64,000 nt of DNA from a virus. The stretch lies in IMG/VR virus record IMGVR_UViG_3300049596_001007, positions 22,021 to 86,020 of that record; one strand, 5' to 3'. This document shows positions 1 through 64,000 of this stretch, one piece after another. The notes under the pieces were generated by a model. The model saw only the letters and a list, made by a program, of their open reading frames with translations. It was not told the origin of the DNA and searched no databases. Each line of letters begins with the position of its first letter. Position 1 is the first letter of the stretch. The position numbers and the translations under genes are program-made.

Positions 1-215
1 GACTGCTCAGGCACGACTGCAAGAGAACCTGCCGGTGCTGCGAGCCTGTCGGCCTGTGTTTGGGTGGTCACGGATTGCTGAGGCAAATTATGTACCACCA
101 AAGTGATACTAGGTTGCTCCTGCGGCTTGAAACTATTGTGTGACATTGCCACATCAGTTCCAGTAAAGCCTACCGTACCTAATATAGATAATAGTAAACC
201 ACTAAGTGTTTTCAT
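1..215 (-). CDS. Secreted protein, N-terminal part (cut by window edge)
   Basis: The reading frame starts with ATG at 215, preceded by a GAGGAG ribosome site eight or so bases upstream, and runs off the left edge with no stop. The first 18 or so residues form a short signal peptide: Met-Lys-Thr, then a hydrophobic stretch rich in Leu, Ile and Gly. A Pro/Gln/Thr-rich linker follows. The visible 71 residues show no catalytic domain. A secreted protein with a low-complexity linker next to phage genes could be a cell-wall hydrolase with an export signal, but nothing seen here proves it. Confidence 0.6.
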   Translation of the reverse strand, partial: MKTLSGLLLSILGTVGFTGTDVAMSHNSFKPQEQPSITLVVHNLPQQSVTTQTQADRLAAPAGSLAVVPEQ

Positions 216-496
216 GTTGTTCAGTCTCCTCGGTTGGTTGCCTTCTCCGGTGGCTGGTATCTATAACTATAACCAGTTAGCTCTATAAAAAGAACATTCG
301 ACAGCAAAAAACCAACGAAAGCCTTTGTTTCCAATGAATAAAGCTCAAATAAATATCTAAGCCAATGATAGCAACGGTTAGAGAACTGCCAAAGTTGTAC
401 ATACTTAACATTAAAATTGTATGGTAAAGTTTGTACAGTAAGCCGAGAAACCCTTTAGCAGCAACAAGTTTAGCACGCTCAAACAGAGAGTAGCAC
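216..496. promoter_or_regulatory. Divergent intergenic region before the recombinase
   Basis: This AT-rich stretch separates the leftward secreted-protein gene from the rightward recombinase. No convincing reading frame lies in it. A plausible but weak rightward promoter is TTGTAC near 397 followed about 17 bases later by TGTATG; the TTGTAC string recurs near 431 as part of TTTGTACAGT. I see no strong consensus promoter or terminator. Confidence 0.3.
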
Positions 497-1189
497 ATGG
501 CAACTAAGAAAAGTAAACCAAAGTCTGACCTAGCGCTGTTGTACGCACGAGTGTCTACGCAGATGCAAGTCAATGATGGAATGTCTCTTGACGCACAGGA
601 ACGAGACCTAAAGCGCGCAGCGGAACACGCAGGTTTTACTGAGTTTGAACTTCTGCGTGAAGAAGGTAGATCAGGCAAGTCAATCAAAGGAAGACCGATT
701 CTTAAGGCAGCTTTGGAAAGACTGGACAAAGGTGAAGCGGCCGCTATCTTTGTTACTCGCATTGACCGTCTTGCTAGGTCAACTCAGGACTTTCTTACCA
801 TCGTAGATAGCGCGCATAAGAACGGTTGGCGAATTGTGATGCTGGACTTAAATCTAGACACGGCCTCATACCAAGGAAGATTCGTCGTAACGATCATGTC
901 GGCGCTTGCGGAAATGGAACGAGCTATCATAGCAGAACGCCAAAAAGACGTCCACAGGGATCGTAGAGAAAAAGGAAAGGTTTGGGGTGTTGATCTCGGC
1001 CTTAAGACAAAAGTGCCTGCCGAAGTTAGATCGCAGATCTCGGAGTACAGAAGCTTAGGAATGTCGTACAACAAAATAGCTGAAAAGCTAAATAACGAGA
1101 AGATTCCGCCAACTCGTGGAGCGAAATGGTACGCATCTACTGTTCACAGCTTGGTAAACAATCTAAAAGACAAAGGGTCTTCTTCGTAA
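497..1189 (+). CDS. Serine recombinase (short resolvase/integrase type)
   Basis: This is a site-specific DNA recombinase of the serine family, likely responsible for integration, excision or resolution. The N-terminal catalytic domain has the nucleophile motif ARVST with Ser20 and Arg18, the downstream GRSGKS element at 57-62, and the RIDRLARS motif at 88-95. The C-terminal part (about 185-225) matches the start of the 'recombinase' DNA-binding domain: a helix-turn-helix-like SLGMSYNKIAEKL, then IPPTRGAKW and STV. At 230 residues it is far shorter than large serine integrases (roughly 450-600) and closer to resolvases or invertases. It could therefore be a degenerate or minimal phage integrase. 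The ATG at 497 has only a weak AGAG-type ribosome site. A set of hairpins follows the gene directly. Confidence 0.9.
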   Translation: MATKKSKPKSDLALLYARVSTQMQVNDGMSLDAQERDLKRAAEHAGFTEFELLREEGRSGKSIKGRPILKAALERLDKGEAAAIFVTRIDRLARSTQDFLTIVDSAHKNGWRIVMLDLNLDTASYQGRFVVTIMSALAEMERAIIAERQKDVHRDRREKGKVWGVDLGLKTKVPAEVRSQISEYRSLGMSYNKIAEKLNNEKIPPTRGAKWYASTVHSLVNNLKDKGSSS

Positions 1190-1200
1190 AGAACAAGGTC

Positions 1201-1300
1201 GAGCTGGGCGGGCGATTCATTTGCCGTGCCTCGGCCCACCCAGCTCTGAACGTCTCTCTCCCTAGACGTTAAACCTCTAATAAGAACCTTATCTTAGGTT
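1201..1300. terminator. Three consecutive inverted repeats after the recombinase
   Basis: Between the recombinase and the convergent ribbon-helix-helix gene lie three inverted repeats. The first has 12-base arms at 1201-1212 and 1235-1246 with one mismatch. The second has perfect 7-base arms AACGTCT (1249-1255) and AGACGTT (1264-1270). The third has AACCT (1272-1276) and AGGTT (1296-1300) with a partly matched interior. None is followed by a long T run. The position fits a bidirectional terminator between convergent genes. Recombinase-adjacent dyads are also where an attachment site would be expected. Confidence 0.45.
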
Positions 1301-1332
1301 GGGTGCAAAATAGGTAATTGCCAGCACTATTT

Positions 1333-1506
1333 TTATTTTTCTGCGGCAACTCTAATTGCTCTAGCTATGAATTGATCTAGAGGCATGCGAGCGTCCTGCG
1401 CAGTTGACTTAAGTAGTTGTAGTTCATCAGAAGTTAAACGAACTACGGCTATCTTTTTTCCAGTCTCAGCAGAGCGAAACACTAGGCGGTGCCATCTAAC
1501 TTTCAT
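1333..1506 (-). CDS. Small ribbon-helix-helix type DNA-binding protein
   Basis: A 57-residue protein starting at ATG 1506, 18 bases downstream of the primase stop on the same strand, so probably co-transcribed with it. A basic N-terminus leads into a predicted strand (KKIAVVRLTS, 17-26). Two helices follow: DELQLLKSTAQDA, and PLDQFIARAIRVAA. This is the layout of Arc/CopG/MetJ ribbon-helix-helix repressors, which bind operators as dimers. Its place next to the recombinase suggests control of the recombinase or replication genes, or an excisionase-like accessory role. The assignment rests on pattern only. Confidence 0.6.
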   Translation of the reverse strand: MKVRWHRLVFRSAETGKKIAVVRLTSDELQLLKSTAQDARMPLDQFIARAIRVAAEK

Positions 1507-1524
1507 TGATAGACCCTAGTGAGC

Positions 1525-4191
1525 TCACGATCCTCGTGCAAATCGTGAGGCAATTCCCCAATCCACTTCTGTGCTTTGCACTGCTCGTGGCATTAGCAAT
1601 CTGCCGTGGAGTTCAGCTCGTGACCCGTGACCGATAATGTCTACGCCACGGTCCATCATTTTTCTCTGAAAAGCAATTTGCGTCATTGCGCGCTCTCCAC
1701 GCTCTTCAGACCATACGCGGTACACAGCGTACAGTGACTTAATTGGAATTGACGCTCCTTCAGATTCTTTTGTTTCTTCTGATAAAAAGAAACCAATTCT
1801 GTCTTCGTTTTTTCTGTAAATCTCAGCAGCTTCGCTTACAGCTGTGCACCAGCCAAGCGCGTCTCTAGCGCTTGAACCGAGTAACTTAATTGCTCCCTCA
1901 ACTGCCCACGAAAGCACTGCAGGCAACGCGCCTTCAGGATCAAATATGTAATGCTTAAGATCTGGATCTGGATTTTCTGGAACCTGCGTAAGGGGTACTG
2001 GACGAATACGTCGCCACATAGCGTCATCGCTAATGATAGGCCTGTGGTTTGTTGTGACCCACAGTTTTGCTCGAGACTGAAATGTAAATGGTTTTTCACC
2101 AGGAGAGCGCGCAGAAATTTCAGAAGAACCAGTAAGTTTCTTTACAGAGTTTTCTTTCAGTCGCTCTGACTCTGGAAGCTCGTCAACCCATACCATTCGT
2201 CTACCACGGAGTTCAGCCCAGTGGTACAAGTCGGATCCGTGAGCGTTACCGTCGCCTTGAGCAAGAACACTTGAGTCAAGAGGCCATGCGTATTGTGATG
2301 TACCCATCGCTTTTACTAATGCCTCAACCATTGTGTTTTTACCAGAGCCAGATGGCCCATACACTAAAAACATAACATCGTAAGTTCGCAATCCAGTGAG
2401 TGAGTACCCAGCAGCTTTTTGTAGCCACTCTTGTAACTCTTTATCTCCACCAGTTGCAAAGTCAATAAATTGCTCCCAACGCACGTTGCGAATTCCAGGG
2501 TTGTAAGCTACTGGAGCTCTGCGCGTGATGTATAGGTCTGGGCGTCCTTTTAGCAACTCACCAGTGCGCAGGTCAATAACTCCATTAGTAACTCCTAATA
2601 AAGTTTCATTGCTGTCCCACTGATCAACGCCAACCAATACTCGCGGATCGGATGTCGCGCTTTCAATCGCTCCATTGATACGAGAGTTTGATTTTGCTTG
2701 CTGAGCCCACTTGATTACTTCAGATTGCTTATCCGCATCGTCAAGATAATGAACAACTTCACTTGCAACAATCGGAGCAATCTTTTTAGAAAGCTCGCGC
2801 ATTTCAAGACTTTCAACATCTGGTTTCCAGTACCCGCCATCCCAGTGAAACCAGCCAAGGCCCGGCGTGTATCGCACTGCTGCTCCAAAAGAGTCAACCA
2901 TTCGCCTGCCGTTGCCAGTGTCAGTTAGACTTCGCTTACCTGGCTCACCGCCTTCTTCTTCGCCAAGAGCATCGGGGTCATGTGGAATATCTAAATTAGT
3001 AAGGTTGGCAGCGGCCGTAACAGAGCTTCCTCCCATGATTGACGTATTTATAGTTCCGCCAATTGTGCCAGGATAGTACTCAGTTTTTTGTTGCTGAGGT
3101 GTATGTGAGTTTTCAGCGTGGGACTTTGCTTTAGCTAGTGTTGCACGGCTTTCTTCTTGAGACTTCGCAGCCCAATCCTGAAGACCAGGCCAGAGCCGCT
3201 CTGTTTTAGGATTGTCAATAACAAATTGTATTGCACGCCGCACGTGCATAAGCAATCCGCCTGGGCCTTCAAGCTCAAGAGGTGGTCGTACTTTTTCTGC
3301 GTTAAAACGAATCATCATTGTTTCAACAGCAAGTTTCCCTGCTTCAGTGTTGACTGGAAACTTATTTGCTAAAGCGCAAGCCATTGAATAAATGTCAACG
3401 GCTCGTGAACCTTCGTCAATTCCCTCTGCGAGAAGACGATCAACATCTACGCGCTCGCCACCCCAATCCATTGACTCAAGAAAACCCCAATCGCCTTGAC
3501 CTAACGCGGTACCACTGGCAGAGCGAGAACCTTTCTTTCGCAATGCTTGCAATAGTTCTTCTGGCGCTGTGGCCATCTCAATTTCCCAGGGAGCTTTGCC
3601 AGTCACCCATTCGTAGCATACTCCAGAAAAATGGCGTGACGGCGTAATTAGCACATATCCATTGTGCTTAATGTCAACTCCGCCAAGCCCTGATTTTTTT
3701 AAGTTCCCAACCAGTTGCTCTGACTCGCTGCACTTATAAAATAAGTGGCGGCCGCGCTGCACTTTTCCACCCATTGAGTACTCACCAGTGATTGCCTCAA
3801 CAGTAGGCGGCAATGCGCCCTCAACAAGTTGCTCAAACTTTTCAAATGAATCGGGACCACCAGAGCGTGGGTCAATATCAATTACAAAAAATCCGCTAGG
3901 ACGACAAAAAACTGCAACGTTTGTTTCGCTTCCTTCTGGCCACCAATTATTAGCAACAGCAACATCGCTTGTTGCTTGCGAATTCCACTCGGGAATACTA
4001 GGGTGTTTGCCTACGTCTTTTGGCTCTGTGTGCGTTCCACCACACGTACATCGCCCATTGACGATGCCAAAGCACGGCATAACTTTCCATCCATGTGATG
4101 CGTACCAAGTGGCGGCTGGGCCTAATCGGCCGCTAGCAGAACTCCAAGCATCCACTAAATAGCTCGTGTCTGCAACAATAAATTGTCGCAA
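1525..4191 (-). CDS. Primase-polymerase fused to SF3 (D5-type) helicase
   Basis: An 888-residue replication initiator. The N-terminal third is a bifunctional primase-polymerase domain: the acidic pair is in VIDIDPRSGG (Asp105, Asp107), a histidine in GRHLFYK (149), and a third acid in GVDIKHNGY (Asp173). A Cys/His cluster near 48-54 (CTCGGTH) may bind zinc. The C-terminal half has a Walker A loop GPSGSGKNT near 605-613 and Walker B-like VWVDELPESE, then a TTNH motif, as in D5/P4-type SF3 helicases. The frame begins at TTG 4191 directly after an in-frame stop and without a clear ribosome site. A GTG twelve codons downstream is an alternative, because homology to prim-pol proteins seems to begin near residue 20. 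Such proteins prime and unwind at the phage origin. Confidence 0.88.
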   Translation of the reverse strand: MRQFIVADTSYLVDAWSSASGRLGPAATWYASHGWKVMPCFGIVNGRCTCGGTHTEPKDVGKHPSIPEWNSQATSDVAVANNWWPEGSETNVAVFCRPSGFFVIDIDPRSGGPDSFEKFEQLVEGALPPTVEAITGEYSMGGKVQRGRHLFYKCSESEQLVGNLKKSGLGGVDIKHNGYVLITPSRHFSGVCYEWVTGKAPWEIEMATAPEELLQALRKKGSRSASGTALGQGDWGFLESMDWGGERVDVDRLLAEGIDEGSRAVDIYSMACALANKFPVNTEAGKLAVETMMIRFNAEKVRPPLELEGPGGLLMHVRRAIQFVIDNPKTERLWPGLQDWAAKSQEESRATLAKAKSHAENSHTPQQQKTEYYPGTIGGTINTSIMGGSSVTAAANLTNLDIPHDPDALGEEEGGEPGKRSLTDTGNGRRMVDSFGAAVRYTPGLGWFHWDGGYWKPDVESLEMRELSKKIAPIVASEVVHYLDDADKQSEVIKWAQQAKSNSRINGAIESATSDPRVLVGVDQWDSNETLLGVTNGVIDLRTGELLKGRPDLYITRRAPVAYNPGIRNVRWEQFIDFATGGDKELQEWLQKAAGYSLTGLRTYDVMFLVYGPSGSGKNTMVEALVKAMGTSQYAWPLDSSVLAQGDGNAHGSDLYHWAELRGRRMVWVDELPESERLKENSVKKLTGSSEISARSPGEKPFTFQSRAKLWVTTNHRPIISDDAMWRRIRPVPLTQVPENPDPDLKHYIFDPEGALPAVLSWAVEGAIKLLGSSARDALGWCTAVSEAAEIYRKNEDRIGFFLSEETKESEGASIPIKSLYAVYRVWSEERGERAMTQIAFQRKMMDRGVDIIGHGSRAELHGRLLMPRAVQSTEVDWGIASRFARGS

Positions 4192-4371
4192 CTAAACTTA
4201 ATACTGTTACTATTCGTCATTTAATTACCTGTCGTGAGAGAGAAAGATGTTTTACCGTGGAACAACATATTATCATAGGTTCAGTCCCGTCGCCTGAATA
4301 TATGTTACTATACATCTTCTAGTACAGAGTTTGATACTGTATTGAATAACCACTAGCATGGAGGCAAAAGC
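4192..4371. promoter_or_regulatory. Divergent control region between primase and the 4.4-kb operon
   Basis: An AT-rich region that must hold promoters for both the leftward primase and the rightward small-protein/metallophosphoesterase operon. Dyads resembling operators are ATGT..ACAT at 4302-4315 and TACAG (4323-4327) with CTGTA (4337-4341). A TTGATA at about 4331 followed by TAGCAT near 4355 could be a rightward promoter. The placement beside the replication initiator also makes it a candidate origin, but no iteron array is visible. Confidence 0.4.
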
Positions 4372-4611
4372 ATGGGGTCACTATTTGAAGAAATTCAATC
4401 TGAAAAATCTAAACAAGGTAACCGATCTAGAATAGCTGAAATTCTAGCGGCTTTACCTAACGACGACAAAAAAGATTTTTTGAAGGCGCTAGACGATCAC
4501 AGCATTCCAGCTTCAAGTATCTCCAAGGCAATGTCTAAGCGTGGCCACAAGTTGGCAATCAACGTAATAAGCCGCTACCGCCGCGGAGAATTGATGATAA
4601 AATTCAAATGA
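4372..4611 (+). CDS. Small putative DNA-binding protein
   Basis: A 79-residue basic protein with a strong GGAGG ribosome site eight bases before ATG. The C-terminal half, from about residue 47, resembles a helix-turn-helix: SSISKAMSKRGHKLAINVIS followed by a basic RYRRGE tail. This is the arrangement seen in small phage DNA-binding proteins in which the second helix reads the operator. It overlaps the start of the metallophosphoesterase by four bases (ATGA), so the two are translationally coupled. I do not recognise a named family, and the DNA-binding role is inferred. Confidence 0.55.
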   Translation: MGSLFEEIQSEKSKQGNRSRIAEILAALPNDDKKDFLKALDDHSIPASSISKAMSKRGHKLAINVISRYRRGELMIKFK

Positions 4612-5615
4612 GTAGCCTATCTGATGACATTAAAAAAGAAGATGAAATTGCTGAACTACGGGCAGCATTAAAAAAGTCGCAACAATCGCATTACAAGGCT
4701 AAGCGAGCAAATGACATTATTGTAGATGCTGTGTATGAAGCTGCTCGTGAATCAGCTATTGCTTGCGGCCCTGGTAAATCGCTAAAAGTGCCAGCGCAGC
4801 CTGGACAAAAAGACACTAGAAAAACCAAACCAGAGGTGGCACTAGTCCATGCGACAGACTGGCAAAATGGAAAAAGAAGCATTACATACGGAATTGAAAA
4901 GTGCTCACAACGCATTGAGCAATTGGCCACTAAGGTTATGGAGCTCACCGCAGTCCAAAGAACGCACCACCCTGTCCGCGAATGTGTTGTAATGCTCGGC
5001 GGAGACATGGTTGAGGGAATCACTATTTTTCCTGGCCAAGCCTGGGAAGTTGAGGCACATCTCTTTGAACAACTTTTTGAGACTGTTCGTATTGAAGAAA
5101 CTCTTATCAGAACCTTTGCTGCATTTTTTGACAAGGTGCACGTTGTTTGCGAGTACGGAAACCATGGCCGCCTCGGCCGCAAGGGCGAACTACCAGCAAA
5201 CGATAATATAGATGCCATATCTTATAGAATAGCTCAGGACAGAACAAAAGATCTAAAAAATGTCACTTGGCAGATGTCTCCTGATTGGTACCAAATGGTC
5301 ACGATAGGAAACTACAAAGCGCTCTTAGTGCACGGCGACGAATGCAAAGCTCAGGCTGGTATTCTACGAAAAGCCAATGCATGGGCTACTGGAGTAGTTG
5401 AGCCGTTTACTGATGTGTACATGGGGCACTTTCACACACCGACTACATACACGATGGCAAATGCTGGAAGAGTGTTTGTAACTGGTTCTCCAGAATCTCA
5501 TAATGAGTACGCGCGAGAAGTGATTGCCGCAGTCGGCAAGCCGTCCCAACGACTTCACTTTATTGATCCAGAAAAAGGAAGAGTCACAGCAGAATACACG
5601 GTGTGGCTCGACTAG
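4608..5615 (+). CDS. Calcineurin-like metallophosphoesterase
   Basis: A 335-residue two-metal phosphoesterase. The first 75 residues are charged and likely helical or coiled-coil. The catalytic core follows with family motifs in order: HATDWQNGK (Asp84), GGDMVEG (Asp133), YGNHGR (Asn185-His186), VHGDE (His242) and GHFHT (273-277). The first motif is DWQ rather than the usual DxH, so one metal ligand position differs from the consensus. Phage members of this superfamily act as DNA exonucleases or phosphatases. Its neighbours, a small DNA-binding protein upstream and the primase divergently, favour a nucleic-acid role. The substrate cannot be read from the sequence. Confidence 0.8.
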   Translation: MSSLSDDIKKEDEIAELRAALKKSQQSHYKAKRANDIIVDAVYEAARESAIACGPGKSLKVPAQPGQKDTRKTKPEVALVHATDWQNGKRSITYGIEKCSQRIEQLATKVMELTAVQRTHHPVRECVVMLGGDMVEGITIFPGQAWEVEAHLFEQLFETVRIEETLIRTFAAFFDKVHVVCEYGNHGRLGRKGELPANDNIDAISYRIAQDRTKDLKNVTWQMSPDWYQMVTIGNYKALLVHGDECKAQAGILRKANAWATGVVEPFTDVYMGHFHTPTTYTMANAGRVFVTGSPESHNEYAREVIAAVGKPSQRLHFIDPEKGRVTAEYTVWLD

Positions 5616-5629
5616 GATAGTATTTCCAG

Positions 5630-6016
5630 GTGGGGATACTCAAGCCTAGAGGCTTCTTCAAAAAAGAAAATACTCTTCTTCAAAATGCAGAAGAAGTGCT
5701 GACCGACCAGCTTTCTGAAAACTATGACGTAGATCTTTCACGAATTGGCCTTATGTGGTCTGGTGTACTTGGCTTAGACACGCCAGTGCCCGCATCAGAA
5801 GTAGCAGCAATGCTGTCCTGCGTAGATCTAATTAGAGCAACTACGCTGGTTGACTCACTTGAGCATTGGACTAGCGCTGCGGCTCATGCTGCTTTAGGGT
5901 ATGAAGCCGAGCCAAGTCTAGAAGAAAACGAAGAAAAAGACACAAGAAAAGTGTCAGAAAAAAATCCTATAGGCTTTGTCGTACAAGACACATCAAAAGC
6001 ATTAAGTACAGAATAG
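5630..6016 (+). CDS. DUF6378-like protein, diverged
   Basis: A 128-residue protein from GTG 5630 with no clear ribosome site, 15 bases after the metallophosphoesterase stop. The central part (about 19-92) lines up with the clearer DUF6378 protein encoded at 27978-28268: 'RIGLMWSGVLGL' here against 'RIAQIWSVIFGI' there, and 'SAAAHAALGYE' against 'DIAGYAACGFE'. The glycine-rich and lysine/arginine positions of that protein are missing here, and an acidic tail of about 35 residues is added. DUF6378 proteins have an all-alpha fold reminiscent of NTP pyrophosphatases, but their function is not established. Confidence 0.55.
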   Translation: MGILKPRGFFKKENTLLQNAEEVLTDQLSENYDVDLSRIGLMWSGVLGLDTPVPASEVAAMLSCVDLIRATTLVDSLEHWTSAAAHAALGYEAEPSLEENEEKDTRKVSEKNPIGFVVQDTSKALSTE

Positions 6017-6057
6017 TTTGATAAGATCGCGTTCTAGCAGACGAATGGAGCGCATAC

Positions 6058-6801
6058 ATGCCTTGGCCTAACAGCATTACCGTGCGCACCGTTACTGGGA
6101 CATACTTCACTGCTTCTGGAAGTCCAGCAAAGGGACGTGTCACTTTTACGCCATCATCACGAGTACTGGACCAAGACGACGCTGTAGTTGTTGAATCGGC
6201 GTTGACCGCGACGCTGAACACAAGCGGGTCTTTTTCAATATCTCTTCCAGTAACTGATAATCCTCTTTTGTACCCAAATCAGTGGCTATACAATGTAAAA
6301 GTAAAGCTCTATGGCGCAAAACCTTATGAGTTTGCGGTGTATATCCCGTACGGCGACGGCACTAGCATTGATCTTGCAGAACAAGTAAACTCGTCAATAA
6401 ACACAGAAGTTACAGGCGCTTCTGTGGCAAGCGCGCCGCAAGGGCCAATAGGGCCAAGAGGCGCGAGCATTGTTGCTGGACAGGGCCTGCCGATTTACAC
6501 TATTGGCTATGACGGAGACGTATTCATTGACACGGATACTGGCGACTTTTACGGACCAAAGGCAGCAGGCGAATGGTCTGGTACTCCGTTTTTCTCAGCC
6601 AACTTCACTACTAGACACGTTCATACGCAAGGTGCGGCAACGGCTACATGGACAATTACACACGGGCTAGGTGGCAAGCCCTCTGTGGCAGTAGTAGACT
6701 CGGCTGGAACTGTCGTGGTTGGAGAAGTAAGATACGATAGCAATACAGTAGTGACAGTTTTGTTTACTACACCATTTTCAGGGTACGCGTACCTTACGTA
6801 G
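6058..6801 (+). CDS. Tail fibre / adhesin protein
   Basis: A 247-residue virion protein with a GGAG ribosome site. An N-terminal beta domain (1-120) resembles a fibre-attachment domain and is followed by a short collagen-like hinge APQGPIGPRGAS. Next come a GYDGDVFIDTDTGDFYGP element common in phage fibres and a C-terminal module (about 195-247, ATWTITHGLGGKPSV to GYAYLT) that occurs at the tips of many siphovirus fibres. It opens a rightward run of fibre genes lying on the opposite strand from the main tail operon. The likely role is binding host surface glycans. Confidence 0.7.
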   Translation: MPWPNSITVRTVTGTYFTASGSPAKGRVTFTPSSRVLDQDDAVVVESALTATLNTSGSFSISLPVTDNPLLYPNQWLYNVKVKLYGAKPYEFAVYIPYGDGTSIDLAEQVNSSINTEVTGASVASAPQGPIGPRGASIVAGQGLPIYTIGYDGDVFIDTDTGDFYGPKAAGEWSGTPFFSANFTTRHVHTQGAATATWTITHGLGGKPSVAVVDSAGTVVVGEVRYDSNTVVTVLFTTPFSGYAYLT

Positions 6802-6830
6802 CTTGAATAGACAATAAGGAGCTGCTCCCC

Positions 6831-8489
6831 ATGGCACAGAAATTTCTTACAAATATTGACCTTAATCAGAATCAGCTGATTAACTCCAAGTTCGAAGTAC
6901 TTGCAACTAACCCATCTACGGGAAACTTCGAAGGACGGATGTATTTTAACTCCACCACGTTTACTCTTATGCTCTACGCCAACTCCGCGTGGAGAAAGAC
7001 TGTGCATAGCATCGCAACTGGTGGAGCAAATACTGATGCCATTACGCTTTCTGAAGCAAACGGAACGACCACTGTCACGCTCAATGTTGCTGACGCAGAC
7101 AGTGCTGGTCTCCTTACTGCCGCCTTCTGGAACGACCTTACTGACGCAACGTCTAGCGCCACGGCAAGCAAGCTCGTAAAGCGCGATGCGAGTGGGAATA
7201 TCTCTGTTGCCACACCAAGCGCCGACGCCCATGCGGCGACAAAAGGTTATGTAGACGCAGCCCGTTCTGGTCTTGATGTCAAAGCGTCAGTGAGGGTTGC
7301 CACAACTGCCGCCGTTCTTCTTGCCTCTGGCTTAGAAAACGAAGACACAGTCGACGGCGTGACACTCGCCACAGGTGACAGAGTTCTTGTTAAAGACCAA
7401 TCAACAGGTTCGGAAAATGGCATCTACGTTGTTCAGGCTTCTGGTGCCGCAGTTCGTGCAACAGACGCAGACACATCGGCCGAAGTAACGGCAGGAATGT
7501 TCACCTTCGTCTCTGAAGGTACAGTAAACGCCGACTCTGGTTGGGTTTTAACAACAAACGATACGATTACCCTTGGAACTACAGCACTTGCTTTTGCTCA
7601 ATTCTCTGGTGCTGGTCAAGTTACAGCAGGCGATGGTCTTACTAAAACTGGTAACACAATCAATGTCGTCGGCACTTCTGCCCGTATTACTGCTAACGCT
7701 GACAGTATTGACATTGCATCAACTTACGTCGGTCAATCTTCGATTACGACACTTGGAACAATTACCTCGGGTGTTTGGAATGGCACGGATATTGCGATTG
7801 CAGATGGCGGTACTGGGGCGTCAACCGCAGGCGACGCTCGCACAAACCTTGGTCTTGCAATCGGTTCTGACGTCCAGGCGTATGATGCAGAACTTGCCGC
7901 GATTGCTGGCCTCACTTCTGCTGCCAATAAACTCCCGTACTTCACCGGATCTGGAAGCGCCGCTTTAACAGACATCACAACGCACGGCCGCGCAATTATT
8001 GATGATGTTGATGCCTCTGCGTCACGAACAACGCTCGGATTAGTTATTGGAACTGATGTTCAAGCGTACAATTCCACGCTTGCAGCAGTCGCAGGTGGAA
8101 CATACTCTGGCGATGACAGCATTACTACGCTTGGAACGATTGCAACAGGAACATGGAATGGTTCCGATATCGCCGTTGCTGACGGTGGCACTGGCGCCTC
8201 AACGGAGGCAAACGCAAGAACAAACCTCGCGGCCGGTGGCTCACAGGGCGCCGGAGTCAGCACTCCCGCTCTTGCTCGTAAAGTCACAAAAACAGTTGGC
8301 GACGGCACTGCCACTTCTATCGCTGTTGTCCACGCATTCAATACGCGCGACGTGACAATTCAAGTGTATGACGCGGCAAGCTACGACACAGTCATTGCGG
8401 ATACAGTTCGTACTGACGCAAACACAGTAACAGTTACGTTTGCGACAGCTCCTACTTTAAATGCATATATAGTTGTGGTTATCGGCTAA
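6831..8489 (+). CDS. Long tail fibre protein with repeated modules
   Basis: A 552-residue Thr/Ala/Gly-rich fibre with an AAGGAG ribosome site. The MAQKF start is shared with the fibre beginning at 8742. Residues about 150-260 hold a knob-like domain ([16 protein letters not shown]..., [11 protein letters not shown]) typical of phage fibre proteins. Two copies of a roughly 60-residue module follow, each with ITTLGTI, WNG(T/S)[12 protein letters not shown] and ARTNL, ending in IGSDVQAY or its variant. The C-terminal 55 residues form another beta tip. Only five Lys and few aromatic residues appear in the repeats, as expected for triple-stranded fibres. Confidence 0.75.
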
Positions 8490-8509
8490 AAAATCAAGGA
8501 CAGTTAAAC

Positions 8510-8698
8510 ATGAAAATTACAGCAGAACAAAAAGCAATCGCGGCATCATACGCAAGAAGCGTACTTGGTGCAGCAGTAGCAACATACGCAGCAACGAGCG
8601 ATGTTAAATTAGCTGCTAATGCTCTCTGGGCAGCAGCACTTCCTGTCATCCTTCGCTATATGAATCCAAAAGACACTGCCTTCGGCAAAAAAGCTTAA
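8510..8698 (+). CDS. Small hydrophobic protein, possible holin-like
   Basis: A 62-residue protein with an AAGGA ribosome site, placed alone between two fibre genes. After a polar start there are two weakly hydrophobic Ala-rich helices (about 9-28 and 34-50) and a basic tail ending FGKKA. The small size, paired Ala-rich helices and charged tail are compatible with a holin or other membrane-active lysis protein, and similar small proteins are annotated as putative holins in aquatic phages. The helices are not strongly hydrophobic and no endolysin is adjacent, so a structural or assembly role remains possible. Confidence 0.4.
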   Translation: MKITAEQKAIAASYARSVLGAAVATYAATSDVKLAANALWAAALPVILRYMNPKDTAFGKKA

Positions 8699-8711
8699 TA
8701 AAACGCCCTGA

Positions 8712-11139
<2,428 letters not shown>

Positions 11140-11140
<1 letters not shown>

Positions 11141-11904
11141 TGGCGGCAATTACTTTTCCTGCTTCTCCGTATGTAAACCAGATTTACACTGTTGGCTCTA
11201 AGAGTTGGCAATGGGATGGAGTGGTATGGAACTCCTATTACAACGAAGCCGTTGATTCTGTTTACGGAACTGGTGCTGATGGTGATGCTGTACTAGACGG
11301 AACCACAACAGTTCTAAGCATGGCTCCTTCTTCAAGTGTTTATTCCATGACACGGGATTTGTATTTAAATGATTTGACGATTAATGCGAGCGTTCGTCTT
11401 GCGCCTAACGGGTATCGAATATTCGTTAAAGGCACATTGAAGTTCATGGGAGCCAACTCCATAATTGGCTACACGACTGGATTTTCTACTGCCGGCTCAA
11501 TTAAGCAAGGTGGAGGAATACTGGAAGCAGTTTCTCATTCTTTGGGTGGTGCGGCAACTGGCTACCTATCAACACTCCCGACTGCTGCACTTGGCGGTGC
11601 TAACTATTTTAAAGTTCCTAGTCAAGCAGTAACTGGTTATTCAATAACTGCTGCAGGTGGACCAGAATTTCTTCGTGGAGGAGCAGGTGCGCTAGGTCAA
11701 GCAGGTGGAGGAATAATCATCATTGCTGCTCGTTACATTTCTGGGCCAGCAACAGGTACTGCTTATATCAAAGCTCCAGGAACTGCTCCTGCTGGAGGTG
11801 GCGTGATTCTTATTGTATCTTCTGCCGAAGCATTGGCCGCTGGAATTACTACTGATGTGACTGGGCAAAACGCAGGCACCGTCCACTACATGTCGCAGGT
11901 GTGA
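11140..11904 (+). CDS. Tail fibre / adhesin, Gly-rich
   Basis: A 254-residue protein starting at an ATG overlapping the previous stop. The N-terminus (ITFPASPYVNQIYTVGSKSWQWDG) is a short beta repeat found at fibre bases. A DSVYGTGADGDAVLDG segment and an alternating hydrophobic strand pattern follow, suggesting a beta-helix or beta-prism shaft that becomes glycine-rich near 170-220. The DSVYGxGxDGD start and 'NGYRIFVKGTL' strand recur in the next gene, which appears to be a paralogue carrying extra domains. Confidence 0.65.
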
Positions 11905-11905
11905 T

Positions 11906-13633
11906 ATGCCAATCTTACGAATAGAAAAAAGTGTTGCAAGAGCAGCAAACGATTCCGTATATGGTTTGGGAATTGATGGTGATGTCACGGTTTCCTCGGT
12001 CGTTACCTTGACTTCAGACATGTTTTATAATTCGCTAACAATTACCTCATCAGGGGTATTGCTAACAAACGGATTTAGGGTGTTCGTCAGAAACACGTTG
12101 ATGCTGGATGGACACATGGGGATAGGTTCCGTTTCTGGTGAAACTGTCAGTCCTTCAGCCACTGTTGTTACAGACGGAACAGTTAAGGGTCATTCGCAGG
12201 GTGTAATAACATACAGAGCAGGTGGTCAAGGTGGAGGAGCATCGGCTCCCACTATTCCACAACTGCCTTCGTATTTGTACAAAAACATAAATATGATGCT
12301 TTCGGGAATCATGGTCGACACCACTGGGACAATCGTTCCCGTGGGTGGTGGCTCAAAAGGAAACGCTGGTGCTACGGGCGCAACAGGTGCCTCTGGTGCT
12401 TCTGGTGCTACTGGTGATACGGGAACACCGAGTACAACCCCAGCATCATGGCCTGGCAAGGCGGGCGCTGTTGGCTCTAATGGAGGGTACGGACCTAGCG
12501 CAAGTACGGTCAATGCACCTGGAGGAAAAGGCAATCCTGGAGCAGATGGTTCAGCAAACCCTACCGCCCCAGGCGGAGCAGGAGGTACTGGAGGGGCAGG
12601 CGGTGCTGGAGGTGCTGGTGGGGCGGGAGGTTCAGGAGGAAATGGTGGAGGAGTAGTTCTTGTGGTTGCCAAGACAATCTTGGGAGCGGGAAAGATAATC
12701 TCTATTGGTAGTCACGGTGATTCTGGTTCTGCTGGAAGTCCTGGAAGTTCTGGTTCTGCTGGAAGCTCTGGTTCTGTTGGAACACACGTACCCAAAGGAG
12801 CAAACGGTGCAAACGGAGCGGCTGCACCTACTCGCACAGACCACCACCATGTTGCCCCACATGTAAGCCACGCCCCTAGAACACATAATCACCATAACCA
12901 TACGACAAGACACTCTGACCGACATGGTCATGCAGTAAAACCGCATAGGCATCAAAATTTTGGTAAATTTATAGGCTCTGGTGAGGTTGAAGATTCTCAC
13001 TGGCATCACGGGGGACACTTCCATCATCCACACAATGATGGTCCACATGGTGGCGTACATCACTGGGATGGGCATTACTGGCATGCGTGGTTCCCGCACT
13101 ATATCCATGCGTATGGGTCCTGGCAGCATTATCCGCTACACGACCATAAAAAACCAAACGGTCACCACAGTCATGCTGAACCATCAGGCAATGGACACCA
13201 CCACAACCTGTATTATCACGGCTCTTTCGGTGGTCACGATGGGCATACCCATTTTCATTTCGGACATCCAGGGCATACACACACGCATGCACCTACTTTG
13301 CCTACTTCCCAGGCTGATTACCATCACCACACTACGAGTAGCGCTAACCCAGATGCTTCTGCACACTATCTAGGCGGTGCTGGCGGAGTAAACGACGGTG
13401 TAAACACAGGCGCAGGAGCACCAGCAAGAACTGGTGGAACTGGAGCAACTGGAGCAACAGGAGCAACTGGGGCAACAGGAGCAACTGGAGCAAACGGTGG
13501 AGGCGGAGGCGGTGGTGCGATATTGGTTGTATCAGATGCCGTTGCTAATACAATTGTATACGATACAACAGCAGGGTCATATGGTACTGTAGGTGCTACC
13601 ACTGGCTCGGCATACTTACTCATCAACTCATAG
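11906..13633 (+). CDS. Tail fibre with collagen-like arms and histidine-rich domain
   Basis: A 575-residue protein directly after the previous gene, sharing its DSVYGLGIDGD strand domain (1-100). Next come a GXY-type segment (about 150-175), a polyglycine GGAGGAGG tract (about 215-250), and a serine-glycine tract. Residues about 311-477 contain roughly 49 histidines, many as HxH or HH pairs such as HTHFHFGH and HTHTH, with Trp, Tyr and Phe between them. A second collagen-like (GAT)n arm and a short beta tip close the protein. Histidine-rich tips with HxH motifs are known in T4 gp37, where they hold iron, and in gp12, where they hold zinc. Metal binding is therefore likely here, though the scale is unusual. 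Confidence 0.75.
   Translation: MPILRIEKSVARAANDSVYGLGIDGDVTVSSVVTLTSDMFYNSLTITSSGVLLTNGFRVFVRNTLMLDGHMGIGSVSGETVSPSATVVTDGTVKGHSQGVITYRAGGQGGGASAPTIPQLPSYLYKNINMMLSGIMVDTTGTIVPVGGGSKGNAGATGATGASGASGATGDTGTPSTTPASWPGKAGAVGSNGGYGPSASTVNAPGGKGNPGADGSANPTAPGGAGGTGGAGGAGGAGGAGGSGGNGGGVVLVVAKTILGAGKIISIGSHGDSGSAGSPGSSGSAGSSGSVGTHVPKGANGANGAAAPTRTDHHHVAPHVSHAPRTHNHHNHTTRHSDRHGHAVKPHRHQNFGKFIGSGEVEDSHWHHGGHFHHPHNDGPHGGVHHWDGHYWHAWFPHYIHAYGSWQHYPLHDHKKPNGHHSHAEPSGNGHHHNLYYHGSFGGHDGHTHFHFGHPGHTHTHAPTLPTSQADYHHHTTSSANPDASAHYLGGAGGVNDGVNTGAGAPARTGGTGATGATGATGATGATGANGGGGGGGAILVVSDAVANTIVYDTTAGSYGTVGATTGSAYLLINS
12838..13335 (+). other. Histidine-rich coding segment
   Basis: About 165 codons with close to 30 percent histidine, written with both CAC and CAT and interspersed with Gly, Pro and aromatic residues. 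It is not a simple DNA repeat: the spacing of His codons varies and codons are mixed, so selection at protein level is the simpler explanation. It sits between two collagen-like arms of the fibre. Confidence 0.85.
13438..13491 (+). repeat. Nine-base (Gly-Ala-Thr) repeat run
   Basis: About six units of GGAGCAACW code consecutive Gly-Ala-Thr triplets of a collagen-like arm just after the histidine-rich segment. Third-base differences among units are few, so the run can expand or contract in frame. Confidence 0.75.
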
Positions 13634-13644
13634 AGGAGACAAAC

Positions 13645-13872
13645 ATGGACTACGGTATAAGTGCACAACAAAAAAACTATATACTGCAAAGCAGTTTAGC
13701 AAATGTTAAATCAGAGATTTACCATTTGCTTCTTCGTTCAGGTATTGACCCAGATACTTTTGACCCAGAAAACTATACTATGGCTGAAATTCTCATAGGC
13801 GAGCAACAGAGACTAGAAACTCTCTTGAAAAGCGTGGAATTGATTAACAGAAAAGTAGCCGAGATTGAATGA
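13645..13872 (+). CDS. Small conserved protein with DPDT motif (copy 1)
   Basis: A 75-residue mostly helical, acidic protein with a GAGGAG ribosome site. The middle carries SEIYHLLLRSGIDPDTFD, which resembles NELFRMCIEMGRDPDTLD in the 68-residue protein at 17126. The two paralogues bracket the oxygenase/halogenase cassette. The last 25 residues form a probable coiled coil. Function is unknown; the four-base overlap with the next gene shows it is part of the cassette operon. Confidence 0.6.
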   Translation: MDYGISAQQKNYILQSSLANVKSEIYHLLLRSGIDPDTFDPENYTMAEILIGEQQRLETLLKSVELINRKVAEIE

Positions 13873-14267
13873 AACGGTTTGTTTGCGTCCCACTTAGTAT
13901 GAGGGATGTACCAGATGAGGCAACGGAATTGTCAAGAAAGTCTCAACTGGCAATTCGCATGGAAAAGGGTATTGATAAAATCTGTATTATGTCATTTCCG
14001 GAAAACGACATTGCCGACTGTATGGATGAGGTAAGAGCAGGCTTCATACACAAAGTGGACATTACAAATGAATTTGTAGACTTTCCAAAGGATACTCATA
14101 TGGAAGTAATGGACTTAAACTTTTTTACCCAAATTATAAAACCAACGGTAAGAACAAAAAATCTGCTTATGTTTCGTTCACGACACCTCACGCTAGGATT
14201 GCATCGGTTTCGCATTGCTGCCGACAACAACGATGCCTACTACGAGGGAGAGTTTACCGTAATATGA
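13869..14267 (+). CDS. Protein of unknown function in the oxygenase/halogenase cassette
   Basis: A 132-residue soluble protein overlapping its neighbours by four bases at each end, which places it firmly in the cassette. It begins KRFVCVPLSMRD, has an amphipathic middle with two cysteines, and ends with a beta-rich stretch TLGLHRFRIAADNNDAYYEG. I do not recognise the family. By context it may help present the substrate to the oxygenase encoded next. Confidence 0.55.
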   Translation: MKRFVCVPLSMRDVPDEATELSRKSQLAIRMEKGIDKICIMSFPENDIADCMDEVRAGFIHKVDITNEFVDFPKDTHMEVMDLNFFTQIIKPTVRTKNLLMFRSRHLTLGLHRFRIAADNNDAYYEGEFTVI

Positions 14268-14845
14268 AACACACGAAACTGGGGACATGCATATCGCTTT
14301 ACGAAGATGTTTTTACCGAAAATAACGCAAGCAAGTTTTTGCAAAAACTAGAAAAAGAAACAGACTCCGACTGGTCAGAATTATCATGGGACGGCTCTAC
14401 CGTGGGGGCTGGAAAATCAACATCGCATAGAACTTCTTTAAATTGCACTCTCATCCCGCTAATGAAGCCATACCCAGAAACTGAATTGTCGCAGTTTTTT
14501 ACAGAAAAAATTCGTGGGCCTATTGAAGAAGTCTCGGAAGACTACAGGTATGAATTTTTACTTTCAAGCGCCATGCATGAAGCGTACTCTCTTTTAAAGT
14601 ATTTAGAACAATCTGAATACAAACCACACTATGACCACGGCCCAGACAACCGTAGGGTTTATAGTATGGTGTCATTTTTAGCCACGCCAGAAGAGGGTGG
14701 TCAATTGGAGTTTCCGCATTTTGATGTTACTGTCGAAGCAGTATGCGGAAGGGTTCTGATGTTCCCATCAAACTTCCCATATCTACATATTGCACACCCT
14801 GTAACCAAGGGTGTAAAGTACTCACTTGTTACTTGGTATCAATAA
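14264..14845 (+). CDS. 2-oxoglutarate/Fe(II) dioxygenase, prolyl-4-hydroxylase type
   Basis: A 193-residue enzyme with a double-stranded beta-helix signature. The iron ligands are H122 and D124 in YKPHYDHG, with the distal H178 in HIAHPVTKG. K185, in GVKYSL, takes the place of the 2-oxoglutarate-binding basic residue. GGQLEFP (145-151) is the usual strand between the two halves. Enzymes of this family hydroxylate proline or other residues, or small molecules, using O2 and 2-oxoglutarate. It overlaps the preceding gene by four bases and precedes the halogenase by ten. Collagen-like Gly-X-Y fibres encoded upstream are an attractive substrate, but that is inference. Confidence 0.85.
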   Translation: MKHTKLGTCISLYEDVFTENNASKFLQKLEKETDSDWSELSWDGSTVGAGKSTSHRTSLNCTLIPLMKPYPETELSQFFTEKIRGPIEEVSEDYRYEFLLSSAMHEAYSLLKYLEQSEYKPHYDHGPDNRRVYSMVSFLATPEEGGQLEFPHFDVTVEAVCGRVLMFPSNFPYLHIAHPVTKGVKYSLVTWYQ

Positions 14846-14855
14846 TGGGAGCCCA

Positions 14856-16349
14856 ATGAGAAACCGTATACAAAACTTTGGAGTAGTAGGTTCTGGTACT
14901 GCTGGATTAATAACTGCACTCATTTTACGTAGGGCCTTTCCTGCTTGTAGAATAACAGTATTGTCATCTTCCAAGATTGGCATTATTGGGGTAGGTGAAG
15001 GCTCTACAGAGCACTGGAAACAGCTCATGGAGTTAGTCGACATCCCCCTTGAGGAAATGTTGATAGAGACATTGGCTACCCACAAATACGGAATTCGTTA
15101 CGAAAATTGGACAACACATACAAAGGACTACTTTCATAGCGTGGGTCATGTGGATGACATTTTTTGTCACGGCCTTTTTGCGGGATATATGGGAATTATT
15201 GAGTCTGGGAAAATGTTGACAAGCCAAACATCAACTGTCGGCATGGTGCGAAATAAAATCAGAAAAGAAAACCTACACAAAAACACTAATCAGTTTCATT
15301 TTGACACAATTAAGCTTAATGAGTACTTTACGAAATTGGCTTTTAAAAGAAGCATCAAGTTTGTCGATGGAGAATTTGAATCTGTCACAAAAGACGAAGA
15401 CGGGCTCATCAGTTCGGTGCGCACCCAACAAGGCGACATAATTGAAGCTGATTTTTGGTTTGATGCCTCTGGTTTTAATAAAGTTTTAATTAATGAAATC
15501 GGCAATGTAGAGTGGAATTCCTTTAGTGAGTTTTTGCTTTGCAACTCAGCCATACCTTTCCCAACAGAGAGCGACCCCAATGGACAAATTCGTCCGTACA
15601 CCCGTGCTCGTGCAGCATCTTCTGGGTGGATGTGGGAAATACCGACACAGGAACGAAGAGGTAACGGCTATGTTTTTTGTGATGCCTTTATCTCGGTAGA
15701 AGAGGCTGTTCGGGAAGCAGAACAAATGTCAGGGTACAAACTTCCTGATGACCCAAGAGTAATCAAGTTTGACGCTGGGCATCTTAAAGAGCCTTGGCAA
15801 AAGAATTGCATTGCTGTGGGTTTGGCTTCTTCGTTTGTAGAACCATTAGAAGCAACCAGCATTGGTTCTACAATTCAACAGGTGCGAAATGCTATTCCGT
15901 ATCTTGCGTCGTATCTTCCATCGCACACCGCTTCTCAAAAACACTACAATAAGAGTTCGCATGAGATGATGCGTAATATCTTGACAATGATACGAATGCA
16001 CTACTACAGCGATAGGCAAGATTCAAAGTTTTGGCAGGAAATGTTTCACATGCCAGTCAACTCAGAATTGCAAGAAATAATTGAGTTATGGTCTGAACGT
16101 CCACCTAGTAGATATGATTTTACCGCTAATCACGGAGAAATGTTTAGTGCTCCTCACTTGATACATGTTGGGCAAGGGCAGGGAATTATTAGCATAGATG
16201 CATGCACAAGAGCAATCGAGTCGCTCAACTTGCGTGGACCTATAGACAAACAATTAGGCGATTACAAGCACGATAGACACGACCATGTATTAGTTGACCA
16301 TGCTCAAGCATTGCAGGAAATCAAACTGATAGATGAGGAGTGGGACTAA
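14856..16349 (+). CDS. Flavin-dependent tryptophan halogenase homologue
   Basis: A 497-residue FAD enzyme. I chose ATG 14856, with GGGAG eight bases upstream, over an earlier in-frame ATG at 14826 that lies inside the oxygenase gene. The FAD-binding loop is VVGSGTAG (10-17) and a second flavin motif is GVGEGSTEHW (45-54). The lysine that directs hypohalous acid is in THKYGIRYENW (K77). The halogenase fingerprint GWxWxIP is present as GWMWEIP (257-263), and FVEPLEATSI (327-336) carries the catalytic glutamate. All hallmark residues are therefore intact. Family members chlorinate or brominate tryptophan or indoles; viral members have been noted in cyanophages, with unknown substrates. It needs reduced flavin from the host. 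Confidence 0.88.
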   Translation: MRNRIQNFGVVGSGTAGLITALILRRAFPACRITVLSSSKIGIIGVGEGSTEHWKQLMELVDIPLEEMLIETLATHKYGIRYENWTTHTKDYFHSVGHVDDIFCHGLFAGYMGIIESGKMLTSQTSTVGMVRNKIRKENLHKNTNQFHFDTIKLNEYFTKLAFKRSIKFVDGEFESVTKDEDGLISSVRTQQGDIIEADFWFDASGFNKVLINEIGNVEWNSFSEFLLCNSAIPFPTESDPNGQIRPYTRARAASSGWMWEIPTQERRGNGYVFCDAFISVEEAVREAEQMSGYKLPDDPRVIKFDAGHLKEPWQKNCIAVGLASSFVEPLEATSIGSTIQQVRNAIPYLASYLPSHTASQKHYNKSSHEMMRNILTMIRMHYYSDRQDSKFWQEMFHMPVNSELQEIIELWSERPPSRYDFTANHGEMFSAPHLIHVGQGQGIISIDACTRAIESLNLRGPIDKQLGDYKHDRHDHVLVDHAQALQEIKLIDEEWD

Positions 16350-16350
16350 A

Positions 16351-17142
16351 ATGAGCAAGAAACACAAAGTCAAACCAGGAGAGATACGTTTTACCCCAAC
16401 AGATAATAGGTTGATGGAGTCTGCTCCTTTTGCAAATAGCACAGCAAATTTACCAAACTGGTTTAAGCGTGTTAGCAAAGAGGGAGCAGCCTTACGGAAA
16501 TGCGTTGGCACCATTGACCTTCTTACGGCTGGCGTTACTCTTCCAATGTGGACCAACTATCGTTTTCGCCCAGACGGTAACGGCGCATGGGAAACTGGTG
16601 CAGATGACTTTCATCCTCCAGCAATAACAGGTGGACAGCCTACGCCAATTGGGCAGGCATCAGGATTTAATTACCAATCCACTGGTGAGTGCCCCATGAC
16701 GAGTGTGCGAAAGATTGAGACAGGGCAATATCCAAAGTTGGTAAATCCATGGAGAATGGAGACTGCTCCCGGATGGTCGACGCTGATAATTCCTTGCTAC
16801 TGGGAACCTAGCGAAGACTACACTGTGGTACCAGCAATTGTCCACACAGACTTTTACCACGCAATAAATGTTGTTTTGAACTTGACGGGGGATAGGCCGT
16901 TTACGCTGAAGTACAATACCCCGATTGCACAACTTATTCCGTTCAAGAGAGATTCAGACTTTACAAAAGTTTTATTCAATGATGAGTCGGAGTTCAAATA
17001 TTACGCAAACACCGGTTTTGGAACTGGTTTTATTTCCCCTAAGGAAACGGGCGCCCCGTATAGGCGAGAAAGAATACGAGTAGATAATCGTCTGAAAGAA
17101 AAAAGCAAGAATAGATGGTGGTCTCGTGACAAAAAAAAGTGA
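16351..17142 (+). CDS. Cassette protein, DUF6065-like
   Basis: A 263-residue protein from ATG 16351, directly after the halogenase stop; an upstream ATG at 16333 would overlap the halogenase. The pattern of a central WRMETAPGWSTLI segment, then VVPAIVHTDFYHAINVVLN and YNTPIAQLIPF near residues 190-200, recalls DUF6065 proteins and may be a cupin-like or jelly-roll fold. The C-terminus is strongly basic (KEKSKNRWWSRDKKK). Its position suggests it works with the halogenase or oxygenase, possibly as a substrate-binding partner. The family assignment is from memory and tentative. Confidence 0.5.
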   Translation: MSKKHKVKPGEIRFTPTDNRLMESAPFANSTANLPNWFKRVSKEGAALRKCVGTIDLLTAGVTLPMWTNYRFRPDGNGAWETGADDFHPPAITGGQPTPIGQASGFNYQSTGECPMTSVRKIETGQYPKLVNPWRMETAPGWSTLIIPCYWEPSEDYTVVPAIVHTDFYHAINVVLNLTGDRPFTLKYNTPIAQLIPFKRDSDFTKVLFNDESEFKYYANTGFGTGFISPKETGAPYRRERIRVDNRLKEKSKNRWWSRDKKK

Positions 17143-17332
17143 ATTAGAAGCAATTCGCCAATCTATCTTGAATGAACTTTTCAGAATGTGTATAGAGATG
17201 GGGCGAGACCCAGACACACTTGATGTAGATGTATTTGCGTGGGACGAACCAAATATGATTTTTCAAAACAACTTTAATGTACACTGCCATAAACTACAAG
17301 TAGTAGAAAAACAATTAAGGGAGATTCAATGA
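17126..17332 (+). CDS. Small conserved protein with DPDT motif (copy 2)
   Basis: A 68-residue helical protein resembling the 75-residue protein at 13645, with GRDPDTLDVDVF matching GIDPDTFDPENY. The start overlaps the end of the DUF6065-like gene and the stop overlaps the next start by four bases. It belongs to the cassette. Function unknown; the C-terminus is a likely coiled coil. Confidence 0.55.
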   Translation: MTKKSELEAIRQSILNELFRMCIEMGRDPDTLDVDVFAWDEPNMIFQNNFNVHCHKLQVVEKQLREIQ

Positions 17333-18024
17333 CATTGGATTTAGACAGATTACTGCTAGAAGCAGGTCCATTAGAACGGGGGGTGTTCATGCTCTCAAAA
17401 TGCGCATTTATTGAAGAAGGGCGCAACGCCCCTCGAGGGGGGCGCTGTGAAAACCTTGCATATGGGAGCCTTAGTCCTGTTCTTGGAACACCTTACGAAA
17501 ACCAAACTTGGGATACAGCACACAAATCGGGTTTTGATGAATTTGAGGTAAAAGTGAAAGCATTGTCACATTGGTGGCATGCAATTTCTGTAGTACCTCA
17601 TTTTTTTATTGATTATGCCCAATTCAAACAGGAAACCTATGACGGTGATTCAGGTCCTGGCGACTTGCAGACAAACCCAACTCCTAGCGTTATGTGGTTT
17701 GGACGCTCCATCTATCAACTGTTCAAGAATATGCGCGAATGGTCTTTTATGGTTGAAGAGCCGTTCAGTAGCGACCACCCGGTTGCAATTTATTCAAAGA
17801 TGGCTATTGACATGCTTGAAATTCCCCAAGCCATCTTGGACGAGATTGATGCTATGCCAGACATGCACTTAGCAATGTTTCTAAAAGGGCAGGAAAACTA
17901 CAAGTCAATTCCAGCACACCCTGCTATGTCACAGGATTTCAAGCAGTGGATTGTTGATATGGTCGAAAAGTACCCAACTTTGACTTTTGAGGAAAAACTT
18001 ACCGCTGCCATGCGTCCACTGTAA
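17329..18024 (+). CDS. Protein of unknown function closing the cassette
   Basis: A 231-residue soluble protein with many aromatic and histidine residues, for example ALSHWWHAISVVPHFF and SVMWFGRSIYQLFKNMREW. The SHWWH cluster could bind a metal or an aromatic ligand. It overlaps the preceding gene by four bases. No family recognised. The coding sequence contains a GC-rich palindrome CCCCTCGAGGGG at 17429-17440, unlike its AT-richer surroundings. Confidence 0.55.
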   Translation: MTLDLDRLLLEAGPLERGVFMLSKCAFIEEGRNAPRGGRCENLAYGSLSPVLGTPYENQTWDTAHKSGFDEFEVKVKALSHWWHAISVVPHFFIDYAQFKQETYDGDSGPGDLQTNPTPSVMWFGRSIYQLFKNMREWSFMVEEPFSSDHPVAIYSKMAIDMLEIPQAILDEIDAMPDMHLAMFLKGQENYKSIPAHPAMSQDFKQWIVDMVEKYPTLTFEEKLTAAMRPL

Positions 18025-18033
18025 GTAGAAACT

Positions 18034-18168
18034 ATGTTTCTTAATAAAGTCGTTTTAGCCGTTAAAACTATGTCGTCCAAGAAATATTGGACAAAAGTTA
18101 ATACCGTAGAGGCTTGGGGATTTTCTACCAAGATTGTTATCATCTTTCCTGTCCTTATTCTTGGTTAA
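18034..18168 (+). CDS. Small single-pass membrane peptide
   Basis: A 44-residue frame starting at ATG 18034, ten bases after the previous stop, ending 26 bases before the antiporter start. A basic N-terminal half is followed by a hydrophobic C-terminus STKIVIIFPVLILG long enough to enter a membrane. It may be a partner of the antiporter or a leader peptide. There is no strong ribosome site, so it is uncertain. Confidence 0.35.
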   Translation: MFLNKVVLAVKTMSSKKYWTKVNTVEAWGFSTKIVIIFPVLILG

Positions 18169-18193
18169 GATACACTATTTTAAGAAAAAGAAC

Positions 18194-19372
18194 ATGAAAA
18201 CACCAACAGAAACCTACCTACTGATTATCTTTGGGATATTTACAATCCCCTACCTTTTATGGAAGATATGCAAAACAGACAGATATGCGCCGCTAGTTGT
18301 CGTACAGATTGTCTGTGGGGTTGTTTTTGGTCCTGGAATATTTGGTTATTTTTTCCCAAATCAGTATTCAGCCATCTTTACTACTGACACAACAAAGTTC
18401 ATGACAGGCGTTGCTACTTGGGCTGTTGTTATGTTTGTCGCAACTGCTGGCGTAGAGGTTAACTTAAAGGCCGCAAAAGAAGACTGGAAGGAAACAATAA
18501 CAACATCAGCATTTGCCCTAATGACTCCTCTTGTTGTTTCTTTGCCGCTTGCATATCTGCTCAGTTCCAGCAACAGATGGATGGGCGTAGGCGGTCAAAG
18601 GTGGCAGTTTTCACTATCTGTAGGAATGTCTCTTTCAATAACGGCATTACCTATTTTGATAATCCTTCTTGAAAAAATGGACATTCTAAAAAAAGATATT
18701 GGAATCAGGTGCTTGCGTTACGCAAGTTTTGACGATGTTGCCATATGGACTGTTTTTGCAATAATCCTACTTGAATGGGAAAAGGTTTTAAAGCAGGCAA
18801 TATTTCTTTGTTTTTATTTTATTGTTTCTCTCGCAATACGAAAGTTTTCTAATTTAATGAAACAAGAAGACAGGCTTCCGTTTTTTCTTATATGGATTGC
18901 GGTGTGCTCTCTTGCGGCCGACTGGTCTGGGCTTCACTATATAGTTGGAGGCTTTCTTGCTGGTCTTGTCATTAATGAAGAATGGATAGGCGAAGAAGTG
19001 GTTACCCAATTTAGAAAATATGTTCTTTTGCTGATGATGCCGATTTTCTTTTTGAGCACAGGATTGCGCACGGCTTGGGAGTTAAAAAATCCTATAGTTA
19101 TTGGTCTTGCGATTGTTTTATTTGTTGTTCAGGCTTTTGGAAAAATGCTTGGCATTAGACTCTCGGCAATAATCAATGGTTGGAACAGAAAAGATGCCAC
19201 GACAATTGGATGGCTTCTTCAAACCAAAGCGCTTATTGAAATTATATTTTGCACAGTAATGCTTGACAAAGGTATTATCAGCGCACAAATGTTTACTGCG
19301 CTTCTGTTTATGGCTATATTCAGCACCATTGCTACGACGCCAATAGTCACAAGAAGACTGAAATTTCTCTAA
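18194..19372 (+). CDS. CPA2-type cation:proton antiporter (KefB/NapA-like)
   Basis: A 392-residue membrane protein with about 11-12 hydrophobic segments. I use ATG 18194; an earlier start would lie in the small peptide gene. The family core is visible as SLSITALPILIILLE (unwound helix region), then a paired-aspartate motif ASFDDVAIW, and a late helix TKALIEIIF where the ion-binding lysine or glutamate is usually found. No TrkA-N or regulatory domain follows. Such proteins exchange Na+ or K+ for H+ across the cytoplasmic membrane. A complete antiporter in a phage is unusual and would count as an auxiliary gene altering host pH or potassium during infection. It lies between the modification cassette and more fibre genes. 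Confidence 0.8.
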   Translation: MKTPTETYLLIIFGIFTIPYLLWKICKTDRYAPLVVVQIVCGVVFGPGIFGYFFPNQYSAIFTTDTTKFMTGVATWAVVMFVATAGVEVNLKAAKEDWKETITTSAFALMTPLVVSLPLAYLLSSSNRWMGVGGQRWQFSLSVGMSLSITALPILIILLEKMDILKKDIGIRCLRYASFDDVAIWTVFAIILLEWEKVLKQAIFLCFYFIVSLAIRKFSNLMKQEDRLPFFLIWIAVCSLAADWSGLHYIVGGFLAGLVINEEWIGEEVVTQFRKYVLLLMMPIFFLSTGLRTAWELKNPIVIGLAIVLFVVQAFGKMLGIRLSAIINGWNRKDATTIGWLLQTKALIEIIFCTVMLDKGIISAQMFTALLFMAIFSTIATTPIVTRRLKFL

Positions 19373-19402
19373 TCAAGACCATGCCAACAATCATTCTTTT
19401 TA

Positions 19403-19540
19403 ATGTCCTATGGGTTGTTCTGGCATCCCTTTCAATACTCAAGCATTTCTGGTGGTTCTGACGACAGTTCAAGCCGTAGCACGTTAGAAGAAAGACCAGA
19501 CGGTGCTGGCGACACTAATACCCAAAGTCAAGGGGGCTAG
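19403..19540 (+). CDS. Possible 45-residue Ser/Gly/Asp-rich peptide
   Basis: A frame from ATG 19403 to TAG 19540 encoding an aromatic start and then SGGSDDSSSRSTLEERPDG and a polar tail. No ribosome site is obvious. An alternative 26-residue hydrophobic frame (19381-19461) overlaps it in another frame. Either could be a remnant of a small gene. The following bases up to 19714 hold no convincing gene; TATAAAT near 19657 could be a promoter -10 for the next gene. Confidence 0.25.
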   Translation: MSYGLFWHPFQYSSISGGSDDSSSRSTLEERPDGAGDTNTQSQGG

Positions 19541-19714
19541 CCGGTCGCGGCCAAACATATCGCGGCAGCACTAATTCAAGGATTGTTACGATTTGCCACT
19601 CAGACCCTCTGTGACCGCAGCAGCCATCGAATGTGGGTGTGGATTTTCGAATAAGTATAAATGATAAAAAAGCAAAATGGTATAGAATGTATCAGCAACA
19701 GAAAATGGGAAATT

Positions 19715-19873
19715 ATGGCAAATTTTGCTAAAATTAGCGAAAACAGCATGGCATCGCGGGTCATCAGGGCGTCCGACAACGACCACTTAGACGTAGATAG
19801 AGATAAGTCGGAGCCCGAGACGGAAATAACAAACACATTGAGCGAATGGATGAAAAGGAACGGGTGGAACTAG
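19715..19873 (+). CDS. Short phage protein, 'MANFAKISEN' type
   Basis: A 52-residue protein. I choose ATG 19715 because the MANFAKISEN start with a following V-I strand is a known beginning of small phage proteins found near fibre genes in aquatic phages, where full versions are longer and end in a metal or sugar-binding-like region. Here an acidic stretch replaces that region and the gene stops early, so it may be a shortened copy. Function unknown. Confidence 0.45.
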   Translation: MANFAKISENSMASRVIRASDNDHLDVDRDKSEPETEITNTLSEWMKRNGWN

Positions 19874-19899
19874 CTCTTCCCGCCTAATTTATGTCTCTA

Positions 19900-20890
<991 letters not shown>

Positions 20891-20891
20891 T

Positions 20892-21227
20892 ATGGCATCG
20901 GGTGACAGAGTTGAATCTAGGTTGGGTGGTCCAACACAGTTGGGTACTTCGACTACAACTATTTGTACTGCAGCTTCGGGTGTCACTGAGGTTATTAAGC
21001 AGATTGTTATTTGTAACACGGATACGGTTGACCGTACTGTGACGTTGGCTATTGGTTCTGCGGCTACTGCTGCGAATCGTTTGATGTCTTCGTTGCCGAT
21101 TGGTGCGAATGATGTGATGGTTTGGGATACGGCTTTGGTGTTGTTGACTGGTGAGACGTTGCAGGGTTTGTCTGATACGGCTTCTAAGGTGACGGTTACT
21201 GTTGTCGGTTGGGAAAAGACTAACTAG
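20892..21227 (+). CDS. Small beta-sandwich virion protein, foreign codon use
   Basis: A 111-residue protein immediately after the previous stop. The sequence has alternating beta strands (TTICTAASGVTEVIKQIVICN, TVDRTVTLAIG) and ends with a hydrophobic strand and Trp; it resembles small head or tail decoration proteins of actinophages. All ten leucines are coded TTG, which is unlike neighbouring genes that mix CTT, CTA, TTA and TTG. This suggests recent acquisition from a phage with other codon preferences. Function uncertain. Confidence 0.6.
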   Translation: MASGDRVESRLGGPTQLGTSTTTICTAASGVTEVIKQIVICNTDTVDRTVTLAIGSAATAANRLMSSLPIGANDVMVWDTALVLLTGETLQGLSDTASKVTVTVVGWEKTN

Positions 21228-21229
21228 TT

Positions 21230-22168
21230 ATGGGTTTGGATTTTGCTCTCGGTTCGTCGGCGTTGTTGCCTGCTGGCTTGGGGTTTCGTAACGTTCTAAT
21301 TAACGGTGATTTTAGGGTTTGGCAACGTGGTACTTCAATCACGGTAACTACTGGTTCACCTTATACAGCCGATAGGTGGTGTGTCACGCCAGGGGGAACT
21401 GCCAACTTTTCTGCATCCCGTCAAACAGCAAGCCTTGATGGTTTTCAATATTGTTTGAGACTTCAACGTACGGCATCCAATACAAACACTTCGGCACTTT
21501 ATTTGAGCCAACCTGTTGAAACGGTAACTTCGATTCCTTTAGCAAATAAACAAGTTTCTTTTTCTTTTTATGCTAGGGCTGGAGCAAACTTTTCTGCTGC
21601 AAGTTCTGCTTTGAATGTTCGTCTTGTCACGGGGACTGGAACGGATGGCAACTATCTTGCCGCAACCCTTACTGGTCAGGCTATACCGTTGGATACAACA
21701 GCAACGCTTACTACATCTTTCCAGCGTTTTACATATTCTGTATTTGTTCCTTCGGGGGTGAATCAAGTGCAACCCGTATTTTTTTACACTCCCGTTGGTA
21801 CTGCTGGTGCTAATGATTATTTTGATGTTACGGGTGTGCAGTTGGAACAGAATTATTCTTCAACCCCGTTTGAGCAACGCCCTATCGGTGTAGAACTAGC
21901 ATTATGCCAAAGGTATTACTGGAAACACAGTTCCTCTGCTGGTATTTCTTATCTATCATTTCAGTACGCAGGAACACAGTATAGATTGACAATCCCCAAT
22001 CCAGTACAGATGCGCATTAACCCTCATACAGTTACTACTTCTACATGGCAGGGTGGGACTACTCCGTCTTTAGGTGCAGCCAATGTTCTTTCAACCAACT
22101 GGTCAACAACTGGTGGCTGGTATTATGCAGACGGTTCAACTTCTATTGAAATAAGTGCGGAGTTATAA
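21230..22168 (+). CDS. Jelly-roll tail fibre tip protein
   Basis: A 312-residue adhesin without a collagen-like rod. From residue 20 it has FRNVLINGDFRVWQRGT, and near 220 it has [20 protein letters not shown]. Both blocks bracket the same jelly-roll domain as the C-terminus of the fibre at 8742. The DNA encoding the second block is nearly identical in the two genes. It is therefore a free-standing version of the tip, perhaps joined to the virion through the preceding small protein. The likely ligand is a host-surface sugar. Confidence 0.7.
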   Translation: MGLDFALGSSALLPAGLGFRNVLINGDFRVWQRGTSITVTTGSPYTADRWCVTPGGTANFSASRQTASLDGFQYCLRLQRTASNTNTSALYLSQPVETVTSIPLANKQVSFSFYARAGANFSAASSALNVRLVTGTGTDGNYLAATLTGQAIPLDTTATLTTSFQRFTYSVFVPSGVNQVQPVFFYTPVGTAGANDYFDVTGVQLEQNYSSTPFEQRPIGVELALCQRYYWKHSSSAGISYLSFQYAGTQYRLTIPNPVQMRINPHTVTTSTWQGGTTPSLGAANVLSTNWSTTGGWYYADGSTSIEISAEL

Positions 22169-22327
22169 ATGTATTACACACACACTGATTTGTTGGACAA
22201 TTCAACAACGCTGGCTTTGCATGATGGTGAAACCGTTACCTATTTCACAGAACAAAGCCCTCTACATGAGGCGTATCTTGCGTGGGTTGCAGAAGGTAAC
22301 ACGGCAGAAGAATGGAATTTACAATGA
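22169..22327 (+). CDS. Small fibre-associated protein (copy 2)
   Basis: A 52-residue protein directly after the jelly-roll gene, ending AYLAWVAEGNTAEEW plus three residues. It matches the C-terminus of the protein at 10979-11140 and occupies the same position relative to a homologous fibre, so the pair was duplicated as a unit. Its TGA overlaps the next ATG by four bases. Confidence 0.65.
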   Translation: MYYTHTDLLDNSTTLALHDGETVTYFTEQSPLHEAYLAWVAEGNTAEEWNLQ

Positions 22328-22974
22328 CTATTTCTGCTACTACACAAGGGCTTCGACCAGGCGTTTGTACTTCGTCTAACAGACCTGCAACACCGTTTGA
22401 AGGTCAAATGATTTATGAGACTGATACCGATTTGACTTTCATTTATGGTGGGTCGGCTTGGCAACAGGTGTCGGGTGGTACCGCTGTCGGCAACTCAGGG
22501 CTGGTATATGTAAAATCGCAAGCGATTACTGCGGGTTCGGCAACAACGGTTCTAACCAATGTGTTCTCAACCACCTATGACAATTATCGAGTGATAATCG
22601 ATGGAGTGCAAACAACTTCTTCACAAGGGTTAGTCATTAGGATGGGTTCTGCGGCTACTGGGTACTATGGCAATTTTTGGTATGTTTTATATTCTGCAAC
22701 GTCTTGGACATTTGTCCCTATGAACAACGCAACCTTTTGGTATGTAGCCTTGTCGGATAGCACTGCCCCATCATCATCTAGTAGTTTTGATTTAGTTGCC
22801 CCATTTTTGGCGGCTAGAACTCAATACAATGGCAACTATTACGGGCGAGGTTATTCAGGCGGCTTCTCTGGGTCTATTGAAAATACAACCAGTTACACTG
22901 ATTTAACTTTGTTAAACGAATCAGGAACCCTTAGCGGTGGAACTATCACCGTGTACGGATACAGGAAGCCATAA
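22324..22974 (+). CDS. Short tail fibre / adhesin (paralogue A)
   Basis: A 216-residue protein. I start it at ATG 22324, overlapping the previous stop as ATGA, rather than at the in-frame ATG 22312. It opens with a trimeric-base motif RPGVCTSSNRPATPFEGQM and ETDTDLTFIYGGSAWQQV, then a beta tip with SYTDLTLLNESGTLSGGTITVYGYRKP at the end. The gene at 23075 is a clear paralogue across both base and tip. Confidence 0.65.
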   Translation: MTISATTQGLRPGVCTSSNRPATPFEGQMIYETDTDLTFIYGGSAWQQVSGGTAVGNSGLVYVKSQAITAGSATTVLTNVFSTTYDNYRVIIDGVQTTSSQGLVIRMGSAATGYYGNFWYVLYSATSWTFVPMNNATFWYVALSDSTAPSSSSSFDLVAPFLAARTQYNGNYYGRGYSGGFSGSIENTTSYTDLTLLNESGTLSGGTITVYGYRKP

Positions 22975-22977
22975 ACG

Positions 22978-23085
22978 ATGACACGACCAAATATCCAAAT
23001 AGATGATGAAGTTCGTGAAATGACCGAAGAAGAATACGCTGACCTGTTGGCTTCGGGTTGGACTGAGGTTGCTGATGCCTCTTAG
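22978..23085 (+). CDS. Small acidic peptide between paralogous adhesins
   Basis: A 35-residue frame beginning at ATG 22978, three bases after the previous stop, and ending inside the start of the next gene. It is acidic and contains TEEEYADLLASGWTE, which resembles the C-termini of short phage proteins placed after fibres. It is probably a fibre-associated accessory peptide, analogous to the 52-53-residue proteins after the jelly-roll fibres. Confidence 0.45.
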   Translation: MTRPNIQIDDEVREMTEEEYADLLASGWTEVADAS

Positions 23086-23779
23086 TTCTGTTGTTGGTGC
23101 GCAATCGATTATTAAACCTGGTGTGTGTACGTCGTCTACTCGCCCTGCTGTGCCGTTTGAAGGTCAAATGATTTTTGAGACAGACACAGACCGTCTTTAT
23201 GTTTACAACGGTACGGCTTGGGTTATCCCCAACAGCCCCGCACAAAATCCAATGGGTTTGGAACTTGTTACTACGGCTACCTGCACATCGGGTGGCACAG
23301 CATCAGGTGGTGTGGTCACTATCGGCACAACACAAGCAACCGTCACTGTTACCAATGCTTTCAATGCGACCTACTCAGATTACAGAGTTGTGATTTCAGG
23401 TGTTACTTGCTCAACAGCAAACAACGATATTCGTGTGAAATTTGAAACTTCCCTTTCTACATACAACTGGGCTGGAACATATCAAACATATTCAGGACCA
23501 ACAACCATTACTGGAACAGGTGCAGCAAATACAAGTAACGGAATTGCAGTAGGCGCATCGGAAACATCAGGAAACTTCAGTTGCTCATTTGATGTTCAAC
23601 GCCCGAACCTTGCGTCATCAACAGTAGTTACTGGAACCCACGCAAACGCTGCATACCGAACTACATATTCAGGGATAATGAATACTTCAACAGCGTACAC
23701 AGATTTGATTGTCAATCAGAGTGGTGGCGCAACCATGACTGGTGGGACTATTCGTGTCTACGGATACAGGAACTCGTAA
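23075..23779 (+). CDS. Short tail fibre / adhesin (paralogue B)
   Basis: A 234-residue protein from ATG 23075, which overlaps the stop of the small peptide; a TTG six bases earlier is also possible. The base motif KPGVCTSSTRPAVPFEGQM with ETDTDRLYVYNGTAWV and the tip ending TAYTDLIVNQSG and IRVYGYRNS pair it with the gene at 22324. The middle differs, so the two may bind different ligands. Confidence 0.65.
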   Translation: MPLSSVVGAQSIIKPGVCTSSTRPAVPFEGQMIFETDTDRLYVYNGTAWVIPNSPAQNPMGLELVTTATCTSGGTASGGVVTIGTTQATVTVTNAFNATYSDYRVVISGVTCSTANNDIRVKFETSLSTYNWAGTYQTYSGPTTITGTGAANTSNGIAVGASETSGNFSCSFDVQRPNLASSTVVTGTHANAAYRTTYSGIMNTSTAYTDLIVNQSGGATMTGGTIRVYGYRNS

Positions 23780-23789
23780 CAGGTAGCAA

Positions 23790-23906
23790 ATGGCTACCCT
23801 CTATAACCAAACAGGATACACCTACAACCAAATAGGTGCAATCTACAACCAGGCTGCAATCGAACGCACAGCCACAGGCTCAGGTACAAAAACACTGGCA
23901 GAATAG
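23790..23906 (+). CDS. Tyr-Asn-Gln repeat peptide
   Basis: A 38-residue frame starting eleven bases after the adhesin stop. It holds three spaced YNQ triplets (LYNQTGYTYNQIGAIYNQ) and a Thr-rich tail. Short proteins with this kind of regular aromatic-amide spacing occur in phage structural regions. The function is unknown and expression unproven. Confidence 0.4.
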   Translation: MATLYNQTGYTYNQIGAIYNQAAIERTATGSGTKTLAE

Positions 23907-23941
23907 CCACTAAGAGAAGGAAACCTTGTTAGTATCTCACT

Positions 23942-25000
23942 ATGCGCTTTCATTTAGTTTCCCTGCCGCACACAAATACGACCGAAGCCTTCACCGCCTG
24001 TGCCTATACGGAGAAAGTCCGCAAATTCGCAATCATGATGAAGAACCTCGGGCATACCGTGTTTCTCTACGGCGGAGAATTCAATGAAGCACCCTGCGAC
24101 GAACATATTACTTGTATTACAGAAGAACAGCGACTAAAAGCCGTAGGCAACAATCACTATTCGGCAGCATCTTTTGACTGGAACCTCCCACACTGGATTG
24201 AGTTTAATAACAATGCGATTAAAGGAATCAAAGAACGCCTAGAACACAAGGACTTTATTTGTCTTATAACAGGATTTGCATCTAAGCCAATCGCCGATGC
24301 TTTCCCTGATGAGCTAAGCGTGGAGTTCGGTATTGGTTATGGTGGCTCGTTTGCTCCATTTAAGGTTTTTGAGTCATACGCATGGATGCACTCTTGTTAC
24401 GGGTCAAAAGTAACCGACCCCCACACTCTTGACGGCAAGTTCTATGACGCTGTAATTCCAAGTTACATAGACGTTGACGATTTCCCTCTACAGGAAAAGC
24501 CTAATGACTACTATCTGTACATAGGACGGCTTATAGAGCGTAAAGGCTATCAGATTGCAGTTGACATTTGCAAAGCCTTAGGCAAGCGTCTTGTTATTGC
24601 TGGTCAAGGTGTACCGCCAGAGTACGGTGAATACGTTGGGGTGGTCGGCACCGAGGAACGAGCAAAACTGATGGGCGGAGCCATTGCAACTTTTACTCCA
24701 ACTATCTATGTTGAGCCATTTGGAACTGTTGCAGTAGAAGCAATGGCGTGCGGTTCACCTGTAATTTCAACCGACTGGGGCGCGTTTACCGAAACCGTCA
24801 TTGACGGAGTTACTGGGTTTAGATGTCATACTCTGCAAGAATTTATTAATGCTGCGAAAGCAGCACCGTACCTAGACCGCAAAGCAATCAGCCAATACTC
24901 AAAAGATCGCTATGGTTTGAATACAGTAGGTATAATGTATGAAGAGTACTTTACTCGGCTGCAAACTCTATGGGGTAAAGGCTGGTATGAACTTACATAA
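23942..25000 (+). CDS. Glycosyltransferase, GT4 family
   Basis: A 352-residue GT-B enzyme. The C-terminal donor-binding half starts at YLYIGRLIERKGYQIAV (about 196-212) and has the E-x7-E region EPFGTVAVEAMACGSPVIST near 259. This is typical of retaining NDP-sugar transferases. The N-terminal half contains the His/Asn-rich acceptor side (GNNHYSAASFDW). It closes the run of fibre genes, so it may glycosylate the fibres or a host glycan. The separate pair of GT-B-like genes at 29135 and 32167 sits in the DNA-metabolism block and is not closely similar. Confidence 0.85.
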   Translation: MRFHLVSLPHTNTTEAFTACAYTEKVRKFAIMMKNLGHTVFLYGGEFNEAPCDEHITCITEEQRLKAVGNNHYSAASFDWNLPHWIEFNNNAIKGIKERLEHKDFICLITGFASKPIADAFPDELSVEFGIGYGGSFAPFKVFESYAWMHSCYGSKVTDPHTLDGKFYDAVIPSYIDVDDFPLQEKPNDYYLYIGRLIERKGYQIAVDICKALGKRLVIAGQGVPPEYGEYVGVVGTEERAKLMGGAIATFTPTIYVEPFGTVAVEAMACGSPVISTDWGAFTETVIDGVTGFRCHTLQEFINAAKAAPYLDRKAISQYSKDRYGLNTVGIMYEEYFTRLQTLWGKGWYELT

Positions 25001-25028
25001 CGAACACAACAAAAGGAAAACATACGCA

Positions 25029-25163
25029 ATGGATATTGATGCACAGACAATAGTAAACGATCTTTTAGAGCAGATTAAGCAACTGACATTTCAACTTGCA
25101 GTTGCAAGAGCAACAATTACTCAGTTGCAGAGTCAGAGTCAGAGTCAGACTGAAAAGGACTAG
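25029..25163 (+). CDS. Small coiled-coil protein
   Basis: A 44-residue protein. ATG 25029 is preceded by AAAGGA about eleven bases upstream; earlier in-frame ATGs lie within the glycosyltransferase. The sequence DLLEQIKQLTFQLAVARATITQLQ is one long heptad helix, followed by SQSQSQ. The final 47 bases overlap the end of the WhiB gene on the other strand. Such short coiled-coil proteins are common next to phage fibre genes; function unknown. Confidence 0.5.
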   Translation: MDIDAQTIVNDLLEQIKQLTFQLAVARATITQLQSQSQSQTEKD

Positions 25164-25644
25164 CTCCTTTAGACGTCTTAGACTTCTTTGAAGTCTTACT
25201 TGCGTGGTACGCGTCTACTGCATTTGCGCTTGTGCGACTTCTCCATGTAAATTCGCACTCACCGCATACAACAAGCTTCATTGTTTTCCAGCGGCCACCT
25301 TCCGGTGAGTCTGCTACAATAACGCTAAGCTTAGAAGGCCGTCCACCGCATGCTGGACAATTTGGAAATCTTTGTCTACGAATTTCTTGTCCAGTGTGCG
25401 ACACAGACAACGCTCTGCGAATTTCTCCTTCGTCTTTTCCGCCCCACACGCCGTGAATTTGTTTGTTTTCAAGAGCGTACTTTAGGCAGTCTAGACGCAC
25501 ATCGCAGGTAAAGCACAGGTTGCGGGCGGTGTACTTTTCATTTGGAATGCTAGAAAAAAAGAACTTTCGTATATGCTTATTGACAGGCTTTACGCACTCA
25601 GCGTTGTCTTGCCAGCCGACGTTGCTTAACCCTTTTTTGTTCAT
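25117..25644 (-). CDS. WhiB-like Fe-S regulator fused to a zinc-ribbon tail
   Basis: A 175-residue regulator. Cys17, Cys44, Cys47 and Cys53 have the spacing of the WhiB [4Fe-4S] cluster (C, then CxxCxxxxxC), followed by the GVWGG turn (65-69) and a basic EIRR segment that contacts DNA or sigma factor. After this the protein has CPACG at 96-100 and CGEC at 127-130, a zinc-ribbon-like pair of CxxC, then a Lys/Ser/Asp-rich tail. Typical WhiB proteins of about 80-130 residues lack such a ribbon. WhiB proteins occur only in actinobacteria and their phages, which fixes the host group. It follows the 112-residue gene with an ATGA overlap. Confidence 0.85.
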   Translation of the reverse strand: MNKKGLSNVGWQDNAECVKPVNKHIRKFFFSSIPNEKYTARNLCFTCDVRLDCLKYALENKQIHGVWGGKDEGEIRRALSVSHTGQEIRRQRFPNCPACGGRPSKLSVIVADSPEGGRWKTMKLVVCGECEFTWRSRTSANAVDAYHASKTSKKSKTSKGASPFQSDSDSDSATE

Positions 25645-25979
25645 AAAGCTACTAGAGTTATTTCAACTATTCTGTCAACTTTGTCACCGTCTCTTGTTTC
25701 ACCGTTGCTATTGCATATTGTAAGTTCTGTGTCATTGTCAACTTCTCCAGCAGACACGTGAAACACATTTCCTTTTTCTGCCATTTTGTATCCATCGCCA
25801 AGTGATACTGCAGACCCGTCGTGTTGAAGAGCAGATGCAAGAGCTCTTAGCACTATTTCATTTTCAAGTCCTACATGGTCTTCAGTGAAGAACACTAAAC
25901 TTGAGACAGGTAAAAGCGCTTCTGCGCCGATGCCAGTCCACTCAGACCAGAGACACTCGCCTTTTCTTGAATCCTTCAT
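25641..25979 (-). CDS. Hypothetical protein upstream of WhiB
   Basis: A 112-residue acidic protein of mixed alpha/beta character whose stop overlaps the WhiB start, so the two are coupled. No known motif is visible. The middle, from about 38 to 75 (GLENEIVLRALASALQHDG), suggests a helix followed by strands. The name of the function is not recoverable from sequence. Confidence 0.55.
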   Translation of the reverse strand: MKDSRKGECLWSEWTGIGAEALLPVSSLVFFTEDHVGLENEIVLRALASALQHDGSAVSLGDGYKMAEKGNVFHVSAGEVDNDTELTICNSNGETRDGDKVDRIVEITLVAL

Positions 25980-25980
25980 T

Positions 25981-26086
25981 ACTAGAAATAATATCCTGCA
26001 TTCTAGTGAATTCTAAGCACGTGGCCTAGCAAGATGCATACACGATTTACAAGCAACCTTTAAGAGCTTCTATGATGATCTAGGCC
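25981..26086. repeat. Two inverted repeats in the gap before WhiB operon
   Basis: ACTAGAA (25981-25987) pairs with TTCTAGT (26001-26007). Further on, GGCCTAG (26023-26029) pairs with CTAGGCC (26080-26086). On the minus strand TATTAT just before the ATG of the 112-residue gene could be a -10 box inside the first dyad, so this dyad may be an operator. The second encloses 50 bases and could form an RNA stem after the glycosylase gene. It does not fit a tRNA. Confidence 0.35.
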
Positions 26087-26095
26087 GCAATGGCG

Positions 26096-26602
26096 TCAAG
26101 CTACGTAACCGTCCTGATGCGGCCAAATATAGTCGTACGTACTTGGTGCTTTTCCAGTGTTTTCGGCCCAGTCAAATTGCGAGTACCATTCGTAGTTTTT
26201 GCACAGTAGCGCTGTCCTATGGGTAGAGCAGAGCGACTCAAAGTACTCAGTATTTTCCATCCACCTTGGGAGAACAAGATCACTAGAAATGCGATTGAGC
26301 GCTATTGCTTTATCGTACGTGCGGTACGTTTTATCAAGCAACGTAGACTTAAATCCACGAGACTTCCATTCAAAGTATGTGGCCGAGATATAAGAAACGA
26401 ATAACGTTTCATGGCCTCGCCACATTTTTACTACTGGATGGTTTGACCAGCCTTTTGGCGTACGATGATTTCCGTCAGGATCAAGCTCGCACATAGTCAT
26501 TAAGCATTGCCACGCTTCAAGAGTTTGTTTGTGCAGCCGTTTGTTGTCGAGATGGCTAGCAACTAAAGCGAATGAAGAAGTGTCCGTAAGAAATGATTGC
26601 AT
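26096..26602 (-). CDS. Pyrimidine-dimer DNA glycosylase-like protein (MSMEG_6728 type)
   Basis: A 168-residue protein with the pattern of a family usually annotated as pyrimidine dimer DNA glycosylase or MSMEG_6728-like: DNKRLHKQTLEAWQ near 19-32, then WSNHPVVKMWRGHE near 52-65, and a final LLCKNYEWYSQFDW. In annotated relatives the ends are similar (NHPxxxMWxG, LxxKxxxWY). The implied role is base-excision repair of UV lesions, sensible for a phage of sunlit water. The assignment relies on remembered family patterns. It has a strong extended -10 promoter 28 bases upstream and starts a leftward transcript. Confidence 0.6.
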   Translation of the reverse strand: MQSFLTDTSSFALVASHLDNKRLHKQTLEAWQCLMTMCELDPDGNHRTPKGWSNHPVVKMWRGHETLFVSYISATYFEWKSRGFKSTLLDKTYRTYDKAIALNRISSDLVLPRWMENTEYFESLCSTHRTALLCKNYEWYSQFDWAENTGKAPSTYDYIWPHQDGYVA

Positions 26603-26629
26603 GTGTGGTGTCCCTTTGTCGTTTTAGCC

Positions 26630-26640
26630 ATTATACCACA
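26630..26640 (-). promoter_or_regulatory. Extended -10 promoter for the glycosylase gene
   Basis: On the minus strand the sequence reads TGTGGTATAATGG, a perfect TATAAT with the TGn extension. It lies 28 bases before the ATG at 26602, in the short gap between the methyltransferase and the glycosylase. A recognisable -35 is lacking, which is common for extended -10 promoters. This is the clearest promoter in the window. Confidence 0.65.
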
Positions 26641-26659
26641 CTTACTTTAAAATATGCTA

Positions 26660-27910
26660 TTAGCCTTGCTTATTCGCATACCAGGTTTTCTTAACAGTCT
26701 GGCGGCTAAATCCTTTGTCAGTATCAATCAGCCACTCTCTGTTACCAATGAGTTCGCCCTGCGGTCCGCTTGGCTGACCGTCTAAAGCAGCAACTGCTGC
26801 TTGACCAATCCAATTAGCGGCCTGTACTGCAACGGCTTTGCCCCATGTTGCTCCCAGTGCGGAATACGTTTTTGCCTTAGAAAATTCCCAGTTGTCTGGA
26901 AGACCTTGAATGCGGGCGGCTTCTCTGTGTGTAATTCTTCGTTGAAGCGTTGGATGTACGATGTGATCAAGCGCGCCGCCTGTCATCACGTGGCACCACG
27001 AGTCGCCGTTCCAGCGGCAAGGCATAGAAAATCCCATGTAAAAATCTTTAGCACGGATCTTTTCTTCTTGACCAAGCCAGGCTTGTGGGAACCTATCGCC
27101 GTTGCGGTCAACAGCTTCACGAAGCGCTTTGTTGATCGGCATCATTGGCTTCCATCCGTCGTTGCCGAGGATGTCAAAGATTTCTTGAATTCTCTGGGAA
27201 TCCAAGTTGTTCTTATTCATGTGGCCATCAACAACGCCGCTTGCGTTGCGCAAGTGTTTTACGTACTTGGATGGCTCCGAAACGTATCGCTGTGCGTCCC
27301 ATGTGATCTCAAGATCAGCTAAGTCACCGATTACATCCATCATTGTTGGCATTTCAGCGGGAGCAATTGCTTGAGCGCCAAACGGCATTCCTTTTTCAAC
27401 AGCAGTCCAGAAGTACCGCGCTCGGTACGAGAATCCACCGACCTGAAGGTTATTCATTTTTACATGATACAGGTCATACTCTTTGCCAGACAGTTCTTCA
27501 ACCATGTCGCGGTACTTAACCATCGTGTCACGGCCTTGCGTGTACGCCTGCTGAACACACTCAAAGATGATCATTTTTGGTTTGATCCGTGCCGCGTACT
27601 TCATGAACGCGACTGTGTGCTCGTGTGCTTTTGCGTCGGCACCTCGGTTTGCTGGGCCTGACCATACGGACCAGCCCGAACACGGTGGACAACCCAGCAC
27701 TACATCAGCTTTTACATCAGGCCATTCATTTGGGTCGTCAGAAAAGAATGAACTCCAATTGTCTCCAAGATGGTGCCTGTTCAACTCTGCAACAGGGTTG
27801 CCAAAATTAAGCGTCCCTGTTCTGATATTCATTTCCATTCCAGAGTTTACAAACCCAAGACTCATGAAAGCTGCAAGTCCATTGCAGTCTGCGAATGTGT
27901 ATTTTGCCAT
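26660..27910 (-). CDS. DNA (cytosine-5) methyltransferase
   Basis: A 416-residue enzyme with the C5-methyltransferase motif order. Motif I is degenerate (FADCNGLAAFMSLGF). The catalytic motif IV is GCPPCSGWS with Cys77. Motif VI is FECVQQA (Glu117, with ECV in place of ENV), motif IX is RITHREAARIQGLPDNW, and motif X is ALGATWGKAVAVQ. It transfers a methyl group from SAM to carbon 5 of cytosine in DNA; the target site cannot be read from sequence. It may protect phage DNA from restriction. No restriction enzyme is adjacent, so it acts alone. A GGAGA ribosome site precedes the ATG. Confidence 0.85.
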   Translation of the reverse strand: MAKYTFADCNGLAAFMSLGFVNSGMEMNIRTGTLNFGNPVAELNRHHLGDNWSSFFSDDPNEWPDVKADVVLGCPPCSGWSVWSGPANRGADAKAHEHTVAFMKYAARIKPKMIIFECVQQAYTQGRDTMVKYRDMVEELSGKEYDLYHVKMNNLQVGGFSYRARYFWTAVEKGMPFGAQAIAPAEMPTMMDVIGDLADLEITWDAQRYVSEPSKYVKHLRNASGVVDGHMNKNNLDSQRIQEIFDILGNDGWKPMMPINKALREAVDRNGDRFPQAWLGQEEKIRAKDFYMGFSMPCRWNGDSWCHVMTGGALDHIVHPTLQRRITHREAARIQGLPDNWEFSKAKTYSALGATWGKAVAVQAANWIGQAAVAALDGQPSGPQGELIGNREWLIDTDKGFSRQTVKKTWYANKQG

Positions 27911-27977
27911 GATGTAGTTCTCCGTGTGTCTAATTCGTTAGTACAACCGTATCAAGTGAGGGCCGATGTACGTGACA

Positions 27978-28268
27978 CTAGTCTTTGTGTATTGACCCTA
28001 CTTCAAAGCCGCAAGCTGCGTATCCAGCAATGTCAGTCCAAGTGTCTGGCTGAAATCCAGATTTTGAGGCGTACCTAGCAACTTTTACTGCAACCATAGC
28101 CATGGCAACATCTTCGTTAGTGACTGGAATACCAAAGATCACAGACCAGATTTGCGCAATGCGGTTAAAGTTACTTTCCGGGCCGCCGTACTGAACATCA
28201 CGCTCGCCCGAGACGATGCGCGCTGCTTCTTCGAGGCATACCTGCCGTGGTTGCTTGTTACTCGGCAT
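27978..28268 (-). CDS. DUF6378-family protein
   Basis: A 96-residue protein that shows the DUF6378 pattern well: EAARIVSGERDVQYGGPESN, NRIAQIWSVIFG, KVARYASKSG, and DTWTDIAGYAACGFE. These features suggest an all-alpha fold with conserved acidic, lysine and glycine positions; function unproven, though a nucleotide-pyrophosphatase-like role has been proposed for look-alikes. It overlaps the upstream gene by eleven bases. A shorter, diverged relative is encoded at 5630-6016. Confidence 0.8.
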   Translation of the reverse strand: MPSNKQPRQVCLEEAARIVSGERDVQYGGPESNFNRIAQIWSVIFGIPVTNEDVAMAMVAVKVARYASKSGFQPDTWTDIAGYAACGFEVGSIHKD

Positions 28269-28458
28269 TGTCTATTTTCATTCGTACAAACACCTTAGCA
28301 CTGTAGTCGCTCCCGGCGTGCGGGACAATATGTATTTCAGCATCACTAGGTATTTCAGCATCTATATCTTCCATAAGGTCTTTCCAAGATTTTCTAGCTT
28401 CATTAAGCATTAGTGGAAGTGTTGACCCTAGTACTTCAAACTCAATTGCTGCTCTCAT
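28258..28458 (-). CDS. Small hypothetical protein
   Basis: A 66-residue protein overlapping the upstream gene by four bases and the downstream gene by eleven. It is predicted alpha then beta (SWKDLMEDIDAEI, then KVFVRMKIDN). No recognised domain. Its tight spacing places it in the DUF6378/NTP-pyrophosphatase operon. Confidence 0.55.
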   Translation of the reverse strand: MRAAIEFEVLGSTLPLMLNEARKSWKDLMEDIDAEIPSDAEIHIVPHAGSDYSAKVFVRMKIDNAE

Positions 28459-28685
28459 TCAACTACTCTCTTTTCTAGTGTGTGCGGAGCATGATGCGTT
28501 CTGCTGAGATAAGGCAACATTTCGTCTATAGAGCATACGATAATGTCACCGTCTCGTGCCTCAAGCACTTTGCACAATCTTCCATTGTGTATTTTTCCAA
28601 GCTCTCCGCGGTATGCGCTAGACCGTACTCTGACAACGTCACCGGCTACAACATTTTTTGAATGAACTGCCAGCCAGTAGTCCAT
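28455..28685 (-). CDS. Small beta-barrel-like protein
   Basis: A 76-residue protein. I choose ATG 28685, with GGGAG seven bases upstream, over an earlier in-frame start at 28718 inside the previous gene. The sequence VVAGDVVRVRSSAYRGELGK followed by CKVLEARDGDIIVCSI looks like a small KOW or SH3-like barrel, a fold that often binds RNA or DNA. This is inference from strand and turn pattern only. Confidence 0.5.
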   Translation of the reverse strand: MDYWLAVHSKNVVAGDVVRVRSSAYRGELGKIHNGRLCKVLEARDGDIIVCSIDEMLPYLSRTHHAPHTLEKRVVE

Positions 28686-28686
28686 G

Positions 28687-29163
28687 TTAAGCTCCCTTTG
28701 CGGGGCAAAGTGCGTCATTACAATTGCTTACGTCGTAGTCATCTAAGGCTCTATTGCACCTTGTACATTTCATTCCATCGTCAAGTACTCGGTAGCCATT
28801 CTTTTGGCGGTCAGCATTTTTTTGCATTTTCTTAAGATATTCCATGTCGAGTTCTTCGTCAGTGGCCCCTGCTGCGCAAAGAATGTTCGCAACAAAGTGC
28901 AAGACATCAACGCACTCTTTGACAATCTCCTTGCGATCTGCGTACGGCTCATCGTGCTGCCACGGCTTCCAAGAAATGGCTTGACGAACTTCGGCAAGCT
29001 CATCGTCAATGGCGAGCATATTCCAACGGATGTACTCAATCAACTCATTAAGGTCGCTTGGCTCGTTACTGTGAAACTTGTCGTAGTTCGCGTTGTACAC
29101 ATCTGTTTGCAGCTTTGTGGTCATTTCAAGCCATCTATTGAATAATACTGACATGGTTGTCAA
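28687..29163 (-). CDS. All-alpha NTP pyrophosphatase (MazG/dUTPase/dCTPase-like) with zinc tail
   Basis: A 158-residue enzyme. The metal-binding pattern ExxE...ExxD of the all-alpha NTP pyrophosphatases is present as ELAE (55-58) and ECVD (83-86), between predicted helices. The last 30 residues add CTRC and a second Cys pair (CNDALC), a zinc-ribbon-like tail. Members hydrolyse dUTP, dCTP or other NTPs to NMP and pyrophosphate; T4 gp56 dCTPase belongs to this superfamily. TTG at 29163 is favoured because AAGGA lies eight bases upstream; ATG 29154 is the alternative. It overlaps the upstream glycosyltransferase-like gene, so it is co-expressed with the sugar cassette. Confidence 0.75.
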   Translation of the reverse strand: MTTMSVLFNRWLEMTTKLQTDVYNANYDKFHSNEPSDLNELIEYIRWNMLAIDDELAEVRQAISWKPWQHDEPYADRKEIVKECVDVLHFVANILCAAGATDEELDMEYLKKMQKNADRQKNGYRVLDDGMKCTRCNRALDDYDVSNCNDALCPAKGA

Positions 29164-30157
29164 TTCTCATTTCCTTGTGTAGTTGTGTAAGTGTTTCGTG
29201 TGGTGTTGGAATAGCTTCAGCATACTCTTCTCGCTGAGCCGCCGCGAGCTCGTACCTATCAATTGAAGACATTTGTTCAATACCCGCGGCTAAATGACTC
29301 CACGAGCTACCTATTGTACCCGCCGTTCGCCATTCGGTAGCAACAGGCGTAAGTGTGTTCATAGCTTGAAAAAATCTAGGAGACCACCAAGTGATCTTAT
29401 CGTCGTGCGGTCCAATTAGCAAACCGACGCTTTTAGATATAACTTCCATTGCTTCAGCATCTCCGTCAGTCTTAACCTGCTTAGTTGCTATGCTTGGGAA
29501 CATAAGATTTTCTGAGGTTTTTACTGCCCAAGAAGACCGCAAAGATTCAACAGCCCACCGATTGCTACGCTCTTTTACTTTAGAAGAATTTTCTATATAA
29601 AAAGAATCAACGTTGATTCCAACAAATGAACTAGTGACGTTTTCTGGAAGTCCTGTAGCTGAAAAGTGTTTAGCGTTCCACGGAAGAGTTGGGTACAGCG
29701 TTGTTGGCCACTTCTCGTTTAGCAAGTAGTCGGCAGCGTCTACTATCTTCGGAAGATCTACCGCTATCTTAAAATCTTTTCTTTTTGAATAGAACTCTTT
29801 GAATAGTCGTGAGCTATAGTCCTTGCTTGCTGACCGAAGACTTGCGTGTACTTTAGACGGCTCGGGAGCATCGATAAATAAGCAAAGTCTTTTGTCATTT
29901 TTCATCGTGTCAATCAGTGACAAGATGCCGTAAGACTTATTCGCTGTAAGACTTAAAACTGGAGCAATTCCAAGCAGCACAGCGTCATATTCTGCAACAC
30001 TGTCAATCGTCCACCCAACCTGCGGATCTTGCCAGACAACTTCAACTCCGCTGTACTCAAGAATTTTACAAATCGCACCCGCAAAAGAAATGTTCTTTTC
30101 GTTTAGCAATTTAGAAGACTGCGGTGCAGTCATTCCAGATATAAGTACTTTTGTCAT
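29135..30157 (-). CDS. GT-B glycosyltransferase-like protein
   Basis: A 340-residue protein that looks like a two-domain GT-B enzyme. The N-terminus KVLISGMTAPQSSK and VEVVWQDPQVGW resemble a Rossmann half. The C-terminal half has SVGLLIGPHDDKITWWSPRFFQAM and TPVATEW, the 'SPR' and 'TPV' pattern of phage GT-B donor sites. The family is divergent and I do not recognise a precise match. It is the last gene of a five-gene operon with a second glycosyltransferase, kinase, phosphatase and nucleotidyltransferase. It may transfer the activated sugar made by that operon. Confidence 0.55.
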   Translation of the reverse strand: MTKVLISGMTAPQSSKLLNEKNISFAGAICKILEYSGVEVVWQDPQVGWTIDSVAEYDAVLLGIAPVLSLTANKSYGILSLIDTMKNDKRLCLFIDAPEPSKVHASLRSASKDYSSRLFKEFYSKRKDFKIAVDLPKIVDAADYLLNEKWPTTLYPTLPWNAKHFSATGLPENVTSSFVGINVDSFYIENSSKVKERSNRWAVESLRSSWAVKTSENLMFPSIATKQVKTDGDAEAMEVISKSVGLLIGPHDDKITWWSPRFFQAMNTLTPVATEWRTAGTIGSSWSHLAAGIEQMSSIDRYELAAAQREEYAEAIPTPHETLTQLHKEMRIDNHVSIIQ

Positions 30158-30930
30158 TAAACTACGCCACCTGACTCAGTGTACGCTGACGGAATTCCAA
30201 CGTCAATTGCTTTTACATCAACAAGCGTCGTACGAGTGCTTAGTATTTGAGACAGATACGGCCCAATCTTGAGCTCGCTTTGCTTCAATTCAGGACTAAA
30301 AGATTCAGCACTTTCCCATGCTTCTGAAAAAACTTGAAGTGCTCTACTTGTATTGAATATGACAGGCCCGCACCAGACTTTAACCATTGTAGATCCCTCC
30401 CAGGCGTCATCTAGTGACACGCTAGACCCTTCAACATAGTCGTATGATTCGTTACCGGTGCTGCGGATACGCGTGAATCTGTGCGCTTGCTGCATTGAAA
30501 CAGTTCTTACGCCTATGGCGTTATCGCCAGTCATAGCGCTGTCTAGCGCCATTTTGACAACAGTGTCTTGGTCCATAATGTTGTCGCTCATTAACAGCAT
30601 AACTGTATCCGATTGGATACATTTAAGTGCAAGCAACGTGGCATGCCCGGGACCAAGCGGTTCTTCTTGAACTACAATTTGTACCCATTGAGAGTAGGCC
30701 GAAAGAACACTAGAAACTTCTTCTTTATTGTGCGGCGACACTACTACATGACACGCAGTGGCGCCAGATGCCGATGCGTACTCTACAGCGTATGCAAGTA
30801 GTGGGATCCCGTTTAGCTCTAGTAAAGGCTTAAAGAATGGCTTAGCAACTCCAGCCATGCGTTGGCCTCGGCCTGCTGCAAGTACTACTGCTTCCAAGGC
30901 CAGTCCTGCTTGGCCCAAATAAAATCCCAA
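30157..30930 (-). CDS. Sugar-phosphate nucleotidyltransferase
   Basis: A 257-residue NTP-transferase-fold enzyme. The signature VVLAAGRGQRM, with the following lysine in KPFFKPLLELNG (31-42), marks the NTP-binding loop of GlmU/RfbA/LicC-like enzymes. HVVVSPHNKEEV and VMLLMSDNI(M) resemble the strand and the metal-binding aspartate. It activates a phosphorylated small molecule (sugar-1-phosphate or phosphocholine) to an NDP or CDP derivative. ATG 30930 overlaps the upstream gene by 46 bases; a TTG at 30897 would leave only a short overlap and also preserves the first motif. Directly follows the HAD gene. Confidence 0.8.
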   Translation of the reverse strand: MGFYLGQAGLALEAVVLAAGRGQRMAGVAKPFFKPLLELNGIPLLAYAVEYASASGATACHVVVSPHNKEEVSSVLSAYSQWVQIVVQEEPLGPGHATLLALKCIQSDTVMLLMSDNIMDQDTVVKMALDSAMTGDNAIGVRTVSMQQAHRFTRIRSTGNESYDYVEGSSVSLDDAWEGSTMVKVWCGPVIFNTSRALQVFSEAWESAESFSPELKQSELKIGPYLSQILSTRTTLVDVKAIDVGIPSAYTESGGVV

Positions 30931-31415
30931 CCCGCTGCATGCGCAGGCGCTTGTCCTTCAATGCGATCGTCAATGTACACACCGCGACTTCCAAGCTTGC
31001 GGAAGACTGCTTCTCTTTCAGTAGTTGAAACTCCGTGGCCAACTAAGTTTTTGTGGTTGAGACCAAGTTCTGTAAGAATTGTGAGTGCCGTGTCATTGGC
31101 TGCGCCGGTGACGTAGTACACCAAGCACGCTGGGTCACGCTCCAACGCTCTAGCAATGTCAGCAAATGGAAGCTTGTGTTTTATCGCTGCGCCATTTTTT
31201 AGTGTTTCTACATATTTTTTAGTTTTTTCCGCATGAAGTTCTCTTGCTTTTTCCAGCGAACCTAAGGCGTTCGGCAACCATGTCTGCCACGGGTGACCCC
31301 AGGCTTGCACAGGCATTTCAACACCAACAGCAGCGTATGATTCGCGAACAAGTTCACGAGAATCAACAAGCACGCCGTCAATGTCAGAGCACCATATTGT
31401 CATCTGTTTTACCAT
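30885..31415 (-). CDS. HAD-family phosphatase
   Basis: A 176-residue enzyme with the HAD catalytic motif DIDGVLVD (Asp11 nucleophile, Asp13), motif II near YYVTGAAND and the acidic motif YIDDR in the C-terminal third. A helical insert between the first motif and the core (about 20-80) is the cap. It probably removes a phosphate from a sugar intermediate. It overlaps the kinase gene upstream and the nucleotidyltransferase downstream. Confidence 0.8.
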   Translation of the reverse strand: MVKQMTIWCSDIDGVLVDSRELVRESYAAVGVEMPVQAWGHPWQTWLPNALGSLEKARELHAEKTKKYVETLKNGAAIKHKLPFADIARALERDPACLVYYVTGAANDTALTILTELGLNHKNLVGHGVSTTEREAVFRKLGSRGVYIDDRIEGQAPAHAAGWDFIWAKQDWPWKQ

Positions 31416-32170
31416 CGTTCTATCGCTCTCTCTAGCACTGTAAGTACTCTTGGTAGTGAGTCAGGAATGTTTCTTAAAACGTAAGGCACAGCGCGCATCA
31501 CGTGAACAACAGCCCATGCCTCACCTACAACAAATAGCCTATCATCATCAATAAGATCTTTTACGTCTGCTCTGCGGTACGCAATCACTCCGTTATTGTA
31601 CTTAGCATCTTCCCAGCCGCATGCACTCTGCAGGATCTTTCCAATGTCAACTGCTGGTGAGTCGGGAACAGTTTCTGTCGCCCGAATTGGGTCAATGAAT
31701 ACTCTTCCGTACCCAGCACGGTTCATTACGTTTTCAGCCGTCGGGTCTCCATGTGAGAGACAGTGCTTCATTCTAAAAGCGCCATCGCCTGCTATTTTAG
31801 CAGAGTTAATTATTTCTTTCTTAGTTGCTTCATCAATATGCTCTGCTAAGTACTTGTCAATCGTGTGTTTCATTTTGGCTTCAAGTAGCTCTTGTGTGTT
31901 AGCTGTAGGCGGAACTACGGCTGGCTGAGTCCACACATGATTAGCAAGCGCGGGAACAATAAATGACGGAGTACTTTCCCAGTACTCGACGTACTCAAGT
32001 TCTTCCATTGTGTACCCGTCGTCTGTGATTGAAAGCACCTGCGGAAATATGACTCCACCATGCTTCATAATCCACTCGCCTTGTTCTCGAGTGCGCTCGA
32101 CTATGCCACCAGACTTTTTTACTATTCCATTAGGAAGTATCTCGACAACAGCCCCTGACAAACCCCTCAC
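31409..32170 (-). CDS. APH/choline-kinase-fold small-molecule kinase
   Basis: A 253-residue protein with the C-terminal catalytic loop of aminoglycoside-phosphotransferase-like kinases: LSHGDPTAENVM (H140, D142, N147), then VFIDPIRA (Asp160). The N-terminal part has GIVKKSGG where the ATP-binding lysine would be. In sugar clusters such proteins phosphorylate choline, ethanolamine or sugars. Its GTG start overlaps the upstream stop. Next to a nucleotidyltransferase it parallels the LicA-LicC kinase and cytidylyltransferase pair and sugar-1-kinase pairs. Confidence 0.75.
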   Translation of the reverse strand: MRGLSGAVVEILPNGIVKKSGGIVERTREQGEWIMKHGGVIFPQVLSITDDGYTMEELEYVEYWESTPSFIVPALANHVWTQPAVVPPTANTQELLEAKMKHTIDKYLAEHIDEATKKEIINSAKIAGDGAFRMKHCLSHGDPTAENVMNRAGYGRVFIDPIRATETVPDSPAVDIGKILQSACGWEDAKYNNGVIAYRRADVKDLIDDDRLFVVGEAWAVVHVMRAVPYVLRNIPDSLPRVLTVLERAIERW

Positions 32171-33414
32171 GAGAACGCGCTTTCAATCATAATTTCAGCG
32201 CTCTTGCGTGGATCATTTCGTGTACGCAAGACTTCTCTGTTGTGACGAGCAATTTCAAGTCTGTCGCTGTCAGAAATCTCTAGACACTTGACAAAAGCTG
32301 CAGTGACTTGGTCAATGATTTCTCGGCCTTCAGGCTTCACGAGCCTCCCTTGTGTTGGAGATCCCTTATACCAATCAAGCACCATCATACGAAACTGCGG
32401 GTCAGATAGATGCTGCGGAACAATACACATGGCGCCAGCATCGGCTGCTTCAAGCGTGGAGTACTCCACAAGTCCTCGAGCAAAGTTATACGCAGTCAAG
32501 TTCATATGAACCTTAAAGCGCGATGCGATTGCAGCAGAATCAGTGTAGTTGCCAAGATAGCGAACTAAGGCTTTTCCTGGAATCCGTGCGTCCCAAGCGT
32601 ACGGAGTAATTATGTTTCCATCCTTACGTCCATCTGGCCTATCCATATCTGCTTGCTTAGCATAGCGGATAACTTTAGCGCCAAAATTGTCGCGAAGTTG
32701 TTCATACGTAATGTACGTCGGTGAAGGACCTAGCCCTACTGAACACGATCCCCATATCTCAACCACAATGTCTTCTGGCAATTGTGCGCCTGCAAGAGCA
32801 ATTAACGGCTGTCCTTTATTGTAGATAAATCTTCCAGATGTTCCTACAATGTTTTCCTGCGGAATTGGGTCATCAATCGCAAAGCTTGGAAGAAACGGCA
32901 TACATCCTTTGATCCATTTCATTCCTTTGAATAGATCATTGCTATCCGTAGCTGAGTCGTCGCTCATTGTGACGAGCATGCTGCCTCTATTTTCAGCCTC
33001 GAGCAAACGTGGAACAAACGGAATTGTGCTCGCTGGGTAAAAAGATCCGTGTAATGAAGTTGTCCACCTAGCTTTTGTGCGAAGAAGCGCATCAACGTAC
33101 TCAGGTATGACATCTTCGCCTGCTTTGATTGCCATTTTGTCGTGCAAAGGGACTTTGATTTCTGGAAGAACAACCATGTCGTATTTATCTAGCAACTCGA
33201 CAAGGTTAGCGCTCTTGACAACTACGTCTGGCGCTTCATTCCACCATCGGCCGCCTGGTTGAGGCTTTCCCCACGATGATCTGACTTTTCCACTCTTTGT
33301 AAAAGAAACTACGTCGCACTCGTGACCTAGTTCTCTAAATCCATATCTCATTCTGAAAGCCCAAGCCGTTGGGCCTTTTACTCCTGGCTCTGGTTCAAGT
33401 ATCGCTACCCGCAT
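32167..33414 (-). CDS. GT4-like glycosyltransferase
   Basis: A 415-residue enzyme, first gene of the sugar cassette. It has AAGGAG five bases before ATG. The N-terminus MRVAILEPEPGVKGPTAWAF begins a GT-B fold, and the donor-side half begins near residue 190 with VGTSGRFIYNKG and a later LVEYSTLEAADAGAMCIV, a variant of the E-x7-E region. The likely activity is transfer of a sugar from the nucleotide made by the downstream genes. The acceptor may be DNA, protein or a host glycan. Its position just after the SSB-like gene, within the replication block, is why I mention DNA. Confidence 0.75.
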   Translation of the reverse strand: MRVAILEPEPGVKGPTAWAFRMRYGFRELGHECDVVSFTKSGKVRSSWGKPQPGGRWWNEAPDVVVKSANLVELLDKYDMVVLPEIKVPLHDKMAIKAGEDVIPEYVDALLRTKARWTTSLHGSFYPASTIPFVPRLLEAENRGSMLVTMSDDSATDSNDLFKGMKWIKGCMPFLPSFAIDDPIPQENIVGTSGRFIYNKGQPLIALAGAQLPEDIVVEIWGSCSVGLGPSPTYITYEQLRDNFGAKVIRYAKQADMDRPDGRKDGNIITPYAWDARIPGKALVRYLGNYTDSAAIASRFKVHMNLTAYNFARGLVEYSTLEAADAGAMCIVPQHLSDPQFRMMVLDWYKGSPTQGRLVKPEGREIIDQVTAAFVKCLEISDSDRLEIARHNREVLRTRNDPRKSAEIMIESAFS

Positions 33415-33458
33415 ACACTCTCCTTGTTTCGCTGTGTCGTATTAGAAATGATATCACG

Positions 33459-33529
33459 GATGCGGCATAAACGGTGTGCCTACACAAATAAATATAAGTG
33501 TAGTAAACACGTTCCGTCTATGCCGCATC
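33459..33529. promoter_or_regulatory. Nested inverted repeat before the sugar cassette
   Basis: GATGCGGCATA (33459-33469) pairs perfectly with TATGCCGCATC (33519-33529). Inside, ACGG (33471-33474) matches CCGT (33514-33517) and TACAC (33481-33485) matches GTGTA (33498-33502). On the minus strand the inner loop contains TTATATTTAT, which could be a -10 box. The 70-base element lies between the SSB-like gene and the glycosyltransferase. It may be a terminator plus promoter with operator arms, or an RNA structure. Confidence 0.55.
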
Positions 33530-33556
33530 ACACGACAAACTCCTATGATCTAGTGA

Positions 33557-34138
33557 TCAGAAAGGAGCGACTGGCGGTGTGTTGATGTCTACTGGTGCTG
33601 CTGCTGGAGCAGGAGCTGCTGCAACTGGTGCCGGTGCAACTGCAGGAGCAGGCGCTGGGGCCGGTGCTGGAGCAGGAGCCGGTGCAGGGGCTGGAGCAGG
33701 AGCTGCCGCCGCTGCAATAACAGGTGCTGACGCAACTGCACTGTAGTATGACTTGATTTCATTCTTCTTTTGACCCTGCCAAGTGCGTGACCCAATTTGC
33801 GCACGGAATGTGCGTCCCTTGAGTGCTTGCTCAATTTGAGCGTTGGTTGGGCTTGTTGCGAAGAAATCGCGGTTAAGACCAAGCGCATTCATTTTGCGGA
33901 AAAAGATTCCAAGCGCAGTTGGGTTGTCGGTTGAGACAACCAAGTTGTCCCAGACGAGACGCTTCATGTGGGCGCCTGTCTGAACCTGTGCTTTAACTGC
34001 GAACATTGTTTTTCCTGATTGCGTTGTCTTTGCGACGCCTTCTACGATTGCAAGATCGTAGTCACCGTCTGGAAGTGGATCATAGCTGCCGACATCGCCA
34101 GCTTCTTTAACTAGGTCTCCCCAATTGAGTGTACTCAT
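33557..34138 (-). CDS. Single-stranded DNA-binding-like protein with Ala-Pro tail
   Basis: A 193-residue protein. The first 130 residues resemble the phage DUF669-type ssDNA-binding domain, with LPDGDYDLAIVE, KTMFAVKAQVQTG and a beta-rich end. The next 55 residues are an almost pure Ala-Pro repeat, and the last residues are PPVAPF rather than the acidic DDxIPF tip of bacterial SSB. It is the first gene after the RecA-like ATPase and nuclease, so a role in replication or recombination is likely. Confidence 0.65.
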   Translation of the reverse strand: MSTLNWGDLVKEAGDVGSYDPLPDGDYDLAIVEGVAKTTQSGKTMFAVKAQVQTGAHMKRLVWDNLVVSTDNPTALGIFFRKMNALGLNRDFFATSPTNAQIEQALKGRTFRAQIGSRTWQGQKKNEIKSYYSAVASAPVIAAAAAPAPAPAPAPAPAPAPAPAPAVAPAPVAAAPAPAAAPVDINTPPVAPF

Positions 34139-34168
34139 GGTATTTACCGTGTCTTTCTGTGTTTGTTG

Positions 34169-34930
34169 TTATTTGGTTTCTGAAGCAGGACGAGGCCCAA
34201 AGACGATGTCAAGCATCGCCTCTATGCCTAAGTTCTGTTGTTCTACTACTTTTCCAAGCCTACCCTGAACTCGCTCACCAGCTTCGTACTGGTTGGTGCG
34301 CTCAACGTGCATCCTACGTGCTTTTATTGGAAGCTGCGTAGGATCTGGGTTTGGAAATTCCTCAACGGTGATAGCGCCAAGGATGTCGTAGAAATACGGG
34401 GCTTGAATTGCAAGTTGTCCTTGCAAGTATGGACGGTATCTGCCGTCTTGCCCTTGTCGTGCCATCGCTGTCAATACGACGGCTTCGAGAGGATTAGTAG
34501 CGTGCATTGTAAGGTCACGGAGATCTCGAAGCAACGCGCCCATGTGACGAAGAAGCTCGCCCCACTGTTGCATTTGCATTTGATTCTTTCCAGCAATGTT
34601 ATCAACGCACTTTACTTGAAGCTCAGATACTGAGTCAATAATCAACGACTTAAACTGATGCTTGCCAAGTTGCAACCACTGGTACGCTTTGATAACAGTG
34701 TCGTATTCAATTACGTTTACGACGCATGTGTCCCATGTTCCGTCTGCGACAGGCGGCTCTTCTCGTAGTGGGTCCCAATACTTGACATTGATGGGAAGGA
34801 ACCTGTGTCCACCCTCTACGTCAAGCATCAGTCTTGGGTACGGTGCTGTCACCGCAAATGTAGACTTACCTACCTTAGATTCTCCGTAGACCATCATGGT
34901 CAATGAACGTTGTACTCTTGACATTGTCAC
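34169..34930 (-). CDS. RecA-like/Sak4-type AAA ATPase
   Basis: A 253-residue ATPase with Walker A YGESKVGKST (15-24) and Walker B SLIIDSVSE (94-102). This size and layout match the Sak4/AAA_24 group of phage single-strand annealing or RecA-like recombinases. It precedes the SSB-like gene, a typical pairing because the two act together in recombination. Overlaps the nuclease gene by four bases. Confidence 0.8.
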   Translation of the reverse strand: MTMSRVQRSLTMMVYGESKVGKSTFAVTAPYPRLMLDVEGGHRFLPINVKYWDPLREEPPVADGTWDTCVVNVIEYDTVIKAYQWLQLGKHQFKSLIIDSVSELQVKCVDNIAGKNQMQMQQWGELLRHMGALLRDLRDLTMHATNPLEAVVLTAMARQGQDGRYRPYLQGQLAIQAPYFYDILGAITVEEFPNPDPTQLPIKARRMHVERTNQYEAGERVQGRLGKVVEQQNLGIEAMLDIVFGPRPASETK

Positions 34931-35910
34931 TCGTTTCCTTTTAGCTCTGTTGGTTTGTAGTAACCGTACGGGTCATCGACCACATACAATTCGGCAATTG
35001 CTTGTTCGGCGGCGCTTCCGTCGTCAAACAGTGGGCAAATGGCGAAGAATTGGCATTTCCACTTACAGTCTCGGCTAGGCCGAGGATACGCTACGTTGTG
35101 ATGGTCTTGGCCATCATCAAGCGCTTTGCGCACTATAAGCATGTCACGAACCGTGCCATGTATTCGCGACCAGAATGATCTGAGAGCGAATGTGTTATGC
35201 CGAACTTCAATTTGCTCGTAGAAAGGAGGCTTTGCGTTAGCAGTACGCTTCACTTTCTTGAGCATTGTAAATATACCGCCTTCGCTGCGCTCTCCTTCAG
35301 CGTTTTGTGCAGCTTCAAGAAGCATGTACGTCAAGATTTGTTCGTTCATGTGCGCAAGAGATGCGAACTCAGTGAACGATCCGCCAACTGTCTTGAAGTC
35401 TCTAAACATGCGTACTCCATCGCCTTTGCGACGGACTCGCATATCGAGCTTTCCTTGAAGTATCACTTCACCATCAAACATCGGCATCGCAATAATCTCT
35501 TCAGTAGAAATCATCTCGAGTTCTGCGTCAATGCCGTTCTCGTCTACCCATTGAAGGTATCCTTCGAGCATAATGCGGCCAAGCTCGGCTTCAGTGTCTA
35601 GATCCATAGTGTCACGGAAGCTATCAATCAACAACTGCTTGTCACGAGCAACAAGCGTTGCGTGCGCGTCAAGAAGAGGAGTGTCTGTTGAGTAGTACAT
35701 ATCAAGAGCGCCGTGAATTCTAGAGCCAAGTGCAAGAGCACCAGTGAAGTTAGTGCTTTGTGGTTGAAGCCTACGATAGTAGTTAAGCCACCACTTACGA
35801 CGGCAATCTTTAAATGTCTGGATTTCTGAGTTAGAAATCTTTAGTGGTTTCTTTATTCCAATTTCTACTGGAACACCCATAACACCATCAGTGACGTTAA
35901 ACTCTGTCAT
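34927..35910 (-). CDS. PD-(D/E)XK nuclease, Cas4/RecB-like
   Basis: A 327-residue nuclease. It has ISNSEIQTFKDCRRKWWLNY at the start (a Cas4/RecB beginning with a Cys), a Glu/Asp core around VILQGKLDMRVRR and FRDFKTVGG (the D-E-K triad), and a late cluster CKWKCQFFAICPLF giving four cysteines that may hold a Fe-S cluster. It probably processes DNA ends in recombination. It overlaps the helicase gene by one base and the ATPase gene by four. Confidence 0.8.
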   Translation of the reverse strand: MTEFNVTDGVMGVPVEIGIKKPLKISNSEIQTFKDCRRKWWLNYYRRLQPQSTNFTGALALGSRIHGALDMYYSTDTPLLDAHATLVARDKQLLIDSFRDTMDLDTEAELGRIMLEGYLQWVDENGIDAELEMISTEEIIAMPMFDGEVILQGKLDMRVRRKGDGVRMFRDFKTVGGSFTEFASLAHMNEQILTYMLLEAAQNAEGERSEGGIFTMLKKVKRTANAKPPFYEQIEVRHNTFALRSFWSRIHGTVRDMLIVRKALDDGQDHHNVAYPRPSRDCKWKCQFFAICPLFDDGSAAEQAIAELYVVDDPYGYYKPTELKGNE

Positions 35911-37703
35911 TAAATCCCTGCCTTTTCGTCTCGTAGCATTTTCATTAGCTGTGCCTTGTCTCTTACGATATTCTCGAAGTTGTCAGCTTTGCTGTCAAGC
36001 ACTTGAATAACTCGTTCTTCAATAGTTCCTTCGGTAACATAGTCCATAATGACGATGCTGTCGTGTATTTCGCTACCGATGCGGTGTACACGGTCAAGAG
36101 CTTGCTTGTAGTCAACCAGTGACCAAGGACGCTGAAGCATTACGAGCCTGCGAGCTGCTGTAAGCGTGATGCCGACACCACCAGCCTGGGCTGTAAATAG
36201 GATCCACTTAATCTTTCCAGACTGAAAATCATCAACCGCTTGTTGACGTTCGTCTTCATTCTGCGCACCTGTGATCAATCCGTGCGGGATTTTAGCTTTT
36301 GTCATTGCTGTGCTGAGAAGCTCAATGAGCTGCCGCGATACTGCGCAAACTGCTACAGAGTCATCGCCGAAGTCGCCACTTGAAATGTCATCCATAAGCG
36401 CATCAACTTTGCATGAAGGCTCAGATAGCAGTACTTTCATTTGGCCTGTCAATTCGTCTATATCTATAGAAGCGAAAGAGCTAGCAAATTGAAGCAAGCG
36501 TGTTGTCTGCGTAAGCGGACTTGGCGCAACTACTGCTTCGCCAACCTCGAGCTCAGCAATCATTGTATCGCGCATTTGCTGATATGCTTTCTTTTGCTTA
36601 GTTGACATCTCAACGTCACGGCGTTCGCGTAGGACCGGCGGAAGCCATGGAAGCACTCGTGCTTTAAGCATTCTGCGCATGCGAGGATGCACTCCAGCGT
36701 AGAACTCATCGTTCATGTGCGGCTTTACGCCGATGACAATCATTCCCCCAAAAGCGTTAAGCATTGTGTCAACCATACGATCAATCCATCGCGTCTTGCT
36801 AGGCCATTCAGTTGGCGATAGCCAGTGAAGAATTGCCCAAAGGTCAAGTACGTTGTTTGCAATTGGTGTACCAGTCATCGCATACCGAATGTCTGCGTTG
36901 CCAGTGGCTGCCCACAGAGCACGAGTTTGTTTTGACTTAGGTTCTTTAGACCTGTGAATTTCGTCAGCTACTACGGCTTTGAAATCAATTTTATTCAGCT
37001 CGCGTAAGTGGACTTCACAGCGGTTTTCAGTTACTTTTTCATCGTGACCGCCACACTCTGGGCATCGCGCCAGAGCGACTGAACCGTACGGTGCTAGGCG
37101 AGAGTGGCCGCGGAGGGATTCCCAGTTAATAACGAATACATCAGCTTCTGTCTCAAGCTGCGCTCGGCGCTGCGATGCAGATCCAGAGATCACTTGAACC
37201 TTTACGTCTGGCCACCACATCGCAAACTCACGCTTCCAGTTTTTCTTTAGCGTGTTTGGGCAAACGATAAGAGCAGGAAATACTTGCTCAGTTTCTTTAA
37301 GCTTTTTTAAAGCACGGATTGCCTGTGCTGTTTTACCAAGGCCAGGCTCATCGGCCAGTAACGCACGGCGTGCTTGCGAAAGAAATGCAACTCCAGCGCG
37401 CTGGTGAGGATACAAATCTTCGTCGCCTTCGTACGTATCTAAGTCTCGTAGTTCGTTTGCTGGCGTGACTCGTATAGCAAGCTCGTTGCCTGCCCACGCA
37501 GCTAACCGTGGGCCAATTTCTAAATCAGACTTAAACACTGACCTAAGAGCCAAGCATGTTGTCCAACCTAAAGGAGCTCGCCACGCTTGATCTCCAGCAT
37601 TCCATGTCGCGCCAGGAATACTCTTGCAGAGTTCCTTATAGCGCCATTCTGTCTCAATTCGGATGTGCTCGCCCGACTCGTTGAGCTCGACTGCTACTGG
37701 CAC
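35910..37703 (-). CDS. SNF2-type DEAD-box helicase
   Basis: A 597-residue superfamily 2 helicase. The start is GTG 37703 with GAGAGG upstream. After an N-terminal domain of about 95 residues come motif I ADEPGLGKTAQ (117-127), motif II ADEIHRS near 247, and the second RecA-like lobe with QAGGVGITLTAA, LQRPWS, DRVHRIG (motifs V/VI). Between motifs I and II is an insert with CPECGG and a further Cys and His, likely a zinc finger. SNF2-like helicases in phages remodel or unwind DNA in replication or repair. Confidence 0.88.
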   Translation of the reverse strand: MPVAVELNESGEHIRIETEWRYKELCKSIPGATWNAGDQAWRAPLGWTTCLALRSVFKSDLEIGPRLAAWAGNELAIRVTPANELRDLDTYEGDEDLYPHQRAGVAFLSQARRALLADEPGLGKTAQAIRALKKLKETEQVFPALIVCPNTLKKNWKREFAMWWPDVKVQVISGSASQRRAQLETEADVFVINWESLRGHSRLAPYGSVALARCPECGGHDEKVTENRCEVHLRELNKIDFKAVVADEIHRSKEPKSKQTRALWAATGNADIRYAMTGTPIANNVLDLWAILHWLSPTEWPSKTRWIDRMVDTMLNAFGGMIVIGVKPHMNDEFYAGVHPRMRRMLKARVLPWLPPVLRERRDVEMSTKQKKAYQQMRDTMIAELEVGEAVVAPSPLTQTTRLLQFASSFASIDIDELTGQMKVLLSEPSCKVDALMDDISSGDFGDDSVAVCAVSRQLIELLSTAMTKAKIPHGLITGAQNEDERQQAVDDFQSGKIKWILFTAQAGGVGITLTAARRLVMLQRPWSLVDYKQALDRVHRIGSEIHDSIVIMDYVTEGTIEERVIQVLDSKADNFENIVRDKAQLMKMLRDEKAGI

Positions 37704-37790
37704 CTGTTTCCTCTCGTCATTTTGATATGTGTCACTGTATCATATACTAAGACAAATATGTCATAGTTTTGCAATTTATTTTCTTAGTAT
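37704..37790. promoter_or_regulatory. Short AT-rich gap with a dyad
   Basis: The gap between the helicase and the resolvase contains the 12-base dyad GACAAATATGTC at 37751-37762 and, on the minus strand, a TATATGATAC that could be a -10 box for the helicase. A repressor-operator arrangement is possible. No gene is seen. Confidence 0.35.
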
Positions 37791-38258
37791 CTATTGAAGT
37801 AGTCTAAGAGGTGTCCAACCGTTTTTTGCTAGGAATAGCAGACCGTGGCGTATGGCGTCTAAAGCGTGTCCTCCACCACCAACATGCCAGTACCCTAGTT
37901 TCTTTAACGCTTCATTTGGAAACATTCTTTTGGCATCTGACGGGTTTTGATACTTCAGATCTATATCTTTCATTCCACAGTCGCGCATTATCTGCTTAAG
38001 AACTCCAATTTGTTCTAGAGAGTAGGGTGCCTGCGAGTTTCTCACTGTTTGAGCGTTTATTGTAAACCGCTCGCATACTATTTCTATATTGCAGTTGCCT
38101 GCTGCGTACTCAGCAATGGCCTGTCTAAGAGGCTGCGCGTATTCCTCTGGCTGATACTCGCCTGACCACAGCAGTACTGGCTCTTCTCCTTGCGCAATGC
38201 TAAATGCGCACATTCCACTTGCCTTCCCTGGGTCTACAGCTATTACTACTCTTTTCAT
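37791..38258 (-). CDS. RuvC-like Holliday junction resolvase
   Basis: A 155-residue enzyme of the RNase H fold. Catalytic residues appear as VDPGKASGM (Asp9), VCERF (Glu63) and GGGHALDAIRHG (His131, Asp134, His138), the phage RuvC pattern. It resolves branched DNA before packaging or during recombination. It overlaps the polymerase gene by one base. Confidence 0.8.
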   Translation of the reverse strand: MKRVVIAVDPGKASGMCAFSIAQGEEPVLLWSGEYQPEEYAQPLRQAIAEYAAGNCNIEIVCERFTINAQTVRNSQAPYSLEQIGVLKQIMRDCGMKDIDLKYQNPSDAKRMFPNEALKKLGYWHVGGGGHALDAIRHGLLFLAKNGWTPLRLLQ

Positions 38259-40081
38259 CAGTACTTATCCCCCCAATTTTCAAGTGGACCGTCAACGTCT
38301 GCTGTTAAAGGAACAGCCCAGCCTTCGGTTGTTGTCATGCATTCTTTTACAATACGTTTGATTTCTTCAGCATCTTTGCGTGGTGCATTGAGCACTATTT
38401 CGTCGTGAACAGGAACGATAAGCAGCTCTGTAAGATCCGCTTGATCCAACTTAATGAGGTTGCTCTTGAACACCTCTGCTGCTCCACCTTGAATTAGGTA
38501 GTTGACTAAGGTGTATACGCGGTTATCGTCGCATGGAAGTCTACGCCCAGTCCATGTGTACACGTAGCCTTGGCCTTCAGCTCTAGTCCTCCGCATACCG
38601 ACATCTTCAATTTGTTTTTGGAAATGCGACATGCCGGGGAACCTGCTATCAAAAGCGTCTGAAGTATGCTTCATCTGCGCCTCGTGCACTCCAGCAGTTA
38701 GCGCCTGCTTTGCGACGCCTGCTCCATATAGTCGCCCGTACACCATGCTCTTAATAAGCCCACGTCGTTTGTCTGACTTCTGCATTTCAGGATCTGCGTA
38801 AACCTCACGACCGATTTCAGTAAAAGGATCTGATCCAGTGGCGTCTGCCAGATGGAAAAGATTAACTAAGTTCTCATCTTGAGACAGACTTGCAAACATT
38901 CTAAACTCAACCTGGTCAAGGTCGCTTGTGACAATCACATGGTCATCATCTTTTGGAATAAACGCGCTACGGACTACATTGTCGCCTTTTGGAAGAGTCT
39001 GTAGGGCAGGACTCGTAATAGACATACGACTTGTCCTAGCACCAAGTGTTCTAACAGATGGATGAACGAAGCCGTTGACGTTGTCAGTAATGAAATTAGA
39101 AAAATAAGTATTGGCCAGTTTGTCGGCTTTTCGTTGCTTCAAGCACGTGTCGGCTAAATTGGTTATTTCTGGCGTAGTGTCAATCATCAGCATTCTGAGC
39201 TGATCTTTAGTGCAAGACTTCTGGCCAGTAGGAGTGTACTCACTAATTTCTGCGCCAAGACTCTCAAACAAACGAACTAACTGCTGGTTGCTTGTAATTG
39301 ACACTCCACCATATTGCTGCTTAGCCCAGACTTTGACCGAGTCTGCGTACGCTGTCAGCTCTTCGTATTTCTTCTTTGAGTAGTCTAAGTCAATTCGTGC
39401 GCCGTTTAGTTCCATGCGTGTGACAATTCGTCGTGTCTGCATTTCAAGTTCATACGGTTTTGAGTACGCAGCACCAGGGCCGCACTTTTCGTAAAACTGT
39501 TCCCAGAGACGAGTAGTCAATACGCAGTCAAGCGCGCCATACGACCAATATGGTTGGAAGTTAATAGGCACAGTTCCCCATGTCCAACCATTCTTTGCTA
39601 GTTCAGTGTCTAGCGTGTCCTGAAGAGCAACTGCACGGCTATCAATGTGCAATGCTGCAAGACGCTTGAGAGCGCCAGATCCAAGTGGGTCAATAATATG
39701 AGCCATAATCATCGTGTCATGCGCACGGTGCCAAGGTAGTTCCCAACGAGACTGAACAGCAAACCATCGCGCTTCAAACGCAATGTTGTGGCAGATGATA
39801 GGACCGTCAAACTTATCCATGCCTTCGTAGAAGACACCTTTCCATTCGTCCCACGGAATAGACCAACCTTGCTCACCGTCGCCAACCTGGACTAAACGAA
39901 GACGACCATGCCATGGAGAAAATGCGTGGTCCCGAGGATTGCCTGGAAGCTCGCCAGTTTCAGTGTCAACGGCAAGCGCGTTGTGCGGACGCCGCTGGCT
40001 CAACCACTCAAGAAACTGAGTAGCTTTTTCGGCCGAGTCTACTAAGTGTAGTTGTACGTTTGATAAGTCTGTTGTTGTCAT
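38258..40081 (-). CDS. polA: Family A DNA polymerase with 3'-5' exonuclease
   Basis: A 607-residue replicative polymerase. The exonuclease domain has AVDTETGE (Asp39, Glu41) and HNIAFEARWF. The polymerase domain has motif A TSDLDQVEFRMFA near 387, motif B RRGLIKSMVYGRLYG near 445 and motif C VPVHDEIV near 557. The motif B position equivalent to E. coli Phe762 is Tyr, as in T7. It lacks a 5'-3' exonuclease domain. It lies next to the dCMP deaminase and overlaps its gene by four bases. Confidence 0.92.
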   Translation of the reverse strand: MTTTDLSNVQLHLVDSAEKATQFLEWLSQRRPHNALAVDTETGELPGNPRDHAFSPWHGRLRLVQVGDGEQGWSIPWDEWKGVFYEGMDKFDGPIICHNIAFEARWFAVQSRWELPWHRAHDTMIMAHIIDPLGSGALKRLAALHIDSRAVALQDTLDTELAKNGWTWGTVPINFQPYWSYGALDCVLTTRLWEQFYEKCGPGAAYSKPYELEMQTRRIVTRMELNGARIDLDYSKKKYEELTAYADSVKVWAKQQYGGVSITSNQQLVRLFESLGAEISEYTPTGQKSCTKDQLRMLMIDTTPEITNLADTCLKQRKADKLANTYFSNFITDNVNGFVHPSVRTLGARTSRMSITSPALQTLPKGDNVVRSAFIPKDDDHVIVTSDLDQVEFRMFASLSQDENLVNLFHLADATGSDPFTEIGREVYADPEMQKSDKRRGLIKSMVYGRLYGAGVAKQALTAGVHEAQMKHTSDAFDSRFPGMSHFQKQIEDVGMRRTRAEGQGYVYTWTGRRLPCDDNRVYTLVNYLIQGGAAEVFKSNLIKLDQADLTELLIVPVHDEIVLNAPRKDAEEIKRIVKECMTTTEGWAVPLTADVDGPLENWGDKY

Positions 40082-40551
40082 TTGTCCTCGATAGCTAATA
40101 CTTCAATGCCGCACTTTATCAGGTAGTCAATAACGTCGTACGGACGCCGATGCATATCTGCCTGGCGAAGTCGGCATACAACTCGGTATATGCCAGAGTT
40201 AGAAATAAGTTTAGCGCATTGCGTGCACGGTGCGCTTGTTATGTATATAGTTCCAAACTCACTTACAGAGCGGTCTACGTACAAAAGAGCGTTTGCTTCG
40301 GCGTGAATTGCTGGACAGCCGTCGTACATATTGTCTAGTGGAGTTTTGCCCTGAGCTCGTTCGCACCAGTTCATACAGTCACCAGCTTCTGGCCAAGTAG
40401 CCGCCGGCCCGTTGTATCCAGTTGACACAATGTGCTGATCGTGAGAAACAATGACAGCGCCCATCTGAGCGCGAGAGCATCTAGAGCGTTTGCTTATAGT
40501 TTCGGCTACAGCGAGCCATGTCTCGTCCCACGAAGGACGTGTGTCCGTCAC
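40078..40551 (-). CDS. dCMP deaminase
   Basis: A 157-residue zinc enzyme with HAEANALLY (His83, Glu85) and SAPCTQCAKL (Cys109, Cys112), the cytidine deaminase zinc site; a further His/Cys-rich segment near 60 (DCMNWCERAQG) resembles the second zinc or effector site of dCMP deaminases. It converts dCMP to dUMP. Start is GTG 40551 overlapping the small gene upstream. Confidence 0.88.
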   Translation of the reverse strand: MTDTRPSWDETWLAVAETISKRSRCSRAQMGAVIVSHDQHIVSTGYNGPAATWPEAGDCMNWCERAQGKTPLDNMYDGCPAIHAEANALLYVDRSVSEFGTIYITSAPCTQCAKLISNSGIYRVVCRLRQADMHRRPYDVIDYLIKCGIEVLAIEDK

Positions 40552-40724
40552 TATTGGTCGTCCTGACTGTGTCTAATTGCGTCACTAACTGCGGATGTCA
40601 TTATTTTAGAAACCAGCTCGAGAGCTTCTCGTCTAGAGAATCCTGCTTCTTTAAGTGTTTCATACAACTCATGCATGCTTACCGCAGCATCTTTCATCGG
40701 TGTTGAGTTGAACTTGTCGTCCAT
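40551..40724 (-). CDS. Small helical protein
   Basis: A 57-residue protein starting at ATG 40724, with AAAGGA eight bases upstream and three bases after the previous stop. An earlier in-frame start overlaps the upstream gene and has no site. The helix SRREALELVSKIMTSAVSDAI resembles a UBA-like or small regulatory helix-bundle segment. Function unknown. Confidence 0.55.
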   Translation of the reverse strand: MDDKFNSTPMKDAAVSMHELYETLKEAGFSRREALELVSKIMTSAVSDAIRHSQDDQ

Positions 40725-40726
40725 AT

Positions 40727-41581
40727 TTATTTTCCTTTGTTCTTGTCTATTGCTTTGATCATTGCGTCTGCGTACCACCGCTCGGCTGGTGATAAACGTT
40801 CAAGTGTGTCTGGGTGCGTAGTTGCGTACAACGCTAAAGATGCAGAAGCTTCGACTTCACGCCACGATCTTCCTGTTATTTCTGGCGGTACTTCAACATT
40901 GCTTGTTTTTCTAAGAGCGTCCGCTGCTTCATAGTTGTTTTCGTAAATGTGAAGAGAACCGACGTGGTGGGCATAGGCACCTGGCTCAATACCAAGAACG
41001 GAGCACATAGCCAATTGCACTCGTGTGAATTGAAAGAAATCGTATGCGGCGCCAAGCCACACGTCATTTGATCGCATATATACGCTCATGTTAAGCTTGT
41101 TATTGCGGATACGGAACTGATGCAAAATTGTGCAAGGGTAGTCGCGCTTCTTTTCAAGCATGTCACGCTCAGGATTCCAAATAGTGACTACTGCTTGTCT
41201 CGTATCTGGGTCTTTGCGTAGTCTTTCAATCATCACATCGTATTGACCTTTTGTTCTTGTTCCGTACGAGCCGTGAAATAGCCCGTCGTCCTCCGTGTAA
41301 TTGGCAAACTGCGGACCAATGTCAATCACCAATTGCGGAATGCTTAGCCCTGACATCAATTGGCATGCTTCAACAGCACCGATACCTGGAACAGTGCCTC
41401 GGTTTACACCTAAAGGAAGCGCGGCTCTGACGTCTGAAATATAAATAGTAGCATCTTCTATTTCTCTAGTATTCATTCCTCTAGGCGCGACATGCTCGCC
41501 GTGCTTTAACACGTGTTGAACAAGATCAACGTAGCCGTTTACGCCGTCTTCAATCTCAATCGTTTTTACCTTTACATCCAT
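40727..41581 (-). CDS. Thymidylate-synthase-fold enzyme, probable dCMP (hydroxy)methyltransferase
   Basis: A 284-residue enzyme. The catalytic cysteine is in RDYPCTILHQF (Cys150), the phosphate-binding residues in MRSNDVWLG (Arg170, Ser171, Asp173), and the ribose contacts in GSLHIY (His211, Tyr213). At the position equivalent to E. coli Asn177, where thymidylate synthases use Asn to select dUMP, this protein has Asp181 (AAYDFFQF). In T4 dCMP hydroxymethylase the matching residue is Asp179, and the Asn-to-Asp change is known to favour dCMP. I therefore expect dCMP as substrate, with hydroxymethyl or methyl transfer from methylene-tetrahydrofolate. A plain thymidylate synthase is less likely. 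The next gene is a dNMP kinase. Confidence 0.75.
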   Translation of the reverse strand: MDVKVKTIEIEDGVNGYVDLVQHVLKHGEHVAPRGMNTREIEDATIYISDVRAALPLGVNRGTVPGIGAVEACQLMSGLSIPQLVIDIGPQFANYTEDDGLFHGSYGTRTKGQYDVMIERLRKDPDTRQAVVTIWNPERDMLEKKRDYPCTILHQFRIRNNKLNMSVYMRSNDVWLGAAYDFFQFTRVQLAMCSVLGIEPGAYAHHVGSLHIYENNYEAADALRKTSNVEVPPEITGRSWREVEASASLALYATTHPDTLERLSPAERWYADAMIKAIDKNKGK

Positions 41582-41586
41582 TATTG

Positions 41587-42408
41587 CTATATCCTTTCAA
41601 TCTCGGGATTGCCAAGAATTGTGATAAGGCTGGTTAGCCTTCCAACAGACATATTGTTCTGATTGACTACACCAGCGCTTCGCCACACAGTATCTGGCAA
41701 TGACTCAATAAGCGCTTCTTCTGAGCTTCCTTCTGCTGGGAAGCATGGAAGAATGCTGCCATTAGTGTCCCAGCTACCGATGTAAAGAATTTTAGGGTTT
41801 GGAGACCCGATGTACTCGCCAAATTGCGCTAACTTTTTGGCCTCATCGTGTACTTCTTCTGCGCGGTGTATGACATATTGAGCAAGCAAGTCAATGGAGG
41901 CAACGCTGTCAGCGCGAGGAGTCAGTTTGCCAGCAAGACTGAAAACTTCCTGAGAAGTCTGTTCATATAGATCTACGATTTTCTCGAGTTCATCTAGTTT
42001 TACAAAATCATCTCCACGAATAGCCACCCTAGTTTTGATTACATCTAAAGGTTGATAAAGCCAGAATTGCGCAATACCCCGTGACGCCATAAACCACTCT
42101 GTCCAGCGCCAACCAGCTACGCCAAGAAGACCGAAGGCGTCTTTACACGTGTGAGGCCGCTTTACCGGTGCGTATGTTGCTTCGCCCCAATGCCATCTGT
42201 CCGCTACAGCGACGGCCTCAAACCAGTTAATGTTTTCAATCGACATTACCCAATCGTTAAGAACCCACCTGCGAGACTCTTCTTCTGGGCGCCCTTTGTG
42301 GAAACGCGTGATATGAAAGTCGGGGTATCTGTCCGCTAACTGGCGGGAAACCTCGTCTGTAAGAGAGCTTTTGCCAGAGCCGTCTGAGCCTTCTATAACT
42401 ATGAACAT
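41587..42408 (-). CDS. Thymidylate-kinase-like dNMP kinase with C-terminal extension
   Basis: A 273-residue enzyme. The N-terminus FIVIEGSDGSGKSSLTDEV is a P-loop typical of thymidylate kinases, and the ADRWHWGEATY region (about 69-79) forms the substrate side. From about residue 190 an extra domain of about 80 residues begins with YIGSPNPKILYIGSWDTNG and contains DTVWRSAGVVNQNN, which standard kinases of about 210 residues lack. It should phosphorylate dTMP, or a modified dCMP such as the product of the upstream enzyme. T4 has an analogous kinase (gp1). The next gene downstream is the TS-fold enzyme. Confidence 0.75.
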   Translation of the reverse strand: MFIVIEGSDGSGKSSLTDEVSRQLADRYPDFHITRFHKGRPEEESRRWVLNDWVMSIENINWFEAVAVADRWHWGEATYAPVKRPHTCKDAFGLLGVAGWRWTEWFMASRGIAQFWLYQPLDVIKTRVAIRGDDFVKLDELEKIVDLYEQTSQEVFSLAGKLTPRADSVASIDLLAQYVIHRAEEVHDEAKKLAQFGEYIGSPNPKILYIGSWDTNGSILPCFPAEGSSEEALIESLPDTVWRSAGVVNQNNMSVGRLTSLITILGNPEIERI

Positions 42409-42460
42409 TGAAACCGTCTTTCGTCTTTGCTGTTTCTAATATAACAACAAAAAGCGCTGG

Positions 42461-42943
42461 CTACGGGATCATCTCAATTTTGTAGACAGACTCAATTCCT
42501 TTGTCGAGCGAGGCGGCTTGTTCAAGTAGCCTTTGCGCTACATTCGTCAAATAGCGAGCCCCGCCATTGTCGTATTTATATAGAGCATCTAGCACGGCGC
42601 TTGGGTCGTCACTTACTTGGGCCCAGTACCTATTTTTTTCTGGGAAGATCAATTCTGCAGCGAATGATGGAGTGCACACATCGCACGGGACAAGCAGTTG
42701 CACCCGATCTTTTGGTACATCATTTACTGGAATGTCCTGAAGGCTGTAGCGCTTTACTAAGTGACATGCTGCGCAATGGTAAATAACTGAAACGCCAATA
42801 CGTGAAAGTACGTATGACCCGTTTTCTGTTTTATAGAGTTCAAACTCAATCCACCGCAGCGAGTCCTTACGATATGACGAGGACTTGCCGAGTAATGTCC
42901 CGTTGAACTGTAGTGTGCGTGCGCCGTCTTTAACTTGAATCAT
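42461..42943 (-). CDS. Zinc-ribbon-containing hypothetical protein
   Basis: A 160-residue protein with two CxxC pairs: HCAACH near residues 56-61 and PCDVCT near 87-92. The spacing suits a zinc ribbon. The N-terminal beta-rich part and a helical C-terminus (TNVAQRLLEQAASLDKG) give no recognised family. It lies between the last tail gene and the nucleotide genes. Confidence 0.6.
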   Translation of the reverse strand: MIQVKDGARTLQFNGTLLGKSSSYRKDSLRWIEFELYKTENGSYVLSRIGVSVIYHCAACHLVKRYSLQDIPVNDVPKDRVQLLVPCDVCTPSFAAELIFPEKNRYWAQVSDDPSAVLDALYKYDNGGARYLTNVAQRLLEQAASLDKGIESVYKIEMIP

Positions 42944-43001
42944 TTTGTTGTCGTTTCTCGTGTCGTGCTTGTTATTGAAATTCTAACCATGTTTAGCATA
43001 G

Positions 43002-44690
43002 TTACTGGTTACTTTCTAATTCTTTGACTTTTGCAGAAAGTTCTTGAACTGCCTTAATTAGCATTGGTATGAATTGATCGTATTTTAAGCCTTGAGAAGA
43101 GTCTGGATCATCTACATTACTAAGAGTCCACGGGCCAAAATCAGAAGGATCTATTCCAAGATCTGCTACAGCTTGGCGAACTTCTTGAGCTATTAGTCCA
43201 TAAAGAGTTCTAAGGCCAGGACCAATTGATTCAACAGGAGTGATATTCGTAATAGGGTCTCTAACTTCTTTGCCATCTTCGTCAAGAACTGGCCTATTTC
43301 CTTCCGACACCCACTTATACGACACTGGTCGCAGCTTTTCAATAAAATTAAGACCAAGATCAGTAGTTTTGATTTCTGTTTTAAGACGAGCATCTGACGC
43401 GCTGATTGCGGTGTTGACTGCGAAGACATTCTTCCATCTAAAACCTGACGTTCCAAGGTTCGCGTTATTGTCATAATACGGATACCATGCGGACTTTGAT
43501 CCACCTGTACTTGTTGACCTAAGAGATACTGCGTTCAGCAGCACTCCGTTGTCAACATCTACGACGAAAGATCCTGGCTTGGCATCGTTAAATTGATAAG
43601 CAACGAATGATCCGTTGGAAAGCAACGCTGCGATTGGATAGGTGACGCCGCCAGAAGCATAAGTCCCTCCGGTCGTGAATCCGCCGCCTGAAATGTTCCA
43701 GCCGGCAATAGTTCCTCCAGATGAGTTTATCGTGCCAGTGATACTTGCCGAAGTCGCGGTGAGATTTCCAGCAGTGTCAACACTAAAAGTTCCGCTTCCA
43801 TTGTTGATAGCGCGTCCAGTAAGAGTTCCAGCAGTGATTCTGTCAGCGTTGATGTCAGCAGCGGAGATACTTGTCGACGTAATTCTTGCTGATGCAATTG
43901 TTCCAGCAGTAAGTCTGTCAGCATTAATGTCAGCAGCTGAAATGCTTGTTGACGTAATTCTTGCTGCCGCAATTGTGCCAGCAGTAAGATTTCCGGCATT
44001 TAGATTAGAAACTGTAATAACACTTGCATCAATAGTTCCTGCTGTAATCTTGTTTGCATTGATGTTTGCGAGAGCTTCTCCGCCAAGTTGAACTGCTGTC
44101 CACGCAGAGCTAGTGCGTCGGTAGATCTTGTTGTTGTCATCGGTGTCAAACCACAAGTCGCCTTCGGCGTACGTTCCTCCTGTAGGCTCTGCCGTTTGCC
44201 TGTATACTTTATTCTTGCCGTCTGCTGTAGTCTGCGCTGCAGCAGCTGCAGTGGAAGCAGCGTCTGCACCAGCTTGAGCAGCAGCAATGCCAAGGTCTCG
44301 CATCGAAACCCAGTTGGTTCCGTCGTAGCGTTTTAGTTTGAGACTGTCCGACGAGTCAAACCACACGTCGCCGACTGCAGGGTTCACAGGCTGAGAGCCA
44401 CTAAATGTAGTGTCTGCACCGCCTGCGCCTAATGCTAATTCAGTGTCTGAGACAGCTCCAGGTGCAATTGCGTCTTGCGTTACAGAGTCGGGTGCCAGAG
44501 CTTCTGGTGTTACAGAGTCGGGCGCGAGTTCTACAGGTGTGACTGCGTCTTTTTTAATATTCGCTGAAGAAACTACACGCTTTCCAACTCGCCTAGGCAC
44601 CGGTCGTTTTTGCACGAACCTAAGTCTAGACTGCATGTTCGTTACTACTTTTCCAAGCGATTTAGTGCTGCGTCGTCTGTTACTAGCCAC
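43002..44690 (-). CDS. Tail spike/fibre with C-terminal S74 chaperone peptidase
   Basis: A 562-residue virion protein. The C-terminal about 140 residues are an intramolecular chaperone: SASDARLKTEIK (the SDxxxK Ser-Lys dyad), LGLNFIEKLRPVSYKW, and YGLIAQEV. This domain directs trimer folding and then cleaves itself off. The middle has two 25-residue repeats of TAGTIAAARITSTSISAADIN type. The N-terminus carries SVTPEALAPDSVTQDAI-type pentad repeats. It is the last gene of the tail operon, and starts inside the stop of the hub gene. Confidence 0.85.
   Translation of the reverse strand: MASNRRRSTKSLGKVVTNMQSRLRFVQKRPVPRRVGKRVVSSANIKKDAVTPVELAPDSVTPEALAPDSVTQDAIAPGAVSDTELALGAGGADTTFSGSQPVNPAVGDVWFDSSDSLKLKRYDGTNWVSMRDLGIAAAQAGADAASTAAAAAQTTADGKNKVYRQTAEPTGGTYAEGDLWFDTDDNNKIYRRTSSAWTAVQLGGEALANINANKITAGTIDASVITVSNLNAGNLTAGTIAAARITSTSISAADINADRLTAGTIASARITSTSISAADINADRITAGTLTGRAINNGSGTFSVDTAGNLTATSASITGTINSSGGTIAGWNISGGGFTTGGTYASGGVTYPIAALLSNGSFVAYQFNDAKPGSFVVDVDNGVLLNAVSLRSTSTGGSKSAWYPYYDNNANLGTSGFRWKNVFAVNTAISASDARLKTEIKTTDLGLNFIEKLRPVSYKWVSEGNRPVLDEDGKEVRDPITNITPVESIGPGLRTLYGLIAQEVRQAVADLGIDPSDFGPWTLSNVDDPDSSQGLKYDQFIPMLIKAVQELSAKVKELESNQ
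43828..43990 (-). repeat. 75-base repeats in the spike gene
   Basis: Two nearly identical copies of a 75-base unit coding TAGTIA, ARITSTSISAADINADR and a partial third sit in the spike. They keep frame and probably set the length of a beta shaft. Confidence 0.65.
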
Positions 44691-47055
44691 GTTTGTCCAC
44701 CTCTGGTTCTGATATTAGGTCGAGCTCTACCTGCTCTGGAAATGTTGGAGTGTCTGGTACGCTAACCGAAAACGAATTTATTTTTCTAACAATGACTGTG
44801 TCGCGCGGCTCAAGATCACTAGCTAGGCGCTGACGAACAAACGTGTCGTCAACAATTATTGAGCACCAGTCACCGGGAGCGTACGTTCCGATTACTGGGT
44901 CTAATGATCCATTCACGCTTACGTTAAAATCTGAAATTGGTGGCCGATGCTCTGCAAGGTACCTGGCTGCGTACTTATATAGTTTTTCTTCGCTTTCGTA
45001 GTCTACACTTTCTTCTGCATCGAGAATTGGCCAGCCAGCATTCAACATGTCTTTTGCTGAAGCAGCGGCGTACGGTTGACTTGCGTCTTCGCCAAGATCA
45101 CCAATGTTGCCAACAACAAAAAATCTAGTTGCTGCATTTTCTGCCGACTCGTCCATTTTTACGTTAGAAATGTTACCAGGATACTCAAACACAAGTTTGT
45201 CTGCTCCAAAGCGACTTGGCGGTGATGCCTCGCCTGGGTCTGGCGGATTCGGGTAGTCAATAGGCATAAGAACTAGCGTCTTAGAAAAAGACCCAGTTTC
45301 ATAATCATAGTCGCAATCAACTCTAAACTCAAAACCATCAACAGTGTCAGAGTAATTGTCAAGCTCTTCGCCTACAGAAAGCAGCTCGTATCCTCTATAC
45401 GTTTTGTTTTCTACGTTTTTTCCACTATACGTAGTAGTTGACTTTTCATATGTAATCAAGTCCATCCACTGCTCTTGAAGAGTGTGCAATGCCTCAGCGT
45501 ACGCCGAAGCGTCTACAGTATTTCCGCTGGCAAATTTTCCAAGGTGTTGGCCTGTAGTCGTGGCGTATGCTGAAGCATCTGCGCTAGTCCACAGTCGCCC
45601 ATTTATTATTCTTGGGTATACAACTTCATATCCGCCGATAAGCGAAGACTCACTATATAGCGTGCTTATTGTTCCATCTGTGTTTGTATATAACGGTCGT
45701 GCAGTCAAAACGATATTGCCAGCAACAACAGGTGTTGGCGAAGTTGGGTACAGCGTAGCTGGAAGACCAGCAGCAGTTATTTGCGCAGTAGTCGGATACT
45801 GTGGCGCCATGTTTTCGGCAATCAACCCTAAGCCAATGTCTGCGCTGTATGGAAATGGCCCGTACGTCGGTACATACATATACGGAGCGACTGTCGCTGT
45901 TGGCGTTTCTGTAGCAGACCAATTGCTAGTTGCAGTTAGTGCGATATCGTCAACGCCTGAGCTGATGTAGCTAAACGTAGTAGAAGTTACTGCTGTAATT
46001 GGATACTCACCATCAAAAACAGCTTGTGTCGCGTCAGATGCATCGACCGCAGTGACAACTACTTTAGCCCCGACTGTGAATCCATGCGCTACAGACGTAG
46101 TTAAGGTTGCAACATACGTTGTTAATTGCTTATGCGTTACGCTTCGCGATACTGCTGATTTTGCAGTTGATGCAATGTTAGAGCCAGACGACGCAAACGA
46201 TACTCGGTAGTCGTCAGGTACTGCGGTGACTTCGTGAAAACCGTTTAGTGCGCTGTCTACGTCTTGGATTTGAACTACCTGCCCAATAATAGCGTCATGC
46301 GTAGTGTCAACAGTGATTGTCGCAACGTTAGAAGTTCTTACTATATTGGTGACTGAGTACTCTTCAGCAAGTGCGGGCTCTATTTCTGTATTGTCAAACA
46401 TGATAGATACAAAATCTGTAAACGTGTTGTCCATTAGCTGCCGAACGTAATCGTATGTATCCGAGCGGATAACAACAGTACATAGTGTGTAAGTTCCGTT
46501 TGGCAGACTTGGCATGTCTACGTAGAAAACGTTTGCAGTTGGGGCAGGACTGCTTTTTACTTCGTAGTACCCGTTATGCGACATATCACTTACTTCATAG
46601 AAAAACACTCGCACAGACGAAAGCGCTGGTGGTTCATACTCACCATCGTCAATAGTTACCTGCACAACTCCACTGCTAGCAACAAGCGTGGCTTCAAATT
46701 CGTGACTATACGTTTTCCAGATATTCCTATGGTACAAATAGCTAGTAAACTCAGATGCGTTTACGCTCAGCATCTTTTGACCGACATCGTATGCGCGACT
46801 CCAAATGATTCCGCCCCAAACGCAGACACTGTCACGAACTACATACAGTGCTGTTTTACCTGGCATTGTGCTTTCATACAAATCCATAGAGCTAGTGTCA
46901 TCTATGATAGGTATTGATCCACTAAAAGAGCCAGCAGACTTTAGCGCTCTTTCGTACTTAACACCCTTAAACGGTATTTCAGCAATTAGCGCGTTGCTTA
47001 ACAGGTCTACTGTAAAGTACCTATAATTTGGCGCTATGGTAACTGATGATGGCAT
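44683..47055 (-). CDS. Minor tail / baseplate hub protein
   Basis: A 790-residue protein of the actinophage minor-tail type (similar in layout to ReqiPepy6 gp37-like hubs). It begins with a beta base (YRYFTVDLLSNALIAEIPFKG) and the family segment RALKSAGSFSGSIPI and WGGIIWSRAYD. Three inserted beta modules of about 60-70 residues occupy about 125-180, 236-300 and 304-375; the last two share SNVATIT or YVATLTTS, NGFHEVTAV or FDGEYPITAV with modules in other virion proteins. The C-terminal half returns to hub-like sequence. Confidence 0.75.
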   Translation of the reverse strand: MPSSVTIAPNYRYFTVDLLSNALIAEIPFKGVKYERALKSAGSFSGSIPIIDDTSSMDLYESTMPGKTALYVVRDSVCVWGGIIWSRAYDVGQKMLSVNASEFTSYLYHRNIWKTYSHEFEATLVASSGVVQVTIDDGEYEPPALSSVRVFFYEVSDMSHNGYYEVKSSPAPTANVFYVDMPSLPNGTYTLCTVVIRSDTYDYVRQLMDNTFTDFVSIMFDNTEIEPALAEEYSVTNIVRTSNVATITVDTTHDAIIGQVVQIQDVDSALNGFHEVTAVPDDYRVSFASSGSNIASTAKSAVSRSVTHKQLTTYVATLTTSVAHGFTVGAKVVVTAVDASDATQAVFDGEYPITAVTSTTFSYISSGVDDIALTATSNWSATETPTATVAPYMYVPTYGPFPYSADIGLGLIAENMAPQYPTTAQITAAGLPATLYPTSPTPVVAGNIVLTARPLYTNTDGTISTLYSESSLIGGYEVVYPRIINGRLWTSADASAYATTTGQHLGKFASGNTVDASAYAEALHTLQEQWMDLITYEKSTTTYSGKNVENKTYRGYELLSVGEELDNYSDTVDGFEFRVDCDYDYETGSFSKTLVLMPIDYPNPPDPGEASPPSRFGADKLVFEYPGNISNVKMDESAENAATRFFVVGNIGDLGEDASQPYAAASAKDMLNAGWPILDAEESVDYESEEKLYKYAARYLAEHRPPISDFNVSVNGSLDPVIGTYAPGDWCSIIVDDTFVRQRLASDLEPRDTVIVRKINSFSVSVPDTPTFPEQVELDLISEPEVDKRG

Positions 47056-47094
47056 TTGTGTCTTCTCCGTTTTGCGTCGTGCTCTGGCATAAAC

Positions 47095-48300
47095 TTAACC
47101 TATCCAGCCAGAGCGATAGTATACAGACAATGATGCTGTGCTATTTGCGTTACCCTCATCTGTAAATTGTAAAACGTTAGCGCCTGGGTCCAAGCGTATC
47201 CAGTCAACAAGAGTGTCAACCATTGAACGGTTGCCAGCTACTATTCCGTTAAGAGCCACCTCGTGATCGTACGTATCTACTTCTAGAACGTCTGTATCGC
47301 GGACCACTGTTCCGCTCGTGGTTGATGTGTTTGCAACGTTTGTAGCGGTCTTAGCATACGTAAAGGTTGTTGTCGTCGGAACACTCAATACTTCGTGCTC
47401 GCCATTGAATGTGCTATCTATCCCAGCTACAGTAACAATGTCGCCAGCAGATAAGCCGTGAGTTGTTGAAGTAGTAAGTGTCGCGACGTTGCTTGTAAGC
47501 GATCTAAACGTAGTTGCCTTGCTTACACCAGCACGAAGGCTATCAGCAATAATAAGCAACTCATCAGTAGTTTGATTGTAAATAGTAGCCGGGCCAGTAA
47601 TTGGCCCTGTAACTTCAAAGACTGCCGATACCGCAGTGTTGCCGACATTAGTAATTGTAGTAGTACCTGTTCTGGCGGGCGATGCGCTTTTGCACAAGAC
47701 AGTAGTCAGCGAGTATCCTTCTTCATTTGCATCAATCCATTCGTACTTGATTGGGTCAGCAGCTCGCAAGCCTATTGAGAATTCAGTACGCCCACGCGGA
47801 TTAACCGTAGTAATGTCTGGCCGTCCGCTAAGACGAACGTATGAAGCACGTGGTGGATCTTCGTTCACAACTAGCCATGCGCCAGTGTGTACAAGGCTTG
47901 TTGCTGAAATTAGTGTATTACGAGCAGCAGCAACACTGTCACCGTCTGGTGTAAGAAAAACACCTGAAAGCGTCAGTTGCCTAGCTTGCCATCGGCCTTT
48001 AACATCGTAAGAACCATCTCCCCAACCACGAGCAATGTCAGGAACTTCTGGGTCTGGATGCACCCACCAGCCTTCAATGTCAGTGCATACCCACACTACG
48101 TTGTTGGCATCAATTGTATTTAGCACCAGAGTACCAAGCTTGACATCTGCCTGTAGCTTTAGCCCGGTAAATAGTGGCGCTGGAACTACTCTTAGCGTGT
48201 TGTCTACAGCGGTGGTTTCTACTCCTAGCGATGCAGCCTCAAGGTACTCACCAGTGCCGTATGTTGAGGTGCCGTAGTACGGAGTTGCTAAAGTAGGCAT
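47095..48300 (-). CDS. Distal tail protein
   Basis: A 401-residue protein with the siphovirus distal-tail (Dit-like) pattern: a beta core containing VKGRWQARQLTLSGVFL, AYRNTLI-type segment and C-terminal GWIG. A single 67-residue inserted module (residues 266-333) reads LTSNVATLTTSTTHGLSAGD, then TFNGEHEVLSVP and TTTFTYA. It lies between the FN3 protein and the hub as expected. Confidence 0.7.
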   Translation of the reverse strand: MPTLATPYYGTSTYGTGEYLEAASLGVETTAVDNTLRVVPAPLFTGLKLQADVKLGTLVLNTIDANNVVWVCTDIEGWWVHPDPEVPDIARGWGDGSYDVKGRWQARQLTLSGVFLTPDGDSVAAARNTLISATSLVHTGAWLVVNEDPPRASYVRLSGRPDITTVNPRGRTEFSIGLRAADPIKYEWIDANEEGYSLTTVLCKSASPARTGTTTITNVGNTAVSAVFEVTGPITGPATIYNQTTDELLIIADSLRAGVSKATTFRSLTSNVATLTTSTTHGLSAGDIVTVAGIDSTFNGEHEVLSVPTTTTFTYAKTATNVANTSTTSGTVVRDTDVLEVDTYDHEVALNGIVAGNRSMVDTLVDWIRLDPGANVLQFTDEGNANSTASLSVYYRSGWIG

Positions 48301-48383
48301 AGTCTAGCTTTCTTTACGTAGACCATAGCAAAATAGATAGCACACTGTGAAGTACCGCTATCGTATTGCTTTAAAATTGTCAT
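48288..48383 (-). pseudogene. Truncated fibre-start peptide (MTILKQYDSGTSQ remnant)
   Basis: A 31-residue frame with AAGGA eight bases before ATG 48383. The first 13 residues, MTILKQYDSGTSQ, match the common beginning of actinophage fibre proteins, which continue with a tryptophan and a collagen-like rod. Here the sequence becomes CAIYFAMVYVKKA and stops, overlapping the distal tail gene start. It is probably the surviving start of a deleted or recombined fibre gene; expression is possible. Confidence 0.5.
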
Positions 48384-48406
48384 TGTTTAGTATCCTTGCT
48401 GCTTCA

Positions 48407-49087
48407 TTAGTAGTCGGCGGTAACTCGGATATTGCTGTTGCCAATGAAAGTCTCACCAGCAATAGTAAATGTTGGTCTTAGCCAATAATAGATGGAATTG
48501 GTAGGAAAGGTTATTGATGCAGAAACCCTAGTGCTTGAAAATCCGCTTGAAAAAGAAGATGGTGTTGCGGCAAAAGATGTGACAGATGCAAAATTTTCTG
48601 TCGTGCTTCGCTGAATAGTAGGACTTGATACAGTAACACCCGAATTTTGAGGGGTTATATCAACATAAAAAATTGTAGGGTTGTCATAAACAATGAACCC
48701 ATCCATGCTGAATGGGTTGGTTGCCTGAGGTTTACTGTATTGCGTAAACGATACTCCTGCTGAAGAATCCCCTACCCCATTAGCATTAACAGCCCTTAAA
48801 TAAAGAGTGTAAGCAGTATTTTCACCTAAACCAGTAATACTTACTGGACTTGTTGTATCAACAGGACTTAGCGCAGTAAAAGTTGAGTTGTTAAACGAGT
48901 ATTGGTAGTTCGTGATAGCAGAACCACCGTCACTTGAAGGTGCAGTAAAAGAAATCGTAGCAACATTGACTCCAGGAGCAGCACTTAATGAAGTTGGAGC
49001 AGTTGGTACAGTCCTGCCTTTCGTGCTTCCAATTAGACCACCTAGTACGCCAGCCATTAGGTCAATCCATTTCCACTGATTATCCAT
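48407..49087 (-). CDS. Fibronectin type III tail protein
   Basis: A 226-residue protein. An amphipathic N-terminus (MAGVLGGLIGS) is followed by an FN3 domain from about 30 to 115 with PTAPTSLSAAPGVNVATISF, the buried tryptophan-type tyrosine, TAYTLYLRAVNANG. The second half is a beta domain with SVTSFAAT and TIAGETFIGNSNI. FN3 domains in tails bind carbohydrates. Overlaps the upstream fibre gene by 31 bases. Confidence 0.75.
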   Translation of the reverse strand: MDNQWKWIDLMAGVLGGLIGSTKGRTVPTAPTSLSAAPGVNVATISFTAPSSDGGSAITNYQYSFNNSTFTALSPVDTTSPVSITGLGENTAYTLYLRAVNANGVGDSSAGVSFTQYSKPQATNPFSMDGFIVYDNPTIFYVDITPQNSGVTVSSPTIQRSTTENFASVTSFAATPSSFSSGFSSTRVSASITFPTNSIYYWLRPTFTIAGETFIGNSNIRVTADY

Positions 49088-51381
49088 GATGTTGATGTTA
49101 TCTTTACGGCAGTTGCTACTCCGAATGCCGCAAGAGTTCTAGAACCAGTCGCTCCAGTACCAGCCAAATACATAGTGTCTGATGTAATTGCGATTGTTAC
49201 TGTTGCTCCTGTTCCAGCAACAAACACAACAGTTGAACCAATAGGCATTGCAATCGTTGCATTGGCAGGAATAGTTACCGTGCGAGTTGCAGTTGAATAA
49301 ATATGTAGCCCAGCATCAGCAGCAACTATTCCATAAGCACCTGTAGTTGCGGAGTTTTGTGGCAGTCCCATATACCCAATACCGCTGGCACCAGTTGTTG
49401 TTGTTCCAGCGGTAGGGCTTCCAGTTACGGTGCCAGTGAATGTCGGTGAAGCAAGAGGTGCTTTTAATCCAATTGCAGTTGCCGTTGTAGTAGCAAAGTT
49501 TGTGTCATCTCCAAGCGCTGCTGCTAGTTCGTCAAGTGTGTTCAATGTTGCTGGAGCAGAGTCCACAAGTGCTGCTACTGCCGCATCTGCATAAGCAGTT
49601 GTTGCAATTTGAGTATTATTTGTTCCAGCAGCAGCAGTTGGCGCTAATGGCGTGCCAGTGAATGTTGGTGAAGCCAGAGGTGCAATTGTCGTAGTATCAA
49701 CGGCTACAGTCGGGGTAGCGCCTTCACCTGAGTTATTGGTGAGCGTTACACCTGTCCCAGCAACCAATGATGCTACATATGAACCTGTAGTGTCTGTACC
49801 TAAATCAATCGCGTCGTTTACCCATACGGTGCCGTTCCACTTGAGGAATTGGCCAGAGGCAACTGACGTAATTGTTACATCTGTGATGTCGTCAAGGGTA
49901 GCAACAGTAGCACCGCTAACTGCGTCGTTAATCCATGCAGTGCCGTTCCACTTAAGGAATTGGCCGGCCGTAGCACTGGTAATTGTTACGTCGCCAATGT
50001 CATCAATACTCGCCACTGCAATTGTTATGTCAGCGGAACCGTTGAATGAAACACCGTTGATCGTTCTTGCAGTGGCAAGGGTTGTCGCTGTCGATGCATT
50101 GCCAGTTAGCGCCGCAGTAATTGTTCCAGCGGCGAAGTTACCTGACGCATCGCGTGCAACGATTGCGCTGGTGGTGTTCGCGTCGGTTGCTGTTGTAGCA
50201 GAGTTACTTACTTTTCCAACCGTTGCAATTGTGCTAAGCTTCGTATCTGCAATAGATCCAGCCAACATTGTGCCTGTGACTGACCCAGTATCTCCAGTCG
50301 TTACAACTGTTCCAGATGCAGAAGGCAAAGTAATCACTGTGCCAGTTCCAGCAGCGGCTGATGCTACGATTTGTGCCGTACCAGATGATGAACCTGGAAG
50401 CGTGACACTCGAAATTCCAGTAAGCGCGAGGTCAGCAGATGCTCTGCTAAGAGTAACTGCGGTTGTTCCGACATAAGTCGTATCTGCTGTTGTAGCAAGA
50501 GTTCCAGTAGTTGGAAGAGTTACGTTAGTTGTAGCAGTTGCTGTGATAGTTGTAGCAAACGCACCTGACGTTACTAAGTTCCCACCAAGAGTAATTGTCT
50601 TGCCCGTGTTTGCAACACCTGTGCCGCCGTATTGACCAGTGACTACAGTGCCGTTCCACGTGCCAGACGAAATTGTTCCGACGCTGGTAAGTGAAGAACC
50701 AGTGACTCCAGATCCAAGTGTGGTTGAGCTAAGAACGCCAGAGCCGCTAATATAGAAAGCTTTTCCAGCGGCGAGATTCAAGTGCTCAGATGAAGTCCAA
50801 GCGTCTGTTGCATCTACCCAGTTAAGTGTTTTGTCGGTTGTGCCTTTGAGCGTAATGCCACCGCCGTCGGCGCCAACGTCTGTGGGAGAAGCTGTATCTG
50901 CTAGGACAATGTTTTTATCATCTACAGTAAGCGTTGTGCTATTGACTGTTGTTGTAGTGCCGTTTACAGTAAGGTTTCCAGCGACAACAAGTGCGTTATT
51001 CACAGTCGTAGTTCCGGTACCAGCGCCAATGTTGAGCGTTGTCGCTGCGCCAGCAAAGTTGACAGTTGTTGCTGTCGTATTGACAAGAGCAAAAGTTGTA
51101 GCGCCAGTTAGTAGTCCTGCTATAGTTGCGTTTCCAGACACGGTCAGCGACGCAAGAGAGCCGACGCTTGTAAGGCTCGATGTTACAATTGTGGCCGGAA
51201 GAGTAGTCCCGGTGAGGTTGCCTGCAGGGACTGAAGTAATCGTTGCGGCATTATTGACCCATGTAAAACGACTGTCAATGGCAGCAATTGCAGCATTAAG
51301 CGTCGTACCCCAGCCTGTGGCCCCAGTCTCCGGCAGCTGTGTCACGCCGTCTATCAAATATGTTGTCACCGTAGTCTCCAT
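49057..51381 (-). CDS. Long Thr/Ala-rich tail fibre
   Basis: A 774-residue fibre of beta repeats, including [41 protein letters not shown] (shared with fibres on the + strand) and TATATTNVT-type strands. The C-terminal 110 residues (GYMGLPQNSATTGAYG to SWIISGNGLT) form a distinct tip found in many phage fibres. Almost no Cys, Lys or charged residues, as for a fibre shaft. Confidence 0.75.
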   Translation of the reverse strand: METTVTTYLIDGVTQLPETGATGWGTTLNAAIAAIDSRFTWVNNAATITSVPAGNLTGTTLPATIVTSSLTSVGSLASLTVSGNATIAGLLTGATTFALVNTTATTVNFAGAATTLNIGAGTGTTTVNNALVVAGNLTVNGTTTTVNSTTLTVDDKNIVLADTASPTDVGADGGGITLKGTTDKTLNWVDATDAWTSSEHLNLAAGKAFYISGSGVLSSTTLGSGVTGSSLTSVGTISSGTWNGTVVTGQYGGTGVANTGKTITLGGNLVTSGAFATTITATATTNVTLPTTGTLATTADTTYVGTTAVTLSRASADLALTGISSVTLPGSSSGTAQIVASAAAGTGTVITLPSASGTVVTTGDTGSVTGTMLAGSIADTKLSTIATVGKVSNSATTATDANTTSAIVARDASGNFAAGTITAALTGNASTATTLATARTINGVSFNGSADITIAVASIDDIGDVTITSATAGQFLKWNGTAWINDAVSGATVATLDDITDVTITSVASGQFLKWNGTVWVNDAIDLGTDTTGSYVASLVAGTGVTLTNNSGEGATPTVAVDTTTIAPLASPTFTGTPLAPTAAAGTNNTQIATTAYADAAVAALVDSAPATLNTLDELAAALGDDTNFATTTATAIGLKAPLASPTFTGTVTGSPTAGTTTTGASGIGYMGLPQNSATTGAYGIVAADAGLHIYSTATRTVTIPANATIAMPIGSTVVFVAGTGATVTIAITSDTMYLAGTGATGSRTLAAFGVATAVKITSTSWIISGNGLT

Positions 51382-51410
51382 TCAACCGTGTGGTTATAAA
51401 TAATCATAAT

Positions 51411-54400
51411 CTATGCAGCTCCTCTGCGAAGTTGGAACGCAAGCTGCCTTGACACCAACGATGCTAATTCTACTTCATCCATGCCTGGTGATGGATTAAC
51501 TGTGATGTTTATTCCACCAGCGCCACCAGACAACATCGTGATGAGAGCTTTGTCTCTTTTTGAAAGACCATTTGCGTCGAGTGGCTCAATTCTTTCTGCC
51601 CTGCCGGCCTCACCGATACGAGCGAGTGTCCCACCTTGCGACGGCCTAATAACTCCACCTTCGGCAAGTTCTGGAATGTCTGGAAGGCCAAGAGTGAATC
51701 CGCCAATTGTCTTTCCGAACAATGTCACAGACGGAACCTTAAACTCGATAGCATTCCATGCTCTAATAATAAAGTTAATCGCCGACTTAAAAGCTTTAAT
51801 AATTACATCGCCAATTCCGCTAAATATTGTTTTAGCGCCGTCAACGGCTTTTGTAATAAAGTCCCATGCTGTTTGGAATGCTTTCTTAATACCGTCCCAA
51901 ACAGCGCCAAAGATTTTACCAAAGGCTTCAAAGATTGGCTTAATTATTCCCCAGCCTGTGCTGATTGCTGCTTTAATTATGTCCCATACTAAAGTAAATG
52001 CGGCTTTAATTCCATCCCATGCGAGCTTAAAGACGGTAAGCATCAAGTCAAAAATAGGCTTTATGTAGTAGTTCCAGTAAAGATCTATCGCAAACTTAAT
52101 GCCGTCCCATACAAGATTAAATGCTGCCTTAATGCCATTCCATACTGTAGTGAAGAGCGATAGCATTAGATCAAAGATTGGCTTAATGATGCTTTCCCAA
52201 GCAAACTTAATTGCACCCCAGATCAGCGGCCATACTAAATCAAACGCGACTTTAATTGCAGTCCATATTGCGGCTATAGCTATTCCCATAAGCACAAACG
52301 GAAGCATTAATAAGCCTACGGCTACCTTAAACGCAATCACAAGAACAGGCCACACAGCGTCCCACGCGTCTTTAATGCCGCCCCAGATTGCTGCAAAAAA
52401 TGAACCTATTTTTTCGCCGATTACTTTAATGAATTCCCACACAGCGTTAAACCCAGTTTTGAGAGCGTCAAAGACTGTGTGTACAAAGTCGCGGAACCAT
52501 TCAAACTTTTTATACATGATTATGACAATTGCAATCAATGCAATAATTCCTATGATTATCAAAGCTATTGGGTTTCCTGCCATGATTGCATTAAACGCGG
52601 CTTGGATACCGGCCCACACTTTAGTAGCTGCTCCAGCAAGTTTTGTGTAGATTGTACTGGTTTTAATAGCAGTGCCCATTTTGGTCAACGCGCCTTTGAC
52701 GCCATCAAATGCCATTTTTCCGTACTTTTGGGCGTCCCACAAGATTTTTTGCGCTTTCTCATACGCCTTAGTCTGTGTAATTCCAGCCTTTAATGCTGTA
52801 GAAAACTTTCCAGTGACGTTGTAGGCATTCTTGAAGCCCTGGGTAAAGTTGCCGGTAAACAACTGAGCGCTAAGTTTAGCGCCTTTCATGTACCCAGTGA
52901 CAAAGTCTACTGATTTGCCTAACCTGTTAAAAGCTAGTCGCGCGCCATGCACTGTCGCGAGTACTCCAAATAAGGTTTGGAAGGCTGGAGTAGACATAAT
53001 GGTAACAAGCAAACCAAGCGCGGTGTTAAGTACGCTAAAATACGTTTTAATGCTGCCGGACTCTGCTGTAGCTGCGAAAAATCCTGCCATATTTTCGATG
53101 AACTTACCGAATCCTTCAGCAATACCGCCTTCTGACAATTTGCCTAAAGCATCGGCAAGAGTTTGAACTGCTATCTTGAGGCTGTCAAAGAATTTGCTAA
53201 CTCCTGGGTCATCGCCTGTCTTTAAAATTGCGCCAACTACTATGCCAATAATTTCTAGTAATTTTATAAAGTTTTCAGTTGTAGTCTTAAAGAACGCCTC
53301 AAGACTTCCGTCTTTTAGTGCTCCTCCAGTCCATTCTTTAAACTTTGCCGTTGCCTCTTCTAAAAAGTCGAAGAGCAATTGCCCGCCGCTGCCGGGACCA
53401 GTCGCTGCTTTACCGATGTTCATGATGGCGCCAAAAAGATTTCCAAATATGTCGCCAAGCTGTGCCGCAACGTCACCGGCATTGTTGAACATAGTGGTCA
53501 AGTCGCCGGAGGCATTCTTTGCGTCTAACGTTTTTTTCCAGCCATCCGTAAGAACGACTACCCAGTCAGTAAATCTGTCAATTAAAGGAGATGCAGCGTC
53601 TAGAAGCGTAATAAAGCTAGTCACCAAGTTGCCCATAACAGTTCCCATTTTTCCTATGGATCTGTTGTTAGTGTCTAGGACATCGCTAAAGTTTTTAAGG
53701 TTTGTAGGATTGCTAAAAAGCTTTGCAAAGTCTATGGCAGCGTTGCCAATAGCAGTACCAGTGTCTGCTAATTTTTCATTGAGTATCTCAAATAGTCCGC
53801 TTTTAACCAAAATCTCTATTGCATCTTTTAGCTTTGGAAAAAGAGTATCTTGTATTTTTACTCTAAGATCGTCAATTAGTGGTTTTAGACTTGCAAGATA
53901 TTTTGCAAATTCTTTTGCTGATTCCCCGAGGTCTGCCATCGGGTCGGCTCCACCGCCACTTCCGCCACTGGCAACTTTCGCATCGGCTTTATTTTTTGCC
54001 TCTTGGGCTTTTTCTCTCTCGTATACTGCGTCTGTTTCAGCCTCTACTGCGTCTTTATACGCTTTACTGTTTTTGACTTGCTGGTCTTTGTTTAAGGTCC
54101 CGTTTTGCGTTACTTTGTCTACTTCTTTGGAGAGATCTTTGTTTCTGTCTACTGCTTGTCTATAGTTTAAGTCAGCTTCAGCAAATGCAAGTTCAGCAGA
54201 CCTGCGCGCGCGAGAGTTCGGCGGAAGGTCTTGAACACGAGCAAGAGTCTCTCTTGCTTTTTCTAGTTCTATCGCTGCTTTCTTTTGACTAAGCGCTGCG
54301 CCTTCGCTACTGAACTTGAGCTGCTCGATTCTTTCAAGCTCGTCGTCGTAGACTTCAATTATCCTTTCGCCTGCTTTTATGACGGATCGTTTAGCCCTAG

Positions 54401-54890
54401 TGAGCCTGTCCTTAGCAGCCGATGCTGCCTCGAGCAGCGCTGGCATTTGACTTACGCCTTTACTGCCTTTATTTATACTGCCGACAGCGGCGCCTATGCC
54501 TTTAAAGGCCATTTTCATCGTTATAGCAGCCTGCGCTATTGCTGTAAACATGCTTGGGAGAACTATTAACGCAGGCGCTGCTGCTCCAACCTGCGCTACT
54601 AAAACTACTAAACCCGAGGCTACTGTAGATAACACCTGGGCTAATGCAACGCCAGCCGCTGACATAACATAACTTTTCTCAATTAGTAAATTGAGACGTT
54701 TATAAAGTTCAAGCGCTGCATCATCAGCGCTACTTAGCCCTGATGCTGCGCCTCTAGAAAATGACTTGCCTACAGAGTTGCCAGATGTTGACCCCTGCTG
54801 ATTAAGCCCTTGCAGTGCGTTCTGAACTTGCTGTGTAAAGCCTGTAGTTATTGCTTGAACAACTACATATGCGGTACCGACAACGGCCAC
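51411..54890 (-). CDS. Tape measure protein
   Basis: An 1159-residue protein and the longest gene. GTG start with AGGAGG. It has a helical N-terminal part with coiled coils (around 180-290), three membrane-like segments (about 65-105, 765-790 and 835-865), and a repeat block of amphipathic FxxVWxxIKxxF units between about 870 and 1000. The C-terminus GGINITVNPSPGMDE is typical. By the ruler relation of about 1.5 angstrom per residue the tail would be about 170 nm. No tail-sheath gene is present, so the virus is a siphovirus. Confidence 0.9.
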   Translation of the reverse strand: MAVVGTAYVVVQAITTGFTQQVQNALQGLNQQGSTSGNSVGKSFSRGAASGLSSADDAALELYKRLNLLIEKSYVMSAAGVALAQVLSTVASGLVVLVAQVGAAAPALIVLPSMFTAIAQAAITMKMAFKGIGAAVGSINKGSKGVSQMPALLEAASAAKDRLTRAKRSVIKAGERIIEVYDDELERIEQLKFSSEGAALSQKKAAIELEKARETLARVQDLPPNSRARRSAELAFAEADLNYRQAVDRNKDLSKEVDKVTQNGTLNKDQQVKNSKAYKDAVEAETDAVYEREKAQEAKNKADAKVASGGSGGGADPMADLGESAKEFAKYLASLKPLIDDLRVKIQDTLFPKLKDAIEILVKSGLFEILNEKLADTGTAIGNAAIDFAKLFSNPTNLKNFSDVLDTNNRSIGKMGTVMGNLVTSFITLLDAASPLIDRFTDWVVVLTDGWKKTLDAKNASGDLTTMFNNAGDVAAQLGDIFGNLFGAIMNIGKAATGPGSGGQLLFDFLEEATAKFKEWTGGALKDGSLEAFFKTTTENFIKLLEIIGIVVGAILKTGDDPGVSKFFDSLKIAVQTLADALGKLSEGGIAEGFGKFIENMAGFFAATAESGSIKTYFSVLNTALGLLVTIMSTPAFQTLFGVLATVHGARLAFNRLGKSVDFVTGYMKGAKLSAQLFTGNFTQGFKNAYNVTGKFSTALKAGITQTKAYEKAQKILWDAQKYGKMAFDGVKGALTKMGTAIKTSTIYTKLAGAATKVWAGIQAAFNAIMAGNPIALIIIGIIALIAIVIIMYKKFEWFRDFVHTVFDALKTGFNAVWEFIKVIGEKIGSFFAAIWGGIKDAWDAVWPVLVIAFKVAVGLLMLPFVLMGIAIAAIWTAIKVAFDLVWPLIWGAIKFAWESIIKPIFDLMLSLFTTVWNGIKAAFNLVWDGIKFAIDLYWNYYIKPIFDLMLTVFKLAWDGIKAAFTLVWDIIKAAISTGWGIIKPIFEAFGKIFGAVWDGIKKAFQTAWDFITKAVDGAKTIFSGIGDVIIKAFKSAINFIIRAWNAIEFKVPSVTLFGKTIGGFTLGLPDIPELAEGGVIRPSQGGTLARIGEAGRAERIEPLDANGLSKRDKALITMLSGGAGGINITVNPSPGMDEVELASLVSRQLAFQLRRGAA

Positions 54891-54951
54891 GTCATTTTCC
54901 TCCTTTCACAGCGTCATGCTTCATAGCTATTCTAAATCAAAAGAAGAATGC

Positions 54952-55380
54952 CTATTTTAATGGCTCGTCAAGTATGCTGCCGAAAGGCTTAGCCAGCTCG
55001 GGATCAAATGACGTACTTGGGGTATAGCTCTTAGTTGTGCCTTTTAACGGATCAAATGCGTTAGGTAGAGATTCTTTGTCTTCAAATTCGTCATACTCTG
55101 GCGGCAATAGATTGTTATTTTTATTTTTGTTTGTCCCGTACTTGTACTCAGTATTGTAAAAGGTGCGGTAGATTGCAGTACGCACAGAGTCCTGCGCTTC
55201 TTGCTGTTCGCCAGAGACTAGGCTAGTCGAGTCCGTTTCAAAGAAATAGTGGAGAACATCGACCATATCTGACATGTCTAGATTTCCTAGACTAATGCCA
55301 GATACTAAGGCTTTACCATTGATGTACGGCCAAAGATCTATTGCCCACTCGGCAAAACCTCTGGCCGTTGCGTAGGGCGG
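54952..55380 (-). CDS. Tail assembly chaperone, frameshift extension (T-type)
   Basis: This frame continues without stop from 55380 to 54952 and overlaps the first chaperone. It is the -1 frame of that gene. It begins PYATARGFAEWAIDLWPYIN and reaches an in-frame ATG at 55275 (MSDMVDVLHYFFETDS). The G-frame has a stop at 55338, and the -1 frame is closed by TGA just upstream of 55380, so a slip must happen within the 14 codons between. This is how siphoviruses make the longer chaperone before the tape measure. A separate start at 55275 with AGGA nine bases upstream is the alternative. Confidence 0.65.
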   Translation of the reverse strand, partial: PPYATARGFAEWAIDLWPYINGKALVSGISLGNLDMSDMVDVLHYFFETDSTSLVSGEQQEAQDSVRTAIYRTFYNTEYKYGTNKNKNNNLLPPEYDEFEDKESLPNAFDPLKGTTKSYTPSTSFDPELAKPFGSILDEPLK

Positions 55381-55691
55381 TCAGAATACTGCTCCACGAG
55401 CCAACCAACAATTTCACCAAGTGTTTCTACGGTGACAATGCGGTCTGGGTCTTTAGTAAGCGCGTTAAAACGATCATTGCTTTCGGGCAAAAGAACAAGA
55501 GCAAAAAACTCTGAAATTACTTTTGCTGACTCGCCTGGATTGTCCGAGGCTCCTGTTGATTTGGCGACCAAATCAAGAAGCGCTTTTCCTTGCATTTCTG
55601 TTCTACAAGAAAACTCTTCATCATAGATCTTAAATGTCAGCGGTGGCGCCGGTGTGTCGCTGCCGCTTCCAAAGTCTTTGTATCTTGCCAT
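55338..55691 (-). CDS. Tail assembly chaperone (G-type)
   Basis: A 117-residue protein with GGAG upstream of ATG. It has the mixed alpha/beta character of G-type tail chaperones, LTFKIYDEEFSCRTEMQGKA at the start and a helix ETLGEIVGWLVEQYSDR near the end. It sits between the tail connector and the tape measure, overlapping the frameshift extension. Confidence 0.75.
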   Translation of the reverse strand: MARYKDFGSGSDTPAPPLTFKIYDEEFSCRTEMQGKALLDLVAKSTGASDNPGESAKVISEFFALVLLPESNDRFNALTKDPDRIVTVETLGEIVGWLVEQYSDRPTQRPEVLPSGQ

Positions 55692-55759
55692 GTTTTTTCT
55701 CCGTATCTGGTTAATGTCTTTATGACTATTACTTATATATCATACTACATGTGCGGTAG

Positions 55760-56158
55760 TTACCTGTACACATACCACAGGTGGTCCGACAAGTACCTGT
55801 TTGGCCGAGTGCCTGGGTGCATCACTGCCCTGCGGTACACCACTCGTCCTTTTGAAGTAAATCTAAGCATTCCACCATTTGCACGAATCATATGCGGACG
55901 AGATCCTTCGTGGTGGACGAGAGCGTAGCTCACTGGAGAGCCAATTTTTACTTGCTGCCCAGTAGGTGTGAGCGACTGCGACATACCGATACTTGCTGCT
56001 AAAAGTCCAGTATTTTTTCCAACTTGGCGTTTTGCAGCAAATTTGATTTTTTCGCCAATCTTCATTAGATGGATTCCGACATCACCTACAGGAGACTTCA
56101 GCAACTGGTACGTTCCCAGCTTATTTGACACGTAATAGATTTTAGTGTATTCAGCCAT
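55760..56158 (-). CDS. HK97 gp10-like tail/connector protein
   Basis: A 132-residue protein. I start at ATG 56158, which overlaps the upstream stop as TAATG; an earlier frame start at 56266 lies wholly in that gene. The middle GRVVYRRAVMHPGTRPNRYL and HHEGSRPHMIRANGGML are characteristic of HK97 gp10-type head-tail connectors. It links head and tail. Confidence 0.75.
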   Translation of the reverse strand: MAEYTKIYYVSNKLGTYQLLKSPVGDVGIHLMKIGEKIKFAAKRQVGKNTGLLAASIGMSQSLTPTGQQVKIGSPVSYALVHHEGSRPHMIRANGGMLRFTSKGRVVYRRAVMHPGTRPNRYLSDHLWYVYR

Positions 56159-56661
56159 TACGGAATCGCCATTGTCAATTGCATGTTTACAAGTTGGAAT
56201 CCACCTTCTGGGGGTGGAATATCTACGGTGGCTATGACTCCTACGCCAAAAGATCCCGGCTCCCATTGATCTAATACGTTAATTGACTCCATAAGGACCC
56301 ACGCATCTATTGCCGATATTTCTGCAGCCTGGGCTATTTTATCGTAAGACGGTGGCCTTCCGTTCTGCCCTACAGTCGGTATTTCTCTAGCAAGAGAAAC
56401 AGTCATTACTGCGCTTCTAGGAACGTTACATTTTTGAGGACTTGATGCTTGGTCGCCAGGCGCTCCTAAGTATATCTGAATCAAAGTAACTGTCAGCTGC
56501 TCGCAATCTATTGCTTGCTCGCCTACTGTCCAATACTGACGAGACGGCAGGGGCACGCTATACGAGCTAAACACTGAAACAATTGTGTCAAGAACGCCAT
56601 CAAGCAAGTCTTTTGCATTTTTTGCTTCGCTCGGTATTGTAGTCGTGTCAACTATTGGCAT
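56158..56661 (-). CDS. Head-tail connector / tail terminator-like protein
   Basis: A 167-residue protein with GGAGG before an ATG overlapping the previous stop. Alternating alpha/beta pattern with SIDAWVLMESINVLDQWE and a beta-rich end GGFQLVNMQLTMAIP match tail terminators. Family assignment is positional. Confidence 0.6.
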   Translation of the reverse strand: MPIVDTTTIPSEAKNAKDLLDGVLDTIVSVFSSYSVPLPSRQYWTVGEQAIDCEQLTVTLIQIYLGAPGDQASSPQKCNVPRSAVMTVSLAREIPTVGQNGRPPSYDKIAQAAEISAIDAWVLMESINVLDQWEPGSFGVGVIATVDIPPPEGGFQLVNMQLTMAIP

Positions 56662-58037
56662 TAACTTCCTCCAATAACGATAGCAGTTACCGCAGTGGGT
56701 GCCAAGGCTATTGTGAGGTTGCCAGTCCCAATATGAACGGTTTCTATATTTGGCGCAGTTCCCTTGTCGGCATACACGTCGTACGTGCCTGGGTCTACTT
56801 TCCCGATAGCGCTATATGCGTCGGCGTATCCTACAGTAGTCACCAGTCTAGTGTCACTAGCTGCGGATACTGTTCCTGCCGACGCTACTTCCGCTATATT
56901 TGCGTTAGTTTTTGTGTAGGTAAATGTTGTAGAGTTAAGTACGCTCAGTACGGTGTACGTTCCATTAAAAGTAGCGTGTGCGTTGGCAATTGTTATTGAT
57001 GTTCCGACGTACAAATTATGAGCAGCGGATGTAGTCATTATTGCTACGTTAGAGACTATTGACCGTGTTGCTAAGTTGATTGCTGTAGGAGTCGGGTCAA
57101 CTGTAGTCACTGCTCCAGTTAGTGTTACCGACTTATTTTCTGAGTAGCTTCGCAAAATCGCGTAAGGCGTCCACCCTCCCTCAGTTACTAAAAACTGAGC
57201 GTTCAACGATGCTAAAGAAACGCTAGATGAAGCAGTTCCAGTTGTTGCTGCCGGCACTGCAATGTCTAACTCACTTACGCCTTCTCTAAGAGCCTTAGGA
57301 GTGTACCGTCTTGCTTTTGCAATGTCTGGCGAAAACACACGTGCCTTGGCTCGTGCATTGTCGGGGTTAACAGACTTTAAAAAAATGTCAACAGGATACA
57401 GTCCGGTGCGCATTTCGTCAATGAAGTCTTGATTGTCAAGTAAGGTGTATGACACGCCTTGACGAGAAATAGACGTCACTCTTTGTGGAAGAATGCAGTC
57501 ATCGGCGCCATTCCACAATTTAGCAAACTCGAGTGCAAGTGTTCTTGCAGCCATTCTGCCAAGCGTTGGAGGATCAATACCATACGAGTACGTTACTTCA
57601 ATGTCGCAAGGAACCCACGCTTGGCCTGCCGTAGCTTGCAGTGTCGAGTGGTCTACTAAATAATAAGTAGATGGGTCAACAATGTCGCCTGCAACATTTC
57701 TAATAGTATGAATTGTCTGAACTGGCCTGCCTCTAAGTTTTACTCGCCGAGAGGCCGAGCTTCCGTCAGAAGTTGTGTCGTACATGTAGTCAAAATCATT
57801 TGTTGGAATGTTGTACACTTCACCGTTTAGAAGCTGTGGAGAAGAATTTCGCAGCGAAGCGCCATAGCGATACAACCTGTTGACGCATACATAGCGCTCA
57901 GTTACTGTAGTAGTTCCACTGTACTTTCTACCAGACAACGCCCAAAGAAGATTAGAAGCAGATTTTGCAGCTTCATAGGCGTATTCTGATTCTGCGTAGT
58001 CGCCGAGTTCTTCTGGAGTTATCCACAGATTTGACAT
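56661..58037 (-). CDS. Head-tail connector with beta-module insert
   Basis: A 458-residue protein. The N-terminal 240 residues look like an HK97 gp6-type adaptor (WITPEELGDYAESEYAYEAAKSASNLLW, RTLALEFAKLWNG). A C-terminal part of about 180 residues is added, and includes the inserted module (324-390) with VSNVAIMTTSAAHNLYVG and TFNGTYTVLSVLNSTTFTYT. The rest of the tail carries VGYADAYSAIGKVDPGTYDVY. The module copies those of the tail proteins. Confidence 0.65.
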   Translation of the reverse strand: MSNLWITPEELGDYAESEYAYEAAKSASNLLWALSGRKYSGTTTVTERYVCVNRLYRYGASLRNSSPQLLNGEVYNIPTNDFDYMYDTTSDGSSASRRVKLRGRPVQTIHTIRNVAGDIVDPSTYYLVDHSTLQATAGQAWVPCDIEVTYSYGIDPPTLGRMAARTLALEFAKLWNGADDCILPQRVTSISRQGVSYTLLDNQDFIDEMRTGLYPVDIFLKSVNPDNARAKARVFSPDIAKARRYTPKALREGVSELDIAVPAATTGTASSSVSLASLNAQFLVTEGGWTPYAILRSYSENKSVTLTGAVTTVDPTPTAINLATRSIVSNVAIMTTSAAHNLYVGTSITIANAHATFNGTYTVLSVLNSTTFTYTKTNANIAEVASAGTVSAASDTRLVTTVGYADAYSAIGKVDPGTYDVYADKGTAPNIETVHIGTGNLTIALAPTAVTAIVIGGS

Positions 58038-58065
58038 CGCGGCCTTTCGTCTTTGTCTGAACGCT

Positions 58066-58118
58066 CAACGGACTGCGCGTTACACTGTAATTCTATACAG
58101 GCAACTCGCAGTCCGTTG
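58066..58118 (-). terminator. Nested hairpin between major tail protein and connector
   Basis: Perfect 12-base arms CAACGGACTGCG (58066-58077) and CGCAGTCCGTTG (58107-58118), with inner CTGTA/TACAG. It follows the major tail protein stop in the direction of transcription. No T run follows, so it is likely an attenuator or RNA-stability element that sets tail protein excess over the connector. Confidence 0.6.
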
Positions 58119-58134
58119 TCTACGTGCTTTTTCC

Positions 58135-59184
58135 TTATGATGTTGGATCGTCTGACGATGCGATGATAAAGTCAATCGCGGCATCGGCGTTGTAGTCCAC
58201 GTTTCCAGGTGTGTTGTAAGTAGTTGTTGAACCCTGCGAAAGGAAGTCAGTGACTGCCCAACTGTTTGCAGGAACAAGTGCCGTACCAGTATCAGCAGCG
58301 GACGTAATTGTTCCGGTTGTTGTTGTGGCGTAGGTGAATGTTGTTGTTGTTGGTACAGTCGCAATGGTGTATGTACCATGAAGAGGTGTGTTGCCGTTTG
58401 TACCTGCAATTGTCACGCTGTCTCCTACACGGAAACCATGTGCTGATGAAGTCGTGATTGTTGCTGTTGAACCAGTACGGGCGCTGTTCGAGATCGTTTT
58501 TGTAAGATCTGCGTGCCATTCGTAAAAGCCCTTGCGGCCGGTCGGTGCCCATTCGCTTCGTGCATACGAGTATGGACGCTCTGTAGCAACTGGGAATTCC
58601 CAGCGATTGTCGAGACCCATGTTGAATGCCTCATTGCCAAGGCCGTATCCTTCAAACGTAGTTGCAAGCATTCCGTTTTCAATGACGCGGTCGCCTGACT
58701 GACGAAGCTTGACGTATGGGAAAACCCAGTGGAAGTACGGCATTGTTGCTGCACGCTTTCCATCCTTAACTGCGAATGACCAACATTCAATTGCGACGCC
58801 GTTACCAGATGGATCATCTCCAACTGCCGGTGATGACCAACCGATTGATTGGCGGTTAGCAGACGCGAATGTTCCAAGGTTCTTGCGAAGCAAAAGACCA
58901 CCGGACATAAGGTTAGTAAGTTCTGGGTCTGGCTCGCAAATGGCTACTTCAAGAGTTACTCTCTTTAAAGTGTCAGGTGCTTTGTACGAAACACAGATAA
59001 CGCCATTTGCTGACTTTTCTGTGATTTCATCGCCTTCCTCGTATTCTGGTGTGAACGACATCCGCATAAATGCCGACGTCGTGTAACTGTCACCTGGGTT
59101 GTTAAGCAAGCTGCCAGCGGCATCAAGACGTGTCACACGAATTGATACACCCTGGATACTCGCGGCGTAGTCTTGAGTTGACAT
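58135..59184 (-). CDS. Major tail protein
   Basis: A 349-residue protein. The first 230 residues carry the tail-tube pattern (TQDYAASIQGVSIRVTRLD, KAPDTLKRVTLEVAI, MPYFHWVFPYVKLRQ). A 70-residue module (234-302) with GSTATITTSSAHGFRVGD and PLHGTYTIATVPTTTTFTYA follows, as in other virion proteins, and a C-terminal tail. The module probably decorates the outer tube surface. Confidence 0.8.
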   Translation of the reverse strand: MSTQDYAASIQGVSIRVTRLDAAGSLLNNPGDSYTTSAFMRMSFTPEYEEGDEITEKSANGVICVSYKAPDTLKRVTLEVAICEPDPELTNLMSGGLLLRKNLGTFASANRQSIGWSSPAVGDDPSGNGVAIECWSFAVKDGKRAATMPYFHWVFPYVKLRQSGDRVIENGMLATTFEGYGLGNEAFNMGLDNRWEFPVATERPYSYARSEWAPTGRKGFYEWHADLTKTISNSARTGSTATITTSSAHGFRVGDSVTIAGTNGNTPLHGTYTIATVPTTTTFTYATTTTGTITSAADTGTALVPANSWAVTDFLSQGSTTTYNTPGNVDYNADAAIDFIIASSDDPTS

Positions 59185-59238
59185 TTAAGCTTTCTCCTTG
59201 TTAGATATTTTGTTGCTTGTCACTTGTTAATGTCCATT

Positions 59239-60339
59239 CTACGCTGTCAAATCCACTTTGATTGTCAAGTGAATTGACGGATCAAAGTACGCTACGGCTG
59301 CCCGAGTTGCTTTAATCCTCATGTCGTTATCATTACCAGAGACATCATATCCCTGTGCCAAAGTTTCATTTACTACTTCAGACTTTCCAAGATGTGCTTG
59401 GACAGTCCCAGTCATGTAAATCCACTTAGTATCGTCGTCACCTTGCATTTGGACGTATCCAGCTGTTGCAGTTGCTGACTGATTGCCTGCAGTGATATCT
59501 GCAGTAAAAGTTGTGGTGTTTGTCACAGCTTTTACTGTCCACGTACCGTCAAATGCAGTACCACCTGCGTTTGTAGTTACCTTGAAAGATTCTCCAACTT
59601 TCATGTAATGAGCAGATGAAGTAACAATAGTAGCAACGTTTGTTGCAACTGCAATAGTGCTAATGGCAACGTGTGGGCCGTTGCCGCTGTAGCCTGAGCC
59701 AATAACGACTGGTGCACCAGAAGCAGTTTGCATATGCTGCTTGTTTGTAGTGTCCATAAAGAGTTGATTGTTACTTGTCAACAAAACAAAAGCATCGCGT
59801 GTCAAGTGAACCACGCCGTGCTCTCCGGCAGGCGACTGCTCGCCTGCGTAATGCTCAAGAAGTGAAAGAGCTCTACGAGCTGAGTATGCACTGCCGTGCG
59901 CTGCTTCATTGTGAATCACTGTCACGCCAGGCTTTGACAAAAACATATTTGGAAGACCTTCGGCAAGAGCAATTTCACCGTCCCAAAGTTCGTATTCCAA
60001 CGCTTTTTGAGAAGTAGCTTCGAGCTGCGACAGAACTCGCGCAAAGCGATCTTCACCAGTAAGACTGAATGTTGAGTGGAAGTCTTCTACTTCAATAAAA
60101 ATTGGCTTAATTTCTCTGTAAAGAGGCGCCGTATGCCTGTCTGCTACAACATATGATGTTGACGATGTTTCGTCCCATGTGCGTACATAGCTCGGCTGCG
60201 TGTCGTATTCTTGCGAAAATCCGCGTGTCCATTTGTCTTCAATTTTTTCATCTGCAGGTGCAGAAGGTTTGGCTACAGCAAATAGACCAAATTCAGTTGG
60301 TTCAATGTTTGGTGCCGGAAAAATTCCTCTAAAAGCCAT
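59239..60339 (-). CDS. Second capsid-type structural protein
   Basis: A 366-residue protein downstream of the major capsid gene. The segment TSQKALEYELWDGEIALAEG, NMFLSKPGVTVI, and RRALSLLEHYAG resembles a capsid-associated protein common after actinophage MCPs; the C-terminus KIATRAAVAYFDPSIHLTI is HK97-fold-like. A module with VATNVATIVTSSAHYMKVGE and AFDGTWTVKAVTN is inserted at 228-297. It may be a second shell protein or minor head protein. Confidence 0.6.
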   Translation of the reverse strand: MAFRGIFPAPNIEPTEFGLFAVAKPSAPADEKIEDKWTRGFSQEYDTQPSYVRTWDETSSTSYVVADRHTAPLYREIKPIFIEVEDFHSTFSLTGEDRFARVLSQLEATSQKALEYELWDGEIALAEGLPNMFLSKPGVTVIHNEAAHGSAYSARRALSLLEHYAGEQSPAGEHGVVHLTRDAFVLLTSNNQLFMDTTNKQHMQTASGAPVVIGSGYSGNGPHVAISTIAVATNVATIVTSSAHYMKVGESFKVTTNAGGTAFDGTWTVKAVTNTTTFTADITAGNQSATATAGYVQMQGDDDTKWIYMTGTVQAHLGKSEVVNETLAQGYDVSGNDNDMRIKATRAAVAYFDPSIHLTIKVDLTA

Positions 60340-60389
60340 ATATTTTGGTTCCTAACCTAAAATCTTCACGATGCTTAATTGCTCGCATT

Positions 60390-60415
60390 GGGGATGCCCA
60401 TTGCTGGGCACCCCC
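60390..60415 (-). terminator. GNRA hairpin after the major capsid gene
   Basis: On the minus strand GGGGGTGCCCA and TGGGCATCCCC form an 11-base stem with one G-U wobble, closed by a GCAA tetraloop. It lies 25 bases after the capsid protein stop. There is no T run after it, so it is better read as an attenuator or as a 3' stabiliser of the capsid message. Confidence 0.65.
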
Positions 60416-60439
60416 GTCGCGATACGCTATCAGTATGGT

Positions 60440-62287
60440 TTAGTACTCAACTGCTGCGGCTGTTGCTCCACCAGTTGTGTCACGGAGGGCTGCTGCCACG
60501 CCGTTGACGCTGATTGTGGAGGTAACAACGAGTGACTCAACACCCATCTTCGCAATACCTTCAAAGGTTTCAACGAACATTTTGTAATCGTTGGTTCCTA
60601 CAAGAGTAGAGTCGCGGATGATTCCAAGGTCCAATGTTCCACCGTCAAGGAACAAGAATGTTCCTTCAGCGAAGAGGTACCATGTGAATGTGTCTGGGAA
60701 CTCAAGCATTGCTGCGGCGCCTTGTGAGCCGAAGACGTTGAGGTCGGAGCTGAAAGTAATGTTTACGCCGCGTGATGCGAGGTATCCATCAATTTCACCA
60801 GCTGCACTCATTGTGCTGTCGCCAGGAGCTGCCAACGTAAGGTCGGCAACCATTGCGTCTTTGATCCATGATGGAGCAATTACTCGCAATTGTTGTGCTG
60901 GGTCGAGACGATGACGGCTACGCATTGCTGTTGCTGAACGGCCAACTTGAACCAAGAAGTCGCGAGCAACACCGATGAGGCTGGTGCTTGTGACTGCTGT
61001 GGATCCTGCGGTTAGCTTGCTTGCAAGATACTGCTCAGCTTCGCGAGCGTGCTGTACAAGAGCAAGTTCGTTGTGTCGAGCAATCAACTCTGGGTATGCA
61101 CGTGTCATCAAGTTACCGAACTTCAATTGCAAGGTAACTGCGTCGGTTGCAACAGTTGTTTCTGTTGCTGCTGACACTGTCAAACTTGCTTTTGTTGCTG
61201 GGTCTGGTGTACCTGCTGCATCGTTTGCAGCTGTCCATACGTCAACAGCGTTTGCGTAATCGCTGAGCACTGGAGGAAGAATATAGCGGATACCGCCACG
61301 GTCTGCCGAAAAGCGCGGAAGCGAGTCGCGGATTGGGCGCTCAGTTGTTCCAAAACCAAAGATGTCATACTTGACCTCGAATGGTGTGGAATGGCCACCG
61401 GAAGCAACGAGTGCTGCTGGTGAAGTGAGTGCCTTAATCTTTGCTACGTTGCTGTCTGTGTCCTGTGAAAGAACACGTGACTCTGGATACTGTGTTGTGA
61501 ATGATGCTACGATGTGTTGCTCACCGTCGCCACCCTTAACACGGCGAAGACCGTGCAAACGTGAAGACATGGCTGCTGCAACTTCGTTAGCGTCACTGAT
61601 GCTTGCACCGGCCGTGTATCCTGGAATGTCTGCACCTGCGGTGATTGTCACCGGAGCTGCTTCTGTAACCTGGATAGGTCGACGGTCGGCTGGAGCTTGG
61701 ATTTCTACTTCCATGCTCTCGTTTTCTACGGCGGCGGTCATTGTTTCTGCCTCCTGGCCTTCCTGCTCCACCTCTGGAGCAATTGAATTTTCTTGTGTTG
61801 TGCTTGCTTCGGCTTCTACTGAAACATCGGCAACAAGTTCTACTTGTGCTGGTGCCTCAACAGCGACTTCTGCTGTTTCTACTTCTGTAGTCGAAAGTTC
61901 TGCTACTTCCTCAGTCGCAGTTGATGCCTCTGCCATTGGAGCTTCTTCTTCTTCTTCTGCTGGAGTTGGAATTTCTTCCTCTTCCATTGCAGGAGCTTCT
62001 GTTTCTTCTTCCATTGCAGGGTCCATTTCTTCTGCTTCGCCCTTGACTCGCATTGCGGCTTCAGACGCACGTGCGGTCAGCTCTTGTGCAAGAGCCTCCC
62101 GGCGTGACGCTTCTTCGCGTACGATGTCAAGCATGTCTGCAAGTGTAGTCATGGTATCTACTGATTGTGTGGTAGGAGCTTCGCCTTCGACCGTCTCGAA
62201 CTCTGACACAATAGCAGATTGCAGCTCGATGACTTGTTCATCGGTCAGCTCTGTAATTGTGTCGAGCATTTGCTTGATACGGTCCAC
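60440..62287 (-). CDS. Major capsid protein with N-terminal acidic scaffold-like domain
   Basis: A 615-residue protein with GAAGGAGG before its GTG. Residues 1-200 are acidic and Ala/Thr/Glu-rich with long Glu runs (MEEEEIPTPAEEEEE), a scaffold or delta-domain fused to the capsid protein. The rest is an HK97-fold shell: FGNLMTRAYPELIARHN, GGTLDLGIIRDSTL, and TNDYKMFVETFEGIAKMG. The protease encoded upstream should remove the N-terminal part. The expected abundance suits the following hairpin. Confidence 0.85.
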   Translation of the reverse strand: MDRIKQMLDTITELTDEQVIELQSAIVSEFETVEGEAPTTQSVDTMTTLADMLDIVREEASRREALAQELTARASEAAMRVKGEAEEMDPAMEEETEAPAMEEEEIPTPAEEEEEAPMAEASTATEEVAELSTTEVETAEVAVEAPAQVELVADVSVEAEASTTQENSIAPEVEQEGQEAETMTAAVENESMEVEIQAPADRRPIQVTEAAPVTITAGADIPGYTAGASISDANEVAAAMSSRLHGLRRVKGGDGEQHIVASFTTQYPESRVLSQDTDSNVAKIKALTSPAALVASGGHSTPFEVKYDIFGFGTTERPIRDSLPRFSADRGGIRYILPPVLSDYANAVDVWTAANDAAGTPDPATKASLTVSAATETTVATDAVTLQLKFGNLMTRAYPELIARHNELALVQHAREAEQYLASKLTAGSTAVTSTSLIGVARDFLVQVGRSATAMRSRHRLDPAQQLRVIAPSWIKDAMVADLTLAAPGDSTMSAAGEIDGYLASRGVNITFSSDLNVFGSQGAAAMLEFPDTFTWYLFAEGTFLFLDGGTLDLGIIRDSTLVGTNDYKMFVETFEGIAKMGVESLVVTSTISVNGVAAALRDTTGGATAAAVEY

Positions 62288-62396
62288 TGTCCCTCCTTCG
62301 GGCCAGTCATGACATTCCGCTTATCGGAACGTCTCGGGTTTCTGTCCAAGGAGAGGGACTCATACTCGCCGAAGCGTTAGAGGCACTCACCTATGT

Positions 62397-62431
62397 TTTA
62401 TAGTAACATAACTAACTGTATAGTTATGTTA
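62397..62431 (-). promoter_or_regulatory. 28-base dyad and -10 box before the capsid gene
   Basis: TAACATAACT (62404-62413) pairs perfectly with AGTTATGTTA (62422-62431), overlapping the stop of the protease gene. Directly after, in the transcription direction, TATAAA (62402-62397) could be a -10 box. A leader of about 110 bases with a TTCCG/CGGAA hairpin then precedes the capsid GTG. Operator-controlled capsid promoter or attenuator. Confidence 0.45.
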
Positions 62432-64000
62432 AAAGTCTTAATAGAGTACTCATCTCAGAAGAGACCTCACTCTGTGAATACATGTCTCCGCCAGACTGGT
62501 AGTTCTTTAGCTTCTTAGTTACTTCATCAGCATCTTTTTGCCCAATTTTCTTTTCAACTCTTTTGACCATTTCGTCAATCAAGTTTCTAAGAACTGGGGG
62601 AAGATCGCTGTACCTGACCTTTTGAGCGTCTGCACCAAATGCAAGTGGAAGATTAGAAATCACTTGACCTAGGGAACGGGCCGTAGATCTAACGCTTTCT
62701 AGCGCTGTAGCGTCAAGTGCGCCCGAGTCAAGCCTGTCAATTACGCCTAAAAGGTCTTGCGCAGCAGCAATAGCTGCGTCGTAGTTTCCAGCATCATCTA
62801 GGCCTTCTGCACTCTCTACTTTTTCTACTACGTCTTGAAGCCCAGAGGCGCCAAGGTCGTCCTTTAATCGAGCAAGTACCGTACGGAACATGCCTTTTGA
62901 GTCTCTTGGTTGGTTAACTCCAGAGACATACTTCTGCGAAAAAACTGCTTCTACGTTTGTGGTTTTTTCTGCATTTTCACTAGTTACGGCCATGGTCGCT
63001 AAAAGCCCCTCCTTGGCAGAGGCAACTCGTGCTCTAATCTCTGCGGCATCTTCCTGAAGTACTGAGGCTTCTTTCCACTTATCTGGGATCAAGTCTGCTT
63101 TGTCAAGTCCACGTGCTCTACGCACGATGTGCCTACGAACTGCTGAGCGTTTGTTTGGCTTAGAACGTCCATACGCTTGTATTGCATTCTTTAGATCATC
63201 AACGTTGTCAATTGGGTACGAGCCGTCTGGAAGAGCTTTCTTTTCTGCGGCAAGCTTCTGGCGCTTTTCTCGTGAAATGTATCCGAGTGTCTCCAGCTCT
63301 TCTTCGGTTACCTCATCTGCGTATATCCGATTGGCAAGTTCTTTGGCCTTAGCAGTTAGCTGCGCATGCTTAGCTACTTTTGCATCAGCCATTCGCGAAC
63401 GAAGAGCGTCAACTTCTGCATTAAGAGACAAACGCTCTTTGCTTTCTAAAGTCTCAATGCGTTGTGAGAGCTCAGTAAGCGGATCGTTTTTCATCTTTGC
63501 AAGAACAGCAGCACCGGCTGCGACAAGTGCGTACACTTGGCCAGAGGCTACTCGAGCTCGTGCAATTGGGAAACCGGGAACGTTTACTTGGCAAACAGCA
63601 ACAAGCTCGAGTTGGCCTCCGATTGGTCGCCAGTCGCCTGACGGTGCCGATGCACGGAGTGCTCGGATTTGCTCAGGAGATGCGCCTGGGCGCAAACCGC
63701 CAGCAACCCAAATACCGAACTGATCTTCACCAGCGTGAACATCAGCAATAGCAGAACCGGTGTCGTCGTAGTGGCGAGCCGCGTCAACTGCACTTGCTTC
63801 CAGAGAAGCATGTCCACCTGCGAGTGTGAGCTGGCCGACTGGGTAGTCTTTGCCGTCATCTGCCCTAATCACGCCAGTGTGGAAGTAAGCGTATCCACTA
63901 CGGCTCTTTGGTGCTCGTGTTCCGCGAGACATCCCAATATGATCAGTTTGCCAAGATGCGATGTGGCCAAACACACGGCCGAGATCGTCTACACTAAGCG
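62424..64000 (-). CDS. Capsid maturation protease, start beyond the window
   Basis: At least 525 residues are present; the frame is open to the right edge, so the gene starts outside. In the visible part RVFGHIASWQTDHIGM, followed by RSGYAYFHTG and GGHASLEA, is the actinophage capsid maturation protease core; the His and Ser of a prohead protease are in these motifs. A GTG at 63974 lies inside the motif and is not the true start. The C-terminal half is helical with a scaffold-like composition, so the gene may combine protease and scaffold. It precedes the capsid gene. Confidence 0.85.
   Translation of the reverse strand, partial: LSVDDLGRVFGHIASWQTDHIGMSRGTRAPKSRSGYAYFHTGVIRADDGKDYPVGQLTLAGGHASLEASAVDAARHYDDTGSAIADVHAGEDQFGIWVAGGLRPGASPEQIRALRASAPSGDWRPIGGQLELVAVCQVNVPGFPIARARVASGQVYALVAAGAAVLAKMKNDPLTELSQRIETLESKERLSLNAEVDALRSRMADAKVAKHAQLTAKAKELANRIYADEVTEEELETLGYISREKRQKLAAEKKALPDGSYPIDNVDDLKNAIQAYGRSKPNKRSAVRRHIVRRARGLDKADLIPDKWKEASVLQEDAAEIRARVASAKEGLLATMAVTSENAEKTTNVEAVFSQKYVSGVNQPRDSKGMFRTVLARLKDDLGASGLQDVVEKVESAEGLDDAGNYDAAIAAAQDLLGVIDRLDSGALDATALESVRSTARSLGQVISNLPLAFGADAQKVRYSDLPPVLRNLIDEMVKRVEKKIGQKDADEVTKKLKNYQSGGDMYSQSEVSSEMSTLLRLLT

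Follow-up and report, generated by a model that had tools for sequence, protein, structure and literature searches.

Probable glycosylated hydroxymethylcytosine in the DNA of a group of uncultured freshwater actinobacterial viruses

Does a leftward block of nucleotide and sugar genes in an uncultured virus specify a modified cytosine, and where would the sugar come from? The window analysed here (64,000 nucleotides, positions 22,021 to 86,020 of IMG/VR record IMGVR_UViG_3300049596_001007) contains all of the genes that a preliminary description had placed in such a block, every one on the minus strand (Table 1). The assignments of dCMP deaminase and family A DNA polymerase were borne out by Pfam models, and that of the dNMP kinase, for which Pfam matches were weak only, by the thymidylate kinase family of PHROGs. 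Beyond position 28687, according to the Pfam scan, the block continues with a DUF6378 protein and a C5-DNA-methylase-like protein. When the gene set was sought in related phages, as had been suggested, its order was found again in Actinomycetia phage DSL-LC01 and in Gordonia phages Phendrix, Sixama, GMA2 and Forza, with Micrococcus phage Kurnik sharing part of it; thus, the block is no chance grouping. Very probably, the uncultured freshwater actinobacterial virus group replaces its cytosine with a hydroxymethyl form that carries sugars.

Table 1. Genes of the leftward block, with positions in the window.
Product	Position	Strand	Basis of assignment
dNMP (thymidylate-type) kinase	41587..42408	-	phrog_761, 3.3e-14
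TS-fold protein, probable dCMP 5-hydroxymethylase	40727..41581	-	PF00303 (Thymidylat_synt), 1.3e-25
dCMP deaminase	40078..40551	-	PF00383 (dCMP_cyt_deam_1), 7.6e-20
Family A DNA polymerase	38258..40081	-	PF00476 (DNA_pol_A), 3.4e-56
GTB, probable GT4-like glycosyltransferase, partner of the trio	32167..33414	-	weak MshA profile match
APH/choline-kinase-fold small-molecule kinase	31409..32170	-	PF01636, 2.4e-4, below Pfam cut-off
HAD-type phosphatase	30885..31415	-	PF00702, 4.8e-4, below Pfam cut-off
Sugar-1-phosphate-type nucleotidyltransferase, 257 aa	30157..30930	-	NTP_transf_3, 3.8e-14
GTA1, 340 aa, glycosyltransferase with predicted T4-BGT-like fold	29135..30157	-	predicted fold, Asp motif
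All-alpha NTP pyrophosphatase, T4 gp56 homologue, probable dCTPase/dUTPase	28687..29163	-	PF08761 (dUTPase_2), 2.4e-11
DUF6378 protein	27978-28268		
C5-DNA-methylase-like protein, usual neighbour	26660..27910	-	PF00145, 2.8e-23

The modified base

The protein of thymidylate synthase (TS) fold is well supported by sequence comparison as a dCMP hydroxymethylase. Alignment places Asp at ThyA position 177 in the window protein as in T4 gp42, and also in eight other proteins of phages, whereas ThyA of E. coli and SPO1 gp29 have Asn; the equivalents of Cys146 and Glu58 are retained. The Asp177 equivalent is present in 128 of 130 TS loci, the exceptions being one incomplete sequence and one broken frame, and in 38 of the 39 loci fetched by RecA; the Cys146 equivalent is present in 129/130, its position being missing from the remaining sequence. 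The best solved-structure matches are MilA chains (74.1 bits, the best thymidylate synthase scoring 72.9), a lead of only about 1 bit, which counts against the hydroxymethylase reading. Models for other routes gave no hits: the Tet_JBP dioxygenase model (PF12851) matched nothing in the virus's own record or 16 related records, the control genomes likewise having no match, and the carbamoyltransferase models of the 5-carbamoyloxymethylcytosine pathway described with MetaGPA (PF02543/PF16861) matched none of the block proteins scanned, namely those other than the RuvC-, helicase- and Cas4-like ones.

The pyrophosphatase, whose action had been likened to that of T4 gp56, is a homologue of that protein (27% identity, E 4e-12 in a single comparison; both proteins match PF08761) and probably acts as a dCTPase/dUTPase. 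Its distribution follows that of the TS-fold gene. Among the spanning loci compared (24 TS-plus, 12 TS-less), the dNMP kinase, TS-fold protein, deaminase and pyrophosphatase are jointly present in all 24 of the former and jointly absent from all 12 of the latter. The family A polymerase, part of a shared replication core, is retained in the TS-less loci. Because Asp177, the gp56 homologue and the joint loss of nucleotide genes in one clade point the same way, the reading as a hydroxymethylase, suggested beforehand, has good support. Instead, the protein might be a normal thymidylate synthase that, with the dCMP deaminase, the kinase and the dUTPase, forms an operon for dTTP supply, the glycosyltransferases being unrelated. 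This agrees with every database annotation of its relatives and with the Pfam and NCBIfam models matched, all of them for thymidylate synthases; the match falls short of the cut-off of every NCBIfam TS model, however, and Asp177, together with the loss of the gene jointly with the second glycosyltransferase and the pyrophosphatase, makes this explanation very improbable.

The sugar genes and their variable slot

Neither GTA1 nor GTB matches a Pfam family, even with the limit set at E = 1. The predicted model of GTA1 (pLDDT 94.7) aligns with T4 beta-glucosyltransferase (BGT) over 297 residues (Z 17.4, rmsd 3.9), with SenB tied within 1 Z, followed by GT-B enzymes of many kinds. Asp96 of its LF(I)D motif, conserved in 47/47 sequences, pairs by motif and position with Asp100 in the LFTD motif of T4 BGT. 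Sequence homology with T4 BGT was considered and set aside in favour of the predicted fold, as hhalign gave a weak stretch only; a GTA1/GTA2 profile found no glycosyltransferase among PDB sequences. The PHROGs family phrog_7922 is matched by T4 BGT but not by GTA1 of the window or of loci L022, L124 and L237, and GTA1 is therefore taken to work like BGT without being filed as a member of its family. A role for GTA1 in glycosylation is supported by the predicted T4-BGT-like fold and by constant linkage: it is present in 24/24 TS-plus spanning loci, and each of the 14 GenBank records in which a GTA1 homologue was found has a TS homologue as well. It also persists in 10 of the 12 TS-less spanning loci, and no PF00303 protein was detected in any of the 11 TS-less records searched. 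GTA1 is therefore independent of the TS-fold gene in places, and can serve without phage-made hydroxymethylcytosine (hmC). Relatives that keep the glycosyl cassette without the TS-fold gene had been named as evidence to the contrary; the full cassette occurs in 0/12 TS-less spanning loci, the second glycosyltransferase, the trio described below, the pyrophosphatase and the TS-fold gene being jointly absent from all of them, but one of its glycosyltransferases, GTA1, does remain.

Evidence on the fold of GTB is weak, a profile comparison with MshA giving E 0.056, and hhalign found no signal between it and either a GT4 of the window or GTA1. GTB homologues are present in Kurnik, GMA2 and Sixama. 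Between GTB and GTA1 lie a kinase, a HAD phosphatase and a nucleotidyltransferase. The predicted kinase model (pLDDT 93.3) resembles APH(2'')-IIIa (Z 15.8) and LicA (Z 14.8). The HAD phosphatase matches phosphatase TM_1254 (E 5.7e-4) and retains Asp11, Asp13, Thr103, Asp149 and Asp150 in 9/9 sequences. The best matches of the nucleotidyltransferase are GlmU-, GalU- and RmlA-type models and structures, which outscored the IspD- and MobA-type transferases also considered; it matches NTP transferase models only, with no sign of the bifunctional isomerase-nucleotidyltransferase of RB69 and Thanatos. In the 21 loci that contain the kinase, the order is GTB-kinase-HAD-transferase-GTA1 over whatever part of it the contig covers. 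Searches of 50,697 phage records with the trio members gave no match at the limits used. As to a bacterial source, the kinase profile found no relative in genome contigs by a non-exhaustive short-pattern scan, and the transferase profile found partial relatives (24-53% identity), most of them proteobacterial judging by the record titles. Synthesis of the sugar donor thus seems to be encoded by this virus itself: the genes described beforehand as phage-encoded sugar activation are present, and from their protein families and their fixed order with one glycosyltransferase we infer that the trio makes a sugar donor.

The sugar genes lie in a slot of variable content, bounded by an SSB-like gene on one side and the pyrophosphatase on the other. 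Its constant member is GTA1 (49/49 non-redundant slots), accompanied by a paralogue in 32, by GTB and the trio in 11, including the window type, by GTB alone in 1 and by nothing in 4, while a UDP-galactopyranose mutase has been added in one. The trio stands with GTB in all 11 of its slots and has moved between phage lineages, and relatives seem to fill the slot with other sugar genes. A tentative reading, with somewhat less than an even chance, is that the slot is an exchangeable module of sugar identity, in which a constant GTA1 would place the inner sugar on hmC and the outer sugar would be swapped through donor-plus-transferase cassettes: a paralogous glycosyltransferase, UDP-galactopyranose mutase to supply galactofuranose, or the trio with GTB to supply a sugar made by the phage and not yet known from DNA. 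Host restriction would then face a changing disaccharide on cytosine.

A proposed pathway and its alternatives

Computation gave the protein families, the predicted folds, the conserved key residues, the gene order, the variation of the slot and the joint loss; from these a pathway can be proposed whose substrates, sequence of steps, second sugar and DNA acceptor are all inferred. The TS-fold enzyme would make 5-hydroxymethyl-dCMP, the phage dNMP kinase would begin its conversion to the triphosphate, the gp56-like pyrophosphatase would destroy dCTP, and the phage polymerase would incorporate hydroxymethylcytosine into the genome. GTA1, like T4 BGT, may put the first sugar on the hydroxymethyl group; the kinase, HAD phosphatase and nucleotidyltransferase may convert a host sugar phosphate via a sugar-1-phosphate to an NDP-sugar, with which GTB would add a further sugar or glycosylate other hmC sites. 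The probability of this pathway as a whole is put at roughly 0.62. Counted against it are the C5-methylase-like gene, found in 21/24 TS-plus and 0/12 TS-less spanning loci, for which fully hmC DNA should offer no substrate; the persistence of GTA1 in TS-less loci; and the weak fold evidence for GTB, with kinase and HAD matches below the Pfam cut-offs.

Two alternatives that keep hmC are each unlikely. The trio might make a non-sugar group that is attached to the first sugar set by GTA1, such as a CDP-alcohol (compare LicA choline kinase and LicC cytidylyltransferase): LicA ranks near the top of the structures that resemble the kinase, and phosphocholine cytidylyltransferase 1jyk is a weak match of the nucleotidyltransferase (E 7.4e-5), but that protein fits sugar-1-phosphate enzymes far better (4.4e-10), GlmU models included, and a glycosyltransferase-like gene always accompanies the trio. 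Similarly improbable is a cassette that glycosylates the host envelope, a virion protein or another small molecule, its linkage reflecting a hot spot near replication genes. GTA1 without a TS-fold gene would fit this, as would the cell-wall function given to the DSL-LC01 mutase gene by its authors (PMC10611076); the best fold match of GTA1, however, is a DNA glucosyltransferase, and both its presence in every TS-plus locus and the joint absences in TS-less loci favour the pathway to sugars on hmC.

The likeness to T4 claimed at the outset holds for the base but not for the sugar. The glucosyl-hmC system of T4 (gp42, gp56, dCMP deaminase, gp1, BGT, AGT) shares with the window an Asp177 TS-fold enzyme, a gp56 homologue, dCMP deaminase, dNMP kinase and a glycosyltransferase of predicted BGT-like fold; the window differs in its family A polymerase, in glycosyltransferases outside the PHROGs family of T4, and in its phage-borne trio, whereas T4 obtains UDP-glucose from the host (PMC6024577). 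For the arabinosyl-hmC of RB69 and the pentosyl-cytosine of Thanatos, activation of the sugar has been assigned, by conjecture or by demonstration, to a nucleotidyltransferase of the phage (PMC6024577, PMC12838424), as may be so here; their candidate is a large bifunctional isomerase and transferase protein, whereas the window has separate kinase, HAD and transferase genes, and no isomerase-like gene was found in its block. Enterococcus phage VFW has an Asp177 TS-fold gene, a dUTPase and a beta-glucosyltransferase gene; PMC4999554 reports that its cytosine is bisulfite-resistant, i.e. modified, which counts in favour of the proposed pathway, and that the VPE25/VFW glycosyltransferase is about 40% identical to T4 BGT. 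Unlike in the window, the trio is not annotated in the VFW stretch examined.

DSL-LC01, Phendrix, Sixama, GMA2 and Forza share the gene order, the Asp177 TS-fold gene, the GTA1 homologue and the gp56-like and methylase-like genes, but not the trio: in DSL-LC01 a UDP-galactopyranose mutase stands with a paralogue of GTA1, and in the Gordonia phages GTA1 is joined by its paralogue and by GTB. The word "hydroxymethyl" is absent from the text of the DSL-LC01 paper (PMC10611076), and the portions of the GMA2 literature available mention only methylases and other glycosyltransferase genes. A description of the group as hmC phages was not found in the open literature, searches for Gordonia phages with hydroxymethylcytosine and glycosyltransferase included. 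T4-like glycosylation of hmC is known; sugar genes in a variable slot are new. Since the Gordonia phages are culturable and share the core, the claim is directly testable, with the TS-less clade as a natural control. From the slot one would expect sugars new to DNA, galactofuranose perhaps among them, and new glycosyltransferases acting on DNA that could serve as tools. If the pathway is correct, glycosylated hmC would be usual in a common freshwater actinophage group, for which two scans of IMG/VR gave at least 571 confirmed stretches for RecA relatives and 544 for TS relatives.

Layout of the block and its TS-fold protein

The block occupies the window's minus strand, reading leftward from 42.4 to 26.7 kb; the source record of the window is 86,020 bases long (IMG/VR). 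It begins with genes for a dNMP kinase, the TS-fold protein (a probable dCMP 5-hydroxymethylase), a dCMP deaminase and a family A polymerase, continues with RuvC-, helicase-, Cas4-, RecA- and SSB-like genes (RuvC, helicase and Cas4 being named after homologues) and the sugar genes GTB, kinase, HAD, nucleotidyltransferase and GTA1, and ends with a pyrophosphatase homologous to T4 gp56 (27% identity), a DUF6378 protein and a C5-methylase-like gene. Among GenBank phages, only DSL-LC01 (Dishui Lake) comes close to the block at the DNA level, with 75% over the helicase gene. We read this putative system as T4-like glycosylation of hydroxymethylcytosine (hmC) in a new form.

Features of the window, with Pfam matches and E-values
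Feature	Position	Strand	Match
2OG-Fe(II) oxygenase	14264-14845	+	PF13640, 1.8e-12
Flavin-type tryptophan halogenase	14826-16349	+	PF04820, 5e-104
Sodium/hydrogen exchanger	18134-19372		PF00999, 3.7e-33
Separate GT4 glycosyltransferase	23942-25000	+	PF00534, 2.2e-16
Pyrimidine dimer DNA glycosylase	26096-26602		PF03013, 8.7e-13
C5-methylase-like protein	26660-27910	-	
Pyrophosphatase (gp56-like)	28687-29163	-	
GTA1 (glycosyltransferase-like)	29135-30157	-	none
Nucleotidyltransferase	30157-30930	-	
HAD phosphatase	30885-31415	-	
Kinase	31409-32170	-	
GTB (probable glycosyltransferase)	32167-33414	-	
TS-fold protein	40727-41581	-	

The top solved matches of the TS-fold protein are two chains of the CMP 5-hydroxymethylase MilA (74.1 and 74.0 bits, residues 31-222), with the best thymidylate synthase just behind (72.9 bits, residues 116-221), and no NCBIfam thymidylate synthase model matches at its cut-off. 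Since the former scores are so close, the argument for a hydroxymethylase rests on residue 177 of the ThyA alignment: E. coli ThyA and SPO1 gp29 have Asn there, and the window protein shares its Asp with T4 gp42 and with eight more proteins from phages. Of the loci fetched, 130 had a TS match, and 128 of these carry Asp177, the others being a truncated sequence and L069, an IMG/VR locus whose frame is broken before this position; the scan patterns themselves include the Asp, so the loci fetched with RecA give a fairer count (38/39, L069 being the miss). According to the MetaGPA study, the TS proteins of modified-cytosine contigs mostly have Asp here (PMC8670742), and Enterococcus phage VFW, whose cytosine is reported to be bisulfite-resistant (PMC4999554), shares Asp177 with the window protein.

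The C5-methylase-like protein, encoded beside the putative hmC genes, retains the PPC and Glu-x-Val motifs. Motif I is followed by TG(S/T)L(N/D)(F/L)G in nine of ten aligned relatives (Kurnik deviates), a stretch that we take to differ from that of common C5-methylases; the protein may handle DNA or cofactor differently.

Linkage to the TS-fold gene

Among 36 loci fetched with RecA that span the whole region (not dereplicated), the 24 with the TS-fold gene (TS-plus) all have the dNMP kinase, deaminase, pyrophosphatase and GTA1; 22 have a second glycosyltransferase, 21 the methylase-like gene, and seven the trio of kinase, HAD phosphatase and nucleotidyltransferase. The preliminary description had proposed a pathway of cytosine hypermodification and glycosylation, against which relatives with the glycosyl cassette and no TS-fold gene would speak. 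In the 12 TS-less loci the trio and any second glycosyltransferase are absent, as are the dNMP kinase, deaminase, pyrophosphatase and methylase-like gene, and to this extent the proposal holds, but GTA1 is kept in ten of them. PF00303 had no match in 11 searched TS-less records (up to 134 kb, possibly incomplete) and matched all five TS-plus records searched alongside; the TS-less record of L213 has a different C5-methylase elsewhere.

The TS-less loci form a single clade to which neither the Gordonia phages nor other lineages with the TS-fold gene belong (quick tree, SH-aLRT 100), and the loss of the TS-fold gene thus represents one event. Genes flanking the kept replication genes on both sides were lost jointly, which favours a single pathway. 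That GTA1 survives in this clade, Asp included, points to a different acceptor in these phages, whether already present or acquired. The GTA1 homologues of TS-less L213, L237, L241 and L255, with the Asp motif, lie at about 11.4-12.4 kb. Seventeen IMG/VR records that carry slot genes (those between the SSB-like gene and the pyrophosphatase) include nine with the TS gene, the other eight contigs stopping before its place, and a close TS homologue is found in all 14 GenBank phage records with a GTA1 homologue.

The pyrimidine dimer DNA glycosylase, an enzyme that T4 also has, has homologues in 23 of the 24 TS-plus and none of the 12 TS-less spanning loci.

Probable glycosyltransferases and the variable sugar slot

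GTA1 has no Pfam match. Its AlphaFold model (47 aligned sequences, pLDDT 94.7) ranked T4 BGT first in VIA-align (1nzd, Z 17.4, rmsd 3.9, 297 aligned), with the selenosugar synthase SenB less than one unit lower (Z 16.6) and T4 AGT at 14.7; in Foldseek a macrolide glycosyltransferase, a phage glycosyltransferase (9iqz), a chimeric glycosyltransferase and T4 AGT lead, with TM-scores of only 0.41-0.45. Asp100 of T4 BGT, for a mutant of which 1nzd is titled, lies in LFTDIRLP; the GTA1 counterpart is LFIDAPEP, its Asp kept in 47/47. The GTB profile matches the GT4 enzyme MshA (E 0.056), and its motifs are presumably GT4-like; its reading as a glycosyltransferase is less well supported than that of GTA1. 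The separate GT4 gene lies outside the sugar slot.

The kinase model (pLDDT 93.3; one of five models 51.4) has an APH/choline-kinase fold, and its matches to APH(2''), LicA, glucosamine kinase and maltokinase all fall within 1.7 Z units and thus do not discriminate substrate. The transferase groups with sugar-1-phosphate nucleotidyltransferases, and the HAD motif residues are retained in 9/9. The trio had no matches in 50,697 phage records (E limits: kinase 1e-3, transferase 1e-5, HAD 1e-2). The order GTB-kinase-HAD-transferase-GTA1 is found in all 21 kinase-bearing IMG/VR loci, near-copies included, to the limit of each contig.

From 187 loci, 107 had both slot borders, and joining at 95% identity left 49, all with GTA1: accompanied by its paralogue GTA2 in 31, by a split GTA2 in one (the frame-broken L069), by GTB and the trio in 11, by GTB in one (L101), by GTA2 and UDP-galactopyranose mutase in one (L106), and alone in four. 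These proportions are no census, because some loci were fetched using slot genes as queries. On a core tree built from the RecA, Cas4 and helicase sequences and covering 45 of the 49 slot rows (eight with the trio), the trio requires six changes, scarcely below the shuffled-label mean of 7.5 (42 of 500 shuffles were equally low); well supported branches force at least five of its changes. For the 42 common rows plus the window/L014, there are six changes on the core tree versus three on the GTA1 tree; the trio is therefore mobile, and its moves follow GTA1 more closely than the core.

The UDP-galactopyranose mutase of DSL-LC01 is read by that phage's authors as a cell-wall gene (PMC10611076). 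As it is flanked, within the sugar slot, by the GTA1 homologue and the GTA1 paralogue, and L106, another phage, has the same arrangement, a putative role in supplying the donor for galactofuranosylation of DNA is at least as likely. For GMA2, the published account names other genes, orf4 and orf22, as glycosyltransferases (PMC4524720).

Elsewhere in the window, the halogenase gene, with a halogenase-like counterpart in both DSL-LC01 and L213, adjoins that of the 2OG-Fe(II) oxygenase, and the sodium/hydrogen exchanger is phage-borne.
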